From contig NZ_JAMOIH010000001.1 in NCBI RefSeq assembly GCF_024448955.1, positions 186,001 to 250,000 on the forward strand: a DNA stretch of 64,000 bases, read 5' to 3'. The DNA is from Stutzerimonas stutzeri. GTDB lineage: Bacteria > Pseudomonadota > Gammaproteobacteria > Pseudomonadales > Pseudomonadaceae. Made by a program: the position numbers and the translations under genes. This document shows, in pieces, positions 1 to 64,000 of this stretch. Below the pieces are notes generated by a model. The model was not told the DNA's origin. It did not search any database and saw nothing but the letters and a program-made list of their open reading frames with translations. Numbering within the stretch: the first letter of the stretch is position 1; every line of letters begins with the position of its first letter.

Positions 1-421
1 CAATCTCGTTCACCTGCGCCAGCCCGGTAATTCCCGGACGAACCTCAAACACCCCGCGCTTGGCACGCTCTTCAGTCAGTTCCTGCTGATTGAACAGCCC
101 CGGACGCGGCCCCACCAGGCTCATCTCGCCCTTCAGCACGTTCCACAGCTGAGGCAGCTCATCCAGTTTGGTCTTGCGCAGAAAATGACCAAAACGAGTA
201 ATGGACGCATTGCTGGCCAGATGTGTGGCAACCGAGGCCGTATCCACCCTCATGGTGCGGAACTTGACCAGGGTAAAGGGCTTCTGGTGACGCCCGACGC
301 GCACCTGCCGAAAGACTGGAGAGCCGGTATCGAACAGGCCGATGATCGTCAGCATCAATAGTATTGGCAAGCCGACTACCAAGCCCAACAGCGAAAAAAC
401 AAAATCGAAAACTCGAATCAC
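1..421 (-). CDS. Initiating sugar phosphate transferase (PglC/WcaJ-type), 3' part cut by window edge
   Basis: Bacterial sugar transferase that would load the first sugar phosphate onto undecaprenyl phosphate at the inner membrane, starting each O-unit. The protein begins M-I-R-V-F-D-F, has one hydrophobic segment (about residues 8-28), then the family blocks FRQVRVGR, KFRTM, DELPQLWNVLKGEMSLVGPRP and RPGITGLAQVN. It is the short form without the extra membrane helices of full-length WcaJ. The start is GTG; an overlapping ATG frame upstream stops after three codons. The C-terminus lies beyond base 1. It follows the 4-keto reductase by 19 bases. That pairing resembles the WreQ/WreU pair of Rhizobium, so QuiNAc-1-P is the inferred substrate. 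Confidence 0.88.
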   Translation of the reverse strand, partial: MIRVFDFVFSLLGLVVGLPILLMLTIIGLFDTGSPVFRQVRVGRHQKPFTLVKFRTMRVDTASVATHLASNASITRFGHFLRKTKLDELPQLWNVLKGEMSLVGPRPGLFNQQELTEERAKRGVFEVRPGITGLAQVNEI

Positions 422-440
422 GGTTTCATCCGGTAATAGT

Positions 441-1391
441 TCATGCGGAGCGCTCGAAGCAGCGTTTGAGCCCTTCTTCCACCGTGTAGGGTGGCTTCCA
501 ATCCAGCAGCTCGCAGGTCTTGCTGATATCCACTTGCAACGAACCGAGCAGCCGTTGTGCCATCGCTTTTTTGCCGAGCAATGTAGCACCAAACTGGAGC
601 ATGCAAGCAGGTACTGGAATCAACCGCGCGGGCTTACCCATTGCCGCTCCCAAGCCACGAAGCAACTCGGTAGTAGAAAGGTCCACGCCGTCGCTAGCCA
701 GCAGCACCTGATTGGCGGCAGCTGGATGATCGATACATCGGATAATTAGATCAACCAAATTGTCGATACTAACCAAGGAACGCTTATTGTGTATGGCACC
801 TAATGGGAGCGGAATACCTTGCTTGACCAGATTGATCATACTAGCGAAGTTGCCTTTTACATTTGGCCCGTAAACGAGCGGAGGGCGTATGATCACTACC
901 TCCATTCCCGTAGAAAGAGCGAGAGAGCTCAGAGCTCGCTCCGCTTTGCTCTTAGAAACCCCATATGGATCGGTAGGGGCTGGGCTATCACCCGCAGTAT
1001 AGCGTTCGCCAGGTTTGGTCCGTTCGCCATTAACCTTAATTGAGCTAAGAAAGATGAACCGTCGAGCTCCTGCCTCGGCAGCCTGTCGAGCCAAATTTAA
1101 GGTGCCCTCCAAGTTGACCGTTTCGAAATCGGGTAATGCTCCAGAGCCATGAGCGCCCAGCATAGGCGTTTGTGCGGCACAATGTACTACAACAGATACA
1201 TTAGCAAGTGATTCATAACGCTGCGAGTACCTCAAATCGCCAATATATATAGGGACAACCCCAGCTGGCAGATTATTGCTGACATCCCGAACGCCAGCTA
1301 GAACCTGAACGCCGGACGTTTCTAACAACTTACATAAGATCGCGTATCCTACAAAACCCGTTGCGCCAGTTACCAAAACTTTATATGTCAA
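441..1391 (-). CDS. NAD-dependent epimerase/dehydratase family, probable UDP-4-keto-sugar reductase (WreQ/WbpV-like)
   Basis: Extended short-chain dehydrogenase of 316 residues. It has a Rossmann motif TGATGFVG near residues 8-15, an SSIKV stretch at the catalytic Ser/Thr position and YGVSK (about 142-146) holding the catalytic Tyr and Lys. Relatives such as WbpV and WreQ reduce the 4-keto product of a WbpM-type dehydratase to UDP-QuiNAc or UDP-FucNAc; epimerase activity is the alternative. The start is TTG, preceded by AGGAGCGGAGC. It overlaps the upstream glycosyltransferase by 11 bases and sits just before the initiating transferase. The 4,6-dehydratase it would need is not in the window and is expected further left. 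Family is certain; substrate is inference. Confidence 0.85.
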   Translation of the reverse strand: MTYKVLVTGATGFVGYAILCKLLETSGVQVLAGVRDVSNNLPAGVVPIYIGDLRYSQRYESLANVSVVVHCAAQTPMLGAHGSGALPDFETVNLEGTLNLARQAAEAGARRFIFLSSIKVNGERTKPGERYTAGDSPAPTDPYGVSKSKAERALSSLALSTGMEVVIIRPPLVYGPNVKGNFASMINLVKQGIPLPLGAIHNKRSLVSIDNLVDLIIRCIDHPAAANQVLLASDGVDLSTTELLRGLGAAMGKPARLIPVPACMLQFGATLLGKKAMAQRLLGSLQVDISKTCELLDWKPPYTVEEGLKRCFERSA

Positions 1392-2529
1392 GCTCCGCTC
1401 CTAGCGTTCGATAAATATTCAAATGTTGCTGGACCACATTTTCGACAGTGAATTCACGCTCAGCAAGCTCGCGCGCGGCTCTTCCCATACGCTGGCGCAA
1501 CTGAGGATTTTCGACTAACTTCTGAATCGCGTCCGCCAACGCTTCAATATTATATACGGGCACAAGAAGGCCAGTTACACCAGCCTCGATAGCATCACGG
1601 CAACCGGGAACATCGGTTGTAACCACAGCGCGACCACAAGCAGCAGCTTCCATTAAGACTTTTGGCAGGCCTTCACGATAAGAAGGCAGTACTACAATGT
1701 GCGAATCTGCAAATATCTCTGCAATATCTGTACGGTAACCCAGACACTCGACTATACCTTCCTCCCGCCATTTTTCCAATTCACCGCCTTGAATACTGCT
1801 AGGATTACCAAGATCTATACTGCCCAAAAGCCTAAATCTCGCATTTACACCGCGAGCATGTAGCATACGCACAGCCGATACAAATTCGACCACACCTTTA
1901 TCACGCAACAATCGGCCCGCAAATACGACGGCAGGCTGACCATAACTCTCGGATTTGAAGCTATATTCAGCGAGATTGACACCTGAACCTTTTATTAGTA
2001 TCGCTTGCTTAAGAAAGACAACCCTAGATTTAACGAACTCAGCTAGATCGTCCGGATTCTGAAAAATAACACGCACATTTGGCTGACTTAAAGCTACTCG
2101 ATAAAGTAGCTTGACCAATTCTCTTAATATAGAATATTTAGCCTCTCTCGCAGTAAAAACGAAGCCCAGCCCTGAGACTGCGGCAACTACGCCTTTTATC
2201 GAACACACTCGAGCTACGATTCCTCCATACAATACGGGCTTTATAGTCACGAGATGCAAAATTGTGGGCTTTAGTTTTAGGCAAAGACGAAGTAAAGCTA
2301 TCAACGCAACCAGTTCACCAATGGGATGCACGCCACTTCTGGTGAATGGGAGCTTATGATGAGTAAACCCATAACGCTCTATTTTATCGGCAGAAGCTCC
2401 AGGCATAGTTGCGACATGTACGCTGTAACCCTCAGCGAGCGCCGCCTTTGCCAATGGCAGCCTGTGCGATAAAAAAAATAAAGGATCGTTAACGACCATC
2501 AAAAGGATCTGAGAACCATCTTTTGACAC
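1381..2529 (-). CDS. Glycosyltransferase family 4 (GT-B, PglA-like)
   Basis: Cytoplasmic GT-B glycosyltransferase of 382 residues, expected to add a sugar to the lipid-linked O-unit. The N-terminal half opens with a NDPLFFLSHR stretch typical of GT4 enzymes of the PglA/WbpH group. The C-terminal half has VFAGRLLRDKGV and the E-x7-E nucleotide-sugar motif in SYREGLPKVLMEAAACG. Start GTG with GGAGAGG five bases upstream; the GTG overlaps the wzy stop by one base (TAGTG), so translation is probably coupled. One of only two non-initiating glycosyltransferases in the locus. Donor and linkage cannot be read from sequence. Confidence 0.88.
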   Translation of the reverse strand: MSKDGSQILLMVVNDPLFFLSHRLPLAKAALAEGYSVHVATMPGASADKIERYGFTHHKLPFTRSGVHPIGELVALIALLRLCLKLKPTILHLVTIKPVLYGGIVARVCSIKGVVAAVSGLGFVFTAREAKYSILRELVKLLYRVALSQPNVRVIFQNPDDLAEFVKSRVVFLKQAILIKGSGVNLAEYSFKSESYGQPAVVFAGRLLRDKGVVEFVSAVRMLHARGVNARFRLLGSIDLGNPSSIQGGELEKWREEGIVECLGYRTDIAEIFADSHIVVLPSYREGLPKVLMEAAACGRAVVTTDVPGCRDAIEAGVTGLLVPVYNIEALADAIQKLVENPQLRQRMGRAARELAEREFTVENVVQQHLNIYRTLGAELDI

Positions 2530-3899
2530 TATAACCTCTCCATATTTACGCGCAGCTGCGTGAATAAAACCGATACGGTACGCTCAAACAAAAAAACAGT
2601 AAAAATAGCAAGGCCGCCTATTTTGAACATCTGAGACAACAAGTTTGCCACATCCGCTCGAATCACATATATGGAAACAGAAAAAGCAAACAGGTAAAAA
2701 ACTAAAAAATATTCAGACCTTAGCCGCAAACGATAACAAATTGAAATCATAAAAGCCGTGAGAGACATAACAGCGATCACGCCGCCAACACCTCCGACTA
2801 CATATCCTTCCGGGACTAGACCAAAGCCCCATCCGGTACGACCGCTAAACCCGTTCAATAATAAAAATTCTTTATTAAACCAAGTATTAGCACTAGAAAA
2901 CCAATCCTCCCCAAAAAACATCGATGGAATTACTGCTCTACCAATATCGGAGATTAATAGATACGGATTTCGCTCGGCTTCAAAATACAACACTGAATAA
3001 ATATTTCTAGATGCAGAAATGAACTCATTCGAAAAAATCTTATTCAAATCAAAATCAATACCGACAAACCCAGAAACCATAACAGCTTTAAAAGATTGAG
3101 AAACAGGCACCAAAAGAGCGATGCCAACAGCAAAGACTAATAATTTCAGTTTAGAAAAATTTCTCATTTTAAAATAATAAATTAACATCAGACACAACAT
3201 CAGCCTGAAAAAAATATCTCTTTCGCCAGTTAATGCCAAATAGAATATGCATACGAATATTACCAACAGGATTAGGGGGTCGCACTTAAGTCGATCCATG
3301 CTAAGCCGAACAGCCCTCAATAGAGCCACTATAGTCAACGTAAGCATTGAGAATTCACTTATGAATTTTTCAACGCCAGCACCATCGTTAATTTCTCGCT
3401 TCGATGTAAATCCAGAATTGAAAATTACAATACTGCAAATTAGCACTACCACAAGCAGAGCAGCGATCAGCAGCAATTCGCCAGATGAGCCAGGCCTTGT
3501 CGCCCTTCTAATCATCAACGAACTTTTCCCACTATTCTTTTGAACAAATAAGCCACAAACAAATATATAGGCAACCAATCCGATAAATGAATAAACCAGA
3601 CTAGAACTCAAAGCTAGACCGTCAATAGTCTTAAAAACGTTGTCCGCACCAACAAATACAGACAACGGGAACCACGTTTGATACATACAATAAAAAACTG
3701 GAAACACCACCCTTGGGTCTAATACATCCTCCCTGTTAAAGAAAAACAAAATGGCTATTACAAAATTGGCCCAAATGCTAACAACATAAAAAACCGCATC
3801 AACCAAACAATACATTAACAATAGCTGAACAAGGGAAACTGCTAGATAAAGTATATTTTTTGATGCATCGCTCAGAGCGGGCACGCTTAATCTAATCAT
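2529..3899 (-). CDS. wzy: O-antigen polymerase candidate (Wzy)
   Basis: Integral membrane protein of 456 residues with about ten to twelve hydrophobic segments and a larger polar stretch around residues 270-360, the layout of Wzy polymerases, which join O-units on the periplasmic face. It contains the LTGERDIFFRL stretch and an FGRTGWGFGLVPEGY-like loop (GFSGRTGWGFGLVPEGYVVG), Arg/Gly-rich as in periplasmic loops of this class. Sequence identity between Wzy proteins is poor, so the call rests on topology and on position in a locus that also has wzx and wzz. The gene is strikingly A+T-rich with many AAA/TTA codons compared with genes after 16 kb, which fits horizontal transfer. Confidence 0.8.
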   Translation of the reverse strand: MIRLSVPALSDASKNILYLAVSLVQLLLMYCLVDAVFYVVSIWANFVIAILFFFNREDVLDPRVVFPVFYCMYQTWFPLSVFVGADNVFKTIDGLALSSSLVYSFIGLVAYIFVCGLFVQKNSGKSSLMIRRATRPGSSGELLLIAALLVVVLICSIVIFNSGFTSKREINDGAGVEKFISEFSMLTLTIVALLRAVRLSMDRLKCDPLILLVIFVCIFYLALTGERDIFFRLMLCLMLIYYFKMRNFSKLKLLVFAVGIALLVPVSQSFKAVMVSGFVGIDFDLNKIFSNEFISASRNIYSVLYFEAERNPYLLISDIGRAVIPSMFFGEDWFSSANTWFNKEFLLLNGFSGRTGWGFGLVPEGYVVGGVGGVIAVMSLTAFMISICYRLRLRSEYFLVFYLFAFSVSIYVIRADVANLLSQMFKIGGLAIFTVFLFERTVSVLFTQLRVNMERL

Positions 3900-3917
3900 A
3901 ACTATATCTTGCCTTAA

Positions 3918-5081
3918 CTATCTTATTGCATTTACAACACCTAGTGCTATTAGGTAGATTTTCGAAGGTATTAGGCTGCGCATTAAATATAAAAAACTGG
4001 ACCGTGATAGAGTGGAATAAAATTCCATCAACTTTGAAGCACCAACGTCTACATCGAATTTTTTCGAAAAGCTATCTAACGCAAATTTCTGGAGGCTGTG
4101 CAAAGAATCAGAACTTCGGAGATAAGTTAGTAAATAGCTCGGATCCCGGTATGCGTCTAGCTCATGTGGAATAAGAACTCTGCTGGAAAAATTCTCTATC
4201 TCGGCATAACTAGACGTAAATTCATTGTAAAGACATGGGAATTTTTCGCCTTTGATAGAAAAAAGTACAATTTTACCTAGAGATAAGGCCTCCATTGCTC
4301 CTCTGCCAGAGCCTAAAACAACATCAAAGTAACCCAGGAGACGAGATGCGTTTTTTGTGGCTGCAGCCGTAATATAAAAATCTACATTTGGGGGTGCATT
4401 GTTTATAAGATGCTCATATATTTCCGCATCTTCTACGAAACCGATAACCTTTAGCTGGCAATCAAGTCCATTATCATTAAGAAAAGTTGTCAAATTCATC
4501 GCTTGAATTATACTTTCCTTATAGGCTTTTCCAATGCGACATATCCTTACAAATGAAAGTTTTTTCTTTTCGCCAAACAACCCATTCGCTCGGGCCTCAT
4601 CGTAACAAACCCTTGACACACGATTAGCGATCAGTTTTATCTCCGACCTTGGGAATTTCCTATTAAAATATGCATAATCGGCCTCATGAAAAACGACCAA
4701 ACTCGAGGTTCGAGGATAAAAAAACCTGGGCTTCCCTCCCCCACATTTTGTTAATACAAACGGGCACTTTAAAAAATAAGCGAGAATTTCACCCACATAT
4801 GCAACATTACTATCATAAGCATGGACGACTGTAACAGCCTCTTCAAAGCTATTAAGCAAAAATAATATTTTCTTAATAGCTGAAAATTGAAATATCAGAC
4901 CTGTTTCAATATGCACGTGACCAGCCACACCATCTAAGGCAGGAGGGGAATTTTGCCCGAGCGAGAAAATAGCGGATGCCTCGCTTCGATTGATCGCCTG
5001 AAACATTTCTCTTAACGAGTAGTAGTGCCCGCCATGACCAGTATTTGAACCTTTAAAGTTACCGATCAAATAAACAATCAT
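3918..5081 (-). CDS. Glycosyltransferase, GT-B type, unassigned donor
   Basis: A 387-residue protein with a GT-B look: a Gly-rich start (GNFKGSNTGHGGHYYSL), a central SFVRICRIGKAYKESIIQAM block resembling the start of a GT4 C-terminal domain, and GRGAMEALSLGKIV (about 257-270) at the place of the donor-binding Glu motif. It overlaps the murB-like stop by four bases (ATGA), so it is translationally linked to the murAB-like pair. I infer that it transfers the sugar those genes make, but this is context only. A+T-rich like its neighbours. No close named relative recognised. Confidence 0.75.
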   Translation of the reverse strand: MIVYLIGNFKGSNTGHGGHYYSLREMFQAINRSEASAIFSLGQNSPPALDGVAGHVHIETGLIFQFSAIKKILFLLNSFEEAVTVVHAYDSNVAYVGEILAYFLKCPFVLTKCGGGKPRFFYPRTSSLVVFHEADYAYFNRKFPRSEIKLIANRVSRVCYDEARANGLFGEKKKLSFVRICRIGKAYKESIIQAMNLTTFLNDNGLDCQLKVIGFVEDAEIYEHLINNAPPNVDFYITAAATKNASRLLGYFDVVLGSGRGAMEALSLGKIVLFSIKGEKFPCLYNEFTSSYAEIENFSSRVLIPHELDAYRDPSYLLTYLRSSDSLHSLQKFALDSFSKKFDVDVGASKLMEFYSTLSRSSFLYLMRSLIPSKIYLIALGVVNAIR

Positions 5082-6049
5082 TCAGAAAGCCATTTGAAAG
5101 CTTCATGAAGGGGCACAAACACCCCAAATTCGGTGCAATACTTGATTTCGGATTCCATTTTGTATTCAACTTCGGCTTCTACTTTATTTTTTATAAAACT
5201 TGCAAGCCTAATGACGTCTACAGCAGTAGCTTTATCTTTATTAATGATAAAATTAGCGTGCGTAGACGAAACAGTGGCCCCTCCGCATACAGTATCCTTA
5301 AGGCCTAAATTCTCAATAACTCGACCTGGCGCACCATATTTACTGTATTGTGTTTTGTCAGCTTTAAAAACTGATCCGCAATTTGGAAGCTTAATAGGGA
5401 ATTTTCGTCTTCTTTCGGCCAAAGTTGAAAGCATTCTCGCTCGAATTTTTCTTTTGGTATCAGTATTTATAGGCCTAAAAAAGGCACGGAGGACAATAAA
5501 CTCTCCAGATTGAAAACAAGAATGCCGGTAATCAAATTCGCAATCGGAAGGTTCAAGCCGATGTAACTTATTATCAGAGCCTAATGCAATTACATGGTCT
5601 AGAGTTTCGCTTATAGACTGCTGTTTACTACCTGCATTCATAACTACCCCACCTCCAACTGTACCAGGGATCCCAACAAGGTGTTCAAAGTCCGAACACC
5701 CTAAAGACAATCCCATCCTGGCAAGCCTGGGCATCCAACAACCGGCATCACAGCTGATAATTTTTTTTTCACTATCGTAATTTATACTAGATAAATTCTT
5801 GCCAAACTTAATTATTGCAGCGTTGATTTCCTTATCGGAAAATAGGATGTTCGACGTTGAGCCAACGATAGCGTACGGAATAGCTTCGGAGCGTAATAAA
5901 TCAACTACCCTTATTACTTCTTGCAGAGAGCTAGGTTCTATCACCAAGTCCGCTGAACCACCTATTTTCCATCTGGAAATTGTGGAAAGAGGGACATGCT
6001 CAGACACCGTTCCTTCAATCAGCTGCCGCAGCCGCATTACAGTAGTCAT
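5078..6049 (-). CDS. murB: MurB-like UDP-N-acetylenolpyruvoylglucosamine reductase, O-antigen paralogue
   Basis: FAD-dependent reductase family that turns UDP-GlcNAc-enolpyruvate into UDP-MurNAc. Visible: FAD-binding VGSTSNILFSD (about 63-73), GIPGTVGGGVVMNAGS (127-142), the YRHS arginine (about 175), the catalytic serine in CGSVFK (about 226) and a C-terminal SEIK glutamate (about 301). The compact length of 323 residues fits the shorter class of MurB. All key residues are kept, so it looks active. ATG at 6049 overlaps the murA-like stop (TGATG); GTG at 6052 is possible. Its place inside an A+T-rich O-antigen operon argues that it is an additional copy serving O-unit synthesis, not the cell-wall gene. 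Confidence 0.88.
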   Translation of the reverse strand: MTTVMRLRQLIEGTVSEHVPLSTISRWKIGGSADLVIEPSSLQEVIRVVDLLRSEAIPYAIVGSTSNILFSDKEINAAIIKFGKNLSSINYDSEKKIISCDAGCWMPRLARMGLSLGCSDFEHLVGIPGTVGGGVVMNAGSKQQSISETLDHVIALGSDNKLHRLEPSDCEFDYRHSCFQSGEFIVLRAFFRPINTDTKRKIRARMLSTLAERRRKFPIKLPNCGSVFKADKTQYSKYGAPGRVIENLGLKDTVCGGATVSSTHANFIINKDKATAVDVIRLASFIKNKVEAEVEYKMESEIKYCTEFGVFVPLHEAFKWLSE

Positions 6050-7299
6050 CACTCATACCTTACGGTGGCGTTAAGCCGAAGTAGCTTTTCCACAAACCTG
6101 TCATATCCGCGCTCAATTTGCCAAGCATCGCTGATTTCCGTGACACCACTAGCGGTGAGGCCGCATAAACTTAAGGCTGCTCCTGCTCTTAAATCTGTAG
6201 CCTTTACTTTTGCGCCAGAGAGTTGATCACCACTTCCATGAATTTTTAAAGCATTGCCAACAATTTCATATGCGAGACCCATCTTTGCCATTTCGACCAC
6301 ATAACCGTATCTACCCGCAAAACGTAAGTCTACGATCGTAGATTGACCTTTAGCGCAAGCAGCAAAAGCAGCGAAAATTGGCTGGACGTCGGAATTGATG
6401 CCTGGATGAGGCCCGGTACTAATTTCTAAGGGATAAGGGCATCCACCCCTCACAATTACGCTATTAGACTCAACGTATAGCTTTACTCCGCTTTCCTTTA
6501 AATGAATAAGAGCCACTTCGAGATCCTTTGCTGGAAAATTTCTGATCTCAACATCCCCACGAGTTATGACTGCACCTACCAACCAAGTAATAGCCTCCAT
6601 ATTGTCAGGCATTACAGTATGCGTCACTCCTCGCAGCCTCTCGACTCCTACAACCTCTATACGCTCTTGGCCGTACACCCTTATCAGTGCTCCCATCTTA
6701 TTGAGCACATTAACCATATCAATAATTTCGGGACGAATGTGTGGGTTCCAGATGGTGGTTTTCCCAGACGCAAGTGTTCCTGCTATGATGGCATTTTCCG
6801 TTGCCCCGGTAGACCTTATAACTAAATGTATATCTGCCCCTATCAAACCTTTTTTTGGCGCTTGGGCATATAGGTAGTCATCGTCCTCCCAAACTGTCGC
6901 GCCAAGTTCTTGCAGAACATGCACATGGAGGTCGTAAGCTCTGTCACCTAACTTGCAGCCGCCGGGCAATGGAACTTTACCGTAACCGAAGCGCGCAACT
7001 AGCGCGCCAAGAATCAGCAGTGTGTTTCTAATAGAGCGGTCCGTCCATATAAGCTCATTCGCTAAAATAGAGTTTTCCTTAATCCGTACAGTATCTTCTA
7101 CCACCACACATTCTTTGCCTAGGATACGCAGCATTTGTAGATGAATTTCTGCGTCCGACAAAGTTCCTGGAAAATTCTCTAACTCAACCAAATCCTCGGT
7201 TAATATTGAACAAGTAAGGAGTTTCAATACACTATTCTTTGCGCCACTAACATTCACCACACCTTCTAACTTCGATGTCTCAATAAATAGTTTTTCCAC
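6049..7299 (-). CDS. murA: MurA-like UDP-GlcNAc 1-carboxyvinyltransferase (enolpyruvyl transferase), O-antigen paralogue
   Basis: EPSP-synthase superfamily enzyme adding enolpyruvate from PEP to O3 of UDP-GlcNAc. The K-N pair in SGAKNS (about 21-22), the catalytic loop PGGCKLGDR with Cys115 and Arg120 numbering as in E. coli MurA, the aspartate of NSDVQPI and the late arginine of IERGYDR are all present, so activity is expected. The Cys (not Asp) predicts fosfomycin sensitivity. Start chosen at GTG 7299 because AAAGGTG lies six bases upstream; GTG 7308 has no ribosome site. Followed directly by the murB-like gene. Housekeeping murA in pseudomonads normally sits elsewhere, so a second copy is inferred. 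Confidence 0.88.
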   Translation of the reverse strand: MEKLFIETSKLEGVVNVSGAKNSVLKLLTCSILTEDLVELENFPGTLSDAEIHLQMLRILGKECVVVEDTVRIKENSILANELIWTDRSIRNTLLILGALVARFGYGKVPLPGGCKLGDRAYDLHVHVLQELGATVWEDDDYLYAQAPKKGLIGADIHLVIRSTGATENAIIAGTLASGKTTIWNPHIRPEIIDMVNVLNKMGALIRVYGQERIEVVGVERLRGVTHTVMPDNMEAITWLVGAVITRGDVEIRNFPAKDLEVALIHLKESGVKLYVESNSVIVRGGCPYPLEISTGPHPGINSDVQPIFAAFAACAKGQSTIVDLRFAGRYGYVVEMAKMGLAYEIVGNALKIHGSGDQLSGAKVKATDLRAGAALSLCGLTASGVTEISDAWQIERGYDRFVEKLLRLNATVRYE

Positions 7300-7310
7300 G
7301 ACGCCCACCT

Positions 7311-8585
7311 TTAGCTATAAAGTTTAATTTTTCGTTTCATAAAAACAATTACAAAAACTAGAAACATGCCATAGTGAATGGATATCCCAACGGCATACAA
7401 GATTATAGCCCCATACATATCAAGGCCCGCAAGATACGCAGTTAATAAACTTGCACATACCATTAGAAATCTAGTCAAATTGATTTTGAGAAACCTTGAT
7501 TGCTCTTCATAAACATTATAAATATGGACCAGCGGATTTACCACCAATTGCAAACCCATATAAACAGATAATATTGAGGCTATTCCGCCCGCTTGCTTCC
7601 ACTGAGAGCCGAAAATCAAGCCAAATATATCCGGACCAAAATTAAATAAAATAATCATCGGAAAAACAGACAGCAAAGAGAGCTTCATAACCATGTCTTT
7701 GCTTAAATCATATATTTCTTGACTTCTGCTAGATCCCAATCGAGCTATTTCAGAATAAAAGGCTTGCGATAACGATTGAGAAACCAACGCAATTGGGGTA
7801 CCTAAAGCTAGCATGGTCAAAGAAAACTGGCCGGCATCAGATATGCCGTATAGTGATCCTATAAAAACAATAGGGGCTTGTGACGATAGTATAAGTAAAA
7901 CCTGAGCAGGCATTCGATAACATGGATAGCTTGAGTTGCTTTTTGCCGCGCGAATCGCATTCGAAACTCTGACCTTTTCGAAAAACCCTTTCTCTTTCCA
8001 TTTATAGAATAAATATAATAGAGCACTTAAGTAACCGACCAGCACCCCTACCACGAGCCCAAATACTTTAGCTCCCGCAATCAACGCTATCAATAATTTT
8101 GACGTTTCTCCAAATAGCGCACCGATGAAAGATGATACCGACACAGCCCTGAAAGCTCTATTTCTAACGCCCCAAGAACTTAATACTTCTATATAGCTGG
8201 CGCCCACTATAAACAAATATACTAACAACAATATCGGTAAAGCATTTAAATCATACTCATCTAACTTACCAGATATTTTTGCTGCGACCAGTAATCCGGC
8301 GCTAGCGAATAAACCAAGAAACAATGTCGAGCACACCGAAAACATTAAAAGATTTTTCGCTTCATTGTCGTCTTGTAAAACAGGAAACGCGGCAGGATAG
8401 CGCAAGTTACAGAAAGGGGCTGCAATTAACGCTGCCGAAGATATTAATGATAAAAAACCGAAATCTAAGGGATTGTAGATTCTTGTAAGAACCGGAATAA
8501 AAAAAAGCATTACAATCTTTGCCGATCCAACACCAGCAGAGAGTAAAAGCATATTCTTTAGCATTCTCTTCTTAGGATTGCTCAT
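7311..8585 (-). CDS. wzx: O-unit flippase (Wzx), MATE/MVF-fold polysaccharide exporter
   Basis: Polytopic membrane protein (424 residues from this start) with about twelve hydrophobic segments, starting MSNPKKRMLKNMLLLSAGVGS, a positively charged N-terminus followed at once by helix 1, as in Wzx proteins. Wzx moves the undecaprenyl-linked O-unit to the periplasm. An in-frame ATG at 8615 begins immediately after the wbpP stop; a longer reading to 8687 would overlap wbpP by 71 bases and is unlikely. Ends 11 bases before the murA-like start, so same transcript. A+T-rich. Flippase family is clear; substrate not readable. Confidence 0.86.
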   Translation of the reverse strand: MSNPKKRMLKNMLLLSAGVGSAKIVMLFFIPVLTRIYNPLDFGFLSLISSAALIAAPFCNLRYPAAFPVLQDDNEAKNLLMFSVCSTLFLGLFASAGLLVAAKISGKLDEYDLNALPILLLVYLFIVGASYIEVLSSWGVRNRAFRAVSVSSFIGALFGETSKLLIALIAGAKVFGLVVGVLVGYLSALLYLFYKWKEKGFFEKVRVSNAIRAAKSNSSYPCYRMPAQVLLILSSQAPIVFIGSLYGISDAGQFSLTMLALGTPIALVSQSLSQAFYSEIARLGSSRSQEIYDLSKDMVMKLSLLSVFPMIILFNFGPDIFGLIFGSQWKQAGGIASILSVYMGLQLVVNPLVHIYNVYEEQSRFLKINLTRFLMVCASLLTAYLAGLDMYGAIILYAVGISIHYGMFLVFVIVFMKRKIKLYS

Positions 8586-8616
8586 TCTCTTATGCCCACT
8601 CGACGTAAGGATCATA

Positions 8617-9642
8617 TCAACTAAGAAGGCGTATATACCATTGCATCGCGCTTTCAACACCACTATAGATATCAAATTTTGGCTCATACCCTAATAAACA
8701 CCGAGCCTTATTGATATCAGCTTGTGAATGACGTACGTCGCCAGCGCGAAACTCACGATAGACTGGTTCCTTGGCGTAACCAACTCCATTCCGAATCAGA
8801 TTTTTTTTCAGAACGGCAAATAACTGATTAAGATTAGTACGCCCATTAACTGCAACATTATAAACTTGATTGCGGGCGGCTTCGTTCGTCTCGGTTGCGG
8901 CCAGTAAATTAGCTTGTACGGTGTTTTCAATGAAGCAAAAGTCGCGACTGGTTTCACCGTCTCCGTTGATAAAGACATCACTGCCCTCTATCATCGCAGC
9001 AATCCACTTTGGGATCACTGCTGCGTAGGCCCCATTCGGATCTTGCCGCTTTCCAAAGACATTAAAATAACGCAGCCCAATGGTGTTAAATTCGTAGGTC
9101 CTAGCGAATACTTCAGCGTAGAGTTCGTTGACGTATTTGGTCACAGCATAGGGAGACAGTGGCTTCCCGATCACGTCTTCAACTTTGGGCAATCCCGGAT
9201 GATCACCATAGGTAGAGCTACTCGCGGCGTAGGTGAAGCTTTTCACCTGAGCGTCGCGAGCGGCCACCAACATATTAAGGAAGCCATCAATATTGGTGCT
9301 GTTGGTAGTAATTGGGTCATTGATCGATCGCGGTACGGAACCAAGGGCAGCTTGATGCAGAACATAGTCCACGCCTGCGCACCCCCTATGGCAATCGTCT
9401 AGGTTCCGGATATCACCCTCATTGAATCTAAATCGCGCCCATTGCTCCGCACTCACCAAACTTTTAACTTCATCCAGATTGCGCTGGTGGCCTGTGGCGA
9501 AATTATCCAGCCCAACTACGTGTTGATTTAGCCGGAGCAACGTTTCTAATAAGTTGGAGCCGATAAACCCTGCCACGCCGGTTATTAACCAAGTTTTAGG
9601 CTTTAGAGGCAGTTCTTGCAGCAAGAATTCGTAGCGAGTCAT
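8617..9642 (-). CDS. wbpP: UDP-N-acetylglucosamine 4-epimerase (WbpP family)
   Basis: Extended SDR enzyme of 341 residues, matching the size of WbpP of P. aeruginosa O6, which interconverts UDP-GlcNAc and UDP-GalNAc. Rossmann TGVAGFIGS (21-29), catalytic AASSSTYGD (about 139-147) and SPYAVTKY with Tyr165/Lys169 are present, as is the [20 protein letters not shown] substrate-binding run (key part [12 protein letters not shown]). The roughly 15-residue N-terminal extension before the Rossmann fold is also a WbpP trait. Together with wbpO it supplies UDP-GalNAcA. Less A+T-rich than the genes downstream, hinting that wbpO-wbpP belong to the more conserved rim of the locus. Confidence 0.93.
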
Positions 9643-9671
9643 GAAGTTTCACTTATTCTAAAGGGAGCAGT

Positions 9672-9699
9672 GGAGGGAACCGTAAATTGAATTCCCTCC
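9672..9699. other. Hairpin between wbpO and wbpP
   Basis: Inverted repeat GGAGGGAA / TTCCCTCC (arms 9672-9679 and 9692-9699). On the operon (minus) strand no T-run follows the stem, so it should not end wbpO transcription. On the plus strand it is followed by TCTCGAATTTTTTT and could stop antisense transcripts. A role in mRNA stability is guesswork. Confidence 0.45.
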
Positions 9700-9741
9700 T
9701 CTCGAATTTTTTTCCCTGATCGGGCCACCTACACGGGCCAT

Positions 9742-11019
9742 TTATAAGCGCAGGTCGGACTCTTCAGCGCTCAGCAAATACTTTAGATCGTATAGTACGT
9801 GTTCAGCCTTGCCGTACCGACGTATATTGTCAGCGCCCAAATCTCGGAATTCATTATGTGCTACAGCGAGCACGACACCGTCGTACGCGTCGATTGCCGG
9901 TTCAGCTATTGGCGTGATTCCGTATTCATACTTGGCTTCCGTGCCACTGACCCAAGGGTCATATACGTCAACCGCAATGTTGTATTCACCCAATTCGCTG
10001 ATGATGTCCACTACCCGCGTGTTACGTAGGTCTGGACAATTTTCTTTGAACGCCAGCCCTAGTACGAGCACTCGTGCGCCGTCGACGTGGATTCGACGTT
10101 TCAGCATAGCTTTGACCAGCTGCGACACAACGTACGCGCCCATGCCATCGTTAAGGCGGCGACCAGCAAGAATAATTTCCGGATGGTAACCGATACTTTG
10201 GGCTTTATGAGTCAAATAGTAAGGGTCTACCCCGATGCAGTGACCGCCGACCAAGCCTGGGCGAAACGGCAGGAAGTTCCATTTGGTTCCTGCAGCCTGG
10301 AGTACTGCCTCGGTATCAATACCCATCCTATTGAAGATAATTGCAAGCTCATTGATCAAGGCGATATTTAGATCGCGCTGGGTATTCTCAATGACCTTAG
10401 CGGCCTCAGCGACCTTGATACTAGTAGCCTTGTGGGTCCCGGCCGTGATGATCTGGTTGTACAGATCATCGACCAGATCGGCGACTTCGGGAGTAGAGCC
10501 AGAGGTAACCTTCTTGATGGTGGTGACCCGGTGCTCTTTGTCGCCTGGGTTGATGCGCTCTGGACTGTAGCCGGCAAAGAAGTCAACGTTGAACTGCAGG
10601 CCAGACACTTTTTCCAAGACTGGTACGCAGTCTTCCTCGGTAGCTCCTGGATATACCGTGGATTCGTAGATGACAATATCGCCCTTCTTCAATACTTTGC
10701 CGATACTCTCGGAAGCCTTGATTAACGGGGTGAGATCGGGCTGCTTATGCTCGTCAATAGGCGTCGGAACAGTGACAACAAATACGTTGCAATCTTTTAG
10801 ATCGTCGAGTTTAGCTGTGTAGGTGAGGCTCTCAGCTTGCCTGAGTTCAACATCGCTGACTTCGAGGGTGGCATCGTGGCCTGCCTGTAAAGCCTCGATA
10901 CGCGTGTTATTGATATCGAACCCGACTACGGCACGATGCTTTCCAAATTCAACGGCAAGCGGCAATCCGACATAGCCCAAGCCGATAATGGCGAGTTTTA
11001 CTTCATGCAAGCTAATCAT
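9742..11019 (-). CDS. wbpO: UDP-N-acetyl-D-galactosamine (GlcNAc/GalNAc) 6-dehydrogenase, WbpO/TviB family
   Basis: NAD-dependent nucleotide-sugar dehydrogenase of 425 residues that oxidises C6 twice to give a uronic acid. N-terminal Rossmann [10 protein letters not shown] (about 13-22), central helix with [16 protein letters not shown], and [12 protein letters not shown] near residue 270 carrying the catalytic cysteine; C-terminal domain with [15 protein letters not shown]. Close in type to WbpO of P. aeruginosa O6 and TviB of the Vi antigen, which act on UDP-GalNAc or UDP-GlcNAc. With wbpP next to it the predicted product is UDP-GalNAcA. Confidence 0.92.
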
Positions 11020-11103
11020 ATTACATCCATCTGAACGTTATAATTTTGAATCAGCGACCTCTGCCTATGACTTAGCCCGCTGTTGCTCCGTAAATTAATA
11101 TGA

Positions 11104-12594
11104 TCAGGCAGTGATGTGCACTGCCTCACCCTTATATGCATATTGAGTGGACAGCTGAGCAGACAGCTCTCGCTTCGCGCCCTCCTCCCCATGCACCATT
11201 CTTATCTCTGTCGGCCACTGCTGCATGCCGGTCACAAATTCCACCAACCCTTTCTGATCCGCATGAGCAGAGTAGCCACCGATACTGGTGATACCAGCAC
11301 GGATATCGATGCGCTCGCCGTCGAGGTCAACGTAGCCGCCCTTCGGACCATAGGTTTGGATCGCGTGCCCTGGTGTGCCCTTGGCCTGATAGCCGACGAA
11401 CAATGCGTTGTGTCTTTTATCGCCCAGCATGGCCTTGAGGTAATTGACGATACGGCCGCCGCTGCACATGCCGCCACCGGCTATCACGATAGCTGGGCGT
11501 GCGGTCTGAGTCAGGTGGTTGACGATGCGTTGGTGGTCGCTGTGGCTGTCTATCGTGATCAATTGTTCGAAGGCCAGCGGGCGGCGGCCGGACTGGATAC
11601 GGTCGCGGGCTTCCTGATTCCAGAAGGGTTTTAGGCTTCGATAGGTCTCGGTGAAGCGGCTCGCGAGTGGCGAATCGAGGATGACCGGGAGTTCGGGCCA
11701 GTTGGGTTCGGTGTTGGGCCTGGCATCGGTGTTGTTCGCCGCCCCCCTCACCCCAGCCCTCTCCCCAGGGGGGAGAGGGGGTTGTGCGGTGTTGGGGCGG
11801 GCCGTGTTGATGATCTCTTCAAGCTCATAGAGCAATTCTTGGGTGCGGCCGATGCTGAATGCGGGAATGAGAACGGTGCCTTGGTCTTCGAGGGCTTGCT
11901 CGATGACGGCTTCGAGCCGCTTACGGCGGTTGGCTCGGTCTTCGTGGAGGCGGTCGCCGTAGGTGCTTTCCAGCACTAGGATGTCGGCGCGCTCCGGTGA
12001 TTCGGGTGGCATCAGGAAAGGTGCGTGCGGCGCGCCGAGGTCGCCGGAGAAGACTACGCGCTTGCTCTGCCCGGTTTGCGGGTAAGTCAGGTCGATTTCA
12101 ACGTAGGCCGATCCGAGGATATGCCCAGCACGCTGCAGCCGTATGCGGGCTTGCAGCTCGTCGGTGTTAGCCAGGGTGAACCACTGCTGGTACGGCAGTG
12201 CAATGATCCGCTGCCCGACGAGCCGGATGTATTTTTCGATCTGAGCCTGGTCACGGCTGAAGCCCAGTTTGAAGGCATCTTCCAGGACGATGGGCAGAAG
12301 CTTTGCCGACGGCTCGCTGCACAAGATGGGGCCGTCGAAGCCTGCCGCGAGAAGATAGGGGATGCGCCCAACATGGTCGATGTGCACATGAGTGGCGACC
12401 AGCGCTTTTATGGTGTCCAGTGGGAATTCGATGGCGAGCCGATCCGCGCCGGGCTCGCTCGGGATCGATGCGTCGTTGCCCTGGAACAGCCCGCAGTCAA
12501 CCAACAGGCTGCTGGTGGCATTCATATGCAGTTGGTGACAGGAGCCGGTAACGCCGTCCTTGGCGCCGTGATGTTCTATTTTTGGATAGCTCAT
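11104..12594 (-). CDS. MBL-fold beta-CASP ribonuclease/hydrolase (Ysh1/CPSF73-like)
   Basis: Metallo-beta-lactamase protein of about 496 residues with zinc ligands in THVHIDHVGRIP, the histidine of RAGHILGSAY and aspartate of SGDLG, then a beta-CASP domain and a terminal RMM block (IGGYSAHADQKGLVEF). Such enzymes process RNA. Start ATG 12594 has AAAGGA upstream. The same gene often sits beside wzz in pseudomonad O-antigen loci, so its place is not surprising. Oddity: residues about 262-295 carry a foreign-looking insert with the peptide PLPPGERAGVRG, encoded by a repetitive palindrome (11743-11782) and flanked by two ARPNT copies; see findings. The reading frame remains open across it. Confidence 0.9.
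   Translation of the reverse strand: MSYPKIEHHGAKDGVTGSCHQLHMNATSSLLVDCGLFQGNDASIPSEPGADRLAIEFPLDTIKALVATHVHIDHVGRIPYLLAAGFDGPILCSEPSAKLLPIVLEDAFKLGFSRDQAQIEKYIRLVGQRIIALPYQQWFTLANTDELQARIRLQRAGHILGSAYVEIDLTYPQTGQSKRVVFSGDLGAPHAPFLMPPESPERADILVLESTYGDRLHEDRANRRKRLEAVIEQALEDQGTVLIPAFSIGRTQELLYELEEIINTARPNTAQPPLPPGERAGVRGAANNTDARPNTEPNWPELPVILDSPLASRFTETYRSLKPFWNQEARDRIQSGRRPLAFEQLITIDSHSDHQRIVNHLTQTARPAIVIAGGGMCSGGRIVNYLKAMLGDKRHNALFVGYQAKGTPGHAIQTYGPKGGYVDLDGERIDIRAGITSIGGYSAHADQKGLVEFVTGMQQWPTEIRMVHGEEGAKRELSAQLSTQYAYKGEAVHITA
11743..11782. repeat. C/G-rich palindromic repeat inside the beta-CASP gene
   Basis: CCCTCTCCCC, two bases, then GGGGGAGAGGGG form a near-perfect hairpin preceded by CCCCCTCACCCCAG. 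This is the dispersed proteobacterial repeat whose translation gives PLPPGERAGVRG. It is in frame within 11104-12594 and flanked by imperfect direct repeats starting GTGTTGGG at 11711 and 11789. Confidence 0.8.
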
Positions 12595-12725
12595 GGTTAT
12601 TCCTTTAACGATGTCACCCAAGATGCCCGCGACAAACTAGTCACGGGCCCGCTGAAAAAATAAGCGGGGATTCTACCGAGTTTCAGAACTGCTGAGTTGC
12701 CAGCAGCATTCCGACGGACGGATGG

Positions 12726-14006
12726 TCAGATCGCAACGACCGGACGGCGCAGGTTTCGCACCAATGCGATGAACAACCCGAGCATGCCGCCAAGCACCAA
12801 AGCGAGCGCGACGATCAACGCCTTCTTGGGCTTGATCGGGCGGCTTGGCTCAACTGCGCTCTGGTCGACGGAGACCAGCTTGAGCGATTCGGTATCGAAT
12901 TGCAGGGCACGCAGGCGTGCGGCCTCCTCGCGCCAGGCGGCGAGGTTTTTCAGGAACAGGTCCTCGTTTTCACGGCTGTTGAGCACTTCGATTTGGCGGT
13001 TGTGCTCGAGCAGCTTGAGCTCACGGGCAATCTGCGCAATGCGCGGCTCGGTGAAGTCATCCGAGCGACGAGCCAACAGTGCTTTACGCTCAGCCTCCAG
13101 CGCATCGCTGCCCATGAAGTAGAGCGGTATTTGCTGGTTGTTAACTTCAGTGCGGATTACGCTGCCCTGCCCCGTGATTTCTGCGGCGCCAAGCGATGAA
13201 GGTGTTGTGGGCTTGCTGATACCCAGCGAGGTTGCGATGCGGATCGCTTCGTTAAGTTGGTTGATGCGGTTGTCGCGGCGGGTTTTCAGCTGCTGACGCA
13301 ACGCAGAAAGTTCGTCGTTCAGTTCTGCACGCTTGAGGGCGTCCGCTTCGCTCAGTTTGGCGATTTTGATTTCTTTAGTGGCCTCGTAGTTCTCACGAGC
13401 AGCTGCCATGTTCTTCTCTAGCTGGCTGAGCCGGTTGCTGATAAGCGTGTCTAGATCAGCTGCGATTTGCTGACGTACATTATTCAGTGAGTACTGCACG
13501 AGCCCGTTAACGATCTGAACGCCGTTGAGGTCTTGCGGGTAGGTCAGCTCTATGCCGACGAAGGGAGTGGTTCCTTCGGGCTTTTTGGCGTCAGGCTGTA
13601 ACAGCTTGATCGCGTCGTCATTAAAGGCTTCGAACGTTTGCTCTAGGCTGCGGCCGGGCTGGGCCAGGTCAGCGAAGAGTTGCTGATTGTCACGAAAGAA
13701 ACCGAGGCGGTTCTCATAGGAATCAAGCGCAGCGCCAACTTGAGCCAATGCCTGCTTCGGTGACAGTTTGTAGATGCCCAGATGGTTGAGTTCATCCAGA
13801 TCTTTGATCGCCGCCGGGCGCAGTACGCTTTGAACCGTGTAATAGCGCATTGCGAGCATGGCGTAGGCAAGCCCAATGAGGCCAGCCAGGAAGGTCACTG
13901 CGATGATCAGCGTTTTTTGCTTCCACAACGCGCTGACGAGCTGGACCAGATCAATCTCATCATGGGTAGCAGAATGAAGGTGTTGCGGAGGGACTGCAGC
14001 GTTCAC
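12726..14006 (-). CDS. wzz: O-antigen chain length determinant Wzz (copy 1)
   Basis: Polysaccharide co-polymerase of 426 residues: DEIDLVQLVSALWKQK before transmembrane segment 1 (about 33-53), a long periplasmic coiled-coil-rich region, and a second membrane segment near 395-417 preceded by the Pro-rich SRPIKPKKA motif. Wzz sets modal O-chain length together with Wzy. GTG start. Closely related over its whole length to the second copy at 14617-15894, so the pair arose by duplication or both were kept to give two chain-length modes. Lies 131 bases upstream of the beta-CASP gene. Confidence 0.93.
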   Translation of the reverse strand: MNAAVPPQHLHSATHDEIDLVQLVSALWKQKTLIIAVTFLAGLIGLAYAMLAMRYYTVQSVLRPAAIKDLDELNHLGIYKLSPKQALAQVGAALDSYENRLGFFRDNQQLFADLAQPGRSLEQTFEAFNDDAIKLLQPDAKKPEGTTPFVGIELTYPQDLNGVQIVNGLVQYSLNNVRQQIAADLDTLISNRLSQLEKNMAAARENYEATKEIKIAKLSEADALKRAELNDELSALRQQLKTRRDNRINQLNEAIRIATSLGISKPTTPSSLGAAEITGQGSVIRTEVNNQQIPLYFMGSDALEAERKALLARRSDDFTEPRIAQIARELKLLEHNRQIEVLNSRENEDLFLKNLAAWREEAARLRALQFDTESLKLVSVDQSAVEPSRPIKPKKALIVALALVLGGMLGLFIALVRNLRRPVVAI

Positions 14007-14232
14007 GTCGAATTCCGTCTCGTCGGTAAGGCAGCGCAGCGAAAGGCTGCGCCGGCAAGATCTGAAAAAGATTGAAAAGTTCCATCCAATCTTTAGCGGG
14101 TTGGCATTTTGCCACCTAGGTCACAAAAAACAAGCGAGACGTTGGACGAAAAAGGAGGCAAAACGCCGCGGCAGACGGGCGGTAACCGTGTAGGGTTTTG
14201 AGGGGAGCGCCGTTGGGTCCAGGCGATGGGTT

Positions 14233-14318
14233 ACTAAGAGCGAAAAGCTTCGCCCCGGGGCGGGCCACGAAAGCTGCTGGGTGTGCACCGAATTTGTACG
14301 AGGCGCGCCTCGTGGCGA
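14233..14318. repeat. Degenerate composite REP doublet, copy A
   Basis: Begins AAAAGCTTCGCCCC and ends with TTTGTACGAGGCGCGCC TCGTGGCGA. It aligns along its whole length with the reverse complement of 24880-24964, with several substitutions and small gaps. Each half resembles a REP-like palindrome; the two halves keep the same order and spacing in both places. Confidence 0.7.
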
Positions 14319-14417
14319 GTGCAGGTCGTGATGCGCCAAAGAATCAGAGCGTTCGTCTGTTCCCGTTCAGGCTAATAATTGGCCTGAAAAGAAAGTCTTC
14401 TTGAAACACCCAAGTCT

Positions 14418-14474
14418 GTAGGTCTGAGTTTATTCGGTCGCATGTTTGTGAAGACCCAACAAGTTCGACCCTAC
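14418..14474. repeat. Inverted REP pair, copy 1
   Basis: GTAGGTCTGAGTTTATTCGG (from 14418) faces CAACAAGTTCGACCCTAC (to 14474). The same facing pair of about 22-base units occurs at 41242-41324 and 51936-51992. The sequence just before it (CCAAGTCTGTAGG) also matches 51929-51940. Confidence 0.75.
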
Positions 14475-14616
14475 AGCCCATCGAGCCGGAAGGGAGGTCT
14501 GTCGAGAGGGTAGCGAGGCGGAAAAAGATCTCAACAAGAGGCGGAGCAGTACCGGGCGGTACTGCTCGGGCAAGGCATGGGCAATCTAGTAAACGTTGAA
14601 GCGCGCAGCCCAGTGG

Positions 14617-15894
14617 TCAGCGCAGGATGGGATGCTGTTCGTTATTACGCGTCATCAGGCTGCGCACTAACGCAACAAACACGCCCAGCATTCCACCAAG
14701 CACAAAGCCTAATGCCAGAATCATTGCTTTTTTGGGTTTAATCGGCTTAAGAGATTGCAGAGCGAGCTGATCCAATCGCACCAGTTTCAGCCTTTCGGTA
14801 TCCAGTTTGATGCCTTTCAGGCGGGCGGCTTCTTCACGTAGCTCGGCGAGATTAGTCAGATAAAGATCTTCCCCCTCTCGCTCCTTCAGAATCTCGACTT
14901 CCCGATTGTGCTCAAGCATCGCCAGCTCCGACTGAATTTCAGCGATACGGGGCTCTATGAAGTCATCTGAAGTTCGGGCGGAAAGCGCATCGCGCTCGGC
15001 GGTTAGCGCCTCGGTACCCATGAAGTACAGTGGCGCTTTCTGATTGGTAACCTCGGTGCGAATGACCTGAGTACCACTAGGAGGTGACGCTGTCATGGCT
15101 GATGGGCTTGTTGGGGTACGAATCCCAAGTGATTCGGCAATTGTGATCGCCTCGTTAAGCTCTTGAATACGGTTCATTCGACGGGTCTTGAGCTCGACAC
15201 GTAACGCTGTGAGCTCATCCTGTAATTCGGCGCGCTTCAAGGCATCCTCTTCCAGCAGCGCTGCGATCTTCGCCTCCTTGGTGGCCGAATAGCTTGCGCG
15301 CTGAGCCTCCATGTTCATATCCAGACTGGCCAAGCGGTTTTTGATCAGGCTTTCAAGGTCTTCCGCGATTTCGCGACGCTCAAGCTCCAGTACATGCGCG
15401 ACGAAGCCATTGACCACCGCAGCGCCATCCATTCCTTTAGGGTAGGTCAGCCTAAGCCCGACGAAAGCGCTTCGGTTGTCCGTGTGCTTGGGATCAGGAA
15501 AGAGCATTTCGAACGCGTTTTCATTGAAATCGGCAAATGCCTGCTCAAGCGAGTCGCCACGCTTCTCAATCTGCTGGAAAAGCTCTTGGTTATTCAGAAA
15601 GAAGTCGAGCCGGTTGTCATAGGATGAAAGCGCACCGGCTATTCTGTTGATGGCCTCTTCCGGGGTGAGCTTGTAGATGCCGGTCTCGTTAAGTTGATCC
15701 AGACTGCTCTGTGGGACAGGGCGTAGATAAGTTCTGGTCTGGTAGTAAGGAGTCGCAAGGAAAGCGTAAGCGGCTGCGATAAGCGTAACGACCGCCGCTA
15801 TACCGAGAATCAGGAGTTTCTGACGCCAAAGCGCCCGAAACAGCTCAACCAGGTCTATCTCTTCGGCTGTGGAGGTCTGGTACTGCACGTTCAT
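14617..15894 (-). CDS. wzz: O-antigen chain length determinant Wzz (copy 2)
   Basis: 425 residues with the same plan as the gene at 12726: EEIDLVELFRALWRQK, transmembrane segment 1 (about 32-52), periplasmic helical region, LKPIKPKKAMILALGFVLGG with the second transmembrane helix (about 390-412). Good ribosome site AAGGAG seven bases before ATG. First wzz after ihfB, matching the ihfB-wzz order at the O-antigen locus of other pseudomonads. Two full-length paralogues in tandem suggest two modal lengths; which one pairs with this Wzy is unknown. Confidence 0.93.
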   Translation of the reverse strand: MNVQYQTSTAEEIDLVELFRALWRQKLLILGIAAVVTLIAAAYAFLATPYYQTRTYLRPVPQSSLDQLNETGIYKLTPEEAINRIAGALSSYDNRLDFFLNNQELFQQIEKRGDSLEQAFADFNENAFEMLFPDPKHTDNRSAFVGLRLTYPKGMDGAAVVNGFVAHVLELERREIAEDLESLIKNRLASLDMNMEAQRASYSATKEAKIAALLEEDALKRAELQDELTALRVELKTRRMNRIQELNEAITIAESLGIRTPTSPSAMTASPPSGTQVIRTEVTNQKAPLYFMGTEALTAERDALSARTSDDFIEPRIAEIQSELAMLEHNREVEILKEREGEDLYLTNLAELREEAARLKGIKLDTERLKLVRLDQLALQSLKPIKPKKAMILALGFVLGGMLGVFVALVRSLMTRNNEQHPILR

Positions 15895-16029
15895 CCCAAC
15901 TCCTTGTTATAAAGGCGCTTCAATGCAAAGCAAGCGAACCGGGTTTAGTGCACGGTTAAGCTGGAAAGTTCGCTCACGCTGATAATTTTGCGACTTCTAA
16001 GAGGAAGATTATGGCTGCGATTTCGCTCG

Positions 16030-16314
16030 CTATTCTTCTTCGTTCACCCGATCACGCAGTTCTTTCCCCGGCTTGAAATGCGGGACGAACTTGCCATCGA
16101 GCGGGACGGATTGGCCGGTCTTGGGGTTACGGCCGACGCGCGGGGCGCGGTAATGGAGAGAGAAACTGCCGAAGCCTCGGATTTCGATACGGTCTCCGGT
16201 TGCCAGTGCTTGAGCCATCTGCTCGAGCATGGTTTTGATTGCCAGTTCCACATCCTTGGACGAAAGCAGCCCTTGTTGGGTGACGATACGCTCGATCAAC
16301 TCCGACTTGGTCAT
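16030..16314 (-). CDS. ihfB: Integration host factor subunit beta
   Basis: 94-residue HU/IHF family DNA-bending protein starting [11 protein letters not shown], with the beta-arm [22 protein letters not shown] holding the intercalating proline. Length matches IhfB exactly. It heterodimerises with IhfA and helps sigma54 promoters, phage and many operons. In related genomes ihfB lies directly downstream of rpsA and next to wzz; here the wzz side is kept but the other side is deaD, with 286 bases of non-coding DNA between. Confidence 0.97.
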
Positions 16315-16553
16315 GGTTTTCCCTTCGTTTTCAAGCGGCTAGATCATTTGGGTTGCGTTCGTTTGTAGCATGTTGTTCAGAGTTTGAACAGCCTGGACGT
16401 TTGGGTCAGGTTTTGGAGGATTGATCGAAGCGGCTGGGGTTTGGCGTGGGGAAACTCCCGATCTTTGGCCGGGGCTTTGGAGTTTGGCAGGCTTGCGGCT
16501 TACATCACCGCGGGAGCGCTTTCACGAAATAGGCGATACGGGCCGCTGAAACG

Positions 16554-16586
16554 AAAAAGGGTGGGCTATTAAGCCCACCCTTTTTG
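16554..16586 (-). terminator. Intrinsic terminator downstream of deaD
   Basis: AAAAAGGGTGGGCT, four bases, AGCCCACCCTTTTTG: a strong GC stem with an A run on one side and a T run on the other, 15 bases past the deaD stop. It can work in both directions. The rest of 16315-16553 (upstream of ihfB) shows nothing recognisable beyond the likely ihfB promoter area. Confidence 0.88.
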
Positions 16587-16600
16587 TCATCTAAGGACGA

Positions 16601-18262
16601 TCAATCCTCGCGATAGCGACGCAGCTTGAGCTGCTTGCCGCCGACACGTGTGTCCTTGAGTTTGCCCAGCAGACGCTCCAGACCTTCTTCCGGCAGTTCG
16701 ACCAGGCTGAAGCTGTCACGAACCTGGATACGACCGATGTCTTCGCGCGCCAGGCCACCTTCGTTGAGGATGGCACCGAGCAGGTTGCGGGCAGCGATGC
16801 CGTCACGGGCACCCAGCGGGGTGCGGCAGCGGGCGCGGCCTTCGGCCAGCGGGATCGGTGCACGACGTTCGCGGTCGCCGCTACGCTCCGGGCGATCGGA
16901 GCGTTCACGCGGCGAGCCGGTTGGGACCAGCGGCTGCTCTTTTTCCACTTCGGCCAGGGTTAGGGCCTGACCATTGGTCGCCTTGCGCAGCAGCGCAGCG
17001 GCCAGGGCGCGCGGGCTGCAGCCGATATCGGCAACCAGCTTGTCGAGCAGTTCGCCATGGCTGGCTTCGGCATCAGCTACCAGCGGCGACAGGCTGTTGG
17101 TAAGTTTCTTGATACGCGCGTCCAGCACCTGCTGCGCATTGGGCAGACGGGCTTCGGCAACCTTCTGGTTGGTGACGCGCTCGATGACCTGCAGCATGCG
17201 GCGTTCACGCGGGGTGACCAGCAGCAGTGCGCGCCCTTCCCGGCCGGCACGGCCAGTACGGCCGATACGGTGCACGTAGGATTCCGGATCGTAGGGCATG
17301 TCCACGTTGAATACGTGGGTGATGCGCGCTACGTCCAGGCCGCGAGCAGCGACGTCGGTGGCGACCACGATGTCCAGGCGACCATCCTTGAGCGATTCGA
17401 TAACGCGCTCGCGCTGGTTCTGAGCGATGTCGCCGTTCAACGCGGCAGCCTTGTAGCCCTTGGCTTCCAGCGCAGCGGCCAAGTCAAGAGTGGCTTGCTT
17501 GGTGCGTACGAAGGCGATCAGCGCGTCGAAATCCTCGACTTCCAGCAGACGCAGCACGGCCGGGATTTTCTGGTCGGCATGCACCATCAGGTGCGCCTGC
17601 TCGATACGAGCGACGGTCTGGGTCTTGGCGGCGATCTTGATGTGCTGCGGCTCGCGCAGGTGCTTCTCGGCGATGGCGCGGATGGAGTGCGGCAAGGTCG
17701 CGGAGAACAATACGCTCTGACGGCTTTCCGGCATGGCTTCAAAGATGACTTCCAGGTCGTCCATGAAGCCCAGCTTCAACATTTCGTCGGCTTCGTCGAG
17801 CACCAGATACTGGATGGTCGAAAGCAGTGTGCCATTGCGGCTCAGGTGGTCGACCAAACGGCCTGGGGTGGCAACGATGATCTGCGCACCTTGGCGGATG
17901 GCCTTGAGCTGCGGGCCCATAGGGGCGCCGCCGTAGACGGCGACAACGCCAACGCCGGGCATCTGCTTGGAATAGGTTTCGAACGCAGTGGCGACCTGCA
18001 GGGCCAGCTCGCGGGTTGGCGCGAGGATCAGCGCCTGCGGCTCACGCTTGGCCGGATCGATTTTGGACAGAATGGGCAGCGCGAAGGCTGCGGTCTTGCC
18101 GGTACCGGTCTGGGCCTGGCCGATCATGTCGTGGCCGCCGAGAATTACCGGGATAGCCTGGCTCTGGATCGCCGAAGGCTCTTCGTAGCCCACCGCGATG
18201 ACAGCAGCGAGTACAGAGGGATGAATACCGAGTGCGGCAAAGCCGCCGATTTCCTGGGTCAT
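16601..18262 (-). CDS. deaD: DEAD-box RNA helicase DeaD/CsdA
   Basis: 553-residue ATP-dependent RNA helicase for ribosome assembly and mRNA turnover, usually cold-responsive. Motifs in order: Q motif with GYEEPSAIQSQ, Walker A AQTGTGKT, PTRELA, VLDEADEML, SAT, then RGLD and HRIGRTGRAGR. The C-terminus is an Arg-rich linker followed by a DbpA-like RNA-binding fold (from about residue 480). ATG 18262 has AGGAAA upstream; the open frame runs further but without a ribosome site. Has its own terminator. Confidence 0.95.
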   Translation of the reverse strand: MTQEIGGFAALGIHPSVLAAVIAVGYEEPSAIQSQAIPVILGGHDMIGQAQTGTGKTAAFALPILSKIDPAKREPQALILAPTRELALQVATAFETYSKQMPGVGVVAVYGGAPMGPQLKAIRQGAQIIVATPGRLVDHLSRNGTLLSTIQYLVLDEADEMLKLGFMDDLEVIFEAMPESRQSVLFSATLPHSIRAIAEKHLREPQHIKIAAKTQTVARIEQAHLMVHADQKIPAVLRLLEVEDFDALIAFVRTKQATLDLAAALEAKGYKAAALNGDIAQNQRERVIESLKDGRLDIVVATDVAARGLDVARITHVFNVDMPYDPESYVHRIGRTGRAGREGRALLLVTPRERRMLQVIERVTNQKVAEARLPNAQQVLDARIKKLTNSLSPLVADAEASHGELLDKLVADIGCSPRALAAALLRKATNGQALTLAEVEKEQPLVPTGSPRERSDRPERSGDRERRAPIPLAEGRARCRTPLGARDGIAARNLLGAILNEGGLAREDIGRIQVRDSFSLVELPEEGLERLLGKLKDTRVGGKQLKLRRYRED

Positions 18263-18631
18263 GGGTCTTTTCCTGATGCTCCGCAAAGACCCATGTTCCG
18301 AAGCTGCGCATGCCATGCAAAACCCGAAGGTCACCCTGGCAGCCTGGTCGGCGGGGTTTGCGAAAACGTATTGAATGATGAATCGTCTAGGACAGCCGCG
18401 AGAAGCGGACAGCAGCCGAAGCAGCGCTTCGTGTGTTGCAGTACCTGAACGCAGGCTGGGTTTCAGCCGGCGCGTACTATACCGGAATTCTGTGAAGCTG
18501 TGCGCGCATTTTGTCTTGTGGGTTAAGTTCGTGGCGACTCGGCGAGGGACTGCGTTTCGCTTTGGCTATGTCTGCGTCAAGTGTTGGGGTTGGTGCAAAG
18601 GCCGTAGAGTGGGGCTGCGACACCCCTGCCG
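18263..18631. other. Long leader region of deaD / upstream spacer
   Basis: No gene seen. On the minus strand a -10-like TATAGT with extended context (GGTATAGTACG, about 18473-18483) lies some 210 bases before deaD, followed by a small hairpin (GGCTG AAAC CCAGCC). A long leader would fit a cold-regulated helicase gene, but the -35 match is poor, so the promoter call is weak. Confidence 0.35.
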
Positions 18632-19381
18632 TTAACTGGCTGGTCGTAGCGCATCGATCAGTGAGTCCAGTGAATAACCAAGACGCGGTGCCAGGGTCGC
18701 GGCGCGCTCGCGCAAGGCGGCTATATCGAGCATCTGTTCCAGATCGGCCGGAACGAACAGGACGACATTGCCCTCCTTCACCGGGCACTCCCAATAATGG
18801 CGGTGGAACAGACCACGCAGCAAGGCAGCACCAAGCGGTTTATCTTCGTCAGTGCCCCACTGATTGATGATCAGCCAACCGTCTGGGTTCAGCTTCTGCT
18901 GACAGCGTTCGAGAAAGCGCCATGCCAGATGCGCCGCAGCCGGGCCCACATCGGTGTAGAGATCGACGAATATCAGATCGGCGGTTTCGGCCGAGTCGAG
19001 CAGCCCCACCGCGTCGCCGATGCGTATGTAGAGCCGCGAGTCGTTCTGCAGGCCCAGATAGCGCATCGCCAACTCCGGCACATCCGGGCGCAGCTCAATG
19101 GCCTCGACGTCTTCGAGCGGCAGGAATTCGAGGCACGCTTGAGTCAGCGTCCCCGCGCCCAGACCGAGGAACAGGGCGGTCTCAGGCTGCGCATGCATCA
19201 GGCCGCCCACCAGCATGGCGCGGGTATAGTCGTACTCCAGCCAGCTTGGGTCTCGCGTGAATACACAGCTTTGCTCGACCGCCGCGCCGAACTCGAGAAA
19301 CCGGTAATCCCCTACTTCCAGCACGCGGATCAAGCCAAAAGCGTCATGTACTTCGGCCAGCAATACTTCCTGCTTGTCCAT
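18632..19381 (-). CDS. Spermidine synthase-like (polyamine aminopropyltransferase fold) protein
   Basis: 249-residue class I methyltransferase-fold protein of the spermidine synthase family. [16 protein letters not shown] (nucleotide-binding loop), [14 protein letters not shown] and [10 protein letters not shown] follow the family order, but the amine-pocket region differs from true SpeE, so substrate is uncertain. GGAG lies just upstream of ATG 19381. Divergent from the DAHP synthase gene with 113 bases between starts, which must hold both promoters. Confidence 0.82.
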
Positions 19382-19494
19382 TGCGCTCACTCCAAACCGG
19401 TCGGCGCATCTTAGCAGCCCGATTGGCAAGGGCTATCAGCGACGGCGCAGCGCATCAGGTAAAATCCGCGCACTTTTGCGCAGGAATCAATCCG

Positions 19495-20844
19495 ATGAGC
19501 CACACCTGGAGCCCCACCAGCTGGAGACATAAACCCATCCAGCAGCAGCCCGACTATCCTGACGCCGAGCATCTCCAGCGCGTAGAAGCGACGCTGGCGA
19601 GCCTGCCGCCGCTGGTATTCGCCGGCGAGGCACGGGAGCTGCGTCGGCAGTTCGCCGAGGTGACCCAAGGCCGCGCATTTCTTCTGCAGGGTGGGGATTG
19701 CGCGGAAAGCTTTGCCGAGTTTTCCGCACCGAAAATCCGCGACACCTTCAAGGTGCTGCTACAGATGGCAGTCGTCATGACCTTCGCCGCGGGCTGTCCG
19801 GTGATAAAGGTCGGGCGCATGGCTGGGCAATTCGCCAAGCCGCGTTCCTCTGGCAACGAGACCATCGATGGCATCACCCTGCCCGCCTACCGCGGCGATA
19901 TCGTCAACGGTATCGATTTCGACGAGAAAAGCCGCGTGCCGGATCCGGATCGCCTGCTGCAGGCCTATCATCAGTCCACGTCCAGCCTGAACCTATTGCG
20001 CGCCTTCGCCCAGGGCGGTTTCGCCGATCTGCATCAGGTGCATCAGTGGAATCTCGACTTCATCGCTAACTCGCAGATGGCCGAGAAATATCACCGGCTG
20101 GGCGCGCGGATCGATCAGGCGTTGAGGTTCATGCGCGCTTGCGGCATGGACAACGCACCGCAGCTACGCGAAACCAGTTTCTTTACCGCTCACGAAGCGC
20201 TGCTGCTGAATTATGAGCAGGCGTTCGTTCGGCAGGACAGCCTGACCGGCGGCTGGTACGACTGCTCGGCGCATATGCTCTGGATCGGCGACCGCACGCG
20301 ACAACTGGACGGTGCCCATGTGGAGTTTCTACGCGGCGTAGGCAACCCGATCGGGGTGAAAGTCGGGCCAAGTATGGACGGCGAGGAGCTGATCCGCCTG
20401 ATCGACATCCTCAACCCGGACAACGATCCGGGCCGCCTGAACCTGATCGTACGAATGGGCGCCGACAAGGTCGAAGACGGCCTGCCACGCCTGATTCAGA
20501 CCGTGCAGGCCGAAGGCCGCCAGGTGCTGTGGAGTTCGGATCCGATGCACGGCAACACTATGAAGGCATCCAGCGGTTACAAGACGCGGGATTTCGCACG
20601 GGTTCTCGCCGAGGTGCGGCAGTTCTTCGACGTGCACCGCGCCGAGGGCAGCTACCCGGGCGGCATCCATATCGAGATGACCGGGCAGAACGTTACCGAG
20701 TGCATCGGTGGTTCGCGGCCGATTACCGAGGATGGCCTCTCCGATCGTTACCACACCCATTGCGATCCGCGGCTCAACGCCGATCAATCGCTGGAAATGG
20801 CGTTCATGATTGCCGAGACGCTGAAGCAGGTGCGGCCAAGTTGA
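19495..20844 (+). CDS. Class II 3-deoxy-7-phosphoheptulonate (DAHP) synthase
   Basis: 449 residues, start [11 protein letters not shown], the plant-like AroA(II) type. It condenses PEP with erythrose 4-phosphate, the first shikimate step. Recognised by [37 protein letters not shown] and [15 protein letters not shown], with the metal-binding Cys, His, Glu and Asp residues in place. CAGGAA precedes the ATG. Short class II enzymes in pseudomonads have been linked to secondary metabolism as well as to aromatic amino acids; nothing nearby decides this. Confidence 0.93.
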
Positions 20845-20890
20845 TAACTCCTACAATGACGTTTGGCGTAGGTCGGGCGGCGCTCCGCTT

Positions 20891-21321
20891 GTAGGGTGGG
20901 CCGGGCGGCGTTCCGCTTCAGCCCACCAATCAAACCTGAAAACCCGGTGGGCTGAAGCCCACCCTACGCGCTGCCCCCGCTGCGGCAGTCTGAAGCCGCT
21001 CAAGGGCTGTCGTCTGCGGCCTGCCTGCACGGATCGACGAGAGGCCAGCATCGCAACGTGCAGCTCTGTCTAAATATCCTGATGCGGTACGCCATCGAAT
21101 TGGGCGGCTTGTAGGGTGGCCGGGCGGCGTTCCGCTTCAGCCCACCAATCAAACCTGACAACCCCGGTGGGCTGAAGCCCACCCTACGCGTTGCCCCCGA
21201 TGCGGCAGTCTGAAGCCGCTCCAGGCTTATCCTGTAGTACTGCGGCCTGCCTGCACGGATCGACAAAAGGCCAGCACCACACCGCGCAGTGCTGTCTAAA
21301 TTCATTGATGCGGTACGTCAT
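20891..21321. repeat. Tandem duplication of a ~0.2 kb unit with GTAGGGTGGGCTGAAGCCCACC palindromes
   Basis: Unit 1 is 20891-21095 and unit 2 is 21111-21321. Both run from GTAGGGTGG through CAGCCCACCAATCAAACCTG, GGTGGGCTGAAGCCCACCC, GCGGCAGTCTGAAGCCGCTC, GCCTGCCTGCACGGATCGAC to GATGCGGTACG(C/T)CAT, with scattered differences. The remaining spacer 20845-21479 has no gene. The repeat palindromes may end aro transcription; no classical T-run terminator is seen. Confidence 0.85.
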
Positions 21322-21351
21322 TGTGATCGGCCAGCAAGTGGAATTCGTATC

Positions 21352-21398
21352 AATTAGCAAACTAATCATTGTTCTAACCACTAATTCGTTTGCTAATT
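21352..21398. promoter_or_regulatory. Inverted repeat upstream of SLC13 transporter, possible operator
   Basis: AATTAGCAAAC (21352-21362) and GTTTGCTAATT (21388-21398) form a perfect 11-base inverted repeat around an A+T-rich 25-base spacer that itself has two ACTAAT copies. It lies 82 bases before the transporter ATG, in a G+C-rich genome, so it stands out as a candidate operator; no regulator gene is adjacent. Confidence 0.5.
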
Positions 21399-21479
21399 AA
21401 TGGCTGTAGAATCCGCGCTGCATTTGACCCGGATTTCCTACGCCCTCTCGCAGCCGGGTCATCGAAAGAGGAAACCTTC

Positions 21480-22928
21480 ATGACCGATTCACCAGAGAAT
21501 AAAGGAGCGGCCGTCGCGGCCTCTATCGGCCTTTTTCTCGGACCGCTGCTCTTGTTGCTTTGCATCCTGACCGATCCGCCTGGCGGGCTATCGGATGTCG
21601 CCTGGTTAACCGTCGGTATGGCTGCGCTGATGGCCGTCTGGTGGGCCACCGAGGCCATCCCGATCCCGGCCACCTCGCTGCTGCCCATCCTGCTGATTCC
21701 CTTGCTGGGCATCGATACGCTGGGGAAAGCGACCGCGCCCTATGCCAACCCGACGATTTTTCTGTTCTTCGGCGGTTTCCTGCTGGGCCTGGCCATGCAG
21801 CGCTGGAATCTGCATAAGCGCATCGCATTGGCGACGCTGCTGGCCGTCGGCAACGCGCCCAGCCGGCAGATTGCGGGATTCATGATCGCCACGGCCTTTA
21901 TCAGTATGTGGGTGAGCAACACCGCCACCAGCATCATGATGCTGCCCATCGGCATTTCCGTGATTGCCCTGCTCGTCGAAGGCAGCGAAGAAAAAGAAGG
22001 CACGCGCTTCGCCACCGCCTTGTTGCTGGGTATCGCCTACGCCGCAAGCGTCGGCGGCATCGCGACTCTGATCGGCACGCCACCGAACGCCCTCCTCGCC
22101 GCGTTTCTACGCGACAGCTACGACGTGCATATCGGCTTTGGTCAGTGGATGCTGCTGGGGGTGCCGGTCAGCGTCGGCATGCTGCTGTTCATCTGGTGGT
22201 GGCTGATCCGTGGCGGTTTCAAACTGGCCGGCGGAGATAGCCGCGCCATGCTGGAACAGGAAATGGCTACGCTCGGCCCCATGTCAAAGCCAGAGAAAAT
22301 GGTTGCCGTGGTATTCGGCCTGGCGGCGGCGGCGTGGATTTTCCAGCCGTTTCTGGTCCAATACATCGATGGCGTCAACGACACCAGCATCGCCATCGCC
22401 GCGGCGCTAATCCTGTTCCTCATCCCGGTCGACATGAAGAACCGGGTATTCCTGATGGACTGGGATACCGCCAACAAAGTCCCGTGGGGCGTTCTGTTGC
22501 TGTTCGGCGGCGGCTTGTCGCTGGCCAGTGTGATCGGCGCTTCCGGGCTCGCCGAGTGGATTGCCGAAAGCCTGCAGGGCTTCGGTATGCTGCCACTGAT
22601 TCTGATGATCGGCCTGGTTGCGCTGGTGATTACCTTCCTCACCGAGATCACCTCCAATACCGCTACCGCAGCCGCCTTCCTGCCGCTGCTCGGCGCACTG
22701 GCCGTCGCCCAGGGCCTACCGCCGGAAATGCTGGCGATTCCCGCCGCCATCGCCGCCAGCTGCGCCTTCATGATGCCAGTGGCGACTCCGCCGAATGCAA
22801 TCGTGTTCGGCACCGGTCAAGTCAGCATTCAGTCGATGATCAAGGCCGGCTTTGCCCTGAACATCTTTGGTGTGTTCCTGGTGACTGGCCTTTGCTATCT
22901 GATGGTCGGCTGGCTCTGGGCCAATTGA
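21480..22928 (+). CDS. SLC13/DASS family anion transporter
   Basis: 482-residue inner-membrane sodium:dicarboxylate (or sulfate) symporter. About eleven to twelve hydrophobic segments and the two diagnostic sodium-binding repeats, SNTATSIMMLPIG (first half) and TSNTATAAAFLPLLG (second half), plus GTPPNA and ATPPNA hairpin signatures. AGAGGAAA precedes ATG 21480. Stands alone, with an A+T-rich inverted repeat upstream and a shared terminator downstream. Substrate is probably a C4-dicarboxylate, from family knowledge only. Confidence 0.9.
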   Translation: MTDSPENKGAAVAASIGLFLGPLLLLLCILTDPPGGLSDVAWLTVGMAALMAVWWATEAIPIPATSLLPILLIPLLGIDTLGKATAPYANPTIFLFFGGFLLGLAMQRWNLHKRIALATLLAVGNAPSRQIAGFMIATAFISMWVSNTATSIMMLPIGISVIALLVEGSEEKEGTRFATALLLGIAYAASVGGIATLIGTPPNALLAAFLRDSYDVHIGFGQWMLLGVPVSVGMLLFIWWWLIRGGFKLAGGDSRAMLEQEMATLGPMSKPEKMVAVVFGLAAAAWIFQPFLVQYIDGVNDTSIAIAAALILFLIPVDMKNRVFLMDWDTANKVPWGVLLLFGGGLSLASVIGASGLAEWIAESLQGFGMLPLILMIGLVALVITFLTEITSNTATAAAFLPLLGALAVAQGLPPEMLAIPAAIAASCAFMMPVATPPNAIVFGTGQVSIQSMIKAGFALNIFGVFLVTGLCYLMVGWLWAN

Positions 22929-23004
22929 TGCACTTGGGCTGCCGCACCCGTGCGGCTTGTCCTTCAAGGCGGCGGCTCCTTTCGCTTCCATATTGCGCAA
23001 CGCA

Positions 23005-23034
23005 CAAAAAAGCCCGGCGTCTGCCGGGCTTTTT
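23005..23034. terminator. Bidirectional intrinsic terminator between SLC13 transporter and efp
   Basis: AAAAAAGCCCGGC GTCT GCCGGGCTTTTT: eight-pair GC stem with A and T runs on either side, placed between two convergent genes; serves both. Confidence 0.93.
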
Positions 23035-23048
23035 GCATCCTGCGAAGG

Positions 23049-23615
23049 TCAGGCCTTGACGCGGGACTTGTACTCGCCGGTGCGGGTATCGATCTCGATC
23101 GAGTCGCCGATTTCGCAGAAGGCGGAAACCTGCAGCTCGGCACCGTTCTTCAGGCGAGCAGTCTTCATGACCTTGCCGGAGGTGTCGCCACGTACGGACG
23201 GCTCGGTGTAGACGATTTCACGAACGATGGTAGTCGGCAGTTCAACCGAGATCACCTTGTCATTGTAGAAGACGGCTTCGCAGACGTCGGTCATGCCGTC
23301 TTCGATGAAGGTCATCACGCCTTCCAGGTCGTCTTTTTCGATTTCGTACTGGTTGAACTCTTCGTCCATGAAGACGTAGAGCGGGTCAGCGAAGTAGGAG
23401 TAGGTCACTTCCTTGCGCTCGAGAATCACCGGCTCAAGCTTGTCGTCGGCCTTGTATACGGTCTCGGTAGCGGAACCATTGAGCAGGTTCTTCAGCTTCA
23501 TCTTGACCACGGCACTGTTACGGCCGGACTTGTTGAACTCGGCTTTCTGGATGACCCAGGGTGCGCCGTTGATGATGGCCACCTGGCCGGCACGGAACTC
23601 TTGTGCGGTTTTCAT
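23049..23615 (-). CDS. efp: Translation elongation factor P
   Basis: 188 residues (start [12 protein letters not shown]), three beta-barrel domains; enters the ribosomal E site to relieve stalling at polyproline. The modification loop [10 protein letters not shown] has arginine at position 32, the residue rhamnosylated in the EarP branch, rather than lysine. The dedicated rhamnosyltransferase EarP is the next gene upstream on the same strand, 40 bases before the stop-start gap, so the two probably share a transcript. Confidence 0.97.
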
Positions 23616-23655
23616 ACGAATATCCGATGGGATTAGAGACAAAACAGGCCGCGTA

Positions 23656-24795
23656 TCATAGCCAATCTGTGTAAAAAAACACCAGCTTTCCAGCTAGATC
23701 GCCGTTGGCAACCTGCTTGTGTGTCCAGCGTTCTGCATGGGCGGTCAGCTCGGCCTCATGACGGAGCAAGCCGGCCCAGGCCGCCCCGCTCCCCTCGCCC
23801 GAGTTCCAGGCATGCCAGAAATTCTTGAGCGCGGCGGCGGCCGCTGGCGCCAGGTCGCACAGATAGAGTTCGAGGAAGGCGTTGAGCTTGACCCAGTGCG
23901 CATCTTCTTCCTGTGGGTAGATGTGCCAGACCAATGGCCGCCCGGCCCACTGTGCGCGGATGAACGATTCCTCGCCGCGCACGGCATTGAAGTCGCAGCA
24001 CCACAACAACATGTCGTATTCGTTCTGAGTCATGAACGGCAGCACAGCGATATGCAGCGCACCGCGGGCATAGCGATCGCCGGCTCGCAGCTGTTCGACA
24101 CCTAACCAGCGTGCAACATCGCCGAGAACCCGGCCCTCAGGAACCAATAGTTGCGTTGGTCGAGTATCGGCTGCCAGCGCATCGAGCCATCCCGTAACGG
24201 CCTGGTTTTCGTAAGCGAACAGCGAGACCAATCGCGCGCCGGGCTCCACCGTAAAATCCAGGCTCTGCAGAAAAGCGTCGCGCAACGTCGGATCACGCTG
24301 GAATGCTTCCCTTCGTGCCATCAGGTCACCTTCGCGAATCAGGCCACCAGTACCCTGCTCGAATCCCGGGAAGAAGAAGTACTTCTGCAAGCCATCGGGC
24401 TGCATCGAAGGCAGCGCATGACAGCCGATCACCCAGTCCTCGGCGCTCAGGTATTCCAGGTTGAGCCAGAGAATGCGGCGATCGCTGTTGGCCATCGCCT
24501 CGATATAGGCGGCGGGCAGCTGGCAGGCGAAGGCTTCGATCACAACGTCCGCCGGCTCGGCGCCGGGCCATTCGGGCAGCCAGTGCCGCACGTCGACACC
24601 GTCATGCCATTGTTGGCTGGCGGTGGCGCTGCTGCCCGGACAGAGTCGGACAAAGGTATCGAGATCGTCGACCCACAAACGCACCCGCTGGCCATGCTCG
24701 GCAACCAGCTGCCGCGCCAAACGCCAGGTCACGCCGATGTCGCCGTAGTTATCGACGACCACACAGAAAACGTCCCAGCTTGCTTTGACCGACAA
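23656..24795 (-). CDS. earP: Protein-arginine rhamnosyltransferase EarP (EF-P maturation)
   Basis: About 379 residues, GT104 family, GT-B fold; transfers rhamnose from dTDP-rhamnose to Arg32 of EF-P. The family motif [16 protein letters not shown], with its functionally needed aspartates, is at residues about 14-29, and [20 protein letters not shown] carries the second conserved block with the Glu and Arg. Start is read as TTG 24795 because AGGAG lies six bases upstream; the frame stays open to a TTG at 24822 with no ribosome site. Found only where EF-P has Arg32, as here. Confidence 0.95.
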
Positions 24796-24879
24796 ACCAA
24801 TACTCCTCACGAGAGATGCCAATTCGCACTTACTAAATGACTCGCAAAGAATACCGATTACGGCAGGCTGTGGCCTTCG

Positions 24880-24964
24880 TTCGCCGCGAGGGCGCGCCTC
24901 CTACAATGGCCGGGCGCGCTGGCTGCCTTTGTAGCAGGCCCGACCTCGGGGCGAAGCTTTTACG
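24880..24964. repeat. Composite REP doublet, copy B
   Basis: TTCGCCGCGAGGGCGCGCC followed by TCCTACA, a 20-odd base spacer, then TTGTAGCAGGCCCGACCTCG and GGGCGAAGCTTTT. Each half is a REP-like hairpin. The reverse complement matches 14233-14318. Otherwise 24796-25086 shows no gene. Confidence 0.75.
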
Positions 24965-25086
24965 CTTTTGACTGCTGCCTGCATCGAGCATGCGCCACAA
25001 GCGGGCACGCAGACTCGCCGAATCTCACAAAGAGGTCGGTGCAATCGAACGATAGAAATAAGGGGAAGGAAATAGTCGTTATGGAG

Positions 25087-25197
25087 GTGAACCCTACCAG
25101 CCACACCCCGGCACACAATGTCACCGCTGCGGCTGCTCCCTTCCGGGCCTGACCGGGTTCACGGCTGATCGTTGCGAGGGGACCGGCAGGGCCCACC
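25087..25197 (-). ncRNA. ffs: Signal recognition particle 4.5S RNA
   Basis: On the minus strand the RNA runs GGTGGGCCCTGCCGGTCCCC ... GGGTTCACC, with self-complementary ends, and has the universal SRP helix 8 core GGTCAGGCCCGGAAGGGAGCAGCC: the Ffh-binding internal loop and a GGAA tetraloop. About 111 nt, as expected for the gammaproteobacterial type. Partner of Ffh in co-translational membrane targeting. Confidence 0.95.
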
Positions 25198-26635
<1,438 letters not shown>

Positions 26636-26698
26636 TCAGACTTGCGCCCACCAGAGGCGGCGCAGCGATATCGGTAACCGGCAGGTCGATGTTTCTTT

Positions 26699-27628
26699 TT
26701 AGCCCAGCGCGGTATCCAGAAACATCATCACCGCGAAACCGCCCATCAGGCCGACCGTCGCCGGCGTCTGATGACCATTGCGGTGAGTTTCGGGAATCAC
26801 CTCGTGCGACACCACGAAGATCATCGCGCCAGCGGCCAATCCGAGGCTGACCGGATAAGCGACAGCCAGACCGCTGGAAATCCCCAAGCCCACCACCGCG
26901 CCGAGTGGCTCCATCAGGCCTGACGCAGCGGCGACCAGTATCGCTCGCCAGGCGGACAGGCCGGTTGTGCGCAAGGCCAACGCAACGGCCAAACCTTCGG
27001 GAATGTCTTGGATGGCGATCGCGGTGGTGAGCGGTAAACCAACCTCCAGATCGCCCTTGGCGAAACTCACGCCTATCGCCATGCCTTCCGGGATGTTGTG
27101 CAGGATGATCGCAAACACGAACAGCCAGACCCGGCTCATGCGCTGGTGATGAGGCCCGAAGGCACCGGCGGTTTCATGCTCGTGCGGCGTGAAATAATCC
27201 AGCCCGAGCATCAACAGCACGCCAAAGCCGAGGCCCACCACTACGGTCAATGCGGCCGCAGGGCCACTATCGAACAGATCCCGTGCTGCCGCGAGGCCCG
27301 GAAGGATCAAGGAAAACGAACTGGCCGCGAGCATCATGCCGGCGGCGAAGCCAAGCATGCTGTCCTGGGTGCGCGTGGAAATATTGCCCAGCGCAATCGC
27401 CATCAGCGCACCCAGCGCCGTCGCCGCGAAGCCTGCCGTGCCGCCGAGCAGCGCATAGCGGATATTGCTTTCATCGCCGTTCTGAAAGGCGCTGTAAGCA
27501 CTGGCGCACAGCAATATCAACACGACCAGAACCGTACCGATGAGCCCCAGCGCGACGATGGGGTTTGCCTGTGCATGAGCAATCCATGCCGAGCGCAGCG
27601 TTGCTGCGGCGCTTTGAGTGCTTGCCAT
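26699..27628 (-). CDS. ZIP family divalent metal transporter
   Basis: 309-residue inner-membrane protein with about eight hydrophobic segments. The metal-binding helices carry HNIPEGMAIGV and QDIPEGLAVALAL, the ZIP signature, and a His-rich cytoplasmic loop (PHEHETAGAFGPHHQ) sits before helix 4. Likely takes up zinc or other divalent metals. The open frame extends far upstream to 27982, but that part runs into the tRNA-Gly gene; ATG 27628 fits the family. No Zur-type box recognised upstream. Confidence 0.9.
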   Translation of the reverse strand: MASTQSAAATLRSAWIAHAQANPIVALGLIGTVLVVLILLCASAYSAFQNGDESNIRYALLGGTAGFAATALGALMAIALGNISTRTQDSMLGFAAGMMLAASSFSLILPGLAAARDLFDSGPAAALTVVVGLGFGVLLMLGLDYFTPHEHETAGAFGPHHQRMSRVWLFVFAIILHNIPEGMAIGVSFAKGDLEVGLPLTTAIAIQDIPEGLAVALALRTTGLSAWRAILVAAASGLMEPLGAVVGLGISSGLAVAYPVSLGLAAGAMIFVVSHEVIPETHRNGHQTPATVGLMGGFAVMMFLDTALG

Positions 27629-27870
27629 GATAAAGGCCCCCGATATCAAATCTTTTCGTCGCTCGTAACTGACGAAGGGGCGACCGAGCGGTCGTTCTAC
27701 CAAGCGGCCCCCGCTGCGTACGAAGCACGACGAGCGTCTATGGGATAGGACCGTAACGGGCTCGGTGAGTTTGGCCAGGACTTCGAACGATGCTGGGCTT
27801 GGACCGAGCTTGAGCGGCTGCGCGGCAGACGAGCCCGGCATTCGACGTGACAAGGACCGGAATTGCAGAC

Positions 27871-27904
27871 ACAAAAAAAGCGACTCTAGGTCGCTTTCTT
27901 TGTG
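27871..27904 (-). terminator. Intrinsic terminator of the tRNA-Glu/tRNA-Gly transcript
   Basis: Minus strand: AAAGAAAGCGAC CTAGA GTCGCTTTTTTTGTG, a stem with a long T run, some 35 bases past tRNA-Gly. The rest of 27629-27870 contains no recognisable gene. Confidence 0.9.
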
Positions 27905-27937
27905 CTTGCGATTGGCCTGGACCTTTCGCAGCTTATT

Positions 27938-28013
<76 letters not shown>

Positions 28014-28032
28014 GTTACATCTACAACAAAAA

Positions 28033-28108
28033 TGGCGTCCCCTAGGGGACTCGAACCCCTGTTACCGCCGTGAAAGGGCGGTGTCCTAGGCCACTAGACG
28101 AAGGGGAC
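28033..28108 (-). tRNA. tRNA-Glu(TTC)
   Basis: 76 nt: acceptor GTCCCCTT/AGGGGAC, anticodon arm CCGCCCTTTCACGGCGG (anticodon TTC), T arm GGTTCGAGTCC, CCA encoded. First gene of a two-tRNA unit. Confidence 0.97.
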
Positions 28109-28322
28109 GCAGCCCGGAAGCTTATCGCTTTCATTCCGGCTTTCAGCGTTTGCGATGTGCTTCACGCTGCAAGTGGCGCGCATTCTATGGAGCTCGACTA
28201 GGGTCGTCAAGCGCCTTGCTGAAATTTTTTTGGGCCGAATCGTAGAGCAGCGTTTGAGCTATCAGCTTGCCATCTAACGTTCTACACTCGACAAAAATCG
28301 CCTGGTTAGAGAGGTGCGTCCT

Positions 28323-29090
28323 GTGTCCCCGGTTCTGATTGCAGGATTGGTCGTAGCTGGCCTGTTCATATTGATAGGCATTGGCGTGATCAACCAGATC
28401 GTTGAAAAGAACAATCTGGAAAAAGCGCGCCTCCGAGCCGATCTCACTGATCGCATGCGGCGCTGCGCCAATCTGTCCGATGGTCTACCCGCCCAAATGA
28501 TGACGCCAGCGCTCAAGTTGTTGCTGGCGCGACTGGAGCTGCATCTGGGTGAACGACTGCTACAGCTGGACAAGAAGAACAGCACTGTCAGTGCCCGAGT
28601 TGACATTCTGCGCAGCGCTGTCGCCAAGGGCGACGAGATCGAGGTGCAGAACACACCAGTCCAAGTGGCCACAGAAGCGCAGGCGAAGGAAATTCGTCTG
28701 CGGCTGGAAGACCTCTACGCGCAGATCGTCTGGGCCAATAAGCAGAACCAGCTCGATACGGCTGCAGCCAAACGCTGGATCCGGCATATCCAGCACATGA
28801 CGGTGATGTTGCATATTGAATACTTCACCAATGTCGGCCAGCAGGCGCTGAAGCAAGGCAGTGCACACAAGGCACGTCTCGCATTCGAACGCGGCATTCA
28901 GCACGTCCGCAAGCAACCCAACCCTGCCGAATTCCAATCCCAACTGGCGCAGCTCGAAGCGAGCTACACCCATGCCAACAAGCTCGAGCAGACTCAGCAA
29001 CAACCGAAGCTTGACGAACCCAGCGAGCTGACCGAAGGTTTGAAGAACTTCGAAAGCGAAGATGACTGGAAAAAGAACAACATCTACTAG
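28323..29090 (+). CDS. Hypothetical protein with N-terminal membrane anchor and helical domain
   Basis: 255 residues: one N-terminal transmembrane helix (about 4-25, SPVLIAGLVVAGLFILIGIG), then a highly charged, mostly helical region and an acidic C-terminal tail. GTG start 28323 with AGAGAGG about eight bases upstream; GTG 28314 is also in frame. Residues 150-215 read like a helical repeat region (ALKQGSAHKARLAFERGIQ). I recognise no named family; similar conserved hypotheticals exist in pseudomonads. Function unknown. Confidence 0.8.
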   Translation: MSPVLIAGLVVAGLFILIGIGVINQIVEKNNLEKARLRADLTDRMRRCANLSDGLPAQMMTPALKLLLARLELHLGERLLQLDKKNSTVSARVDILRSAVAKGDEIEVQNTPVQVATEAQAKEIRLRLEDLYAQIVWANKQNQLDTAAAKRWIRHIQHMTVMLHIEYFTNVGQQALKQGSAHKARLAFERGIQHVRKQPNPAEFQSQLAQLEASYTHANKLEQTQQQPKLDEPSELTEGLKNFESEDDWKKNNIY

Positions 29091-29214
29091 GCGTAGGCCC
29101 GGACGAGTGCACGAAATGGCTTGAGCGGCGAACGCATCGTGCTCCGGTGCTTCGCACCTCAATACTCATTCGCTCACCGGTTCCGCCGCGCCTGTCCTGC
29201 CGCGGAGAAAATCG

Positions 29215-29898
29215 ATGTCCCTGACCTTGTTCGGTGCCCCACTGTCGCCATTCGTTCGCAAGGCACGCCTGTGTCTGCTGGAAAAGGGTCTGGATTACCA
29301 GCTAGAAGTCGTCATGCCATTTACGCCGCCTGAGTGGTATCTGCAGCTCAACCCGCTTGGCCGTATCCCAGCCTTCAAAGATGGCGAACTCTGCCTCGCC
29401 GACTCCAGCGTGATCTGCCAGTACCTCGAAGACGCGTATGAACAGATGACTCGGCTGTACGGTAACAATGCGGTGGAACGTGCGCAGATCCGCTGGCTGG
29501 AGAAGTACGCCGACTACGAACTAGCGCCCCTGACGACCTTTGGGGTTTTCCGCAATCGTGTGCTGAAGCCCAGTTCCGGTCACGCCTGTAACGAAGGCAA
29601 CGTGCAGGCCGCTCTGAACGAAAAGCTACCGCCGCACTTCGACTATCTCGAGCGCCAACTCGGCGACAAAATGTACTTTGTCGGCGACCAGCTTTCGATG
29701 GCGGACCTCGCCTTCGCCTGCCAGCTGATCAACATGGAACATGGCGGCGAACTGATCGACGCCAATCGCTGGCCGGCGCTGGCCGCTCACTTCACACGAA
29801 TGAAAGGACTTGCTTCGGTTGAAAGCGTGCTACCCGGCGAGCAGCGCATGACGGCAAAGCTTATCGAGATGGGTAGGAAGGCGAAGCAGCCGGATTGA
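29215..29898 (+). CDS. Glutathione S-transferase family protein
   Basis: 227-residue cytosolic protein: N-terminal thioredoxin fold (LFGAPLSPFVRKARLCLLEK, NPLGRIPAF with the cis-proline, DSSVICQYLED glutathione-contact motif) and an all-helical C-terminal domain (GDQLSMADLAFACQL). CGGAGAAAA precedes the ATG. Probably detoxification or stress, like many uncharacterised GSTs; no substrate clue from neighbours. Confidence 0.9.
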   Translation: MSLTLFGAPLSPFVRKARLCLLEKGLDYQLEVVMPFTPPEWYLQLNPLGRIPAFKDGELCLADSSVICQYLEDAYEQMTRLYGNNAVERAQIRWLEKYADYELAPLTTFGVFRNRVLKPSSGHACNEGNVQAALNEKLPPHFDYLERQLGDKMYFVGDQLSMADLAFACQLINMEHGGELIDANRWPALAAHFTRMKGLASVESVLPGEQRMTAKLIEMGRKAKQPD

Positions 29899-29933
29899 TT
29901 CATCCTGCCCCGCAAGCCAAAAGCATTCGCGCC

Positions 29934-29995
29934 GGGGCGGCCTTTCTACAAGAGCAGCGGGCGCGGCAACTTTTTGGTGGCCGCCCGCGGCGAAT
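29934..29995. other. Possible hairpin between convergent genes
   Basis: CGGGGCGGCC near 29935 and GGCCGCCCGCGG near 29979 can pair across a roughly 35-base loop, between the convergent GST and DUF815 genes. No clear T run, so only a weak terminator candidate. Confidence 0.35.
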
Positions 29996-30066
29996 CGATT
30001 ATTCCCGGCGCAGCACAAAGCCAAACACACCAGCTTGCAGCTATATCCGGCGTCTGACCCCAAGTT

Positions 30067-30945
30067 TCAGAGCAGACGAATCCCCACCCACTGCCGCGCG
30101 AACTGATAGGCGCAGCGGCCGTTGCGGTTACCGCGTGCAGTGGCCCAGCGAATCGCGTCCTTCTCCAGCGCCTCATCCCAGCTCCAGGTGAGCCCGGCCT
30201 GCTCGGCCAGCGAGCCGATCCAGTGCCGCACCACGTTCAGATAATGTTCCTGACTGAAGGGATAGAACGAAAGCCAAAGCCCGAAGCGATCCGACAGAGC
30301 GATCTTGTCTTCCACTGCCTCGTTGGGATGCAGTTCGCCATCGATCATCTGCCAGTTCTCGTTATCGCTCTGACGCTCAGGGACCAGATGCCGGCGATTC
30401 GACGTGGCATACAGCAACACATTTTCCGGCGCTCGCTCCAAGGAGCCGTCCAGTACGCTTTTCAACACGCGGTAATCGCCCTCACCCGCCTCGAATGAAA
30501 GATCGTCGCAGAACACCACGAAATACTGCGGCTGGCCGACGAGCTGATCGACCACTTTTGGCAGGTCAGCTAGATGATCGCGTTCGATTTCAATGAGGCG
30601 CAGACCCGCCGACGCATGCTCGGCCAGTAGCGCCCGGATCAACGAGGACTTACCGGTCCCGCGCGCGCCCCAAAGCAGCACATGGTTCGCTGGCAGTCCC
30701 GACACGAACTGCCGGGTGTTATTCGCCAGCAGCTCGCGCTGCCTGTCGATACCGATCAGATCAGCCAGACTCAGATCCAGCGACACCTTCAGCGGCTGCA
30801 AATAGCCGCCCTGCCCTTCGCGATGCCAGCGTGCCGCCAGGCTGCCGTTCCAATCAACGGGCGCACGCGGCGCCGGCAACAAGGGTTCCAGGCGTGTCAT
30901 CAGCGCATCAGCGCGCTGCAGAAAGACTTTCAGCTCGGCATCCAT
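30067..30945 (-). CDS. DUF815 family AAA-type ATPase
   Basis: 292 residues. Walker A WGARGTGKSSL (about 92-102) and Walker B FVVFCDDLSF (about 145-154), followed by ATSNRRHLVPE with the sensor asparagine, are the DUF815 signature. The N-terminal 60 residues vary between members. Biological role of the family is not established. Stands alone between a GST and the gpx-msrB pair. Confidence 0.88.
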   Translation of the reverse strand: MDAELKVFLQRADALMTRLEPLLPAPRAPVDWNGSLAARWHREGQGGYLQPLKVSLDLSLADLIGIDRQRELLANNTRQFVSGLPANHVLLWGARGTGKSSLIRALLAEHASAGLRLIEIERDHLADLPKVVDQLVGQPQYFVVFCDDLSFEAGEGDYRVLKSVLDGSLERAPENVLLYATSNRRHLVPERQSDNENWQMIDGELHPNEAVEDKIALSDRFGLWLSFYPFSQEHYLNVVRHWIGSLAEQAGLTWSWDEALEKDAIRWATARGNRNGRCAYQFARQWVGIRLL

Positions 30946-30990
30946 TCAACGACTCCAGAATATTCATACGGCAGGCATTGCCAGGAAACA

Positions 30991-31473
30991 CTACAGGTGG
31001 GCTTCGATGCGCGCTGCGAGCGCGTCCGGAGCCGTGCGCGACGAGAACCGCTCCACCGATCGCCCTTCATCCGTGATAAGGAATTTAGTGAAATTCCACT
31101 TGATCGCCTTGCTGCCGAGCAAGCCGGGAGCGCGCTTTTTCAATTGCACGAACAGCGGATGGGCCTCACCGCCATTGACCTGCACCTTGGCAAACAGCGG
31201 AAAGCTGACGCCGAAGTTCCGCTCGCAGAAAGTGGCGATCTGCGCCTCGTCACCCGGTTCCTGATGACCGAACTGGTCACAGGGAAACCCGAGCACCACC
31301 AATCCCTGCTGGCGATATTGTTTCCAGAGCGCCTCTAACCCCTTGTACTGAGGGGTAAAGCCGCACTGGCTGGCCGTGTTGACCACCAGCAGAACGGTGC
31401 CACCGAAATCGGCCAGCGTGGTCTCGTTCCCGTCAATGGTGATGCAGGGAATCTCGAACAGCGGATCGCGCAT
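30991..31473 (-). CDS. Glutathione peroxidase family peroxidase (Cys type)
   Basis: 160 residues, thioredoxin fold. NTASQCGFTPQY carries the peroxidatic cysteine, LGFPCDQFGHQEPG the second block with the Gln, and WNFTKFLI the Trp/Asn pair of the catalytic tetrad. Reduces hydroperoxides, often with thioredoxin. Start ATG 31473 preferred; ATG 31494 is in frame. 33 bases downstream of msrB, same strand, so an antioxidant pair; the same order is known in other pseudomonads. Confidence 0.93.
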   Translation of the reverse strand: MRDPLFEIPCITIDGNETTLADFGGTVLLVVNTASQCGFTPQYKGLEALWKQYRQQGLVVLGFPCDQFGHQEPGDEAQIATFCERNFGVSFPLFAKVQVNGGEAHPLFVQLKKRAPGLLGSKAIKWNFTKFLITDEGRSVERFSSRTAPDALAARIEAHL

Positions 31474-31506
31474 GATGGTGTCCCGGTGAGGCATTGCGAT
31501 AGGCCG

Positions 31507-31905
31507 TCAGGCGTCGCGCGGCTTGTGATCGAGAGAGGCGGAATTGATGCAATAGCGCATGCCGGTCGGTGCCGGGCCATCCGGAAATACATGCCCCAGA
31601 TGTGCATCGCAGCGGGCGCATTTGACCTCGATACGATGCATACCGTGGCTGAAATCGTCGAGGCTGGTGATGGCCGTATCGCTGACCGGCTGGAAATAGC
31701 TCGGCCAGCCGCAGCCGGACGCGAACTTGGCGTCCGAGTCGAACAGCGGCGCATCGCAGCAGGCGCAATGATAGATGCCAGGGGTTTTGGTGTCGTTGTA
31801 CTTACCGGTGAATGGGCGCTCGGTCGCACCTAATCGGCAGACCTGAAATTGCTCGTCGGAGAGCTCTTCACGCCAGGTTTCAAGCGGTTTTTCAAGCTTG
31901 TCCAT
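31507..31905 (-). CDS. msrB: Peptide-methionine (R)-S-oxide reductase
   Basis: 132 residues. Two structural-zinc pairs (CACC and CARC), GWPSYFQP, and the catalytic cysteine in RYCINSASL. Repairs methionine-R-sulfoxide in the cytoplasm. Strong ribosome site TTAGGAGGTG before ATG. First gene of the msrB-gpx pair; a MITE-like element starts 14 bases upstream and so separates the gene from whatever promoter lies beyond, or supplies one. Confidence 0.96.
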
Positions 31906-31919
31906 CGGTACACCTCCTA

Positions 31920-32187
31920 AGGGTCTGTTTCCGTTTCGGTCGCAAGCCGCGTTGCTGCGTCAAATCTCGCCAGGCAAGGCGCGGGATGCAGGTAATGGTT
32001 GTTCCCTTGCCAAGTCCCGCAACGCCGCATGGTGAGATTTGCCGCGCAACCCGAAGGGCCGGGCCTTTTTTTGCGCGATGCGGCGTTATTCGTCGTTCAT
32101 TTGGAACAACCAAACTTCTCTCCTCATGCCTTGCCTCGCGCAAAAATAGGCGCCGGCGCGGCCGCGAACGAAGCGGGAACAGACCCT
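31920..32187. mobile_element. MITE-like element with AGGGTCTGTT terminal inverted repeats
   Basis: About 268 bases, no gene. Left end AGGGTCTGTTTCCGTTTCGG, right end (reverse) AGGGTCTGTTCCCGCTTCGT; the inverted ends stay similar for about 32 bases. Internal inverted segments (GCGAGATTTG, TTTGCGCG) add more hairpins. Related ends occur at 51992-52040, 52985-53010 and 55792-55847. No clear target-site duplication. Confidence 0.75.
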
Positions 32188-32362
32188 CTCTAAAAAAGGC
32201 GGATCTGTACCTTTTCCGGTGATCGGGCCGCACGTATGATGCGTTGCTCTTAGACGCCTAGTCTGGCAGCGGGGTTTCAGGCTGCCAAGGCGCCCGGGTT
32301 CATGCCAAACGTCGCCAGCCATCGAGAGCCGGGCACGTCTTCACTTCGGGACACTCAGGATC

Positions 32363-33574
32363 ATGCAGGTCAGCAAATCGAACAAGCTCGCCAATGTCTG
32401 CTATGACATCCGCGGGCCGGTGCTCAAGCACGCCAAACGACTGGAAGAGGAAGGTCATCGAATCCTCAAGCTGAACATCGGCAATCCGGCGCCGTTCGGT
32501 TTCGAAGCCCCCGAAGAAATCCTTCAGGACGTGATCCGCAACCTGCCCACCGCGCAAGGTTACAGTGACTCCAAAGGTCTGTTCAGCGCGCGCAAGGCCA
32601 TCATGCAGTACTACCAGCAGAAGCAGGTAGAAGGCGTGACCATCGAAGACATCTACCTCGGCAACGGCGTGTCCGAGCTGATCGTGATGTCCATGCAGGC
32701 GCTGCTCAACAACGGTGACGAGGTACTGATTCCGGCTCCAGACTATCCTTTGTGGACGGCTGCCGTGAGCCTGGCGGGCGGCAAACCGGTGCACTACCTG
32801 TGCGACGAGCAGGCCAACTGGTGGCCGGATCTGGCAGATATCAAGGCCAAGATCACGCCAAACACCAAGGCGCTGGTACTGATCAACCCGAACAACCCGA
32901 CCGGCGCGGTCTACCCTCGCGAAGTGCTCGAGGGGATGGTCGAGTTGGCGCGTCAGCACAAGCTGGTGCTGTTCTCCGATGAAATCTACGACAAGATTCT
33001 GTATGACGATGCCGTGCATATCTGCACCGCCTCGCTTGCACCGGACGTGCTCTGCCTGACCTTCAACGGCCTGTCCAAGTCCTACCGGATCGCCGGTTTC
33101 CGCTCCGGCTGGGTGGTCATTTCAGGTCCTAAGCACAAGGCGCAAAGCTATATTGAAGGCCTCGACATTCTGGCCAACATGCGCCTGTGCGCAAACGTGC
33201 CGTCGCAGCACGCGATCCAGACCGCATTAGGCGGATATCAGAGCATCAACGACCTGGTGCTGCCGCCGGGCCGGCTGCTCGAACAGCGCAACCGCACCTG
33301 GGAACTGCTCAACGACATCCCCGGTGTCAGCTGCGTAAAACCGATGGGGGCGCTCTATGCCTTCCCTCGCATCGACCCGAAGATCTGCCCGATCCACAAT
33401 GATGAGAAGTTCGTACTCGACCTGCTGCTGTCCGAGAAGCTGCTGATCGTTCAGGGCACCGCCTTCAACTGGCCTTGGCCAGATCATTTCCGCGTGGTCA
33501 CGCTACCGCGGGTCGATGACCTGGAACAGGCGATCGGTCGCATCGGTAGTTTCCTCAAGACCTACAGCCAGTAG
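32363..33574 (+). CDS. alaA: Alanine-synthesising aminotransferase AlaA (class I PLP)
   Basis: 403 residues, start MQVSKSNKLANVCYD. Fold type I aminotransferase that makes alanine from pyruvate and glutamate. LNIGNPAPFGF, the INPNNPTGAVYP block, and GLSKSYRIAGFRSGW with the PLP-binding lysine are all as in E. coli AlaA (YfbQ). AlaA-type length. Divergent from msrB across the MITE-like element; followed after four bases by the next gene, so likely co-transcribed. Confidence 0.95.
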   Translation: MQVSKSNKLANVCYDIRGPVLKHAKRLEEEGHRILKLNIGNPAPFGFEAPEEILQDVIRNLPTAQGYSDSKGLFSARKAIMQYYQQKQVEGVTIEDIYLGNGVSELIVMSMQALLNNGDEVLIPAPDYPLWTAAVSLAGGKPVHYLCDEQANWWPDLADIKAKITPNTKALVLINPNNPTGAVYPREVLEGMVELARQHKLVLFSDEIYDKILYDDAVHICTASLAPDVLCLTFNGLSKSYRIAGFRSGWVVISGPKHKAQSYIEGLDILANMRLCANVPSQHAIQTALGGYQSINDLVLPPGRLLEQRNRTWELLNDIPGVSCVKPMGALYAFPRIDPKICPIHNDEKFVLDLLLSEKLLIVQGTAFNWPWPDHFRVVTLPRVDDLEQAIGRIGSFLKTYSQ

Positions 33575-33578
33575 CTGC

Positions 33579-34016
33579 ATGGATCTGCAGATCGACGACT
33601 TCCAGCGAGATGCCGCGGCCGGGCTATTGATGCTTTACCAAGCCTTTCCGCGGAAGATCACGCTGTACGTGGAAGACCTGATCGGCCATGAAGAGCCCGA
33701 CGAATTCGGCCTGCCCAGCAAGCGGCACCAAAGCTGCCTCGCAGCGCTGCTGTGGTTGGCCGAGGAAGGCTATCTACGCTTCGAAAGCACCATTCAGTTC
33801 CTGGCCATCGACCAAGCGGTGCTTACCGAAAAGGCCTTCCTGCGCTTGACCAGCTCCGTCCCCGACGTCGCGCAGACTGACGAAACACTACCTCCCAGCG
33901 TGCATCGGGTACGTTCGAGCCTGGCCCAGCAAATGCGCCAGGCGCTACGCGACGGCCATGGCGAACGACTGGCGCACCTGACCCGTCAGCTGTTCACTAG
34001 CTCGCTCTCCAGCTGA
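33579..34016 (+). CDS. Conserved hypothetical protein, alaA-linked
   Basis: 145 residues, no signal peptide or membrane segment. Starts at ATG four bases after the alaA stop. The middle (HQSCLAALLWLAEEGYLRFE) looks like a small winged-helix-type stretch, but no named domain is recognised. The same gene sits between alaA and htpX in other pseudomonads (PA2829 region, from memory), so the link is old. Function unknown. Confidence 0.85.
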   Translation: MDLQIDDFQRDAAAGLLMLYQAFPRKITLYVEDLIGHEEPDEFGLPSKRHQSCLAALLWLAEEGYLRFESTIQFLAIDQAVLTEKAFLRLTSSVPDVAQTDETLPPSVHRVRSSLAQQMRQALRDGHGERLAHLTRQLFTSSLSS

Positions 34017-34136
34017 CCCTGAGCGCACCCGCACCATAGGCGACATAGCTTGAAATAGTCGCTCGGTTGAATAGCGCCGACCGGCACCTTATATAGCCTA
34101 TCGTTCCTTATTGTTCCCCTTGGAGTCTGCCGCAAC

Positions 34137-35009
34137 ATGATGCGCATTTTCTTGTTTCTGGCCACCAACCTGGCTGTACTGGTCGTTGCCAGCGTCACCC
34201 TGAAGCTACTCGGGGTGGATCGCTATACGGGTCAGAACTACGGCAGCCTGCTGGCTTTCTGTGCGGTATTCGGCTTCGCTGGAGCACTTATTTCGCTGTT
34301 CATTTCCAAGTGGATGGCGAAGATGAGTACCCGCACGGAAATCATCAGCCAGCCGCGCACCCGACACGAACAGTGGTTGCTGCAAACCGTCGAACAGCTT
34401 TCCCGCGACGCTGGAATCAAGATGCCGGAAGTGGGCATTTTCCCCGCCTATGAAGCCAACGCCTTCGCCACTGGCTGGAACAAGAACGACGCGCTGGTCG
34501 CCGTCAGTCAGGGCCTGCTGGAGCGCTTCTCACCAGACGAGGTAAAGGCGGTACTGGCACATGAGATCGGACACGTGGCCAACGGCGACATGGTCACTCT
34601 GGCTTTGATTCAGGGCGTGGTGAACACCTTCGTCATGTTCTTTGCGCGGATCTTCGGCAACTTCGTCGACAAGGCGATTCTCAAGAACGAAGACGGCCAC
34701 GGTATCGGCTACTTCGTCGCCACCATTTTCGCCGAGCTGGTACTAGGCATCCTCGCCAGCATCATCGTCATGTGGTTCTCGCGCAAACGTGAGTTCCGCG
34801 CCGACGAGGCAGGCGCACAGCTGGCCGGCACCTCCGCCATGATCGGCGCCCTCCAGCGCCTGCGTGCGGAACAGGGCGTGCCGGTAGACATGCCAGACAG
34901 CCTCAAGGCGTTCAGCATCAACGGCGCACTGCGCAACGGCCTGGCCGGACTGCTGATGACGCACCCATCGCTGGAAGACCGTATCGAAGCCCTGCGTCAG
35001 CGCGGCTAA
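34137..35009 (+). CDS. htpX: Membrane-bound zinc metalloprotease HtpX
   Basis: 290 residues. Two N-terminal membrane segments (about 3-22 and 35-55), zinc motif HEIGH followed by two more hydrophobic segments, and the third ligand in EFRADEAGA. Degrades misfolded inner-membrane proteins together with FtsH. ATG doublet at 34137/34140, with TTGGAG upstream. Its terminator has been split by an inserted element (see 35027-35194). Confidence 0.96.
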
Positions 35010-35026
35010 CCGAGCGCGGCGGGACA

Positions 35027-35194
35027 AGGGCGGCTTAGCAGACCGTGTGAAAACGTAGTGAGCGAAGGTTAGGCAAAGCAAAAACAGGCGAGGAAGCGGA
35101 GTTTACGAGTTGTAAATGAGCATTCCGAGCCTGTTTTTAACGCGGCATAACCGAGCGCAGTAGTTTTCAAACAGTCTGTTAAGCCGCCCTTTTT
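35027..35194 (+). terminator. htpX terminator whose loop holds a MITE-like insertion
   Basis: GGGCGGCTTA (from about 35029) pairs with TAAGCCGCCC followed by TTTTTT (to about 35194). The stem and T run are those of an intrinsic terminator, but the loop is about 140 bases and is occupied by the element listed at 35038-35181. Confidence 0.7.
35038..35181. mobile_element. MITE-like element with GCAGACYGTKTGAAAAC ends
   Basis: Left end GCAGACCGTGTGAAAACGTA and right end (reverse) AACAGACTGTTTGAAAACTA, imperfect inverted repeats that go on for about 37 bases (AGTGAGCGAAGGTTAGGC against CTGCGCTCGGTTATGCCGC). Inside are AAAACAGGCGAGGAAGCGGA and a second inverted block ending in CCTGTTTTTAACG. No gene. 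A different family from the AGGGTCTGTT elements. Confidence 0.72.
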
Positions 35195-35266
35195 TCGCCC
35201 AGACTTTGCACATAGAGGCTGTATGCCTGTCGAACCAAGCGCATTCATCGAACAAGGAACATCACC

Positions 35267-35911
35267 ATGCGCCGCTTCGTCCTACTCGGTTTCGCCCTGC
35301 TTGCCCTGGTCGGCTGCCAGAGCGCCTACTACTCCGCAATGGAAAAGGTCGGCCTGCACAAGCGCGACATTCTGGTGGACCGTGTTGAAGATGCCCGCGA
35401 TTCCCAACAACAAGCCAAGGAACAATTCAAGGACGCCCTGGAGCGCTATCGCAGCGTGGTGCAGGTACAAGGTGGTGAGCTGGAAGAGCGCTACGAGGCG
35501 CTCAATAGCGAATTCGAAGCCAGCGAGAGCAGCGCGCGCGATGTGCGAAACAGGATCGAGGCGGTCGAGGACGTCGCCAATGCACTGTTCAAGGAGTGGA
35601 AACAAGAACTCGGTGAGTACAACAATGCGAGCCTGAAGGCAGCCAGCGCCAAGGACCTGGAGCGCACCCAGAAAGACTATCGAGTGCTGCTGCAACGCAT
35701 GAAGGCGGCAGAAAAGCGCATCGACCCCGTGCTCGACGTGCTGCGCGATCAGGTGCTGTTTCTCAAACACAACCTCAACGCCCGTGCCATCGGTGCACTG
35801 CAGGGGGAATACCGCACGCTGGAGGGGAACGTCGATCAGTTACTGGCCGACATGCAGCGGGCGATAGATGAGGCCGACGTGTTCATTCGCCAGCTGCAAA
35901 GCAATCAATGA
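35267..35911 (+). CDS. DUF2959 family lipoprotein
   Basis: 214 residues: lipoprotein signal with lipobox ALVGCQ (Cys at residue 17), then an almost wholly helical, charged coiled-coil-like domain (MEKVGLHKRDILVDRVEDAR at the start is typical of DUF2959). AAGGAA precedes the ATG. Probably anchored in the outer membrane facing the periplasm. Family function unknown. Convergent with tpm. Confidence 0.88.
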   Translation: MRRFVLLGFALLALVGCQSAYYSAMEKVGLHKRDILVDRVEDARDSQQQAKEQFKDALERYRSVVQVQGGELEERYEALNSEFEASESSARDVRNRIEAVEDVANALFKEWKQELGEYNNASLKAASAKDLERTQKDYRVLLQRMKAAEKRIDPVLDVLRDQVLFLKHNLNARAIGALQGEYRTLEGNVDQLLADMQRAIDEADVFIRQLQSNQ

Positions 35912-35980
35912 TGCGAAGGAAATCATGAGGTGATCGCGAGCCTGCAACGACATCGCCGCTTTGCAGGCCTTGCAAACACC

Positions 35981-36640
35981 CTACCGCCGCACACCGAGTC
36001 GATAACAGTTCTCCTCCAGACGCGACAGACCGCGCTGCAGAAACTTCCAATTGCCATCCAGCACGTTTGCCCGTTCCAGCAGGTCGATGTCCCAATGCGA
36101 GCCCAGGGATTGGCGAACCTCAGCGTCACTCACAGCGAATGGCGGACCAGACATCTGCTCCTGCTCGTAATCCAGCGTGATCAGCAAACCCTGGCAGCTC
36201 GGCGCAAGAATGCTCGTCAGGTGTTCGACATAGCGCTGACGCATGTCCGCCGGCAGCGCGATCAGCGCAGCGCGGTCGTAAAGCCCTTCACAGCCCGCCA
36301 CATCGCCGCGGGTCAGGGCGAAGAAATCACCACAGAGAATTTCCAGCGCTCCGGCACAATACAGCTTGAAGTCGCCACGGGTGCTTAGCTCGGCGGTCAG
36401 GCCTTGTTCGGCAAAAAAGTCTTCAATTGCACGTTCGCTCAGCTCGACACCGAGCACTGCGAAGCCCTGCGCGGCCAGCCAGGGCATGTCGAGACTCTTG
36501 CCGCACAGCGGCACCAGCACTCGCGCCCCTTCGGCCAATTGCAGCCCCGGCCAGTGACGGCGTAGATAAGGGTTGACCTCGTTCAGATGGAAGCCGATCT
36601 CGTTACGCGCCCAGCGCCGTTGCCAGAACCCTTCATCCAT
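35981..36640 (-). CDS. tpm: Thiopurine S-methyltransferase
   Basis: 219 residues; SAM-dependent class I methyltransferase. Starts [18 protein letters not shown], with the N-terminal FHxxxVNPYL block, [16 protein letters not shown] (motif I) and CGDFFAL. Bacterial TPMTs methylate thiopurines and selenium/tellurium oxyanions. GAGGG precedes ATG 36640. In P. aeruginosa the gene lies in the same gpx-htpX neighbourhood; here it directly abuts fleR, which is new context (see findings). Confidence 0.95.
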
Positions 36641-36708
36641 ATCCAAACCCTCATGAGCATTGACGGTCGAGCTTATCAGAGCCAACCGTACCGAACGCCC
36701 AAGGGTTT

Positions 36709-38115
36709 TCAGCTGGCATACAAGGCGGCATCCAGGTCCATCCCGGCGTCACGCATCTGGGCAAGTTTGTAGCGCAGTGTTCGCGCGCTGATGCCCAGGC
36801 GGTCAGCCGTCTCCTTGCGGCGGCCACGTTCGGCACGCAAGGTATCGATGATCAGTTCGAACTCACGACGACGCAGATCTTCTCCCAGGGCGCCAGCCGC
36901 CTCGGTCGGCACTGGCGGCGCTACGGCTGCCGACATCGACGGCACGGCATCAACCGCCGCGATCGGCGCTCGCGAGGCAAACCCGGCCAGATTAGTCAGG
37001 CACAGATCATCCGGCCGAATCAGACCGCCCTGCTGCAAAATCAAGGCGCGTTGAATGGCGTTGTCCAGCTCGCGGACATTGCCGGGCCATGGATGGCTGA
37101 GCAGGCATTGACGCGCCTCGGCCGTCAGCCGGACGTTCGGCTGACGCATCTTCACGGCGTGTTGGGCCAGCAGTCGCTCGGCAAGCGGCACGATGTCCGC
37201 AGGTCGATCACGCAACGCGGGCCAGGCGAGCGGAAACACGGAAAGGCGATAGAACAGATCTTCACGGAAACGCCCACCGCGAACCTCGTCAGCCAGATCG
37301 CGGTTGGTGGTAGCGACGATACGAATATCCAACGGGATTGGTTTACGGCCACCGACACGCTCGACCTCGCGCTCCTGCAATACGCGCAGCAACTTGGCCT
37401 GAAGCGCCAGTGGCATTTCGGATATCTCATCGAGCAGCAGCGTACCGCCGTCGGCCTGCTCGAACTTGCCCGGCTGAGTCGCGATGGCACCGGTGAACGC
37501 ACCCTTCTCGTGGCCGAACAGCGTCGCCTCGAGCATGTTGTCCGGTATCGCCGCGCAGTTGATCGCGATGAAGTGGTTGTTCGCACGTGCCGATTGCTGA
37601 TGGATGTAGCAGGCCAACACCTCTTTGCCAGTTCCGGATTCACCGGAAATCAGCACCGTCGAGTCGCTCTGAGCGACACGGGCGGCCAGTGCCAGCAGCT
37701 GCCGGCTCGCCGGTTCGACGGCGACGGGCCCCTGTTGGTCGAGCGTGCCCAGCTGGCCGCAGGCGTGCCGAGCAACCAGCCCAAGCAACATCTTCGGCTC
37801 GAACGGTTTGACCAGATAGTCAACAGCCCCCTGACGCATAGCCTCGACTGCGCGCTCGACGGCTCCGTATGCAGTCATCAGCAAGACCGGCACCTGGGGG
37901 TATCGCTGACGAATCAGAGCCTGCAACGCGTGACCGTCCATACCGGGCATGTTCACATCGCTGACGACCAAGCCAAAACTTTCTTGCTCTAGTACCTGCA
38001 ACGCGGCTTCGGCGCTCTCGACCGCGCGGTAGGCATAGCCGCCGAGTTCGAGGGTATCGCCCAGCGCCTCACGCAATGCGCGGTCGTCTTCGACCAATAG
38101 AATCTTCGCAGCCAT
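36709..38115 (-). CDS. fleR: Sigma54-dependent response regulator FleR
   Basis: 468 residues: receiver domain (ILLVEDDRA at 5-13, phospho-acceptor Asp in [12 protein letters not shown]), AAA+ sigma54-activation domain ([27 protein letters not shown]), and a C-terminal Fis-type helix-turn-helix ([21 protein letters not shown]). Turns on mid-class flagellar genes with RpoN once phosphorylated by FleS, whose gene lies five bases upstream. In most pseudomonads fliE follows fleR; here the next gene is tpm. Confidence 0.95.
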
Positions 38116-38120
38116 GGGCC

Positions 38121-39326
38121 TCACTCCGAAATTGCCGGTGATAGCACTGCAAGCAGCGGCAGTTGCAAGGTGGCGCAGGTACCTCGACCCGGCCGCGAGC
38201 GCAGCTCGAGCGAACCGGAATGCGCCCGCGCTACTGATTTGACCACCGCCAGTCCCAACCCGGTCCCGGTCGCCTTCGTGGTGAAGAAGGGCTCGCCGAG
38301 GCGTGCCAGAGTCGTGGCGTCGAGGCCCGAACCGTTGTCGCTGATACTGATGCGCAGCGCTGAAGCCCGAGCGTAGAGATGCACCTTTAGCCGGCGGTCG
38401 TTGCCGGTAGCCTGAAGCGCATTCTCGATCAGATTGAGCAATGCACCGACCAGCGTGTCGCGGTTGCACAGCAGCGCACCTGAGTGCGCATCGCATTGCC
38501 AACGTATGGCGATATCGCCCACTCGCGCCTCGGCCGCCGCACGCAGCGATGCGAGCAACTCGGCTGGGGTCAGGCGGTCCTCCAGCGGCAGATCGCCCCG
38601 AGCGAAAACCAGCATGTCGCGAACTTGATGCTCCAGCTCGTGCAGCCGGTCCTTCAGACGTCCGGCAAAGCGCTGCTGATGCTCGACAGTCAGCCCACCC
38701 TGCTCCAGATGGCTTGCATAAAGCAGCGCCGTGGAAAGCGGTGTGCGAATCTGATGAGCAAGCGATGCCACCATCCGCCCCAGCGCAGACAAACGCTCAT
38801 GGCGCGCCAATTGCTCCTGCAACCGCCGCGTCTCGGTCAGATCGGTCAGCAATACCAGCTGGCCTGGCTCGCCGTTCAACGAGCGCGTGGCGATGGACAC
38901 GCGACGCCCATCCTTCAATGAAATTTCATGACCATCGTCCCTGCGTGGGGCGAAGCTGCGGGCGATCACTTCGCGCCAGAGCGCACCTTCCAGCGGCTCG
39001 CCGAGAAGCTCCTGGGCAACTGGATTGGCTTCTCGAACCACGCCCTGCGCATCGATCACGATGACGCCGCCGGGCAATAGATCCAGCAGACTCTGCAGCC
39101 GGTTGGCCAAACGCTCCTTCTCGTCGAATTCACGTCGGCGCTGCGCGCTGGTTTCAGCCAGCTGATCCTTCAACTCGGCTACGCGCATCTGCAGCAGCTG
39201 CTGGGATTCGCCCAACCGGCCGGACATGCGGGTAAACAACTCGAGCGATTGCTCAAGCTCTTCGCTCGCGGTCGTTTCGGCCGGTCGTCGGGGAGCCGAT
39301 GAAGAGAATGCTGAGGTCACTGGCAC
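38121..39326 (-). CDS. fleS: Sensor histidine kinase FleS
   Basis: 401 residues with no membrane segment, as expected for cytoplasmic FleS. N-terminal coiled coil (about 20-75), PAS domain (LPGGVIVIDAQGVVREANP), HisKA box with the phospho-accepting histidine in SLAHQIRTPLS, and the ATPase domain with the N box (LIENALQATG), DNGSGLD and GTGLGLAVVK. GTG start. Partner of FleR; expressed from a FleQ/sigma54 promoter at 39366-39379. Confidence 0.94.
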   Translation of the reverse strand: MPVTSAFSSSAPRRPAETTASEELEQSLELFTRMSGRLGESQQLLQMRVAELKDQLAETSAQRRREFDEKERLANRLQSLLDLLPGGVIVIDAQGVVREANPVAQELLGEPLEGALWREVIARSFAPRRDDGHEISLKDGRRVSIATRSLNGEPGQLVLLTDLTETRRLQEQLARHERLSALGRMVASLAHQIRTPLSTALLYASHLEQGGLTVEHQQRFAGRLKDRLHELEHQVRDMLVFARGDLPLEDRLTPAELLASLRAAAEARVGDIAIRWQCDAHSGALLCNRDTLVGALLNLIENALQATGNDRRLKVHLYARASALRISISDNGSGLDATTLARLGEPFFTTKATGTGLGLAVVKSVARAHSGSLELRSRPGRGTCATLQLPLLAVLSPAISE

Positions 39327-39365
39327 GCGTATCCGTCAAAAAGATGGTCGGTGAAATGACTAGCA

Positions 39366-39379
39366 GCAAGGATCATGCC
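39366..39379 (-). promoter_or_regulatory. Sigma54 (-24/-12) promoter of fleSR
   Basis: Minus strand GGCATGATCCTTGC, followed by T: GG at -24 and GC at -12 with the exact spacing of the RpoN consensus (GGCACG-N4-TTGC). It lies 40 bases before the fleS start, between fleQ and fleS. This fits the known FleQ-RpoN control of fleSR. Confidence 0.85.
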
Positions 39380-39436
39380 CAGAAGGCGGAGAAAGGCAGG
39401 CGTTACGCCGCCAGAACGGCGGCGGTGCAAACAGGT

Positions 39437-40906
39437 TTACTCGTCGAGATCGTCTTCGCGTCGATTCATACCGTACTTGCGCATCTTCTCGACCAGCGTC
39501 GTCCGTCTGATACGCAAGCGCTCAGCGGCACGTGCCACGACGCCGCCAGCGTCCTCAAGGGCCTGCTGGATGAGGCCCTGCTCGAGATTGCCCAGGTACT
39601 CCTTTAGATCGAGACCCTCGATGGGCAACATGGCCTGCGTCCCGGCTGCGACAAGGGGGGTGTTGATAGTCGCGCGTGCCTCTATTTCGTCTTGCAAGTC
39701 GACCACGTATTGCTCGTCGTCATCATCCACATGGCGGAACTTCTTCGGCAACTCCATAACGCCGATCACGCCGTACGGATGCATGATTGCCATACGCTCG
39801 ACCAGGTTCGCCAGCTCTCGCACGTTGCCAGGCCAGTCATGACGACAAAGCGACATGATGGCCGCCGAATTGAAACGGATGGAGCCGCGCTTCTCGTGCT
39901 CCATACGCGAGATGAGCTCGTTCATCAGCAACGGAATGTCCTCGATACGCTCGCGCAGAGGTGCCATTTCGATGGGGAACACATTGAGACGGTAATACAG
40001 ATCCTCACGGAAACTGCCGTCCACGATCATCTTCTCCAGATCCTTGTGGGTCGCTGCGATGATGCGTACGTCGGCATTCTGGGTGCGATTGCTGCCCACA
40101 CGCTCGAAGGTGCGCTCCTGCAGAACCCGCAACAGCTTGACCTGCATTGGCAACGGCATGTCACCAATCTCGTCGAGGAACAGAGTTCCGCCTTCAGCGA
40201 GTTCAAAACGACCGGCACGGGAGGTGATTGCCCCCGTAAACGCGCCTTTTTCATGACCGAACAGCTCGCTTTCCAGCAGTTCAGCCGGAATCGCTCCACA
40301 GTTGACGGGCACGAAAGGCCCGCCGCGGCGCTTGGAATGGTAATGCAGGTTGCGTGCAACGACCTCTTTGCCAGTTCCCGACTCACCGAGGATCAATACG
40401 CTCGCTTCGGTATCGGCGACCTGCTGCATCATCTGCCGGACATGCTGCACCGCGCGGCTGGTGCCCACCAGGCTGCGAAACAGGTTGGGCTCGCGCTGTC
40501 GTCCGCGCGCCTTCGCCTGGTCATACATTTCCCGATAGACCTGAGCCCTATGAAGCGAATCGAGCAATTTGTTGTAGCTCGGCGGCATTTCAAGGCTGGT
40601 CAGCACCCGACGACGGATCTCATCAGGCCAATCCGCCGGGGCGGGCTCGCCAATCAGCATGAGCGGAAGGTTCTCGTCCCACTTGCTGATCTGTTTGAGC
40701 AGTTCGACCGCGCCGCCCTTGGCCGACACCGCACCCAGCAGGACGCCCAGCACGGCGCGGCTCGATTCCAGCGCATCGACGGCGGCTTTCCATTCGCTGC
40801 TGGCGCAAGCGATATGGTCTTCACTCAAAAAGCTGAGAATGACCGCCAAATCCCGGCGACGATCCTTGTCGTCGTCTATCAACAAAATCTTGGTTTCACG
40901 CCACAT
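39437..40906 (-). CDS. fleQ: Flagellar master regulator FleQ
   Basis: 489 residues: atypical receiver (FleQ family lacks the phospho-acceptor; here [10 protein letters not shown] stands at that place), AAA+ domain with [17 protein letters not shown] and [10 protein letters not shown], and C-terminal Fis-type helix-turn-helix ([21 protein letters not shown]). Activates the sigma54 flagellar cascade and switches between motility and exopolysaccharide genes, with c-di-GMP and FleN as antagonists. FleN is encoded at 61975-62808 in this window. Confidence 0.97.
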
Positions 40907-40962
40907 CTTGTTTATAGCTCTAGAGGCTGATAGGAGGCCTGCGCTCGTCTCCGGCAGAAACG

Positions 40963-40989
40963 ACTACGTCTCGGCAGATGAGACGTAGT
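40963..40989. promoter_or_regulatory. Perfect inverted repeat upstream of fleQ
   Basis: ACTACGTCTC (40963-40972), seven bases, GAGACGTAGT (40980-40989), 57 bases before the fleQ start, next to TTAATTAAAAAAAA. Could be an operator in the fleQ promoter area or a leader hairpin; no T run follows it on the fleQ strand. Confidence 0.5.
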
Positions 40990-41435
40990 TAATTAAAAAA
41001 AACGCGTCGAGTCAAATTTATGACGTGGTTCAACGACAAAGAGTAGAAAAAGCGTCGAATTTCGCTAGTAAACGCAGAAGGATAAACAGGCAGGCTTAGG
41101 TAAAACAATCGAACTGACGTAAGCGTGGTCGCTGACGAAGGGGTTTCCCCGCATCGGCGGTCGCAAGACATAGACGGCCGCGAATGGGTCGGCGATGCCA
41201 AGGCGAGCGTGTATTGGGCCAAGAGGCGCTTGCTTAGCCAAGGCCGAACAAGTTCGACCCTACGGTCATGTTTCGGTAGTCATCTGCGGGCTAGCATCAA
41301 ACGTAGGGCCGAATTTATTCGGCCAACGCGCGCCTTGTAATCGGCAGAGGGGCTTGCGATCGACGAAGCAACAGGCCAGAGCTTGGCGATAACGGAAGGG
41401 AGTCAGGCTTGCGGATGGTAAGCCGAGCGAGTGAG
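40990..41435. other. Spacer between fliT-like gene and fleQ, with a REP pair
   Basis: No credible gene. Contains an inverted REP pair: GGCCGAACAAGTTCGACCCT (from 41242) and GTAGGGCCGAATTTATTCGG (from 41303), same family as 14418-14474 and 51936-51992. The A+T-rich stretch 40990-41060 probably belongs to the fleQ promoter. Confidence 0.6.
41242..41324. repeat. Inverted REP pair, copy 2
   Basis: Units 41242-41263 and 41303-41324, about 22 bases each, facing outward compared with copies 1 and 3, so the order of the two units is reversed. Confidence 0.75.
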
Positions 41436-41732
41436 TCAACCAAACAACTTATAAACATTAGCGCCGTGCTTGGATTGGTTGAGCTGAATGAGCTCATCAG
41501 CGACACGACGCTGCTCGGCCTGACAAGTCGTGACCAGCTCGCGATAGAGGCTCACCAACTCCTCCAGGCGTTGACGAATCGCCGGCTCGTCCTCGCGGGC
41601 TTCATTCATCGCAGCTTCGACAACCTGCCGGCATTGCAGATCCAAGACACTGATGGCGGTCCAGTCCTGTTGCACCATCGCATCGCGCAAGGCGTTGCCG
41701 GTTTCCTCAAGACGTTTGACTGCTGCACTCAT
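41436..41732 (-). CDS. fliT: FliT-like flagellar chaperone
   Basis: 98 residues, all helical, charged, ending QLNQSKHGANVYKLFG. In P. aeruginosa a small FliT-type gene (PA1096) lies just upstream of fleQ after fliD-fliS; this gene has the same position relative to fleQ, size and helical character. FliT proteins chaperone FliD and export components. fliD and fliS are not next to it here. Assignment rests on position and fold, so moderate. Confidence 0.7.
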   Translation of the reverse strand: MSAAVKRLEETGNALRDAMVQQDWTAISVLDLQCRQVVEAAMNEAREDEPAIRQRLEELVSLYRELVTTCQAEQRRVADELIQLNQSKHGANVYKLFG

Positions 41733-41854
41733 GGATCCGCTCCGGATGAACTGGTTACGAAGGGCGAGCCTACAAGGCTGCTCGGGAGTCTACTGCGACT
41801 GAAGCCTGTATCGGCCATTTTCGATTGGCCTTTAGCACGACCGGTTAAAAAGCA

Positions 41855-42283
41855 TCAATGCAGACCGCGCAATCCTGTTGGGACACTGGGAGGCGCAACC
41901 GGCTCCCAGGGCCCGTCGGGACGACCGGCACAATACCAGTCGCCATCCCAGCGGTAGTAAAGCCGCTCGCGATAGAACATGTTCCGCCCCTCCACAACAT
42001 AGACGCCCAATCGATTGTCCCAATGCGCAGGAGCATGCGGTGGCGGTGCGTAGCGCGGATGGCTTTTTTGCGTGGCGGGCGGGCGCGGTGCCGGCGGCGT
42101 GCGCACGGGGGGCGGGCTTATGACCGGCTCGCGAGGTTCGGACACTGGCGGAGTCGGCGTAGGTGCCGGTTCCGAAGCCTGATACGGATTGCCGGCACAA
42201 GCGCCCAGCAGCAGCGCCAGCATCGTTACAGCGCCCATTCGAGGCAGGAAAGAGACACCTGCCGAAACCGAACCTCTCACCAT
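41855..42283 (-). CDS. Proline-rich lipoprotein, hypothetical
   Basis: 142 residues. Lipoprotein signal with a basic n-region and lipobox LLGACAG (Cys near residue 29), then a long Pro-rich linker (about 35-85) and a small C-terminal domain with YVVEGRNMFYRERLYYRWDGDWYCAGRPDGPWEPV, an aromatic-rich pattern (key residues YYRWDGDWY). Start ATG 42283 with AGGGC upstream. Likely spans periplasm or cell wall as an outer-membrane lipoprotein. Lies 28 bases after ccmI and may be read through from the ccm operon. No named family. Confidence 0.78.
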   Translation of the reverse strand: MVRGSVSAGVSFLPRMGAVTMLALLLGACAGNPYQASEPAPTPTPPVSEPREPVISPPPVRTPPAPRPPATQKSHPRYAPPPHAPAHWDNRLGVYVVEGRNMFYRERLYYRWDGDWYCAGRPDGPWEPVAPPSVPTGLRGLH

Positions 42284-42311
42284 TAGCCCTGCCCTCTTGA
42301 GCGCCTCTACA

Positions 42312-43529
42312 TCAGGGCGCTTCCGGTTGATCGATTGTCAGTTCAATCGCATCTTCATTGTTCAACGTCAATGGCTCACTGCTGCCTTGCCATTCGCCCC
42401 GGGTCGCGTCTCCATCCCGGGAAACGCGAGCGAACAACCTGACCTGCTCGAAGTTGGACAAGCGAAGCTGCGGAGTCATTGCATCGGCGTCGGACAAACT
42501 GACGGTAGCCGGCAGATCGGCCACTGTCAGGCGCTTCACCGCCAGCGGCATCGGCGGGCCGGAAACCGCACGAGCAAAGACGAATACCGTATCAGTAGGC
42601 TGAACTTTGTCTGCAAGTGCGGCGCCCAGCTGCACATCGACCGTCAGGGCAGCACCGCTAGCTGCAACCGGCTCGCCAGCGGGTTTCGACACGCTGTCAG
42701 AAGCCGTTTCGCCCAGCTGCTCCCGCGCTCGGGCGATGCCGCCCTGGATGGCCTCACGCGAAGGGTCTTCGGCAGGCAAGGTCGCCACCAGTCGTTCCCA
42801 GAAGCCTATTGCTTCATCGAACCGCTCGTTTTCATAAGCGGCGATGCCGAGCAGGCCAAGGCTGGTGACCTCATGGGGGTCTGCCTGCAGGGCTTCATCG
42901 GTGAGTTGCTGCATGCGCGGCGTCCAGCTCCGACCTTCGGCAAAATAGAGCGCCTGCGCCCACTGTCCCAGCAGTTCAGGCTGGCGCCCGGCCAGATTGA
43001 CGACCTGCTCATAAGCTGCCGCTGCATCGGCCGGACGCTCCTGGCTCATGTAGGTTCTGGCCAGGAAATACCATGCCTCGGAAGACTCGGGCTGTGCCTT
43101 GACCGCGCGCTCAAGCCTCGCCGTCATCTCTTCGATGCTTCCAGGCTGCACCGCGAACTCCCGCGTCAGTTGCAGCTTGTCGCTCGCACCCCATTGCATA
43201 TACAGACCATAGCCAAATAAGGGCACCAGGATGGCCACAATCAGCGGAACGGCCCGGCCCAGGTTGCTGCTGCGATGTGCGTCACTACCCTCGGTGTCGT
43301 CGAGTAGCTCCCGTGCCGCATCGGCGCGGCCCATCTCGTACTGCTCCAACGTAAGGGTTCCGGCCGATTGCTGTGCGGTCAGCTCACCGAGCCGCTCCTG
43401 GTAAAGCGCGACGTTTAGCGCCGTCCGGTCCTCTTCGGCCTGTAAGCGACGCCCCCGCAACACCGGAAGCAGCAGGAACGCCAGGGCGGCCAGCAACAGC
43501 AGGCCCGCACCTATCCAGAAATCGATCAT
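42312..43529 (-). CDS. ccmI: Cytochrome c maturation protein CcmI (CycH)
   Basis: 405 residues: two membrane helices (about 3-22 and 94-113) bracketing a cytoplasmic heptad-rich loop, then a periplasmic TPR domain (about 140-280) and a beta-rich C-terminal domain. Binds apocytochrome c and hands it to CcmFH. Last gene of ccmABCDEFGHI; ATG overlaps the ccmH stop by four bases. Confidence 0.95.
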
Positions 43530-43999
43530 GGTTCTTTTTTATCCAGCAACGTGGCGAGGCGCGTGCGTTCGGCCTCGGAAAGTGTGTTCGACGCCTGGCT
43601 AGCTGCGCCTCGGCGGCGGCGTATCAGGATGATTGCCAGCACGACGAACCCCAGCGCCAGCAAGGCAATCGGGCCGTACCAGAGCACGAGTGTCTTGGCA
43701 TTGACAGGCGGCTTGTAGCGCACGAAGTCGCCATAACGAGCGACGAGGTAGTCGACGATCTGCTCGTTGCTCTGCCCTTCATCCAGCATGCGATAGATTT
43801 CGCGGCGCAGATCCATGGCAATGGGCGCGTTGGAGTCGGCGATGTTCTGGTTCTGGCACTTGGGGCAGCGCAGCTCCTCGATCAGCGTACGGTATCGCTC
43901 CCGGTCGGCCTCGCTCTTGAATTCATAGGTATCGATTGCGCCATGGGCAGCGAGGCTGAGCAGAAGGCCCAGCAAAGCGGTAGCGAGGAAGCGGATCAT
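43526..43999 (-). CDS. ccmH: Cytochrome c maturation thioreductase CcmH (CycL)
   Basis: 157 residues: cleavable signal peptide (to about residue 20), periplasmic three-helix domain with the redox motif [16 protein letters not shown], and one C-terminal membrane helix (about 105-125). Reduces the CXXCH cysteines of apocytochrome c. Overlaps both neighbours by four bases. Confidence 0.97.
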
Positions 44000-44529
44000 T
44001 GCTCGTTCACCAGTGCCTGATAGAGCGGCCCGAGCCTTTCGGTCCAGACGCGCTCATCGATGGCTCCGACGAATTTGTCGCGAATGATGCCCTGCTTGTC
44101 GACGACGAAGGTCTCCGGCGCGCCATAGACACCTAGGTCAAGACCTAGACTGCCGTCGGGATCCTCGACATTGAAGCCGTACGGATTGCCGAACATCTGC
44201 AACCAGTCGCGAGCCGCATCGCCGTTGTCCTTGTAGTTGATGCCGTACACCAGGACTCCCTGGGCGGCCAGCTTGTTTAGCATCTCATGCTCGGCCTTGC
44301 AGGTCGGGCACCAGGTTGCCCAAACGTTCACCAGTGCCGGTTTGCCCTTGATGTCTTCAGCGCTGACCAGCCGCTGCGGATCCTCGAGCGAGGGCAGAGA
44401 AAACGACGGCATCGGTTTTCCGATCATCGTCGAGCCGATGTCCGTGGGGTCGAGGTACAGCCCCTTGTAGAGGAAACCCGCCACCAGGAGGAAAATCGCC
44501 AACGGCAGCAACATCAATAATCTTTTCAT
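43996..44529 (-). CDS. ccmG: Thiol:disulfide interchange protein CcmG/DsbE
   Basis: 177 residues: N-terminal membrane anchor (about 3-21), thioredoxin fold in the periplasm with NVWATWCPTCKAEHEML holding the WCPTC active site, and the family's acidic GVYGAPETFVVD near the cis-Pro. Keeps CcmH or apocytochrome c reduced. GGAG lies before ATG 44529, one base after the ccmF stop. Confidence 0.96.
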   Translation of the reverse strand: MKRLLMLLPLAIFLLVAGFLYKGLYLDPTDIGSTMIGKPMPSFSLPSLEDPQRLVSAEDIKGKPALVNVWATWCPTCKAEHEMLNKLAAQGVLVYGINYKDNGDAARDWLQMFGNPYGFNVEDPDGSLGLDLGVYGAPETFVVDKQGIIRDKFVGAIDERVWTERLGPLYQALVNEQ

Positions 44530-44530
44530 C

Positions 44531-46504
44531 TCAGGCTCCTTGCTGGGCCAAACCGAGCGTCTCGCGGACACGCGTTCTGACTTTCACTCGGTAACGCTTG
44601 TCAGTGACCGAGAGCACACCACCCAGGGACATCATCAAAGCGCCCAGCCAGATCCAGCGAACGAACGGCTTGATGTGCACCCGCACCGCCCAGGCGCCGT
44701 TTTCCAGAGGCTCGCCAAGAGCCACATAGAGATCACGAGTGAAACCTGCGTCGATGCCCGCCTCGGTCATCGGCATCTGCTGCACGGTGTAGAGCCGCTT
44801 CTCGGGATGCAGGGTCGCGACCTGCTTGTCGCCATCGAAGACGCGAATGGTGCCCTTGTCGGACGTGTAGTTGGGGCCTTCGAAATGCTCGGCACCTTCG
44901 AAGACAAAGCTGTAACCGCCCAGCTCCAGCGATTCGCCAGGGGCGAGACGCAGGTCGCGCTCGTCGCTCTGCTGGCTCGTCAGCACTACCCCTATGGCGC
45001 AGACCGCCAGCCCAAGATGCGCCAGCTGCATGCCCCAGTAGCTGGGCGCCAGGCTCCGCACGCCCTTCAGCAGACCCTTGTGGCGGGTCTTGTCGAGAAT
45101 GTCGCGTACCCCGGCGGTAACCACCCAAGCGGCCAGCAGACAGACCGCCAGCACCGCCCAATGGAAGTCCCCGAACAGCATCGAACCCAAGCCGCCAAGC
45201 ACGGCGCTGGTGATCAGTACCGGCGTCAGCATGCTCACTAGCCACTTCACTGGAGTGTCTTTCCAGCGCACCAGCACGCCCACGCCAAGCGCAAGCATTA
45301 ATGCCCCGACGAGCGGCAGGAACATCGCATTGAAATAGGGCGGCCCGACCGAGAGCTTGGTGTCCGACAGCGCATCGAGCAGCAGCGGATACAGCGTTCC
45401 CAGCAGAATCACGGCCGTGGCGACCACCAACAGCAGGTTGTTGACCAGCAGCAGCGTTTCACGCGACCACAGGCCGAAACCGACCTGGCTCTTCACCACT
45501 GGCGCACGCAGGGCGAACAGGGTCAGCGAGCCGCCTACTACCAACAGCAGAAACGCGAGAATGAAGACGCCGCGCTCCGGATCGGTGGCGAAGGCATGAA
45601 CCGAAGTCAGTACACCAGAGCGGACCAGGAAGGTGCCTAACAGGCTGAGCGAGAAGGCAGCAATCGCGAGCAGGACCGTCCAGCTCTTGAAGACGCCGCG
45701 CTTTTCCGTCACGGCCAGCGAATGGATCAGTGCGGTACCCACCAGCCAGGGCATGAAGGATGCGTTTTCCACCGGATCCCAGAACCACCAGCCGCCCCAG
45801 CCCAGTTCGTAATAGGCCCACCACGAACCCAGCGCGATACCGGCGCCGAGAAAGGCCCAGGCAATCAGGGTCCAGGGACGCGACCAGCGCGCCCATGCAG
45901 CATCCAGACGGCCACCGAGTAGCGCGGCAATGGCGAACGCAAAGGCCACCGAGAAACCGACGTAGCCCATATAGAGCATTGGCGGGTGCACGATCAGACC
46001 GAAGTCCTGAAGCAGCGGATTGAGATCACGGCCATCCATCGGTGCCTGCGGCAGCAGGCGCTCGAATGGGTTGGAAGTGACGATCAGGAACAGCAGGAAA
46101 CCGATGCTGATCAATCCCATGATGCCCAGTACCCGGGCCAGCATGTCCTCCGGTAGTTGCCGCGAAAAGATCGCTACCGCGAAGGTCCAGCCTGCCAGGA
46201 TGAAAGCCCACAGCAGCAGCGAGCCCTCATGCGCGCCCCAAACGGCGCTGAATTTGTAATACCAAGGCAAGGCACTGTTGGAGTTCTGCGCAACATAGGC
46301 GACGGAGAAATCATCTACCATGAAGGCGTATGTGAGGCAGGCAAAGGAAAATGCCAGAAAACTGAACTGCCCCCAGGCCGCCGGTTGTGCCAGCCCCATC
46401 CACTGGCGGTCGCCCCGCCAGGCGCCGATCAGCGGAAGCGTGCCCTGCACGACGGCCAGACACAGCGCCAGAATCATTGCCAGATGGCCGAGCTCGGGGA
46501 TCAT
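44531..46504 (-). CDS. ccmF: Heme lyase subunit CcmF
   Basis: 657 residues, about fifteen membrane helices. The WWD heme-handling motif [19 protein letters not shown] and flanking conserved histidines identify it as the core of the holocytochrome c synthetase with CcmH and CcmI. Typical length. ATG overlaps ccmE by four bases. Confidence 0.97.
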
Positions 46505-46968
46505 TTCGCATACTCCTGCTTGTCGCCTTCGTAATGCTTCATCATCCCGCTCTTCTCCAGCGCCTGGCTGACTTCCGGCGGCATGTAGTTTTCGTCGTGC
46601 TTGGCCAGTACCTCGTCAGCAATCAGAACGCCATCAGCATTGACCCGCCCAAGGGCGACGATGCCTTGCCCTTCACGAAACAGATCGGGAAGGATGCCTT
46701 GATACTGGATGGTGACCGTTTCGTTGTTATCGGTAACGCGGAAGGAGACGGTGAGCGAATCGCTGCTGCGTGTCACCGAGCCGGCTTCGACCAGGCCGCC
46801 GGCACGAATCCGCGTACCTTCCGGCGCTTCGCCCGCGGCGATCTGCGTCGGCGTATAGAAGAGGTTGATGTTCTCTTGCAGAGCGGTCAGCGCCAGCGCC
46901 ACCGCAATGCCCACACCGGCCAGAATGGCCAGCACGATGAACAGACGCTTTTTGCGCACAGGATTCAC
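46501..46968 (-). CDS. ccmE: Heme chaperone CcmE
   Basis: 155 residues: N-terminal signal-anchor (about 8-28), then a periplasmic OB-fold; [12 protein letters not shown] holds the histidine that binds heme covalently and the nearby tyrosine. GTG start 46968 has an excellent GGAGGAG and overlaps the ccmD stop. Upstream in-frame codons reach 47085 but lie inside ccmD. Confidence 0.96.
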
Positions 46969-47141
46969 TTCATCTCCTCCCGGCGCAAACGGCGCGCCTC
47001 GTCTTGCAGATAACGTCTGCGCGCCATCATTGGCAGCGCCACGTTCAGGATCAGGACAGTCAGGCTGATGCCGTACGACGTCCATACATACAGGCCATGA
47101 TTCCCCATGGCGATGAATTCGGAAAACGACGAGAAGTTCAT
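46965..47141 (-). CDS. ccmD: Heme exporter protein CcmD
   Basis: 58-residue single-span membrane protein, read by hand: starts [20 protein letters not shown], membrane helix about 20-38, then a basic tail ([20 protein letters not shown]). [12 protein letters not shown] is the CcmD family signature. Releases holo-CcmE from CcmABC. Overlaps ccmC and ccmE by four bases each. Confidence 0.95.
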
Positions 47142-47890
47142 GACTTGCCCACCAGCGCGCTCACTTCAGCCTTGACCCAGCTGCTTCGCGACTCGCGGCG
47201 CAGCACCTCCAGGCGCATGCGCATCAACAGCACCAGCGTGAAGAAGCAGTAGAAACCCAACACCATGACCAGCAGCGGCAGCCACATTTCCATTGGCATG
47301 GCCGGCTTCTCCGTCACGGTGAAAGTCGCTGGCTGATGCAGGGTGTTCCACCACTCCACCGAGTATTTGATGATCGGAATGTTGACCACCCCGACGATGG
47401 CGAGAACCGCACAGGCCTTTGCCGCGCTGTCGCGGTTGGTGATCGCCTGGCCCAGAGCGATGATGCCGAAGTACAGGAACAGCAGAATCAGCATCGATGT
47501 CAGCCGTGCGTCCCATACCCACCAGGCGCCCCAGGTCGGCTTGCCCCATACCGCGCCGGTAAGCAGCGCGATAAATGTCATCCAAGCGCCAATGGGCGCG
47601 GCCTGCTGCAACGCGACGTCGGCCAGTTTCATCTTCCACACCAGCCCGACGATACCGGCCACCGCCATCATCACGTAGATCGACTGGGCCAGAAATGCTG
47701 CCGGCACGTGGATATATATGATCCGGAAGCTGTTCCCCTGCTGGTAATCCTGCGGCGCAAACACCAGGCCCCAGACTACTCCTACGCCGATCAGAATCAG
47801 CGACGCCCAGGCCAGCCACGGCATCCAGCGGCTACTGATCTCGTAGAACCATTTGGGCGAACCCAGCTTATGGAACCATGTCCAGTTCAT
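47138..47890 (-). CDS. ccmC: Heme exporter/handling protein CcmC
   Basis: 250 residues with six membrane helices. Tryptophan-rich periplasmic motif [14 protein letters not shown] plus flanking histidines bind heme for transfer to CcmE. Start [12 protein letters not shown] at 47890; a longer reading to 47950 lacks a ribosome site. Confidence 0.96.
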
Positions 47891-48038
47891 AGAACCCGCC
47901 TCACTTCCACGGCGTCTGCCGATACTGCCTCGAAAGAGGCCAGCACCCACTTGTTCGCAATCAGTAAATTCATCGAAACCGGTCGTCTCGCATCGGCAAT
48001 TCGCGTATCAATACTGGAAAAATACATCGTGCAACCCG

Positions 48039-48710
48039 TCATTCACCGACGCTGATTTTCAGGCCAGCGGCTATTGCAAAGGGAGTCAGCGTGACTGCCA
48101 GTGCAGTCAGGCTGGAAAGCCATAATAGGTGACCGAGAGCAGGCAGCCCCTGCAACGCCGCTTGCAGAGCCCCACTGCCCAGAATCAGCACGGGGATATA
48201 GAGCGGAAGAATGAGTAGCGCCAACAACAAGCCTCCACGCTTAAGGCCGACAGTCAACGCCGCCCCGACTGCGCCCAACAGGCTGAGCACCGGTGTGCCT
48301 AACAGAAGCGAGACCAGCAGCACCGGAAGCGCGCTGACCGGCATGCCCAGCATGAGTCCCAGTAAAGGTGCCAGCAGAACCAGAGCCAGACCGGAAAACA
48401 GCCAGTGTGCCAGCACCTTGGCGAGCACAAGAAGAGCCAGAGGGTGCGGCGAAACGACCCACTGCTCGAGCGAACCGTCTTCGAAGTCGCTGCGAAACAG
48501 GCCGTCCAGCGAGAGAAGTACAGCTAATAGAGCCGCCACCCAGATTAGCCCGGGGGAGATCGTTTGCAGCAATTGCGACTCGGGGCCGACGGCCAAGGGA
48601 AACAAAGCGATGACGATCGCGAAGAACACCAGCGGATTGGCCAGCTCAGCCGGCCGACGAAACAGCAGTCGAGATTCGCGAGCCAGCAGCAGCGTGAACA
48701 CGTTACTCAT
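48039..48710 (-). CDS. ccmB: Heme exporter permease CcmB
   Basis: 223 residues with six membrane helices, starting [19 protein letters not shown] and containing [20 protein letters not shown], the family block (key part FEDGSLEQ). Membrane partner of the CcmA ATPase. Overlaps ccmA by eight bases; a 148-base gap precedes ccmC, the only real gap in the operon. Confidence 0.96.
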
Positions 48711-49341
48711 GCGGCAGCTGCCCCAGATCGATTTCGCGAAAGCTCGCCGGTTTCATGACGAGCAAATGATGGGTGGTCAGCACGACCATGCCGCCCTGCT
48801 CGCAATGAGTCGCCAGATGCCGTTCGAGCTGCGCTACGCCATGCTTGTCGAGTGCGGTGAAGGGCTCATCGAGGATCCACAAGGGCGGCGGCGACAGATA
48901 CAACCGGGCCAGCCCGACGCGACGCTGCTGGCCGGCCGAAAGCGTATGGCAGGGTACATCCTCGAAACCGCGCAACCCGACAGCCTCGAGCGCTTGCCAG
49001 ATCGCATCGCGGGTCGCAGGCTGATGCAGCGCAGATAACCAGGTCAGGTTTTCTTCCGCGCTGAGCAACCCTTTGATGCCCGCCGCGTGGCCGATCCACA
49101 ACAGATTGCGGGCCAGTTCGCCGCGCTGGCTTTCGAGGTCTTGACCGTTGAGTAGCACCTTCCCCGCGGTTGGCTGCATCAGCCCGGACAGCAGCCGCAG
49201 CAGACTGGTCTTGCCACTGCCGTTAGGGCCGGCGATCTGCAACATTTCCCCTTTAGCGATCCGTAGGTCTAACCTCTCGAACAGCAGACGCCAGTCCCGC
49301 TCGCAGGAAAGCGCCGCAGCTTCTAGAAAGGGACTGGACAC
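48703..49341 (-). CDS. ccmA: ABC transporter ATPase CcmA
   Basis: 212 residues: Walker [17 protein letters not shown], signature [14 protein letters not shown], Walker [13 protein letters not shown] and switch histidine TTHH. Powers release of holo-CcmE. First gene of the ccm operon; GTG start with GAGGG ten bases upstream. Divergent from the FliK-like gene. Confidence 0.96.
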
Positions 49342-49473
49342 GCTAGGGCTACCCTCAAGATGGAAGAAGCCCGGCCGCTACAGCGAGATCAGGTCGGGCG
49401 GCCGGATTATACATGCCGAGCCCCGGCACCGAAGGCCACAAAGGCGAAAGGTTGTAAGAGCATTTAAGTAAAA

Positions 49474-50994
49474 ATGACCGAGATCAAAAGTACCCCGGCG
49501 ATCCCCGCCTCCGGCCCGTCTCGCCCGACGGCATCGCCGGCCGAGATGGCGTTGAAACTGCTGCAACCGATGCAGGGACTGCTCGTCGCCGGGGAAAGTG
49601 CCGAAGCCGAGGTCGTCCGCATAAAGGAAGCGCTGCAGAGCTTTCAGCTGACGCTGCGCCTGACCTTAGAGAACGGCCGGCAAGCAACCGTCGAAACCAG
49701 CAGCGCCAGAGCGGCCGCGCCTGGAGCGGCCATGCTCGTTACAGCGTTGTCCGACACCCGCCTGATTGCCGCGCTGCAACCCGGCAACCGTCAGCCGCAG
49801 AGCAGCATCGACCTCGATCTGCTTCCGCTGGGTACGGTCGTGCAGGGAAAGGTGACGGCTAGCCAACAAATACAACAGGACGGCAAAACCCTGTTCAGGG
49901 TCGTGATCAGCCTGCTCAACTCCCCTCTTGCTGGGCAGAAGCTGAACGTCGAATCGGCCATGCCCCTTACGCCAGGTAGCTTGATAACTGCCCGTGTCCA
50001 GGGCGATCAGTCCCTGTCGTTCATGCCGTTGAGCGGTCGTCTCGATCAGCTGGTGCTGGGCCAGCAGCTGACTGCGCAACATAGCCGCCAGGGTTCTATC
50101 GAAGGGCTATTTGGCGCGCTCAGGTCCAGCTCCGCATTGCCCGATCAATTGCGCGGCGCGGCCGAACGTTTGCTCGGTCTGGTTCCGGACATGCAACAGC
50201 TTAGCGACGCAAAAACGCTGGCGCAGGCGCTGTCGCGCAGCGGCGTATTTCTCGAATCCAGTTTGTTGAGCGGCCAGGCGGACGACCTGCCGACCGACAT
50301 GAAAGCCGCCCTGCTCCGCCTGATCGCCCAGTTGCCGGGGCTACCGGGCGGCGCTCCGCAGGCCATGCAGGCCGGGGGAGCGTTCGGACAGGCGCTGCCG
50401 GCTTTTGCTCGCAATGCACTGGGCGCGCTTGGACAACCCAACGCACGCCAGCAAGCGCAAAGCTTCCCATTGCCGAGCCGGTTGGCGTCAAATGCCGACG
50501 ACGAGGCTGACCTGGAATTGCTGCTGAAACTTGCCGCGGCCGCGGTATCGCGGCTACAGACGCATCAGTTGTCCAGCCTGGCCCAGACCCAGACCAACCC
50601 GGACGGCACTCAGGTCACGACCTGGCAGATCGAAATACCGATGCGGGATCAGCGCGACATCGTCCCGCTGCAGGTGAAGTTCCAGCGTGAAGACGAACCC
50701 GCGCAAAACCGCAAGGAGAAACCGGAAACGCTCTGGAAAGTCGAACTGGCCTTCGATGTGGCGCCCCTGGGCCTGATACAGGTGCAGGCGCAGCTGCTGC
50801 AGGGCAGCCTGTCGAGTCAGATATGGGCCGAACGCAGCGGTACCGCCGCGCTGATCTCGGCGGAGCTGGATCACCTGCGGCAGCGTCTCGTCACAGCGGG
50901 GCTGTCTGTCAGTGAACTGGCCTGCCGCCAGGGAACACCACCGCAAGGCCCGCGAACCACTCTCGATCAACGCTTTGTGGATGAAACCGCATGA
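49474..50994 (+). CDS. FliK-like hook-length control domain protein
   Basis: 506 residues: variable N-terminal half rich in Leu/Gln/Ser, a long middle, and a C-terminal FliK-type domain (about 395-495; WQIEIPMRDQRDIVPLQVKF, FDVAPLGLIQVQAQL, RLVTAGLSVSELACRQG). In FliK this domain touches FlhB to change export specificity. It is not in a classical fliK place next to fliL or fliJ, and its four-base overlap with a free-standing FlhB C-domain gene suggests the two act together. Export switch partner is my inference. Confidence 0.82.
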   Translation: MTEIKSTPAIPASGPSRPTASPAEMALKLLQPMQGLLVAGESAEAEVVRIKEALQSFQLTLRLTLENGRQATVETSSARAAAPGAAMLVTALSDTRLIAALQPGNRQPQSSIDLDLLPLGTVVQGKVTASQQIQQDGKTLFRVVISLLNSPLAGQKLNVESAMPLTPGSLITARVQGDQSLSFMPLSGRLDQLVLGQQLTAQHSRQGSIEGLFGALRSSSALPDQLRGAAERLLGLVPDMQQLSDAKTLAQALSRSGVFLESSLLSGQADDLPTDMKAALLRLIAQLPGLPGGAPQAMQAGGAFGQALPAFARNALGALGQPNARQQAQSFPLPSRLASNADDEADLELLLKLAAAAVSRLQTHQLSSLAQTQTNPDGTQVTTWQIEIPMRDQRDIVPLQVKFQREDEPAQNRKEKPETLWKVELAFDVAPLGLIQVQAQLLQGSLSSQIWAERSGTAALISAELDHLRQRLVTAGLSVSELACRQGTPPQGPRTTLDQRFVDETA

Positions 50995-51314
50995 CCGCCC
51001 ACACACCGCGACAGGCCATCGCGCTCACCTACGATGGCGCCAACACGCCCACGCTCTCGGCCAAGGGCGACGACGAGCTGGCCGAAGCGATACTGGCCAT
51101 CGCCCGTGAGCATGAAGTACCGATCTATGAAAATGCCGAGCTGGTGAAACTATTGGCGCGTCTGGAACTGGGCGACGCCATACCCGAGGCGCTTTATCGC
51201 ACCATCGCCGAAATCATCGCGTTCGCTTGGTATCTGAAGGGCAAATGCCCGCCCGGCTTTGCCGAGCAACGGCATTCACCGGACGTTCCGCTACTCAATG
51301 GGCCTGAGCGTTGA
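50991..51314 (+). CDS. Free-standing FlhB C-terminal-like (FhlB/FlhX) protein
   Basis: 107 residues similar only to the part of FlhB after the autocleavage site: RQAIALTYDG, AKGDDELAEAILAIAREHEV, LLARLELGDAIPEALYRTIA. No membrane helices and no NPTH motif, so it begins about where cleaved FlhB-CC begins. Overlaps the FliK-like gene by ATGA. Probably a soluble export-switch component; how it acts beside full FlhB is not known to me. Confidence 0.86.
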   Translation: MTAHTPRQAIALTYDGANTPTLSAKGDDELAEAILAIAREHEVPIYENAELVKLLARLELGDAIPEALYRTIAEIIAFAWYLKGKCPPGFAEQRHSPDVPLLNGPER

Positions 51315-51735
51315 GCGTCGTAATGCCGTTGAAGCCGCTCTTCTCCTGCGGGAAGTCCGCCAGCACCCAGGCGAAATAGCCTTCTCGGAAATAGAACACC
51401 TGCTCGTAACCCCAGGCGACCGCGAGACGAACCGCCTCTGCGCTGGCCGGACAGACCTCGCTGTCGCAATAGACCACCAGCGGTACGGTTCTTGGCCAAT
51501 CGGTATGCGCCAGCCCGAGAAATTCGCTCGCCAGATCCATATGCACCGCGCCTTCGACATGTCCCCAGCCCCATTCACGGCTCGGACGCACATCGATGAA
51601 CACCGCCCCCAGCTCATGCAGCTGCCTGGCCTGGAACACATTGACGGTCATCGCCCCTTCGACCTCTACCGGCGCTTCAGCTGCCCATAGCGACGTGGGC
51701 GCGACCAGCAGACACAGCATCAGAATGCGTAGCAT
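51295..51735 (-). CDS. Periplasmic rhodanese-domain protein
   Basis: 146 residues: signal peptide (MLRILMLCLLVAPTSLWAAEA, key cleavage after AWA-like LWA), then one rhodanese domain with DVRPSREWGWGHVEGAVHMD and the active-site cysteine in VVYCDSEVCPASAEAV. Could move sulfane sulfur or sense it in the periplasm. ATG 51735 with GAGGAGG. Overlaps the end of the FlhB-like gene by 20 bases, tail to tail. Confidence 0.88.
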   Translation of the reverse strand: MLRILMLCLLVAPTSLWAAEAPVEVEGAMTVNVFQARQLHELGAVFIDVRPSREWGWGHVEGAVHMDLASEFLGLAHTDWPRTVPLVVYCDSEVCPASAEAVRLAVAWGYEQVFYFREGYFAWVLADFPQEKSGFNGITTLNAQAH

Positions 51736-51935
51736 CACATCCTCCTCGCCCTGTTGGGCATGGGCCTGCAACGGACATGGCAGAGCCCTGTCCTGGTTTG
51801 GAGGAAACAATGGTCATATCGTTCACTGCGGCGGGCGTTCGTTATGAAACCGCAACGACGGATGGGGGACGGAGCCTAGGGCCTGCTCCCGACGACTGAG
51901 CGACCAGAGAAATTCTTTTTGGAACGCTCAAGTCC

Positions 51936-51992
51936 GTAGGGCCGAATTCATTCGGCCACAGATTTGAGGAGGCCGAACAAGTTCGGCCCTAG
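51936..51992. repeat. Inverted REP pair, copy 3
   Basis: GTAGGGCCGAATTCATTCGG (from 51936) faces GGCCGAACAAGTTCGGCCCT (from 51971). The two form long mutual hairpins. Same family as at 14418-14474 and 41242-41324. Confidence 0.8.
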
Positions 51993-52040
51993 GAGATTTG
52001 GCGCAGCAACGCGGCTCGCGACGGAACGCCAACAGCCCTA
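51992..52040. repeat. Truncated end of the AGGGTCTGTT MITE-like family
   Basis: GGAGATTTGGCGCAGCAACG then CGGCTCGCGACGGAAC and AACAGCCCTA match the reverse complement of 31920-31968 almost base for base. It abuts the REP pair and ends inside the next gene's stop codon (TAG). Confidence 0.72.
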
Positions 52041-52451
52041 GCTCGGCTTGCGTCGCGCCTGATACAGCTTGCGCATCAGTTCGGCTTCCGACTGGGACAG
52101 CCCGCAGGACTGCGTCAGATCATCGTCGCTGGCACCCATGCCAATCAGCTTGGCGGCCTGGGAAAAGGTGAAGTTGTTCGGATCGCGCTGCTCGAGCTGA
52201 GTGAGCCTTTCAGGCAGAGGCGCAACGACCCGTGACAGTTCGTGCAGATTCTTGCCCATGCGCACGCTGCCATCGAGGTAGGTATCCAGACGTGCGGCAA
52301 GTTCCTTGATGCGTTTGTCGCGAGCCGCGTCTTCACGCGCTTGCAACTGAGCTTGCTGCCGCTGGCGACGGAACAGCCAGATGCAGCAGCCCAGCAGTGC
52401 CAGGCAGCACAGGGCAAGCACGACGACTGCCGCGACCAGCGACGCCATCAT
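52038..52451 (-). CDS. DUF2802 family membrane-anchored protein
   Basis: 137 residues: one N-terminal membrane helix (about 5-27), helical linker, then the DUF2802 domain (NNFTFSQAAKLIGMGASDDD, LTQSCGLSQSEAELMRKL), which looks like a small helix-turn-helix-like fold. Follows cheW by three bases in the chemotaxis operon, as in other pseudomonads, so a role at the polar array or flagellum is likely. The stop codon lies in repeat DNA. Confidence 0.87.
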   Translation of the reverse strand: MMASLVAAVVVLALCCLALLGCCIWLFRRQRQQAQLQAREDAARDKRIKELAARLDTYLDGSVRMGKNLHELSRVVAPLPERLTQLEQRDPNNFTFSQAAKLIGMGASDDDLTQSCGLSQSEAELMRKLYQARRKPS

Positions 52452-52454
52452 GTG

Positions 52455-52934
52455 TCAGATGCTCTCAAGGTCCGCCCATTCTTCTTCGCTCATCATCTTG
52501 TCCAGCTCGACAAGAATCAGCAGCTCGTTGTTCTTGTTGCAGACACCCTGAATGAACTTGGCCGACTCGTCGTTACCGACGTTGGGCGCGGTTTCGATCT
52601 CCGACTGGCGCAGATAGACCACCTCGGCCACGCTGTCGACCAGAATACCGACCACCTGGCGATCCGCCTCGATGATGACGATGCGGGTGTTGTCGGAAAC
52701 AGGTGCTGTGTCGAGACCGAAGCGCTGACGCGTGTCGATCACCGTGACCACGTTGCCCCGCAGGTTGATGATGCCGAGCACATAGCTAGGCGCGCCCGGC
52801 ACCGGTGCAATCTCGGTATAACGCAACACTTCCTGAACCTGCATGACATTGATGCCATAGGTCTCGTTGTCCAGACGGAAGGTTACCCACTGCAGAACCG
52901 GATCATCGGAACCCTGTGCGGAAGTCATCTTCAT
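52455..52934 (-). CDS. cheW: Chemotaxis coupling protein CheW
   Basis: 159 residues, whole-length CheW domain: VTFRLDNETYGINVMQVQEV, LGIINLRGNVVTVIDTRQRF, VVGILVDSVAEVV. Bridges chemoreceptors and CheA. GAGGTGG precedes the ATG. An extra C-terminal acidic tail (MMSEEEWADLESI) is usual in pseudomonads. Confidence 0.96.
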   Translation of the reverse strand: MKMTSAQGSDDPVLQWVTFRLDNETYGINVMQVQEVLRYTEIAPVPGAPSYVLGIINLRGNVVTVIDTRQRFGLDTAPVSDNTRIVIIEADRQVVGILVDSVAEVVYLRQSEIETAPNVGNDESAKFIQGVCNKNNELLILVELDKMMSEEEWADLESI

Positions 52935-52984
52935 AGCCCCACCTCTTCATATGCCGCTGTGGCGGTCGATTCTATCGGTTATTC

Positions 52985-53010
52985 AGGGTCTGTTGACGTT
53001 TCGTCGCGCG
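52985..53010. repeat. Single AGGGTCTGTT-type repeat end
   Basis: AGGGTCTGTTGACGTTTCGT CGCGCG, the same sequence as the arms of the palindrome at 55792-55847 (one base changed), between cheW and parP. No second arm nearby. Confidence 0.7.
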
Positions 53011-53029
53011 CCCCTGGTTGTTCAATTCT

Positions 53030-53854
53030 CTACGACGGCACGCCCTTGAGATGACGGGTCGCGCCGCTGGCGATCAGTTCGGCAAGCGCGGCCACATCCA
53101 CCAGCGCGCACATATGATCGATCACCGTTCCGGCCAGCCATGGCCGTTGAGTGCGCTGCGAGCGCCATTTGACTTCCCTCGGGTCCAGGCGAATCGAGCG
53201 GCTGACCTGATGCACCGCCAGCCCCCATTCGTATCCCTGCACCGAAATCACATACTGAAGCCCCTCGCGAAAATCGTCGCGATAGCGGTCGGCCATGACC
53301 CAGCGCGCCGTGTCCAGAACCTTCAGATTGCCGGCCTGACTTGGCAATATGCCGAGAAACCAGGCGGGTTGGCCAAACAACGGCGTCAGGTCCTGACCAG
53401 CGAGCGGATAAATGGAACCAAGGCTGACCAACGGCACGGCCAGGGTCAAGCCGGCCACGTCGAACAGCAGGCATTCAAAGGGCTCCTCGCCCCACTCCGG
53501 CTGGCCACCTTGTGCCGGCGGGCCACCGGGCAGGTGCGCCTGCAACTTGATATCCGCAATCGGTTCGACCAGTACCGGCGCCTTCTCAGCCGGCGTTTCG
53601 GGCGGCAGCTCAAGCAAAGCTTCCGGCTCCGCCACTACAGGCGCAGGCGCGGGAGTCGGCTCCGGCTCGGGCACGAACTGCCGCAGCGGAACCACCCGCT
53701 GGACGTCGCGTTGCTGCTCTTCGAGCACTGCAGCCTGGAACTCGTCGTGGCTGACCGATTCGGTCAACTCCATGACGGCATCCTGCAGCAGCGCGTCGAG
53801 ATAGGACTGCAGCGTCTGTTGCGATCGGCTTTCTTTAAGAAGGGTACGGCTCAT
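53030..53854 (-). CDS. parP: CheW-domain array protein ParP
   Basis: 274 residues: helical N-terminus (MSRTLLKESRSQQTLQSYLDA), a Pro/Glu-rich middle (about 55-120) and a C-terminal CheW-like domain (LLFDVAGLTLAVPLVSLGSI, LGILPSQAGNLKVLDTARWV). In Vibrio and Pseudomonas ParP keeps CheA in polar arrays and links them to ParC, encoded just upstream. Start ATG 53854; earlier in-frame codons lie in the spacer. Confidence 0.92.
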   Translation of the reverse strand: MSRTLLKESRSQQTLQSYLDALLQDAVMELTESVSHDEFQAAVLEEQQRDVQRVVPLRQFVPEPEPTPAPAPVVAEPEALLELPPETPAEKAPVLVEPIADIKLQAHLPGGPPAQGGQPEWGEEPFECLLFDVAGLTLAVPLVSLGSIYPLAGQDLTPLFGQPAWFLGILPSQAGNLKVLDTARWVMADRYRDDFREGLQYVISVQGYEWGLAVHQVSRSIRLDPREVKWRSQRTQRPWLAGTVIDHMCALVDVAALAELIASGATRHLKGVPS

Positions 53855-53938
53855 GAAACCAACTCGTGCGAACCAACTGGATAGGCTATCGGCCACGACC
53901 ACGGCGAACTTGAACCGTGATCGGGCCGTACGTCGTAT

Positions 53939-54727
53939 TCAAGCAACCTGCGGAGAAGCCTGCGCGGCCAGCAGCGTCTTGAGCAGCGCGCGATAGGCAA
54001 TGACTCCTCGACTGTTGGCGTCATGCTGCGAAGGCGTGACGCCGGCGCGGCTGGCATCGCGCAGGCGCGTATCGATCGGGATGTATGCCTGCCAGAGATT
54101 AGCCTGATAGTTATTGCGCAGCACCTTCAGGGTATTCATCGATGCCTGGGTACGCCTGTCGAACATGGTCGGCACGATGGTGTAGGGCAACGCCTGCCGG
54201 CGCGAGCGATTGATCATCGCGAGCGTGCTGACCATCCGTTCAAGGCCCTTCATGGCCAAAAATTCAGTTTGCACCGGAATGACCAGCTGCTGGCTGGCCG
54301 CCAGCGCGTTGACCATCAGCACACCGAGCAGCGGGGGACTGTCGATGATGGCGTAATCGAAATCCTGCCACAGCTGCGAAAGGCTCTTGGCAACGACCAG
54401 ACCGAGCCCATTCTGACCCGGCGACTGGCGCTCCAAAGTCGCCAGTACCGTACTCGACGGCAACAGCGAGATCCGCTCGTGACTCGTCGGCAACAGCAAC
54501 TGCCACGGCAGCCCCTCCGGCACGGCACCCTGGTGCTGGAACAGATCGAAGACGCTGTGCTCGAGATTATCGGGATCATGACCGAAATAGCTCGTCATCG
54601 ACCCATGGGGATCGAGATCCAGCGCCACGACCCGCTTGCCGGCATCGGCCAGCAATCCGGCGAGTGCGATGGAGGTGGTGGTTTTACCCACTCCGCCTTT
54701 TTGATTGGCTACAGCCCAGACTCTCAT
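53939..54727 (-). CDS. parC: ParA-family ATPase ParC, polar chemotaxis array positioning
   Basis: 262 residues. Deviant Walker A KGGVGKTTTSIAL (8-20), DLDPHGSMTSYFG, and DYAIIDSPPLLGVLMVN. ParA/MinD-type ATPases form pole-anchored gradients; next to parP and cheW this one is the ParC of polar-array inheritance, not a chromosome-partition ParA (no parB nearby). Start MRVWAVANQKGG. Confidence 0.92.
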   Translation of the reverse strand: MRVWAVANQKGGVGKTTTSIALAGLLADAGKRVVALDLDPHGSMTSYFGHDPDNLEHSVFDLFQHQGAVPEGLPWQLLLPTSHERISLLPSSTVLATLERQSPGQNGLGLVVAKSLSQLWQDFDYAIIDSPPLLGVLMVNALAASQQLVIPVQTEFLAMKGLERMVSTLAMINRSRRQALPYTIVPTMFDRRTQASMNTLKVLRNNYQANLWQAYIPIDTRLRDASRAGVTPSQHDANSRGVIAYRALLKTLLAAQASPQVA

Positions 54728-54816
54728 AACTCGTTTTCCATCCGGATCGAACCAGACCGGGAAAGGCCGTGTCGGCATGACCGACGACGGAGAATTGACG
54801 ACACCGCAAGCGGCAC

Positions 54817-55644
54817 CTAACGACTCTCACTGGAAGCAGATTGTGTGCCAGAGTGCTGCGCCACTCCGGCAGCTCGGGCATTACCACTCCCTACCCCACT
54901 GATGCTGCGCCGCACATCGAGATTGCGGGAGATGACCAGTATTACCCGGCGATTACGCGCGCGGCCCTCCGCTGTCGCGTTGTCGGCTATAGGCTGGAAC
55001 TCACCGTAGCCCACCGCGGCCAGACGCGACGGGTCGACGCCATCGGCCGCGAGCATCCGCACCACACTACCGGCACGCGCTGCGGAAAGCTCCCAGTTAG
55101 TTGGAAACTTGGTCGTGCTGATCGGCAGATTGTCGGTGAAACCCTCCACATGTATCGGGTTATCGAAGGGCGCCAGAATCCCGGCAACCTTTTCCAATAA
55201 TTCGAACGCATGATCGTTGGGCAATGCATCGCCGCTGGGGAACAGCAGGCTGGAGTTCAGCTCGATCTCCACCCAGAGTTCGTTACCGCGAACGGTGAGC
55301 TGTTTCGCGTCGATCAGATCGGCGAAAGCTTCTTGCATACTCTGCATGATGCTCTGTAGCGGATCGATCGGCTCGCGTGACGATTGCGGTTCGTCTATTT
55401 GCGAGACGTCGGGTTCAGTAGTGCGGGGCCGCTCTTCGCCGATCGGAATCGGCTTGACCGCCCGGTCGGCCTGATTGAACACGCCGACGAGCGAGTCGGA
55501 AAGGATCTTGTATTTGCCCTCGTTGAGCGAGGAGATCGAATACATCACCACGAAGAAAGCGAACAGCAGCGTGATGAAATCCGCGTAGGAAACCAGCCAG
55601 CGTTCGTGGTTCTCCGGCTCCTCATGTGCTCTGCGTCGGGCCAT
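54817..55644 (-). CDS. motD: Flagellar stator protein MotD (MotB paralogue)
   Basis: 275 residues: one N-terminal membrane helix with the proton-binding aspartate (YADFITLLFAFFVVMYSISS), periplasmic plug/linker, and an OmpA-type peptidoglycan-binding domain (VEGFTDNLPIS, NWELSAARAGSVVRML, GYGEFQPIADN). Second stator of pseudomonads, with MotC. Separated from motC by a spacer of 199 bases that contains a perfect 22-base hairpin. Confidence 0.95.
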   Translation of the reverse strand: MARRRAHEEPENHERWLVSYADFITLLFAFFVVMYSISSLNEGKYKILSDSLVGVFNQADRAVKPIPIGEERPRTTEPDVSQIDEPQSSREPIDPLQSIMQSMQEAFADLIDAKQLTVRGNELWVEIELNSSLLFPSGDALPNDHAFELLEKVAGILAPFDNPIHVEGFTDNLPISTTKFPTNWELSAARAGSVVRMLAADGVDPSRLAAVGYGEFQPIADNATAEGRARNRRVILVISRNLDVRRSISGVGSGNARAAGVAQHSGTQSASSESR

Positions 55645-55791
55645 GGTCAGGCCGCTCGCAAAGAATATGAACGGTCAGGCACAGCCACTCGCACCATCGG
55701 AACGGTAGCGTAGTGGCGATGAGTGGCTGTGATCGGAGCGTTTACCATGTTCATTCTCGTGTTGCGGCGGCGAAATTGCGCGCCGTAGGCG

Positions 55792-55847
55792 TTAGGGTCT
55801 GTTGATGTTTCGTCGTGCGCCGCGTACGAAACATCAACAGACCCTAA
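55792..55847. repeat. Perfect 22-base palindrome of the AGGGTCTGTT family between motC and motD
   Basis: TTAGGGTCTGTTGATGTTTC GT (55792-55813), 12-base loop, and its exact complement (55826-55847). It equals two element ends joined, and the motC stop codon (TAG) lies in the right arm. The transcript would fold into a very stable hairpin between motC and motD. Confidence 0.88.
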
Positions 55848-56584
55848 TCCATGAAGCCTTGCAGCTTCATTTCTATCGAGCGGGGGTTCTCCCCTTCGGC
55901 AATCGACAGAACGCCTTCGAGCAACATTTCGCGGTAGGCGGTGTGTTTCTGCACCACGCTCTTGAGCTTGTTACCCATCGGCAATACCAGCAGGTTGGCA
56001 AAGGCGACGCCGTAGATGGTGGCAACGAATGCAACAGCTATGCCACTCCCTAGCTGGCTAGGGTCGGCGAGATTGCCCATCACGTGGATCAACCCCATTA
56101 CGGCTCCGATGATCCCTACCGTGGGCGAATAACCGCCCATGCTTTCGAACACTTTCGCCGCACGGAGATCGCGGGTTTCCTGGGTGTACAGATCGACTTC
56201 GAGGATGCTGCGAATCACTTCCGGCTCCGCGCCATCGACCAGCAGCTGTAAGCCCTTGCGGGCATAGGGGTCGGACTCGGTTTCGGCGATCGGTTCGAGG
56301 CCCAGCAGCCCTTCTTTACGCGCCGTGGCGCTCCAGCCTGTGACCAGGCTAATGCCACGGGCCATGTCGACACGCGGCGGGAAGAATATCCAGCCAACGA
56401 TCGACATGGCCCGCATGAACACGGCCATCGGCGTCTGCAGCAGCACAGCGCCGAGCGTACCGCCCAGCACGATCAGGGCGGCGGGACCGTTGAGCAACGC
56501 CGAGACATGACCGCCTTCGAGAAAATTACCCCCGACGATGGCGACGAACGCGAGGACCAGCCCGATCAGGCTGAGTACATCCAT
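55844..56584 (-). CDS. motC: Flagellar stator protein MotC (MotA paralogue)
   Basis: 246 residues with four membrane helices (1-22, 32-50, about 150-170, 180-200) and a cytoplasmic loop between helices 2 and 3. Follows MotA family: GGYSPTVGIIGAVMGLIHVM with the conserved prolines. Forms the second proton-driven stator with MotD. ATG overlaps the cheB stop. Stop codon is part of a repeat end. Confidence 0.95.
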   Translation of the reverse strand: MDVLSLIGLVLAFVAIVGGNFLEGGHVSALLNGPAALIVLGGTLGAVLLQTPMAVFMRAMSIVGWIFFPPRVDMARGISLVTGWSATARKEGLLGLEPIAETESDPYARKGLQLLVDGAEPEVIRSILEVDLYTQETRDLRAAKVFESMGGYSPTVGIIGAVMGLIHVMGNLADPSQLGSGIAVAFVATIYGVAFANLLVLPMGNKLKSVVQKHTAYREMLLEGVLSIAEGENPRSIEMKLQGFMD

Positions 56585-57672
56585 CAGATACAGGCCTCGC
56601 TCAGATGGCGACCGATGTCATCGAGGCCATAGACGGCGTCGCTGAGGTTGGCCTTGGCCACCGCCATCGGCATGCCATAAATGACGCAACTGGCTTCGTC
56701 CTGCGTCCACACCTGGCTGCCACTCTGCTTGAGCATGCGCGCGCCTTCCCGGCCATCGGCACCCATGCCGGTCAGCACGACCGCCAATACCTTGTCGGTG
56801 AACGCCTTGGCGGCGGAACCGAAGGTCACGTCCACGCAGGGCCGATAGTGCAGCCGCTCGTCGCCCGGCAGGATGCGCACCGCACCGCGCCCGTCGACCA
56901 TCATCTGCTTGCCGCCCGGCGCCAACAGTGCCAGTCCGGGACGCAGCAGGTCGCCGTCTTCGGCTTCCTTGACGCGGATCTTGCACAGCTTGTCCAGCCG
57001 CTCGGCGAATGCCTTGGTGAAGGCCGCCGGCATATGCTGGATCAATACGATGGGAGCCGGAAAACTGGCAGGCAGCTGAGTCAGAACACGCTGAAGTGCT
57101 ACCGGGCCGCCCGTCGAGGTACCGATGGCCACCAGCCGATACGCCTTGCGCCGAGGCGCCGCCGAGGCCTGCGCTGGGGCTGCGGTGCGCGGCGCCGCCG
57201 GAGCCAGTCCCGCAGGAGTAGCCGCAGGACGAACTGCCGGCGCTACGGCTGCCGCGGTGCTGCTATAGCGGCGGTTGCTGCGCGATATCGTGTTGACCTT
57301 CTCGCACAGCAGTCGCTTGACCTTCTCCGGATTACGGGAAATGTCCTCGAAGTTCTTCGGCAGGAAATCCACCGCTCCCGCATCCAGCGCATCGAGGGTT
57401 ACCCGGGCGCCTTCGTGGGTAAGCGAGGAAAACATCAAAACCGGCGTCGGGCAGCGCTGCATGATCTGCCGCACGGCGGTGATGCCGTCCATCATCGGCA
57501 TCTCGTAATCCATCGTGATGACGTCGGGCTTCAGTTCGATGGCCTTGTCGATGGCTTCGCGCCCGTTGGTGGCGGTTCCGATCACTTGAATATTCGGGTC
57601 GGAAGAAAGGATCTCCGAGACACGGCGGCGGAAGAAGCCGGAATCGTCCACCACCAGGACCTTGACTGCCAT
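56584..57672 (-). CDS. cheB: Chemotaxis response regulator protein-glutamate methylesterase CheB
   Basis: 362 residues: receiver domain ([13 protein letters not shown], acceptor Asp in [13 protein letters not shown]), Pro/Ala-rich linker (about 140-175), and methylesterase domain with the Ser-His-Asp triad in [21 protein letters not shown] and [11 protein letters not shown]. Demethylates chemoreceptors for adaptation. cheR is not in the operon. Confidence 0.96.
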
Positions 57673-57719
57673 TAAAACGCTCCTAGCGATAGCGGCCCGT
57701 CAGGACCGCTGCGAACTGA

Positions 57720-59912
57720 TCAGATCCGGCGCGCGTAACGCTTGAGCATGCTCGGAACATCGAGGATCAAGGCGATGCGGCCATCGCCGGTGATGGTCGC
57801 GCCGGACATGCCCGGTGTGCCCTGCAGCATCTTGCCCAACGGCTTGATCACCACTTCCTCCTGACCCACCAGCTGATCGACGACGAAGCCGATGCTCTGA
57901 TTGCCGACGTTCAGAATCACCACATGGCCCTCGCGCTGCTCCTCCTGCTCGGCGCCACGCACCAACCAGCGTTTGAGGTAGAACAGCGGCAGCGCCTTGT
58001 CGCGCACGATTACCACTTCCTGGCCGTCCACCACGTTGGTGCGGGACAGGTCGAGGTGGAATATTTCGTTGACACTCACCAGCGGGAACGCGAACGCCTG
58101 ATTGCCGAGCATCACCATGAGCGTGGGCATGATCGCCAGTGTCAGCGGTACCTTGATGACCACGCGCGAGCCTTGGCCCTTGGCGGAAAACACGTTGACC
58201 GTGCCGTTGAGCTGGGAAATCTTGGTCTTGACCACGTCCATGCCGACACCGCGGCCGGACACGTCGGAGATCTCCGATTTGGTGGAGAAGCCCGGTGCGA
58301 AGATCAGGTTGTAGCATTCCAGATCGTTCAGGCGGTCGGCCGCATCCTTGTCCAGCAAGCCTTTCTCCACCGCCTTGGCACGCAGAACCTCGGCGTCCAT
58401 GCCTTTGCCATCATCGGTGATGAGCAGCAGGATGTGGTCGCCTTCCTGCTCGGCCGACAGCACGACCTTACCGGTCCGAGGCTTGCCGGCAGCTTCGCGC
58501 TCTTCCGGCGTCTCGATACCGTGATCGACGGCGTTGCGCACCAAGTGCACCAGCGGATCGGCCAGGGCCTCGACGAGATTCTTGTCCAGATCGGTTTCTT
58601 CACCGACCAGCTCGAGGTTGATCTCTTTCTTGAGGCTGCGGGCCAGATCCCGAACCAGCCGCGGGAAACGTCCGAAGACCTTCTTGATCGGCTGCATGCG
58701 CGTCTTCATCACGGCGCTCTGCAGATCGGCTGTCACTACATCCAGATTGGAGACAGCTTTGGCCATGGCTTCGTCGCCGCTATTGGAGCCCAGACGCACC
58801 AGACGGTTACGCACCAGCACCAGCTCGCCGACCATGTTCATGATTTCATCGAGCCGCGCGGTATCGACCCGCACAGTGGTCTCGGCTTCGCTCGCCGGCT
58901 TCTCGGGTGCAGGGGCAGCTTTGGCTGCCGTCTCCGTTTTGGCCGGAGCCACGGCGGCTTTGCCTGGCGCTGCCGCAGGCGCGGATTTCGCGGGCGTGCT
59001 TTTCTTCGCAGAGGATGCAGCGGCGACGGGAGCGGCCGGAGCAGGTGTTGGAATTACGGGCGCCGCTTCAGGTTCGAACTTACCTTTGCCGTGCAACTGG
59101 TCCAGCAGGGCTTCGAACTCGTCGTCGGTGATTTCATCACCTCCTGCTGCGGCAGGCTTGACCTGTGCCTCGACCGGCTGGACAGGCGCAGCGGTAGCCG
59201 GCTCGGAGAAGTGACCCTTGCCGTGCAGCTGGTCGAGCAGGGCCTCGAATTCGTCGTCGGTAATCTCGTCGCTCACAGGCGCTCCAGCGACCGGTGCGGC
59301 CGGTGCTGGAATGGGCTCCACCGCAAACTGACCCTTGCCATGCAGCTGATCGAGCAAAGATTCGAATTCTTCGTCAGTGATCTCATCGCTGACGCTTGCG
59401 GTCGAGGCCTCGGCGGAATTTTCCAGCGCGCCAAGGAACTGCTCGAATTCGTTGTCCGCCGTTGCGGCTTCGGGCTCAGGCTCCGGCTCGGCTGGGGTCT
59501 CGACGACCGGCTCGTCTTCCCCGGCCGGCTCGGCCAGACGCGTCAGCGCCGCCAGCAGTTCTGGAGTCGCCGGGGTTACCGTGGTGCGCTCTCTAACCTG
59601 GGCAAACATTTCATTGACGGAATCCAATGCCTGCAGCACGACATCCATCAATTCCGAGTCGACGCGACGCTCACCCTTGCGCAGGATGTCGAAGACGTTT
59701 TCAGCGATGTGACAACACTCGACCAGCTCATGTAACTGGAGAAAGCCGGCACCGCCTTTTACCGTATGGAAACCGCGAAAAATCGCATTGAGCAAGGCGG
59801 TGTCATCGGGGCTGCTTTCCAGCTCCACCAGCTGCTCTGACAATAGTTCGAGAATCTCGCCGGCCTCTACCAGGAAGTCCTGGAGGATTTCTTCATCGGC
59901 GTCGAAGCTCAT
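57720..59912 (-). CDS. cheA: Chemotaxis histidine kinase CheA
   Basis: 730 residues: Hpt domain with the phospho-histidine in FHTVKGGAGFLQL, a long acidic/Ala-Pro linker, dimerisation domain, ATPase domain (HLVRNAVDHGIETP, DDGKGMD, DVSGRGVGMDVV) and a C-terminal CheW domain. The linker carries three copies of DEITDDEFEALLDQLHGKG (about 174-195, 212-233, 256-276). In Vibrio this region holds the domain that contacts ParP/ParC. Start ATG 59912 with GGGGAAGG; GTG 59918 is in frame. Confidence 0.96.
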   Translation of the reverse strand: MSFDADEEILQDFLVEAGEILELLSEQLVELESSPDDTALLNAIFRGFHTVKGGAGFLQLHELVECCHIAENVFDILRKGERRVDSELMDVVLQALDSVNEMFAQVRERTTVTPATPELLAALTRLAEPAGEDEPVVETPAEPEPEPEAATADNEFEQFLGALENSAEASTASVSDEITDEEFESLLDQLHGKGQFAVEPIPAPAAPVAGAPVSDEITDDEFEALLDQLHGKGHFSEPATAAPVQPVEAQVKPAAAGGDEITDDEFEALLDQLHGKGKFEPEAAPVIPTPAPAAPVAAASSAKKSTPAKSAPAAAPGKAAVAPAKTETAAKAAPAPEKPASEAETTVRVDTARLDEIMNMVGELVLVRNRLVRLGSNSGDEAMAKAVSNLDVVTADLQSAVMKTRMQPIKKVFGRFPRLVRDLARSLKKEINLELVGEETDLDKNLVEALADPLVHLVRNAVDHGIETPEEREAAGKPRTGKVVLSAEQEGDHILLLITDDGKGMDAEVLRAKAVEKGLLDKDAADRLNDLECYNLIFAPGFSTKSEISDVSGRGVGMDVVKTKISQLNGTVNVFSAKGQGSRVVIKVPLTLAIMPTLMVMLGNQAFAFPLVSVNEIFHLDLSRTNVVDGQEVVIVRDKALPLFYLKRWLVRGAEQEEQREGHVVILNVGNQSIGFVVDQLVGQEEVVIKPLGKMLQGTPGMSGATITGDGRIALILDVPSMLKRYARRI

Positions 59913-59924
59913 ATTCACCTTCCC

Positions 59925-60719
59925 CTAAAAGCCCAGGCTCGAAAGCAGATCATCGACATCGTCCTGTCCGGATACGACATCCTCACGTATATCGGCATGC
60001 ATCTGCGGACCTTCACCATGGGAAGGCTCTTTTTCCTGTTTTTTCTTTTCCTGCTCGGCGCGCATGGCTTCGCGGTCATGCTGGATACCAGCCACGCGGT
60101 CGACCTGTCCGGCCATCAGCACCAGCTTGAGCAGGTTGCTTTCGAGCTCGGTGATCAGCCGGGTCACCCGCTTGATCACCTGACCGGTCAGGTCCTGGAA
60201 ATCCTGCGCCAGCATGATTTCGCTGAGATTCTGAGACAGCTGGCTGCTGTCGCTCAGGGAGCGCTGCAAATACTGGTCAATGCGGCGAACCAGCTCCCGG
60301 AACTCCTCGGCATTCATATCCCTGCGCATGAAGCGCTGCCAGTCGGCGACCAGGCTTTGCGCTTCGTAACTGACGTAGTTCACCAGCGGCGCCGATTCCT
60401 CGACCAGATCCATGGTGCGGTTGGCGGCCTTTTCGGTCATTTCCACGACATAGGAAAGACGATCGGTGGCGTCGGTAATGGGTGACGGATCGCCGCCCGT
60501 AGCGCAGGTATCCATCTCGAGCTTGACGATGGCGTTATGCAGCTCGCGGGTCAGTTTGCCGACTTCCTGGTAGAGCCCGTTGTTACGGGCCTGATTGAGC
60601 TCGTTGAACATCTGTGCCGCTTCATCGAAGCGACCCTGCTGCAAACTCTCGATCAATTGGGGTGCGTGAGCCTTCAGAGTCGCTTCGAACTCCGCCAGGC
60701 TTTGGTCTGCTTGCGTCAT
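59925..60719 (-). CDS. cheZ: CheY-P phosphatase CheZ
   Basis: 264 residues, long four-helix hairpin. LAQDFQDLTGQVIKRV holds the catalytic Gln and the Asp pair (key part DFQDLTGQ), and the C-terminus ends in VVSGQDDVDDLLSSLGF, the CheY-binding peptide. Removes phosphate from CheY at the pole. Downstream of cheY by 23 bases. Confidence 0.96.
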   Translation of the reverse strand: MTQADQSLAEFEATLKAHAPQLIESLQQGRFDEAAQMFNELNQARNNGLYQEVGKLTRELHNAIVKLEMDTCATGGDPSPITDATDRLSYVVEMTEKAANRTMDLVEESAPLVNYVSYEAQSLVADWQRFMRRDMNAEEFRELVRRIDQYLQRSLSDSSQLSQNLSEIMLAQDFQDLTGQVIKRVTRLITELESNLLKLVLMAGQVDRVAGIQHDREAMRAEQEKKKQEKEPSHGEGPQMHADIREDVVSGQDDVDDLLSSLGF

Positions 60720-60742
60720 AGTGCCCTCGCGGCGTTACTGCT

Positions 60743-61129
60743 TCAGCCGTTGACGCGCTCGAAGATCTTTTCGATCTTCTCTTTGAGCACTTGAGCCGTG
60801 AATGGCTTGACCACATAACCGTTTACGCCCGCCTGCGCGGCCTCGATGATCTGGTCGCGCTTCGCCTCGGCGGTGACCATCAATACGGGCAGATGCTTCA
60901 GGCGCTCGTCTGCACGTACGGCGCGCAGCAGATCGATGCCGCTCATGCCGGGCATGTTCCAGTCAGTGACGAGGAAATCGAAGCCGCCGCTCTTGAGCAT
61001 CGGCAGCGCGGTGGTGCCGTCGTCCGCTTCGGCAGTATTGGTAAAGCCCAGATCGCGCAAGAGGTTCTTGATGATCCGTCTCATGGTCGAGAAATCATCG
61101 ACGATGAGGATTTTCATATTCTTGTCCAA
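60743..61129 (-). CDS. cheY: Chemotaxis response regulator CheY
   Basis: Single receiver domain: [18 protein letters not shown] with the acidic pair, acceptor Asp in [18 protein letters not shown] and VVKPF lysine. Signals to the FliM switch. A TTG at 61129 sits five bases after a perfect GGAGG and gives 128 residues; ATG 61117 (124 residues, the length in other pseudomonads) is 17 bases from that site, so TTG looks like the real start here. Confidence 0.96.
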
Positions 61130-61231
61130 GTAAACCTCCGTAAATCCCGAATCCCCAGAACCTGCTCACGGTCTGTTGCGGGCCTCATGAATGAAGCTCG
61201 TAAGCGGCCTATAGTGCTTTTTGCGAATCGA

Positions 61232-61957
61232 TCAGCGCCCGCGCCACTCGCCAAGGCGAGCCCGCAGGCGCGCCGCGCACTGACTGTGCAACTGGCTCAC
61301 CCGCGATTCGCTGACACCCAGCACCTGGCCGATTTCCTTCAAATTCAATTCTTCGTCGTAATACAGCGAAAGCACCAGCTTTTCACGCTCGGGCAGGTTG
61401 CCGATGGCCTCGGCCAGCGCCTGTTGAAAACGCTCGTCTTCAAGATCGCGGGACGGTTCCGGATGGGCGCTGGCGGCATCCTCTCCAAACTCCCCGTGCT
61501 CACCTTCCTGCAGCAAATCATCGAAGCTGAACAAGCGGCTGCCCAGAGTGTCGCCCAGAATGCCGTAGTACTCATCGAGACTCAATTTAAGTTCGGCCGC
61601 AACTTCTTGATCTTTAGCGTCGCGACCCGTTCTGGCTTCGATTGCACGAATAGCATCGCTGACCATCCGCGAATTGCGGTGCACCGAACGCGGGGCCCAG
61701 TCGCCCTTGCGAACCTCATCGAGCATGGCGCCGCGGATGCGGATACCAGCGTAGGTCTCGAAACTCGCACCCTTTCCGGCGTCGTATTTCTTCGACGCCT
61801 CGAGCAAGCCGATCATGCCGGCCTGCATCAAGTCATCGACCTGCACGCTGGCTGGCAAGCGCGCCAGCAGGTGATAGGCGATGCGCTTGACCAACGGCGC
61901 GTATTGATCGATGAGTTGGTATTGCGAGTCTTTTGCCTGAGCTTTGCTGTAATACAT
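61232..61957 (-). CDS. fliA: Flagellar sigma factor FliA (sigma28)
   Basis: 241 residues with sigma regions 2 (DLMQAGMIGLLEASKKYD, FETYAGIRIRGAMLDEVRK), 3 and 4 (LNLKEIGQVLGVSESRVSQLHSQ, key part VSESRVSQLHS). Directs late flagellar and chemotaxis transcription and is held by FlgM. 17 bases after fleN. Confidence 0.96.
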   Translation of the reverse strand: MYYSKAQAKDSQYQLIDQYAPLVKRIAYHLLARLPASVQVDDLMQAGMIGLLEASKKYDAGKGASFETYAGIRIRGAMLDEVRKGDWAPRSVHRNSRMVSDAIRAIEARTGRDAKDQEVAAELKLSLDEYYGILGDTLGSRLFSFDDLLQEGEHGEFGEDAASAHPEPSRDLEDERFQQALAEAIGNLPEREKLVLSLYYDEELNLKEIGQVLGVSESRVSQLHSQCAARLRARLGEWRGR

Positions 61958-61974
61958 AACGAGTCCAGCCGCGG

Positions 61975-62808
61975 TCAGTCGTTAGGCTCTGTGGCGGGCC
62001 TGACGAGGCGCTCCACAAAGAACTCCAAATGGCCCCGCGGCGTTGCCGGCAATGGCCAGGTATCCACCTTCTGCGCAATGGCCTTGATCGCCAGCGAGCA
62101 TTTGGCTCGCGGATAGGCCTCATATACGGCGCGCTGTTTCTGTACCGCCTTGCGTACCGCCTCGTCATACGGAACCGCGCCGACGTATTGCAACGCTACA
62201 TCGAGGAACCGCTCGGTCACCTTGCTCAGCTTAGCGAACAGGTTTCGACCTTCCTGGGGCGCGTGTGCCATGTTCGCCAACACACGGAAACGGCTGATGC
62301 CATAGTCACGATTGAGCAGCTTGATCAACGCGTAAGCATCGGTGATCGAAGTGGGCTCGTCGGTCACCACCAGCAAAATCTCCTGTGCGGCCCGAACGAA
62401 ACTCACGACGCCGTCGCCAATGCCTGCCGCGGTGTCGATGATCAACACGTCGATATCGTTGCCGAGATCGCTGAACGCCTGGATCAACCCTGAATGCTGC
62501 AGTGTAGACAGCTGCACCATGCTTTGCGTGCCGGACGCCGCGGGCACGATGCGGATGCCACCCGGCCCCTGAATCAATACGTCACGCAGGTCGCATTCGC
62601 CCGCAATGACATCGGCCAGCGTTCGCTTGGCGGTCAAACCCAGCAGTACGTCGACGTTGGCCAAGCCAAGGTCGGCATCGAGCAGCACCACCCGACGACC
62701 AAGATCGGCCAGGGCCAGCGCCAGATTGACCGACACGTTGGTCTTGCCGACGCCACCCTTGCCGCCGGTAACTGCAATAACCTGTACGGGATGCATACCC
62801 ATTTTCAC
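61975..62808 (-). CDS. fleN: Flagellar number regulator FleN (FlhG, MinD-type ATPase)
   Basis: 277 residues. Deviant Walker A TGGKGGVGKTNVSVN (15-29), DLGLANVDVLLG, DVLIIDTAAGIGDGV. Binds FleQ and blocks its ATPase, so limits flagella to one. GTG 62808 is the longest start; ATG 62802 is in frame. Close neighbour of flhF as in all polar flagellates. Confidence 0.96.
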   Translation of the reverse strand: MKMGMHPVQVIAVTGGKGGVGKTNVSVNLALALADLGRRVVLLDADLGLANVDVLLGLTAKRTLADVIAGECDLRDVLIQGPGGIRIVPAASGTQSMVQLSTLQHSGLIQAFSDLGNDIDVLIIDTAAGIGDGVVSFVRAAQEILLVVTDEPTSITDAYALIKLLNRDYGISRFRVLANMAHAPQEGRNLFAKLSKVTERFLDVALQYVGAVPYDEAVRKAVQKQRAVYEAYPRAKCSLAIKAIAQKVDTWPLPATPRGHLEFFVERLVRPATEPND

Positions 62809-62893
62809 ACGCCTATATCTTGCTTGAGCCCTTGGGCCTTCGATGCGTTCAGCCCGAACGCGTCTTCTTTGTGTGTATCACGGAGCAAAGCGT

Positions 62894-64000
62894 TCATCCG
62901 ACCTTCCGTGAAGAACCGTTGTACAGACCGGAGAACATGTCGGCCATGGTTTCCTCGCTGGGATTCTCCTCCGATTGCAGGCTCACCGCGCGACTGACCA
63001 GCTGATGGCTGCGCGGCAGCTGCAGATCGTCGGGGATGCGCGGCCCATCGGTGAGGTACGCGATCGGCAGATGCTGGCTAATGGTGAGGCCGAGCACGTC
63101 ACCCAGGCTACCGGCCTCATCAAGTTTAGTCAGAATGCAGCCGGCCAGCCCACAACGGCGATAGTGATGCCAGGTCGCCTTGAGCACCTGGCTCTGGCTG
63201 GTAGCCGGCAGCACCAGGTAGTTCTTCGATTTGATACCGCGGTCGGCCAAGGTATCGAGTTGCGCGCGCATCATCGGATCATTGGCCGGCAGCCCTGCGG
63301 TATCGATAAGGATCAGGCGCTTGCGGGCCAGCGGCTCCAGTGACTTACTCAGTGGCTGGCTGGGGTCGATCTGAATGACCGGCACGTCGAGGATGCGACC
63401 CAGTGTCTTCAGCTGCTCCTGCGCACCGATGCGGAAGTTATCCATGCTCGCCAAGGCGATGCTCTGGGCGCCGTGCTTGAGCACATAGCGCGCGGCGAGT
63501 TTCGCCAGCGTGGTGGTCTTGCCGGCACCGGCCGGACCGACCAGCGCAATGATGCCACCCTCTTCCAGCGGCTCGACCTTGGTGACCTTGACCGCCTGGG
63601 CCAGGTGCGCCAGCAACATGCGCCAGGCCTGACGCGGCTCGGACACATTGGCAACCTTTTCCAGCAAGGCGCGCGACAGGTCGGCGGGCAGACCGATACG
63701 CTGCAGTCGGCGCCAGAGATTGGCTTGTTGCGGACGGCGGTTCTGCTCGTGGCCCCAGGCAATCGAGCCGAGCTGCATTTCGATCAGCTCACGCAGGCCT
63801 TGAAGCTCGGACTGCATGGCTTCCATCGCACGCGAGTCAGCCGCTGCGGCAGCAACGACCGGCTTCGGCTGAGCGACCACTGCCGGCTTCTCGTCAAGCA
63901 GTTGACGATCCTGGCCGGCGGCACTGCGCGACGGCGCGCTCAGCTCGGCATGGGCGCTGGCGATACGGGCCTGGGTTTTGCGCAGCTCGGCTTCCAGGGC
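62894..64000 (-). CDS. flhF: Polar flagellum GTPase FlhF, 5' part cut by window edge
   Basis: At least 368 residues in the window; the N-terminal basic domain lies beyond base 64000. SRP-type GTPase: G1 VGPAGAGKTTTLAKLAARYV, LIDTAGL (G3), TKLDEAGSLGDVLGL (G4/G5). An Ala/Pro-rich stretch precedes the NG domain. Places the first flagellar parts at the pole. The frame is open to the edge through LRKTQARIASAHAELS, so no start is in view. Confidence 0.95.
   Translation of the reverse strand, partial: ALEAELRKTQARIASAHAELSAPSRSAAGQDRQLLDEKPAVVAQPKPVVAAAAADSRAMEAMQSELQGLRELIEMQLGSIAWGHEQNRRPQQANLWRRLQRIGLPADLSRALLEKVANVSEPRQAWRMLLAHLAQAVKVTKVEPLEEGGIIALVGPAGAGKTTTLAKLAARYVLKHGAQSIALASMDNFRIGAQEQLKTLGRILDVPVIQIDPSQPLSKSLEPLARKRLILIDTAGLPANDPMMRAQLDTLADRGIKSKNYLVLPATSQSQVLKATWHHYRRCGLAGCILTKLDEAGSLGDVLGLTISQHLPIAYLTDGPRIPDDLQLPRSHQLVSRAVSLQSEENPSEETMADMFSGLYNGSSRKVG

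Follow-up and report, generated by a model that had tools for sequence, protein, structure and literature searches.

In the peptidoglycan route, MurA catalyses enolpyruvyl transfer and MurB the reduction to the lactyl ether; two MurAs are common among bacteria, and Cys115 of MurA is the target of fosfomycin. Two O-antigen genes of Shigella boydii O17 are said, in work of Senchenkova from 2006, to make glucolactilic acid. According to the portion of PMC6801904 available to us, NikO is an enolpyruvyl transferase of the MurA fold that acts on UMP, and the available portion of PMC4515632 reports MurNAc in the O-polysaccharides of Y. ruckeri and P. penneri and in the LOS of P. arcticus, with a V. 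vulnificus capsule cited. A literature search, with subscription journals mostly outside its reach, gave nothing on point when O-antigen loci or Methanosarcina were looked up in connection with lactyl sugars or MurA/MurB. The terms murA, carboxyvinyltransferase and muramic/muramate have 0 occurrences in the main texts, as far as accessible, of the Y. ruckeri genome papers PMC5320707, PMC5552943 and PMC10174560, and the accessible parts of PMC11766843 and PMC8657804 deal with pyruvate acetals or other sugars, with no lactyl ethers.

The gene pair and its O-antigen locus

Within the window, the 64,000-nucleotide stretch of Stutzerimonas stutzeri DNA that was analysed, all features given below by window coordinates lie on the minus strand. 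A MurB-like reductase of the short (type II) form (sMurB; 5078..6052, 324 aa) and a MurA-like enolpyruvyl transferase (sMurA; 6049..7299, with the frame 6049-7308 open from a GTG at 7308, from which 419 aa are counted) are encoded in intact frames that overlap by 4 nt, as the preliminary description had it. For sMurA the GTG at 7299, the coordinate used in the preliminary description, is the preferred start, its upstream AGGTG being better placed than for the GTG at 7308. The MurA-like protein matches Pfam EPSP_synthase (236.6 bits) and passes the NCBIfam subfamily model NF006873 (386.1 vs 297), and falls short of the murA equivalog TIGR01072 (367.6 vs a cut-off of 392.7). Its AlphaFold2 model (pLDDT 90.9) has the EPSP-synthase fold, and the best 43 PDB matches are all MurA, with TM up to 0.93. 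The MurB-like protein carries Pfam FAD_binding_4 and MurB_C and passes NCBIfam TIGR00179 (209.5 vs 144.5) and NF010480 (273.1 vs 259).

The surrounding Wzx/Wzy O-antigen locus has an initiating transferase, a flippase, a polymerase and a chain-length regulator together, the flippase being recognised via relatives only. Upstream of sMurA lies this Wzx-like gene (7311..8687), whose product has no direct family match in Pfam or NCBIfam and was assigned by its similarity to proteins of four other sMurA loci (L019, L021, L023 and L027; 140-203 bits), three of which pass Pfam Polysacc_synt_3. Beyond it are genes for a TviC-like UDP-GlcNAcA 4-epimerase (8617..9642; NF011728, 532.3 bits, below the cut-off of 760), a TviB UDP-GlcNAc 6-dehydrogenase (9742..11019; NF011729, 698.4 bits, cut-off 592) and two Wzz-like chain-length regulators (12726-14006 and 14617-15894, together 12726..15894; Pfam Wzz). 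Downstream of sMurB follow a GT-B glycosyltransferase of family 'c6' (3918..5081), the Wzy O-unit polymerase (2529..3899; TIGR04370, 49.1 bits, cut-off 40), a GT4-type glycosyltransferase (1381..2529; Pfam Glycos_transf_1), an SDR (441..1391; Pfam Epimerase) and the initiating sugar-phosphate transferase (Bac_transf; 1..592), whose ORF continues outside the window to L006:9864 and whose real start is probably near 440; a WbpM-like 4,6-dehydratase gene (L006:7731-9743) comes after it. Judging from its position near the WbpM-like gene, the SDR is likely a 4-reductase leading to UDP-QuiNAc/FucNAc. The GC content is 37-49% at 2-10 kb of the window, against 59-63% at 16 to 22 kb, which, with these neighbours, bears out the placement of the pair between wzx and a glycosyltransferase in A+T-rich DNA. 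The further proposal that the LPS would be imitating peptidoglycan found no support, because no peptide-adding gene was recognised in the O-antigen locus and the same pair occurs in archaea without a murC match.

The c6 glycosyltransferase, which has no Pfam or NCBIfam match, was modelled with AlphaFold2 (pLDDT 87.8), and its PDB matches are GT-B enzymes of the MshA/BshA type (TM about 0.6). Homologues are encoded in 10 other sMurA loci, and of 111 Methanosarcinaceae genomes the 5 that encode sMurA are also the 5 that encode the c6 enzyme; the proteins of L019 and L020, clustered with this family at first, were dropped at 15 and 19% identity in the alignment. The c6 enzyme is probably the transferase of the lactyl sugar, and the three transferases of the locus (initiating, c6 and GT4) would fit three predicted activated sugars, of the QuiNAc/FucNAc type, the HexNAcA type and a lactyl sugar.

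A second set apart from the cell-wall enzymes

Whether the pair could simply be the cell-wall genes of the strain had been made to depend, beforehand, on the presence of another murA and murB in the genome, and both were found: murA (C16) has a BolA gene and hisG as neighbours, while murB (C4), whose product fits the type I model NF000755, adjoins genes for a low-MW phosphatase and a cytidylyltransferase. As ordinary murA and murB thus lie elsewhere, sMurA and sMurB form an extra set, and a role as the cell-wall pair is rejected; they are not the sole murA/murB of the genome, and in the archaeal carriers the pair occurs without a murC match. The identity of sMurA to the housekeeping MurA of its own genome is 38%, versus 58-65% to a rare family known from 30 loci. 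Among 56 genomes of the genus, 54 of which gave matches, this one alone has a second MurA (E <= 1e-60), and the remaining 53 have one match each, with 37-39% identity to sMurA, so that a recent duplication inside the genus is ruled out and sMurA is rare and strain-specific there. Housekeeping murA and murB were sought in 18 of the 30 carrier genomes: 14 of the 18 also encode a MurA above the TIGR01072 cut-off, all 18 sMurA proteins lie below it, and the bacterial carriers possess peptidoglycan genes.

Trees of both proteins place them with relatives from other polysaccharide loci, in line with the dedicated copies that the preliminary description had proposed to look for by this means. One branch (support 99/100, length 2.66) separates 33 sMurA from 18 housekeeping MurA, and 30 sMurB stand apart from 17 housekeeping MurB (support 100/98). 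The sMurA tree includes L061, which was left out of the MurA residue counts (long branch, and a warning from the tree program too), and the truncated L046 is in neither; the sMurB tree includes the fragment L101, which was left out of the MurB residue counts, and lacks L083, whose MurA is identical to that of L048.

The catalytic residues that had been named at the outset are all in place (C115, R120, K22, N23 and D305 in MurA; S229, R159 and E325 in MurB; E. coli numbering throughout). In the alignment the sMurA of the window keeps, besides these, R331, D369, R371 and R397, and the catalytic and PEP-binding residues are kept across 37 sMurA, apart from a single sequence that is gapped at K22/N23; Cys115 is present in 37/37. 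We take positions 91, 120-124, 160-163, 305 and 327 of MurA to be UDP-GlcNAc contacts, the literature lists being partial, and D123, L124 and H125 to be contacts on the uridine side; the latter three are kept in 36, 35 and 37 of 37 sMurA, and S162 and D305 are kept too. For the pocket as a whole, positions that vary little or not at all among 17 housekeeping MurAs were compared, and sMurA departs from their UDP-GlcNAc pocket at 161, 163, 186, 188, 232, 302-304, 327 and 393-394: V161R, V163T, A186H, R232N, F302I, T304S, V/I327R, Y393W and H394Q are found in 37/37 proteins, E188R and P303N in 35/37; the arginines at 161, 188 and 327 are R165, R192 and R329 in the numbering of sMurA itself. R159, S229 and E325 occur in 30/30 sMurB, that of the window included, and the substrate site is altered here as well: the housekeeping residues Y125 and N233 are Lys and Ala in the window, the group has Gln at the former position in 25/30 and Ser at the latter in 29/30, and G126 is also changed. 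The sMurB of the window has the longest branch of its set (1.93), 32-41% identity to the other sMurB proteins and Ala at the N233 position, and on these grounds may have drifted.

Linkage, spread and the archaeal loci

In 35 of 38 loci sMurA is accompanied by sMurB, in either gene order and with a spacing of <=35 nt in 32 of the 35 pairs (overlaps in this count are approximate, frames having been taken from the first start codon); three loci from Verrucomicrobia have sMurA without sMurB. The distances within the two proteins are correlated (r 0.91; 0 of 5000 permutations) over 26 of 33 pairs, seven near-duplicates being set aside. Relatives lie next to polysaccharide genes and on plasmids, and five Methanosarcinaceae genomes, M. 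spelaei being one carrier, have them as well; by this scattered distribution, the linked inheritance and the plasmid copies the pair has the character of a mobile cassette, for which we infer horizontal transfer. A phage origin is not supported: 41 phage records were matched, all at <60% identity and the best of 15 examined at 38.3%, and the 15 stretches of IMG/VR in which a pattern matched encode no relative. A plasmid copy from Qingshengfaniella (L081) is surrounded by osmolyte genes and accompanied by an acyltransferase and one GT2, and neither Wzx/Wzy nor a sugar-nucleotide gene is annotated nearby; a Wzy polymer therefore need not be the target of every copy. A UDP-sugar dehydrogenase gene is present in 16 of the 38 loci, in 15 of these together with an epimerase-like gene (the window and the archaea among them), and its type differs, being TviB in the window and UDP-glucose in a Sphingomonas locus (L031); in the other 22 loci, whose flanks are often cut, none was seen.

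In the five Methanosarcinaceae genomes the dehydrogenase, epimerase, sMurA, sMurB, flippase and c6 glycosyltransferase genes form a single block. Contamination, considered for the first archaeal record, was ruled out when four more genomes of the family were found to carry the locus on contigs >4.5 Mb, as four of the five carriers do. A further protein (G1256, 37%) was not counted as sMurA, since it lies on a 9 kb contig that also carries murC and is probably a bacterial stray. To our knowledge, archaea lack muramic acid. None of the five carriers has a murC match at E <= 1e-10, so the pair cannot serve peptidoglycan there.

Proposed function and comparison with known systems

We think it probable that sMurA and sMurB are a dedicated surface-glycan pair whose product is a UDP-linked lactyl-ether sugar destined for the O-unit. 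With PEP as donor, sMurA would place an enolpyruvyl group on a hydroxyl of UDP-GlcNAc or of a closely related UDP-sugar, and sMurB would reduce the product to the lactyl ether. The activated sugar would then enter the O-unit, probably through the GT-B enzyme at 3918-5081; Wzx would flip the unit, Wzy would polymerise it, and the chain would be attached to LPS. Of the earlier proposal of a pair dedicated to the O-antigen that makes UDP-MurNAc, the dedication thus holds up well, with a second set and a preserved catalytic core, and the product is left unsettled by the pocket changes in 37/37 sMurA and in MurB. UDP-MurNAc and a lactyl relative built on another UDP-sugar are about equally likely. 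Exactly UDP-MurNAc, as a private supply apart from the peptidoglycan pool that puts MurNAc into the O-unit, has somewhat less than an even chance in our estimate: the intact catalytic and PEP-binding residues, the near-constant D123, L124 and H125, and the L081 locus, whose want of an annotated sugar-nucleotide gene agrees with a widespread acceptor like UDP-GlcNAc, speak for it, as do the reported O-polysaccharides and LOS with MurNAc (PMC4515632, in part). The nine universal and two near-universal pocket differences and the altered MurB pocket speak against it, and a MurNAc O-unit would not strictly require an extra pair, as UDP-MurNAc is already supplied by the housekeeping enzymes, which together with the pockets weighs against this exact product.

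The changed pockets allow for another acceptor, for example UDP-GalNAc, UDP-glucose or a UDP-hexuronic acid (that made by TviB/TviC, for instance), and a non-MurNAc lactyl sugar likewise has, in our estimate, somewhat less than an even chance. MurA and MurB pockets have changed jointly and group-wide, positive charge has been added to that of sMurA (R161, R327, H186, loss of E188), and dehydrogenases in 16/38 loci, together with the added arginines, might point to a uronic acid as acceptor; on the other hand, some of the charge differences resemble exchanges (K160/R161, R232/R188), and dehydrogenase types vary although the pocket is uniform, with none seen in 22/38 loci. A back-up or drug-resistant cell-wall pair sitting by chance in an O-antigen locus would suit the fold and chemistry, which are those of MurA/MurB, and many bacteria do, as noted above, have two MurAs; it is nevertheless very improbable given the retained fosfomycin target, the separate groups of both proteins and their presence beside polysaccharide genes in archaea whose genomes gave no murC match. 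We give equally little credence to a passenger or decaying copy with no O-unit function: rarity, strain-specificity and the long sMurB branch would suit it, whereas the frames are intact and overlapping, the catalytic residues are kept and the pairing is conserved across phyla.

The dedicated surface-glycan pair may, more boldly, represent a third kind of MurA-fold enolpyruvyl-transfer pathway, a conjecture we hold at rather under even odds: a mobile cassette with a re-shaped pocket for a non-MurNAc lactyl-ether UDP-sugar, found in both Pseudomonadota and Methanosarcinaceae, while Verrucomicrobiota have sMurA without its partner. If so, some archaea would display muramic-acid-like sugars despite having no peptidoglycan. 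The first two peptidoglycan steps would have left the wall and travelled as a cassette that has apparently reached even archaea, which raises the questions of a lactyl sugar on archaeal surfaces and of what a MurA pocket needs for another sugar. Several O-antigens and capsules contain lactyl-ether sugars, which a dedicated gene pair would make predictable from sequence; with Cys115 retained, this step of surface-glycan synthesis might be open to fosfomycin inhibition too.

That O-antigens can contain MurNAc is known, and no dedicated cassette of two enzymes that archaea have as well turned up in the literature searched. MurNAc glycans are known for Y. ruckeri O1, V. vulnificus ATCC 27562 and P. 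arcticus 273-4. MurNAc-containing O-antigens and LOS, known as chemical structures, have in common with the present proposal that the cell surface ends up with a lactyl-ether hexosamine, and the S. boydii O17 genes, known here from a title in the reference list of PMC5643014, are likewise two O-antigen genes said to give a lactyl-ether sugar. sMurB resembles short type II MurB (EC 1.3.1.98) in its domains, R159, S229, E325, TIGR00179 and NF010480, and differs in its own tree group, in Ser/Ala for N233 and in the changed Y125 and G126. sMurA has the fold of MurA (EC 2.5.1.7) with Cys115, Lys22, Asn23, Arg120, Asp305, Arg331 and Arg397, and is set apart by 38% identity to its housekeeping counterpart, a score below TIGR01072, a tree group of its own, a changed pocket and its O-antigen locus. 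Like NikO it is a MurA relative, probably working outside the cell wall; unlike NikO, it is closer to MurA (best 273.2 bits) than to NikO (113.9 bits), and it is paired with a MurB.

A dedicated second MurA-MurB set

The O-antigen locus runs along the minus strand of the window, with two Wzz-like proteins, a metallo-hydrolase, TviB, a TviC-like and a Wzx-like protein, the MurA-like (6049..7299) and MurB-like (5078..6052) enzymes, a GT-B glycosyltransferase (3918..5081), Wzy, a GT4, an SDR protein and the initiating sugar-phosphate transferase, followed by a WbpM-like 4,6-dehydratase outside the window. The protein encoded between the wzz genes and tviB (11104-12621) is of the metallo-beta-lactamase/beta-CASP/RMMBL type. 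The sequence observations of the preliminary description were borne out at the points checked: the murA-like and murB-like reading frames are unbroken and overlap by 4 nt, and the GC content is 37-49% at 2-10 kb of the window versus 59-63% at 16-22 kb.

The pair is real and constitutes a dedicated second set. The genome of S. stutzeri (4.35 Mb, 33 contigs, 99.99% complete) contains three EPSP-fold and two MurB_C matches, and the search for a second murA and murB located a housekeeping MurA on contig C16 (590.6 bits against TIGR01072), adjoining hisG and a BolA gene, and a type I MurB on C4 (442.3 bits against NF000755), adjoining a low-molecular-weight phosphatase and a cytidylyltransferase. 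The third EPSP-fold protein (C5) did not match the window MurA at 1e-60 and is taken as a putative AroA. At 1e-60 a MurA match was obtained in 54 of 56 genomes of the genus, with two copies only in the window's genome; the remaining 53 have a single match each, at 37-39% identity to the window MurA. In samples of 390 genomes from the order and 369 from the class (E <= 1e-85), and of 398 from the phylum (1e-90), the window's genome was the only one with a match to this protein; the samples overlap and each contains that genome.

Scanning 84,980 species genomes for short exact sequence patterns, a method limited to close relatives, yielded 30 loci at 58-68% identity to the window MurA, with carriers including Thioalkalivibrio, Marinobacter, Thermomonas, many Sphingomonas, Rhizobium, Mesorhizobium, Caulobacter, Verrucomicrobia and Methanosarcina spelaei. 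The name sMurA was chosen for this surface-glycan group to keep it apart from MurA2 of Gram-positives. Among the matches listed for plasmids (30 of 66 records), seven lie at 59-63% identity and the rest at or below 39.5%, with a gap between the two groups. The enzyme is rare: in the family to which one Sphingomonas carrier belongs, five of 298 genomes have it, the carrier itself among them. In trees of both proteins the window pair groups apart from the housekeeping enzymes: 33 sMurA are split from 18 housekeeping MurA (14 of them from carrier genomes) with support 99/100, the program flagging a long branch among the housekeeping enzymes (L061) and another leading to the outgroup, and 30 sMurB from 17 housekeeping MurB with support 100/98, where L101, L094 and the window sMurB itself were flagged. 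All 18 carrier genomes tested have their sMurA below the TIGR01072 cut-off, and 14 also possess a MurA above it; of the other four, three were assembled from metagenomes and one is the archaeon.

Active-site replacements and the predicted product

The catalytic and PEP-binding residues checked by alignment are retained in sMurA and sMurB. At positions constant or nearly constant in 17 housekeeping MurAs (E. coli numbering, housekeeping residue first), V161R, V163T, A186H, R232N, F302I, T304S, V/I327R, H334Y, Y393W and H394Q are replaced in all 37 sMurA, the window included, and E188R and P303N in 35 of 37. Arg91 and Val163 are assigned to the diphosphate pocket and Asp305 to the glucosamine pocket in PMC10500568, and a docking paper places Val327 in the active site and Glu188, Arg232 and Val163 among the native-ligand contacts (PMC11628175). 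For MurB, N233 is listed among the diphosphate contacts (PMC12844806); this position is Ser in 29 of 30 sMurB and Ala in the window sMurB, with Y125 and G126 changed too.

Because both enzymes changed jointly, their sequences suggest a substrate near to, though not surely, UDP-GlcNAc itself. A uronic acid may be the acceptor instead: in its favour, dehydrogenases are present in 16 of 38 loci; against it, the neighbouring ones are of differing types. Most probably the pair provides a lactyl sugar for the O-unit, with roughly even odds between UDP-MurNAc and a different lactyl sugar as its product. The dedication to the O-antigen proposed in the preliminary description holds in the form of a dedicated second set, a pocket changed in 37 of 37 sMurA counts against UDP-MurNAc being the exact product, and the proposed imitation of peptidoglycan is unsupported.

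Gene setting in bacteria and archaea

At least one polysaccharide marker (a glycosyltransferase, flippase, export, sugar-nucleotide or acyltransferase gene) occurs in all 34 loci examined, a glycosyltransferase being the sole one in L020 and L046, and a GT2 plus an acyltransferase those in L081. Some of the 38 loci compared are near-duplicates or are truncated at contig ends; 35 have sMurB, within 35 nt of sMurA in 32, with sMurA preceding in 18 and sMurB in 17. Between loci, sMurA distances rise with sMurB distances (r 0.91, 26 pairs, 0/5000 permutations), and still do so without the Sphingomonas-Caulobacter block (r 0.894, 15 pairs, 0/5000). The three loci lacking a nearby sMurB (L037, L044, L045) are all from Verrucomicrobia, where the enolpyruvyl ether might be left unreduced or another reductase used. 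At E <= 1e-15, 11 of the 38 loci hold a member of c6, the family of the window GT-B glycosyltransferase, and a different 11 hold an unrelated GT2; no locus has both, and either enzyme is a candidate for the transfer of the lactyl sugar. A CysE/EpsC-like acyltransferase, absent from the window, occurs in 10 of the 38.

On a Qingshengfaniella plasmid an acyltransferase-sMurA-sMurB-GT2 module (L081:12419-16220) lies among betaine and proline genes, with no Wzx or Wzy annotated near it, and its product may be other than O-antigen. Among 16 Sphingomonas-Caulobacter type loci in which murB comes before murA (L024-L043), 15 carry an ABC exporter gene resembling the one of L031, the exception being L030; in L031 it is followed by genes for an HlyD-like protein and a Wzz/kinase protein, an export setting unlike Wzx/Wzy. 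In Thioalkalivibrio (L019:5925-6293) a 122-aa frame between sMurA and sMurB faintly resembles the C-terminal part of enolpyruvyl transferases, scoring 22.7 bits with the window MurA and 36.7 with that of E. coli.

In Methanosarcinaceae, the family of M. spelaei, sMurA was found in five of 111 genomes at 60-63% identity, on contigs of 4.5-4.9 Mb in four of the five. All five share one block of dehydrogenase, epimerase, sMurA, sMurB, flippase, c6 glycosyltransferase, an unknown protein of about 600 aa and two GT4s, and the c6 glycosyltransferase occurs in these same five genomes and no others of the 111. Since murC gave no match at E <= 1e-10 in any of the five, whereas the window's genome matches, the pair cannot serve ordinary peptidoglycan there. 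This conserved surface-glycan block (L047:3466-16941 and L120-L123) has a GC content of 32-33%, its 600-aa protein is without a Pfam match, and three of the five blocks contain an acyltransferase. One genome of this set also includes a 9 kb contig (L124, G1256:C167) that bears ordinary versions of murA and murC and is probably bacterial contamination.

Comparison with known lactyl sugars

In Shigella boydii O17, two genes are reported for glucolactilic acid, according to the title of a 2006 paper, and these may be related. In the literature searched, nothing on point linked murA/murB or lactyl sugars to O-antigens or to Methanosarcina, and murA is not named in the main text of three Y. ruckeri genome papers. 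MurA and NikO are described as enolpyruvyl transferases in a 2019 review of pyruvate on glycoconjugates (PMC6801904). MurNAc itself was found in the LOS of Psychrobacter arcticus (PMC4515632). The paper refers to its earlier discovery in O-polysaccharides from Yersinia ruckeri and from Proteus penneri, and a V. vulnificus capsule is cited there too; as MurNAc has already been reported in LOS and O-polysaccharides, the proposed end product is not new.
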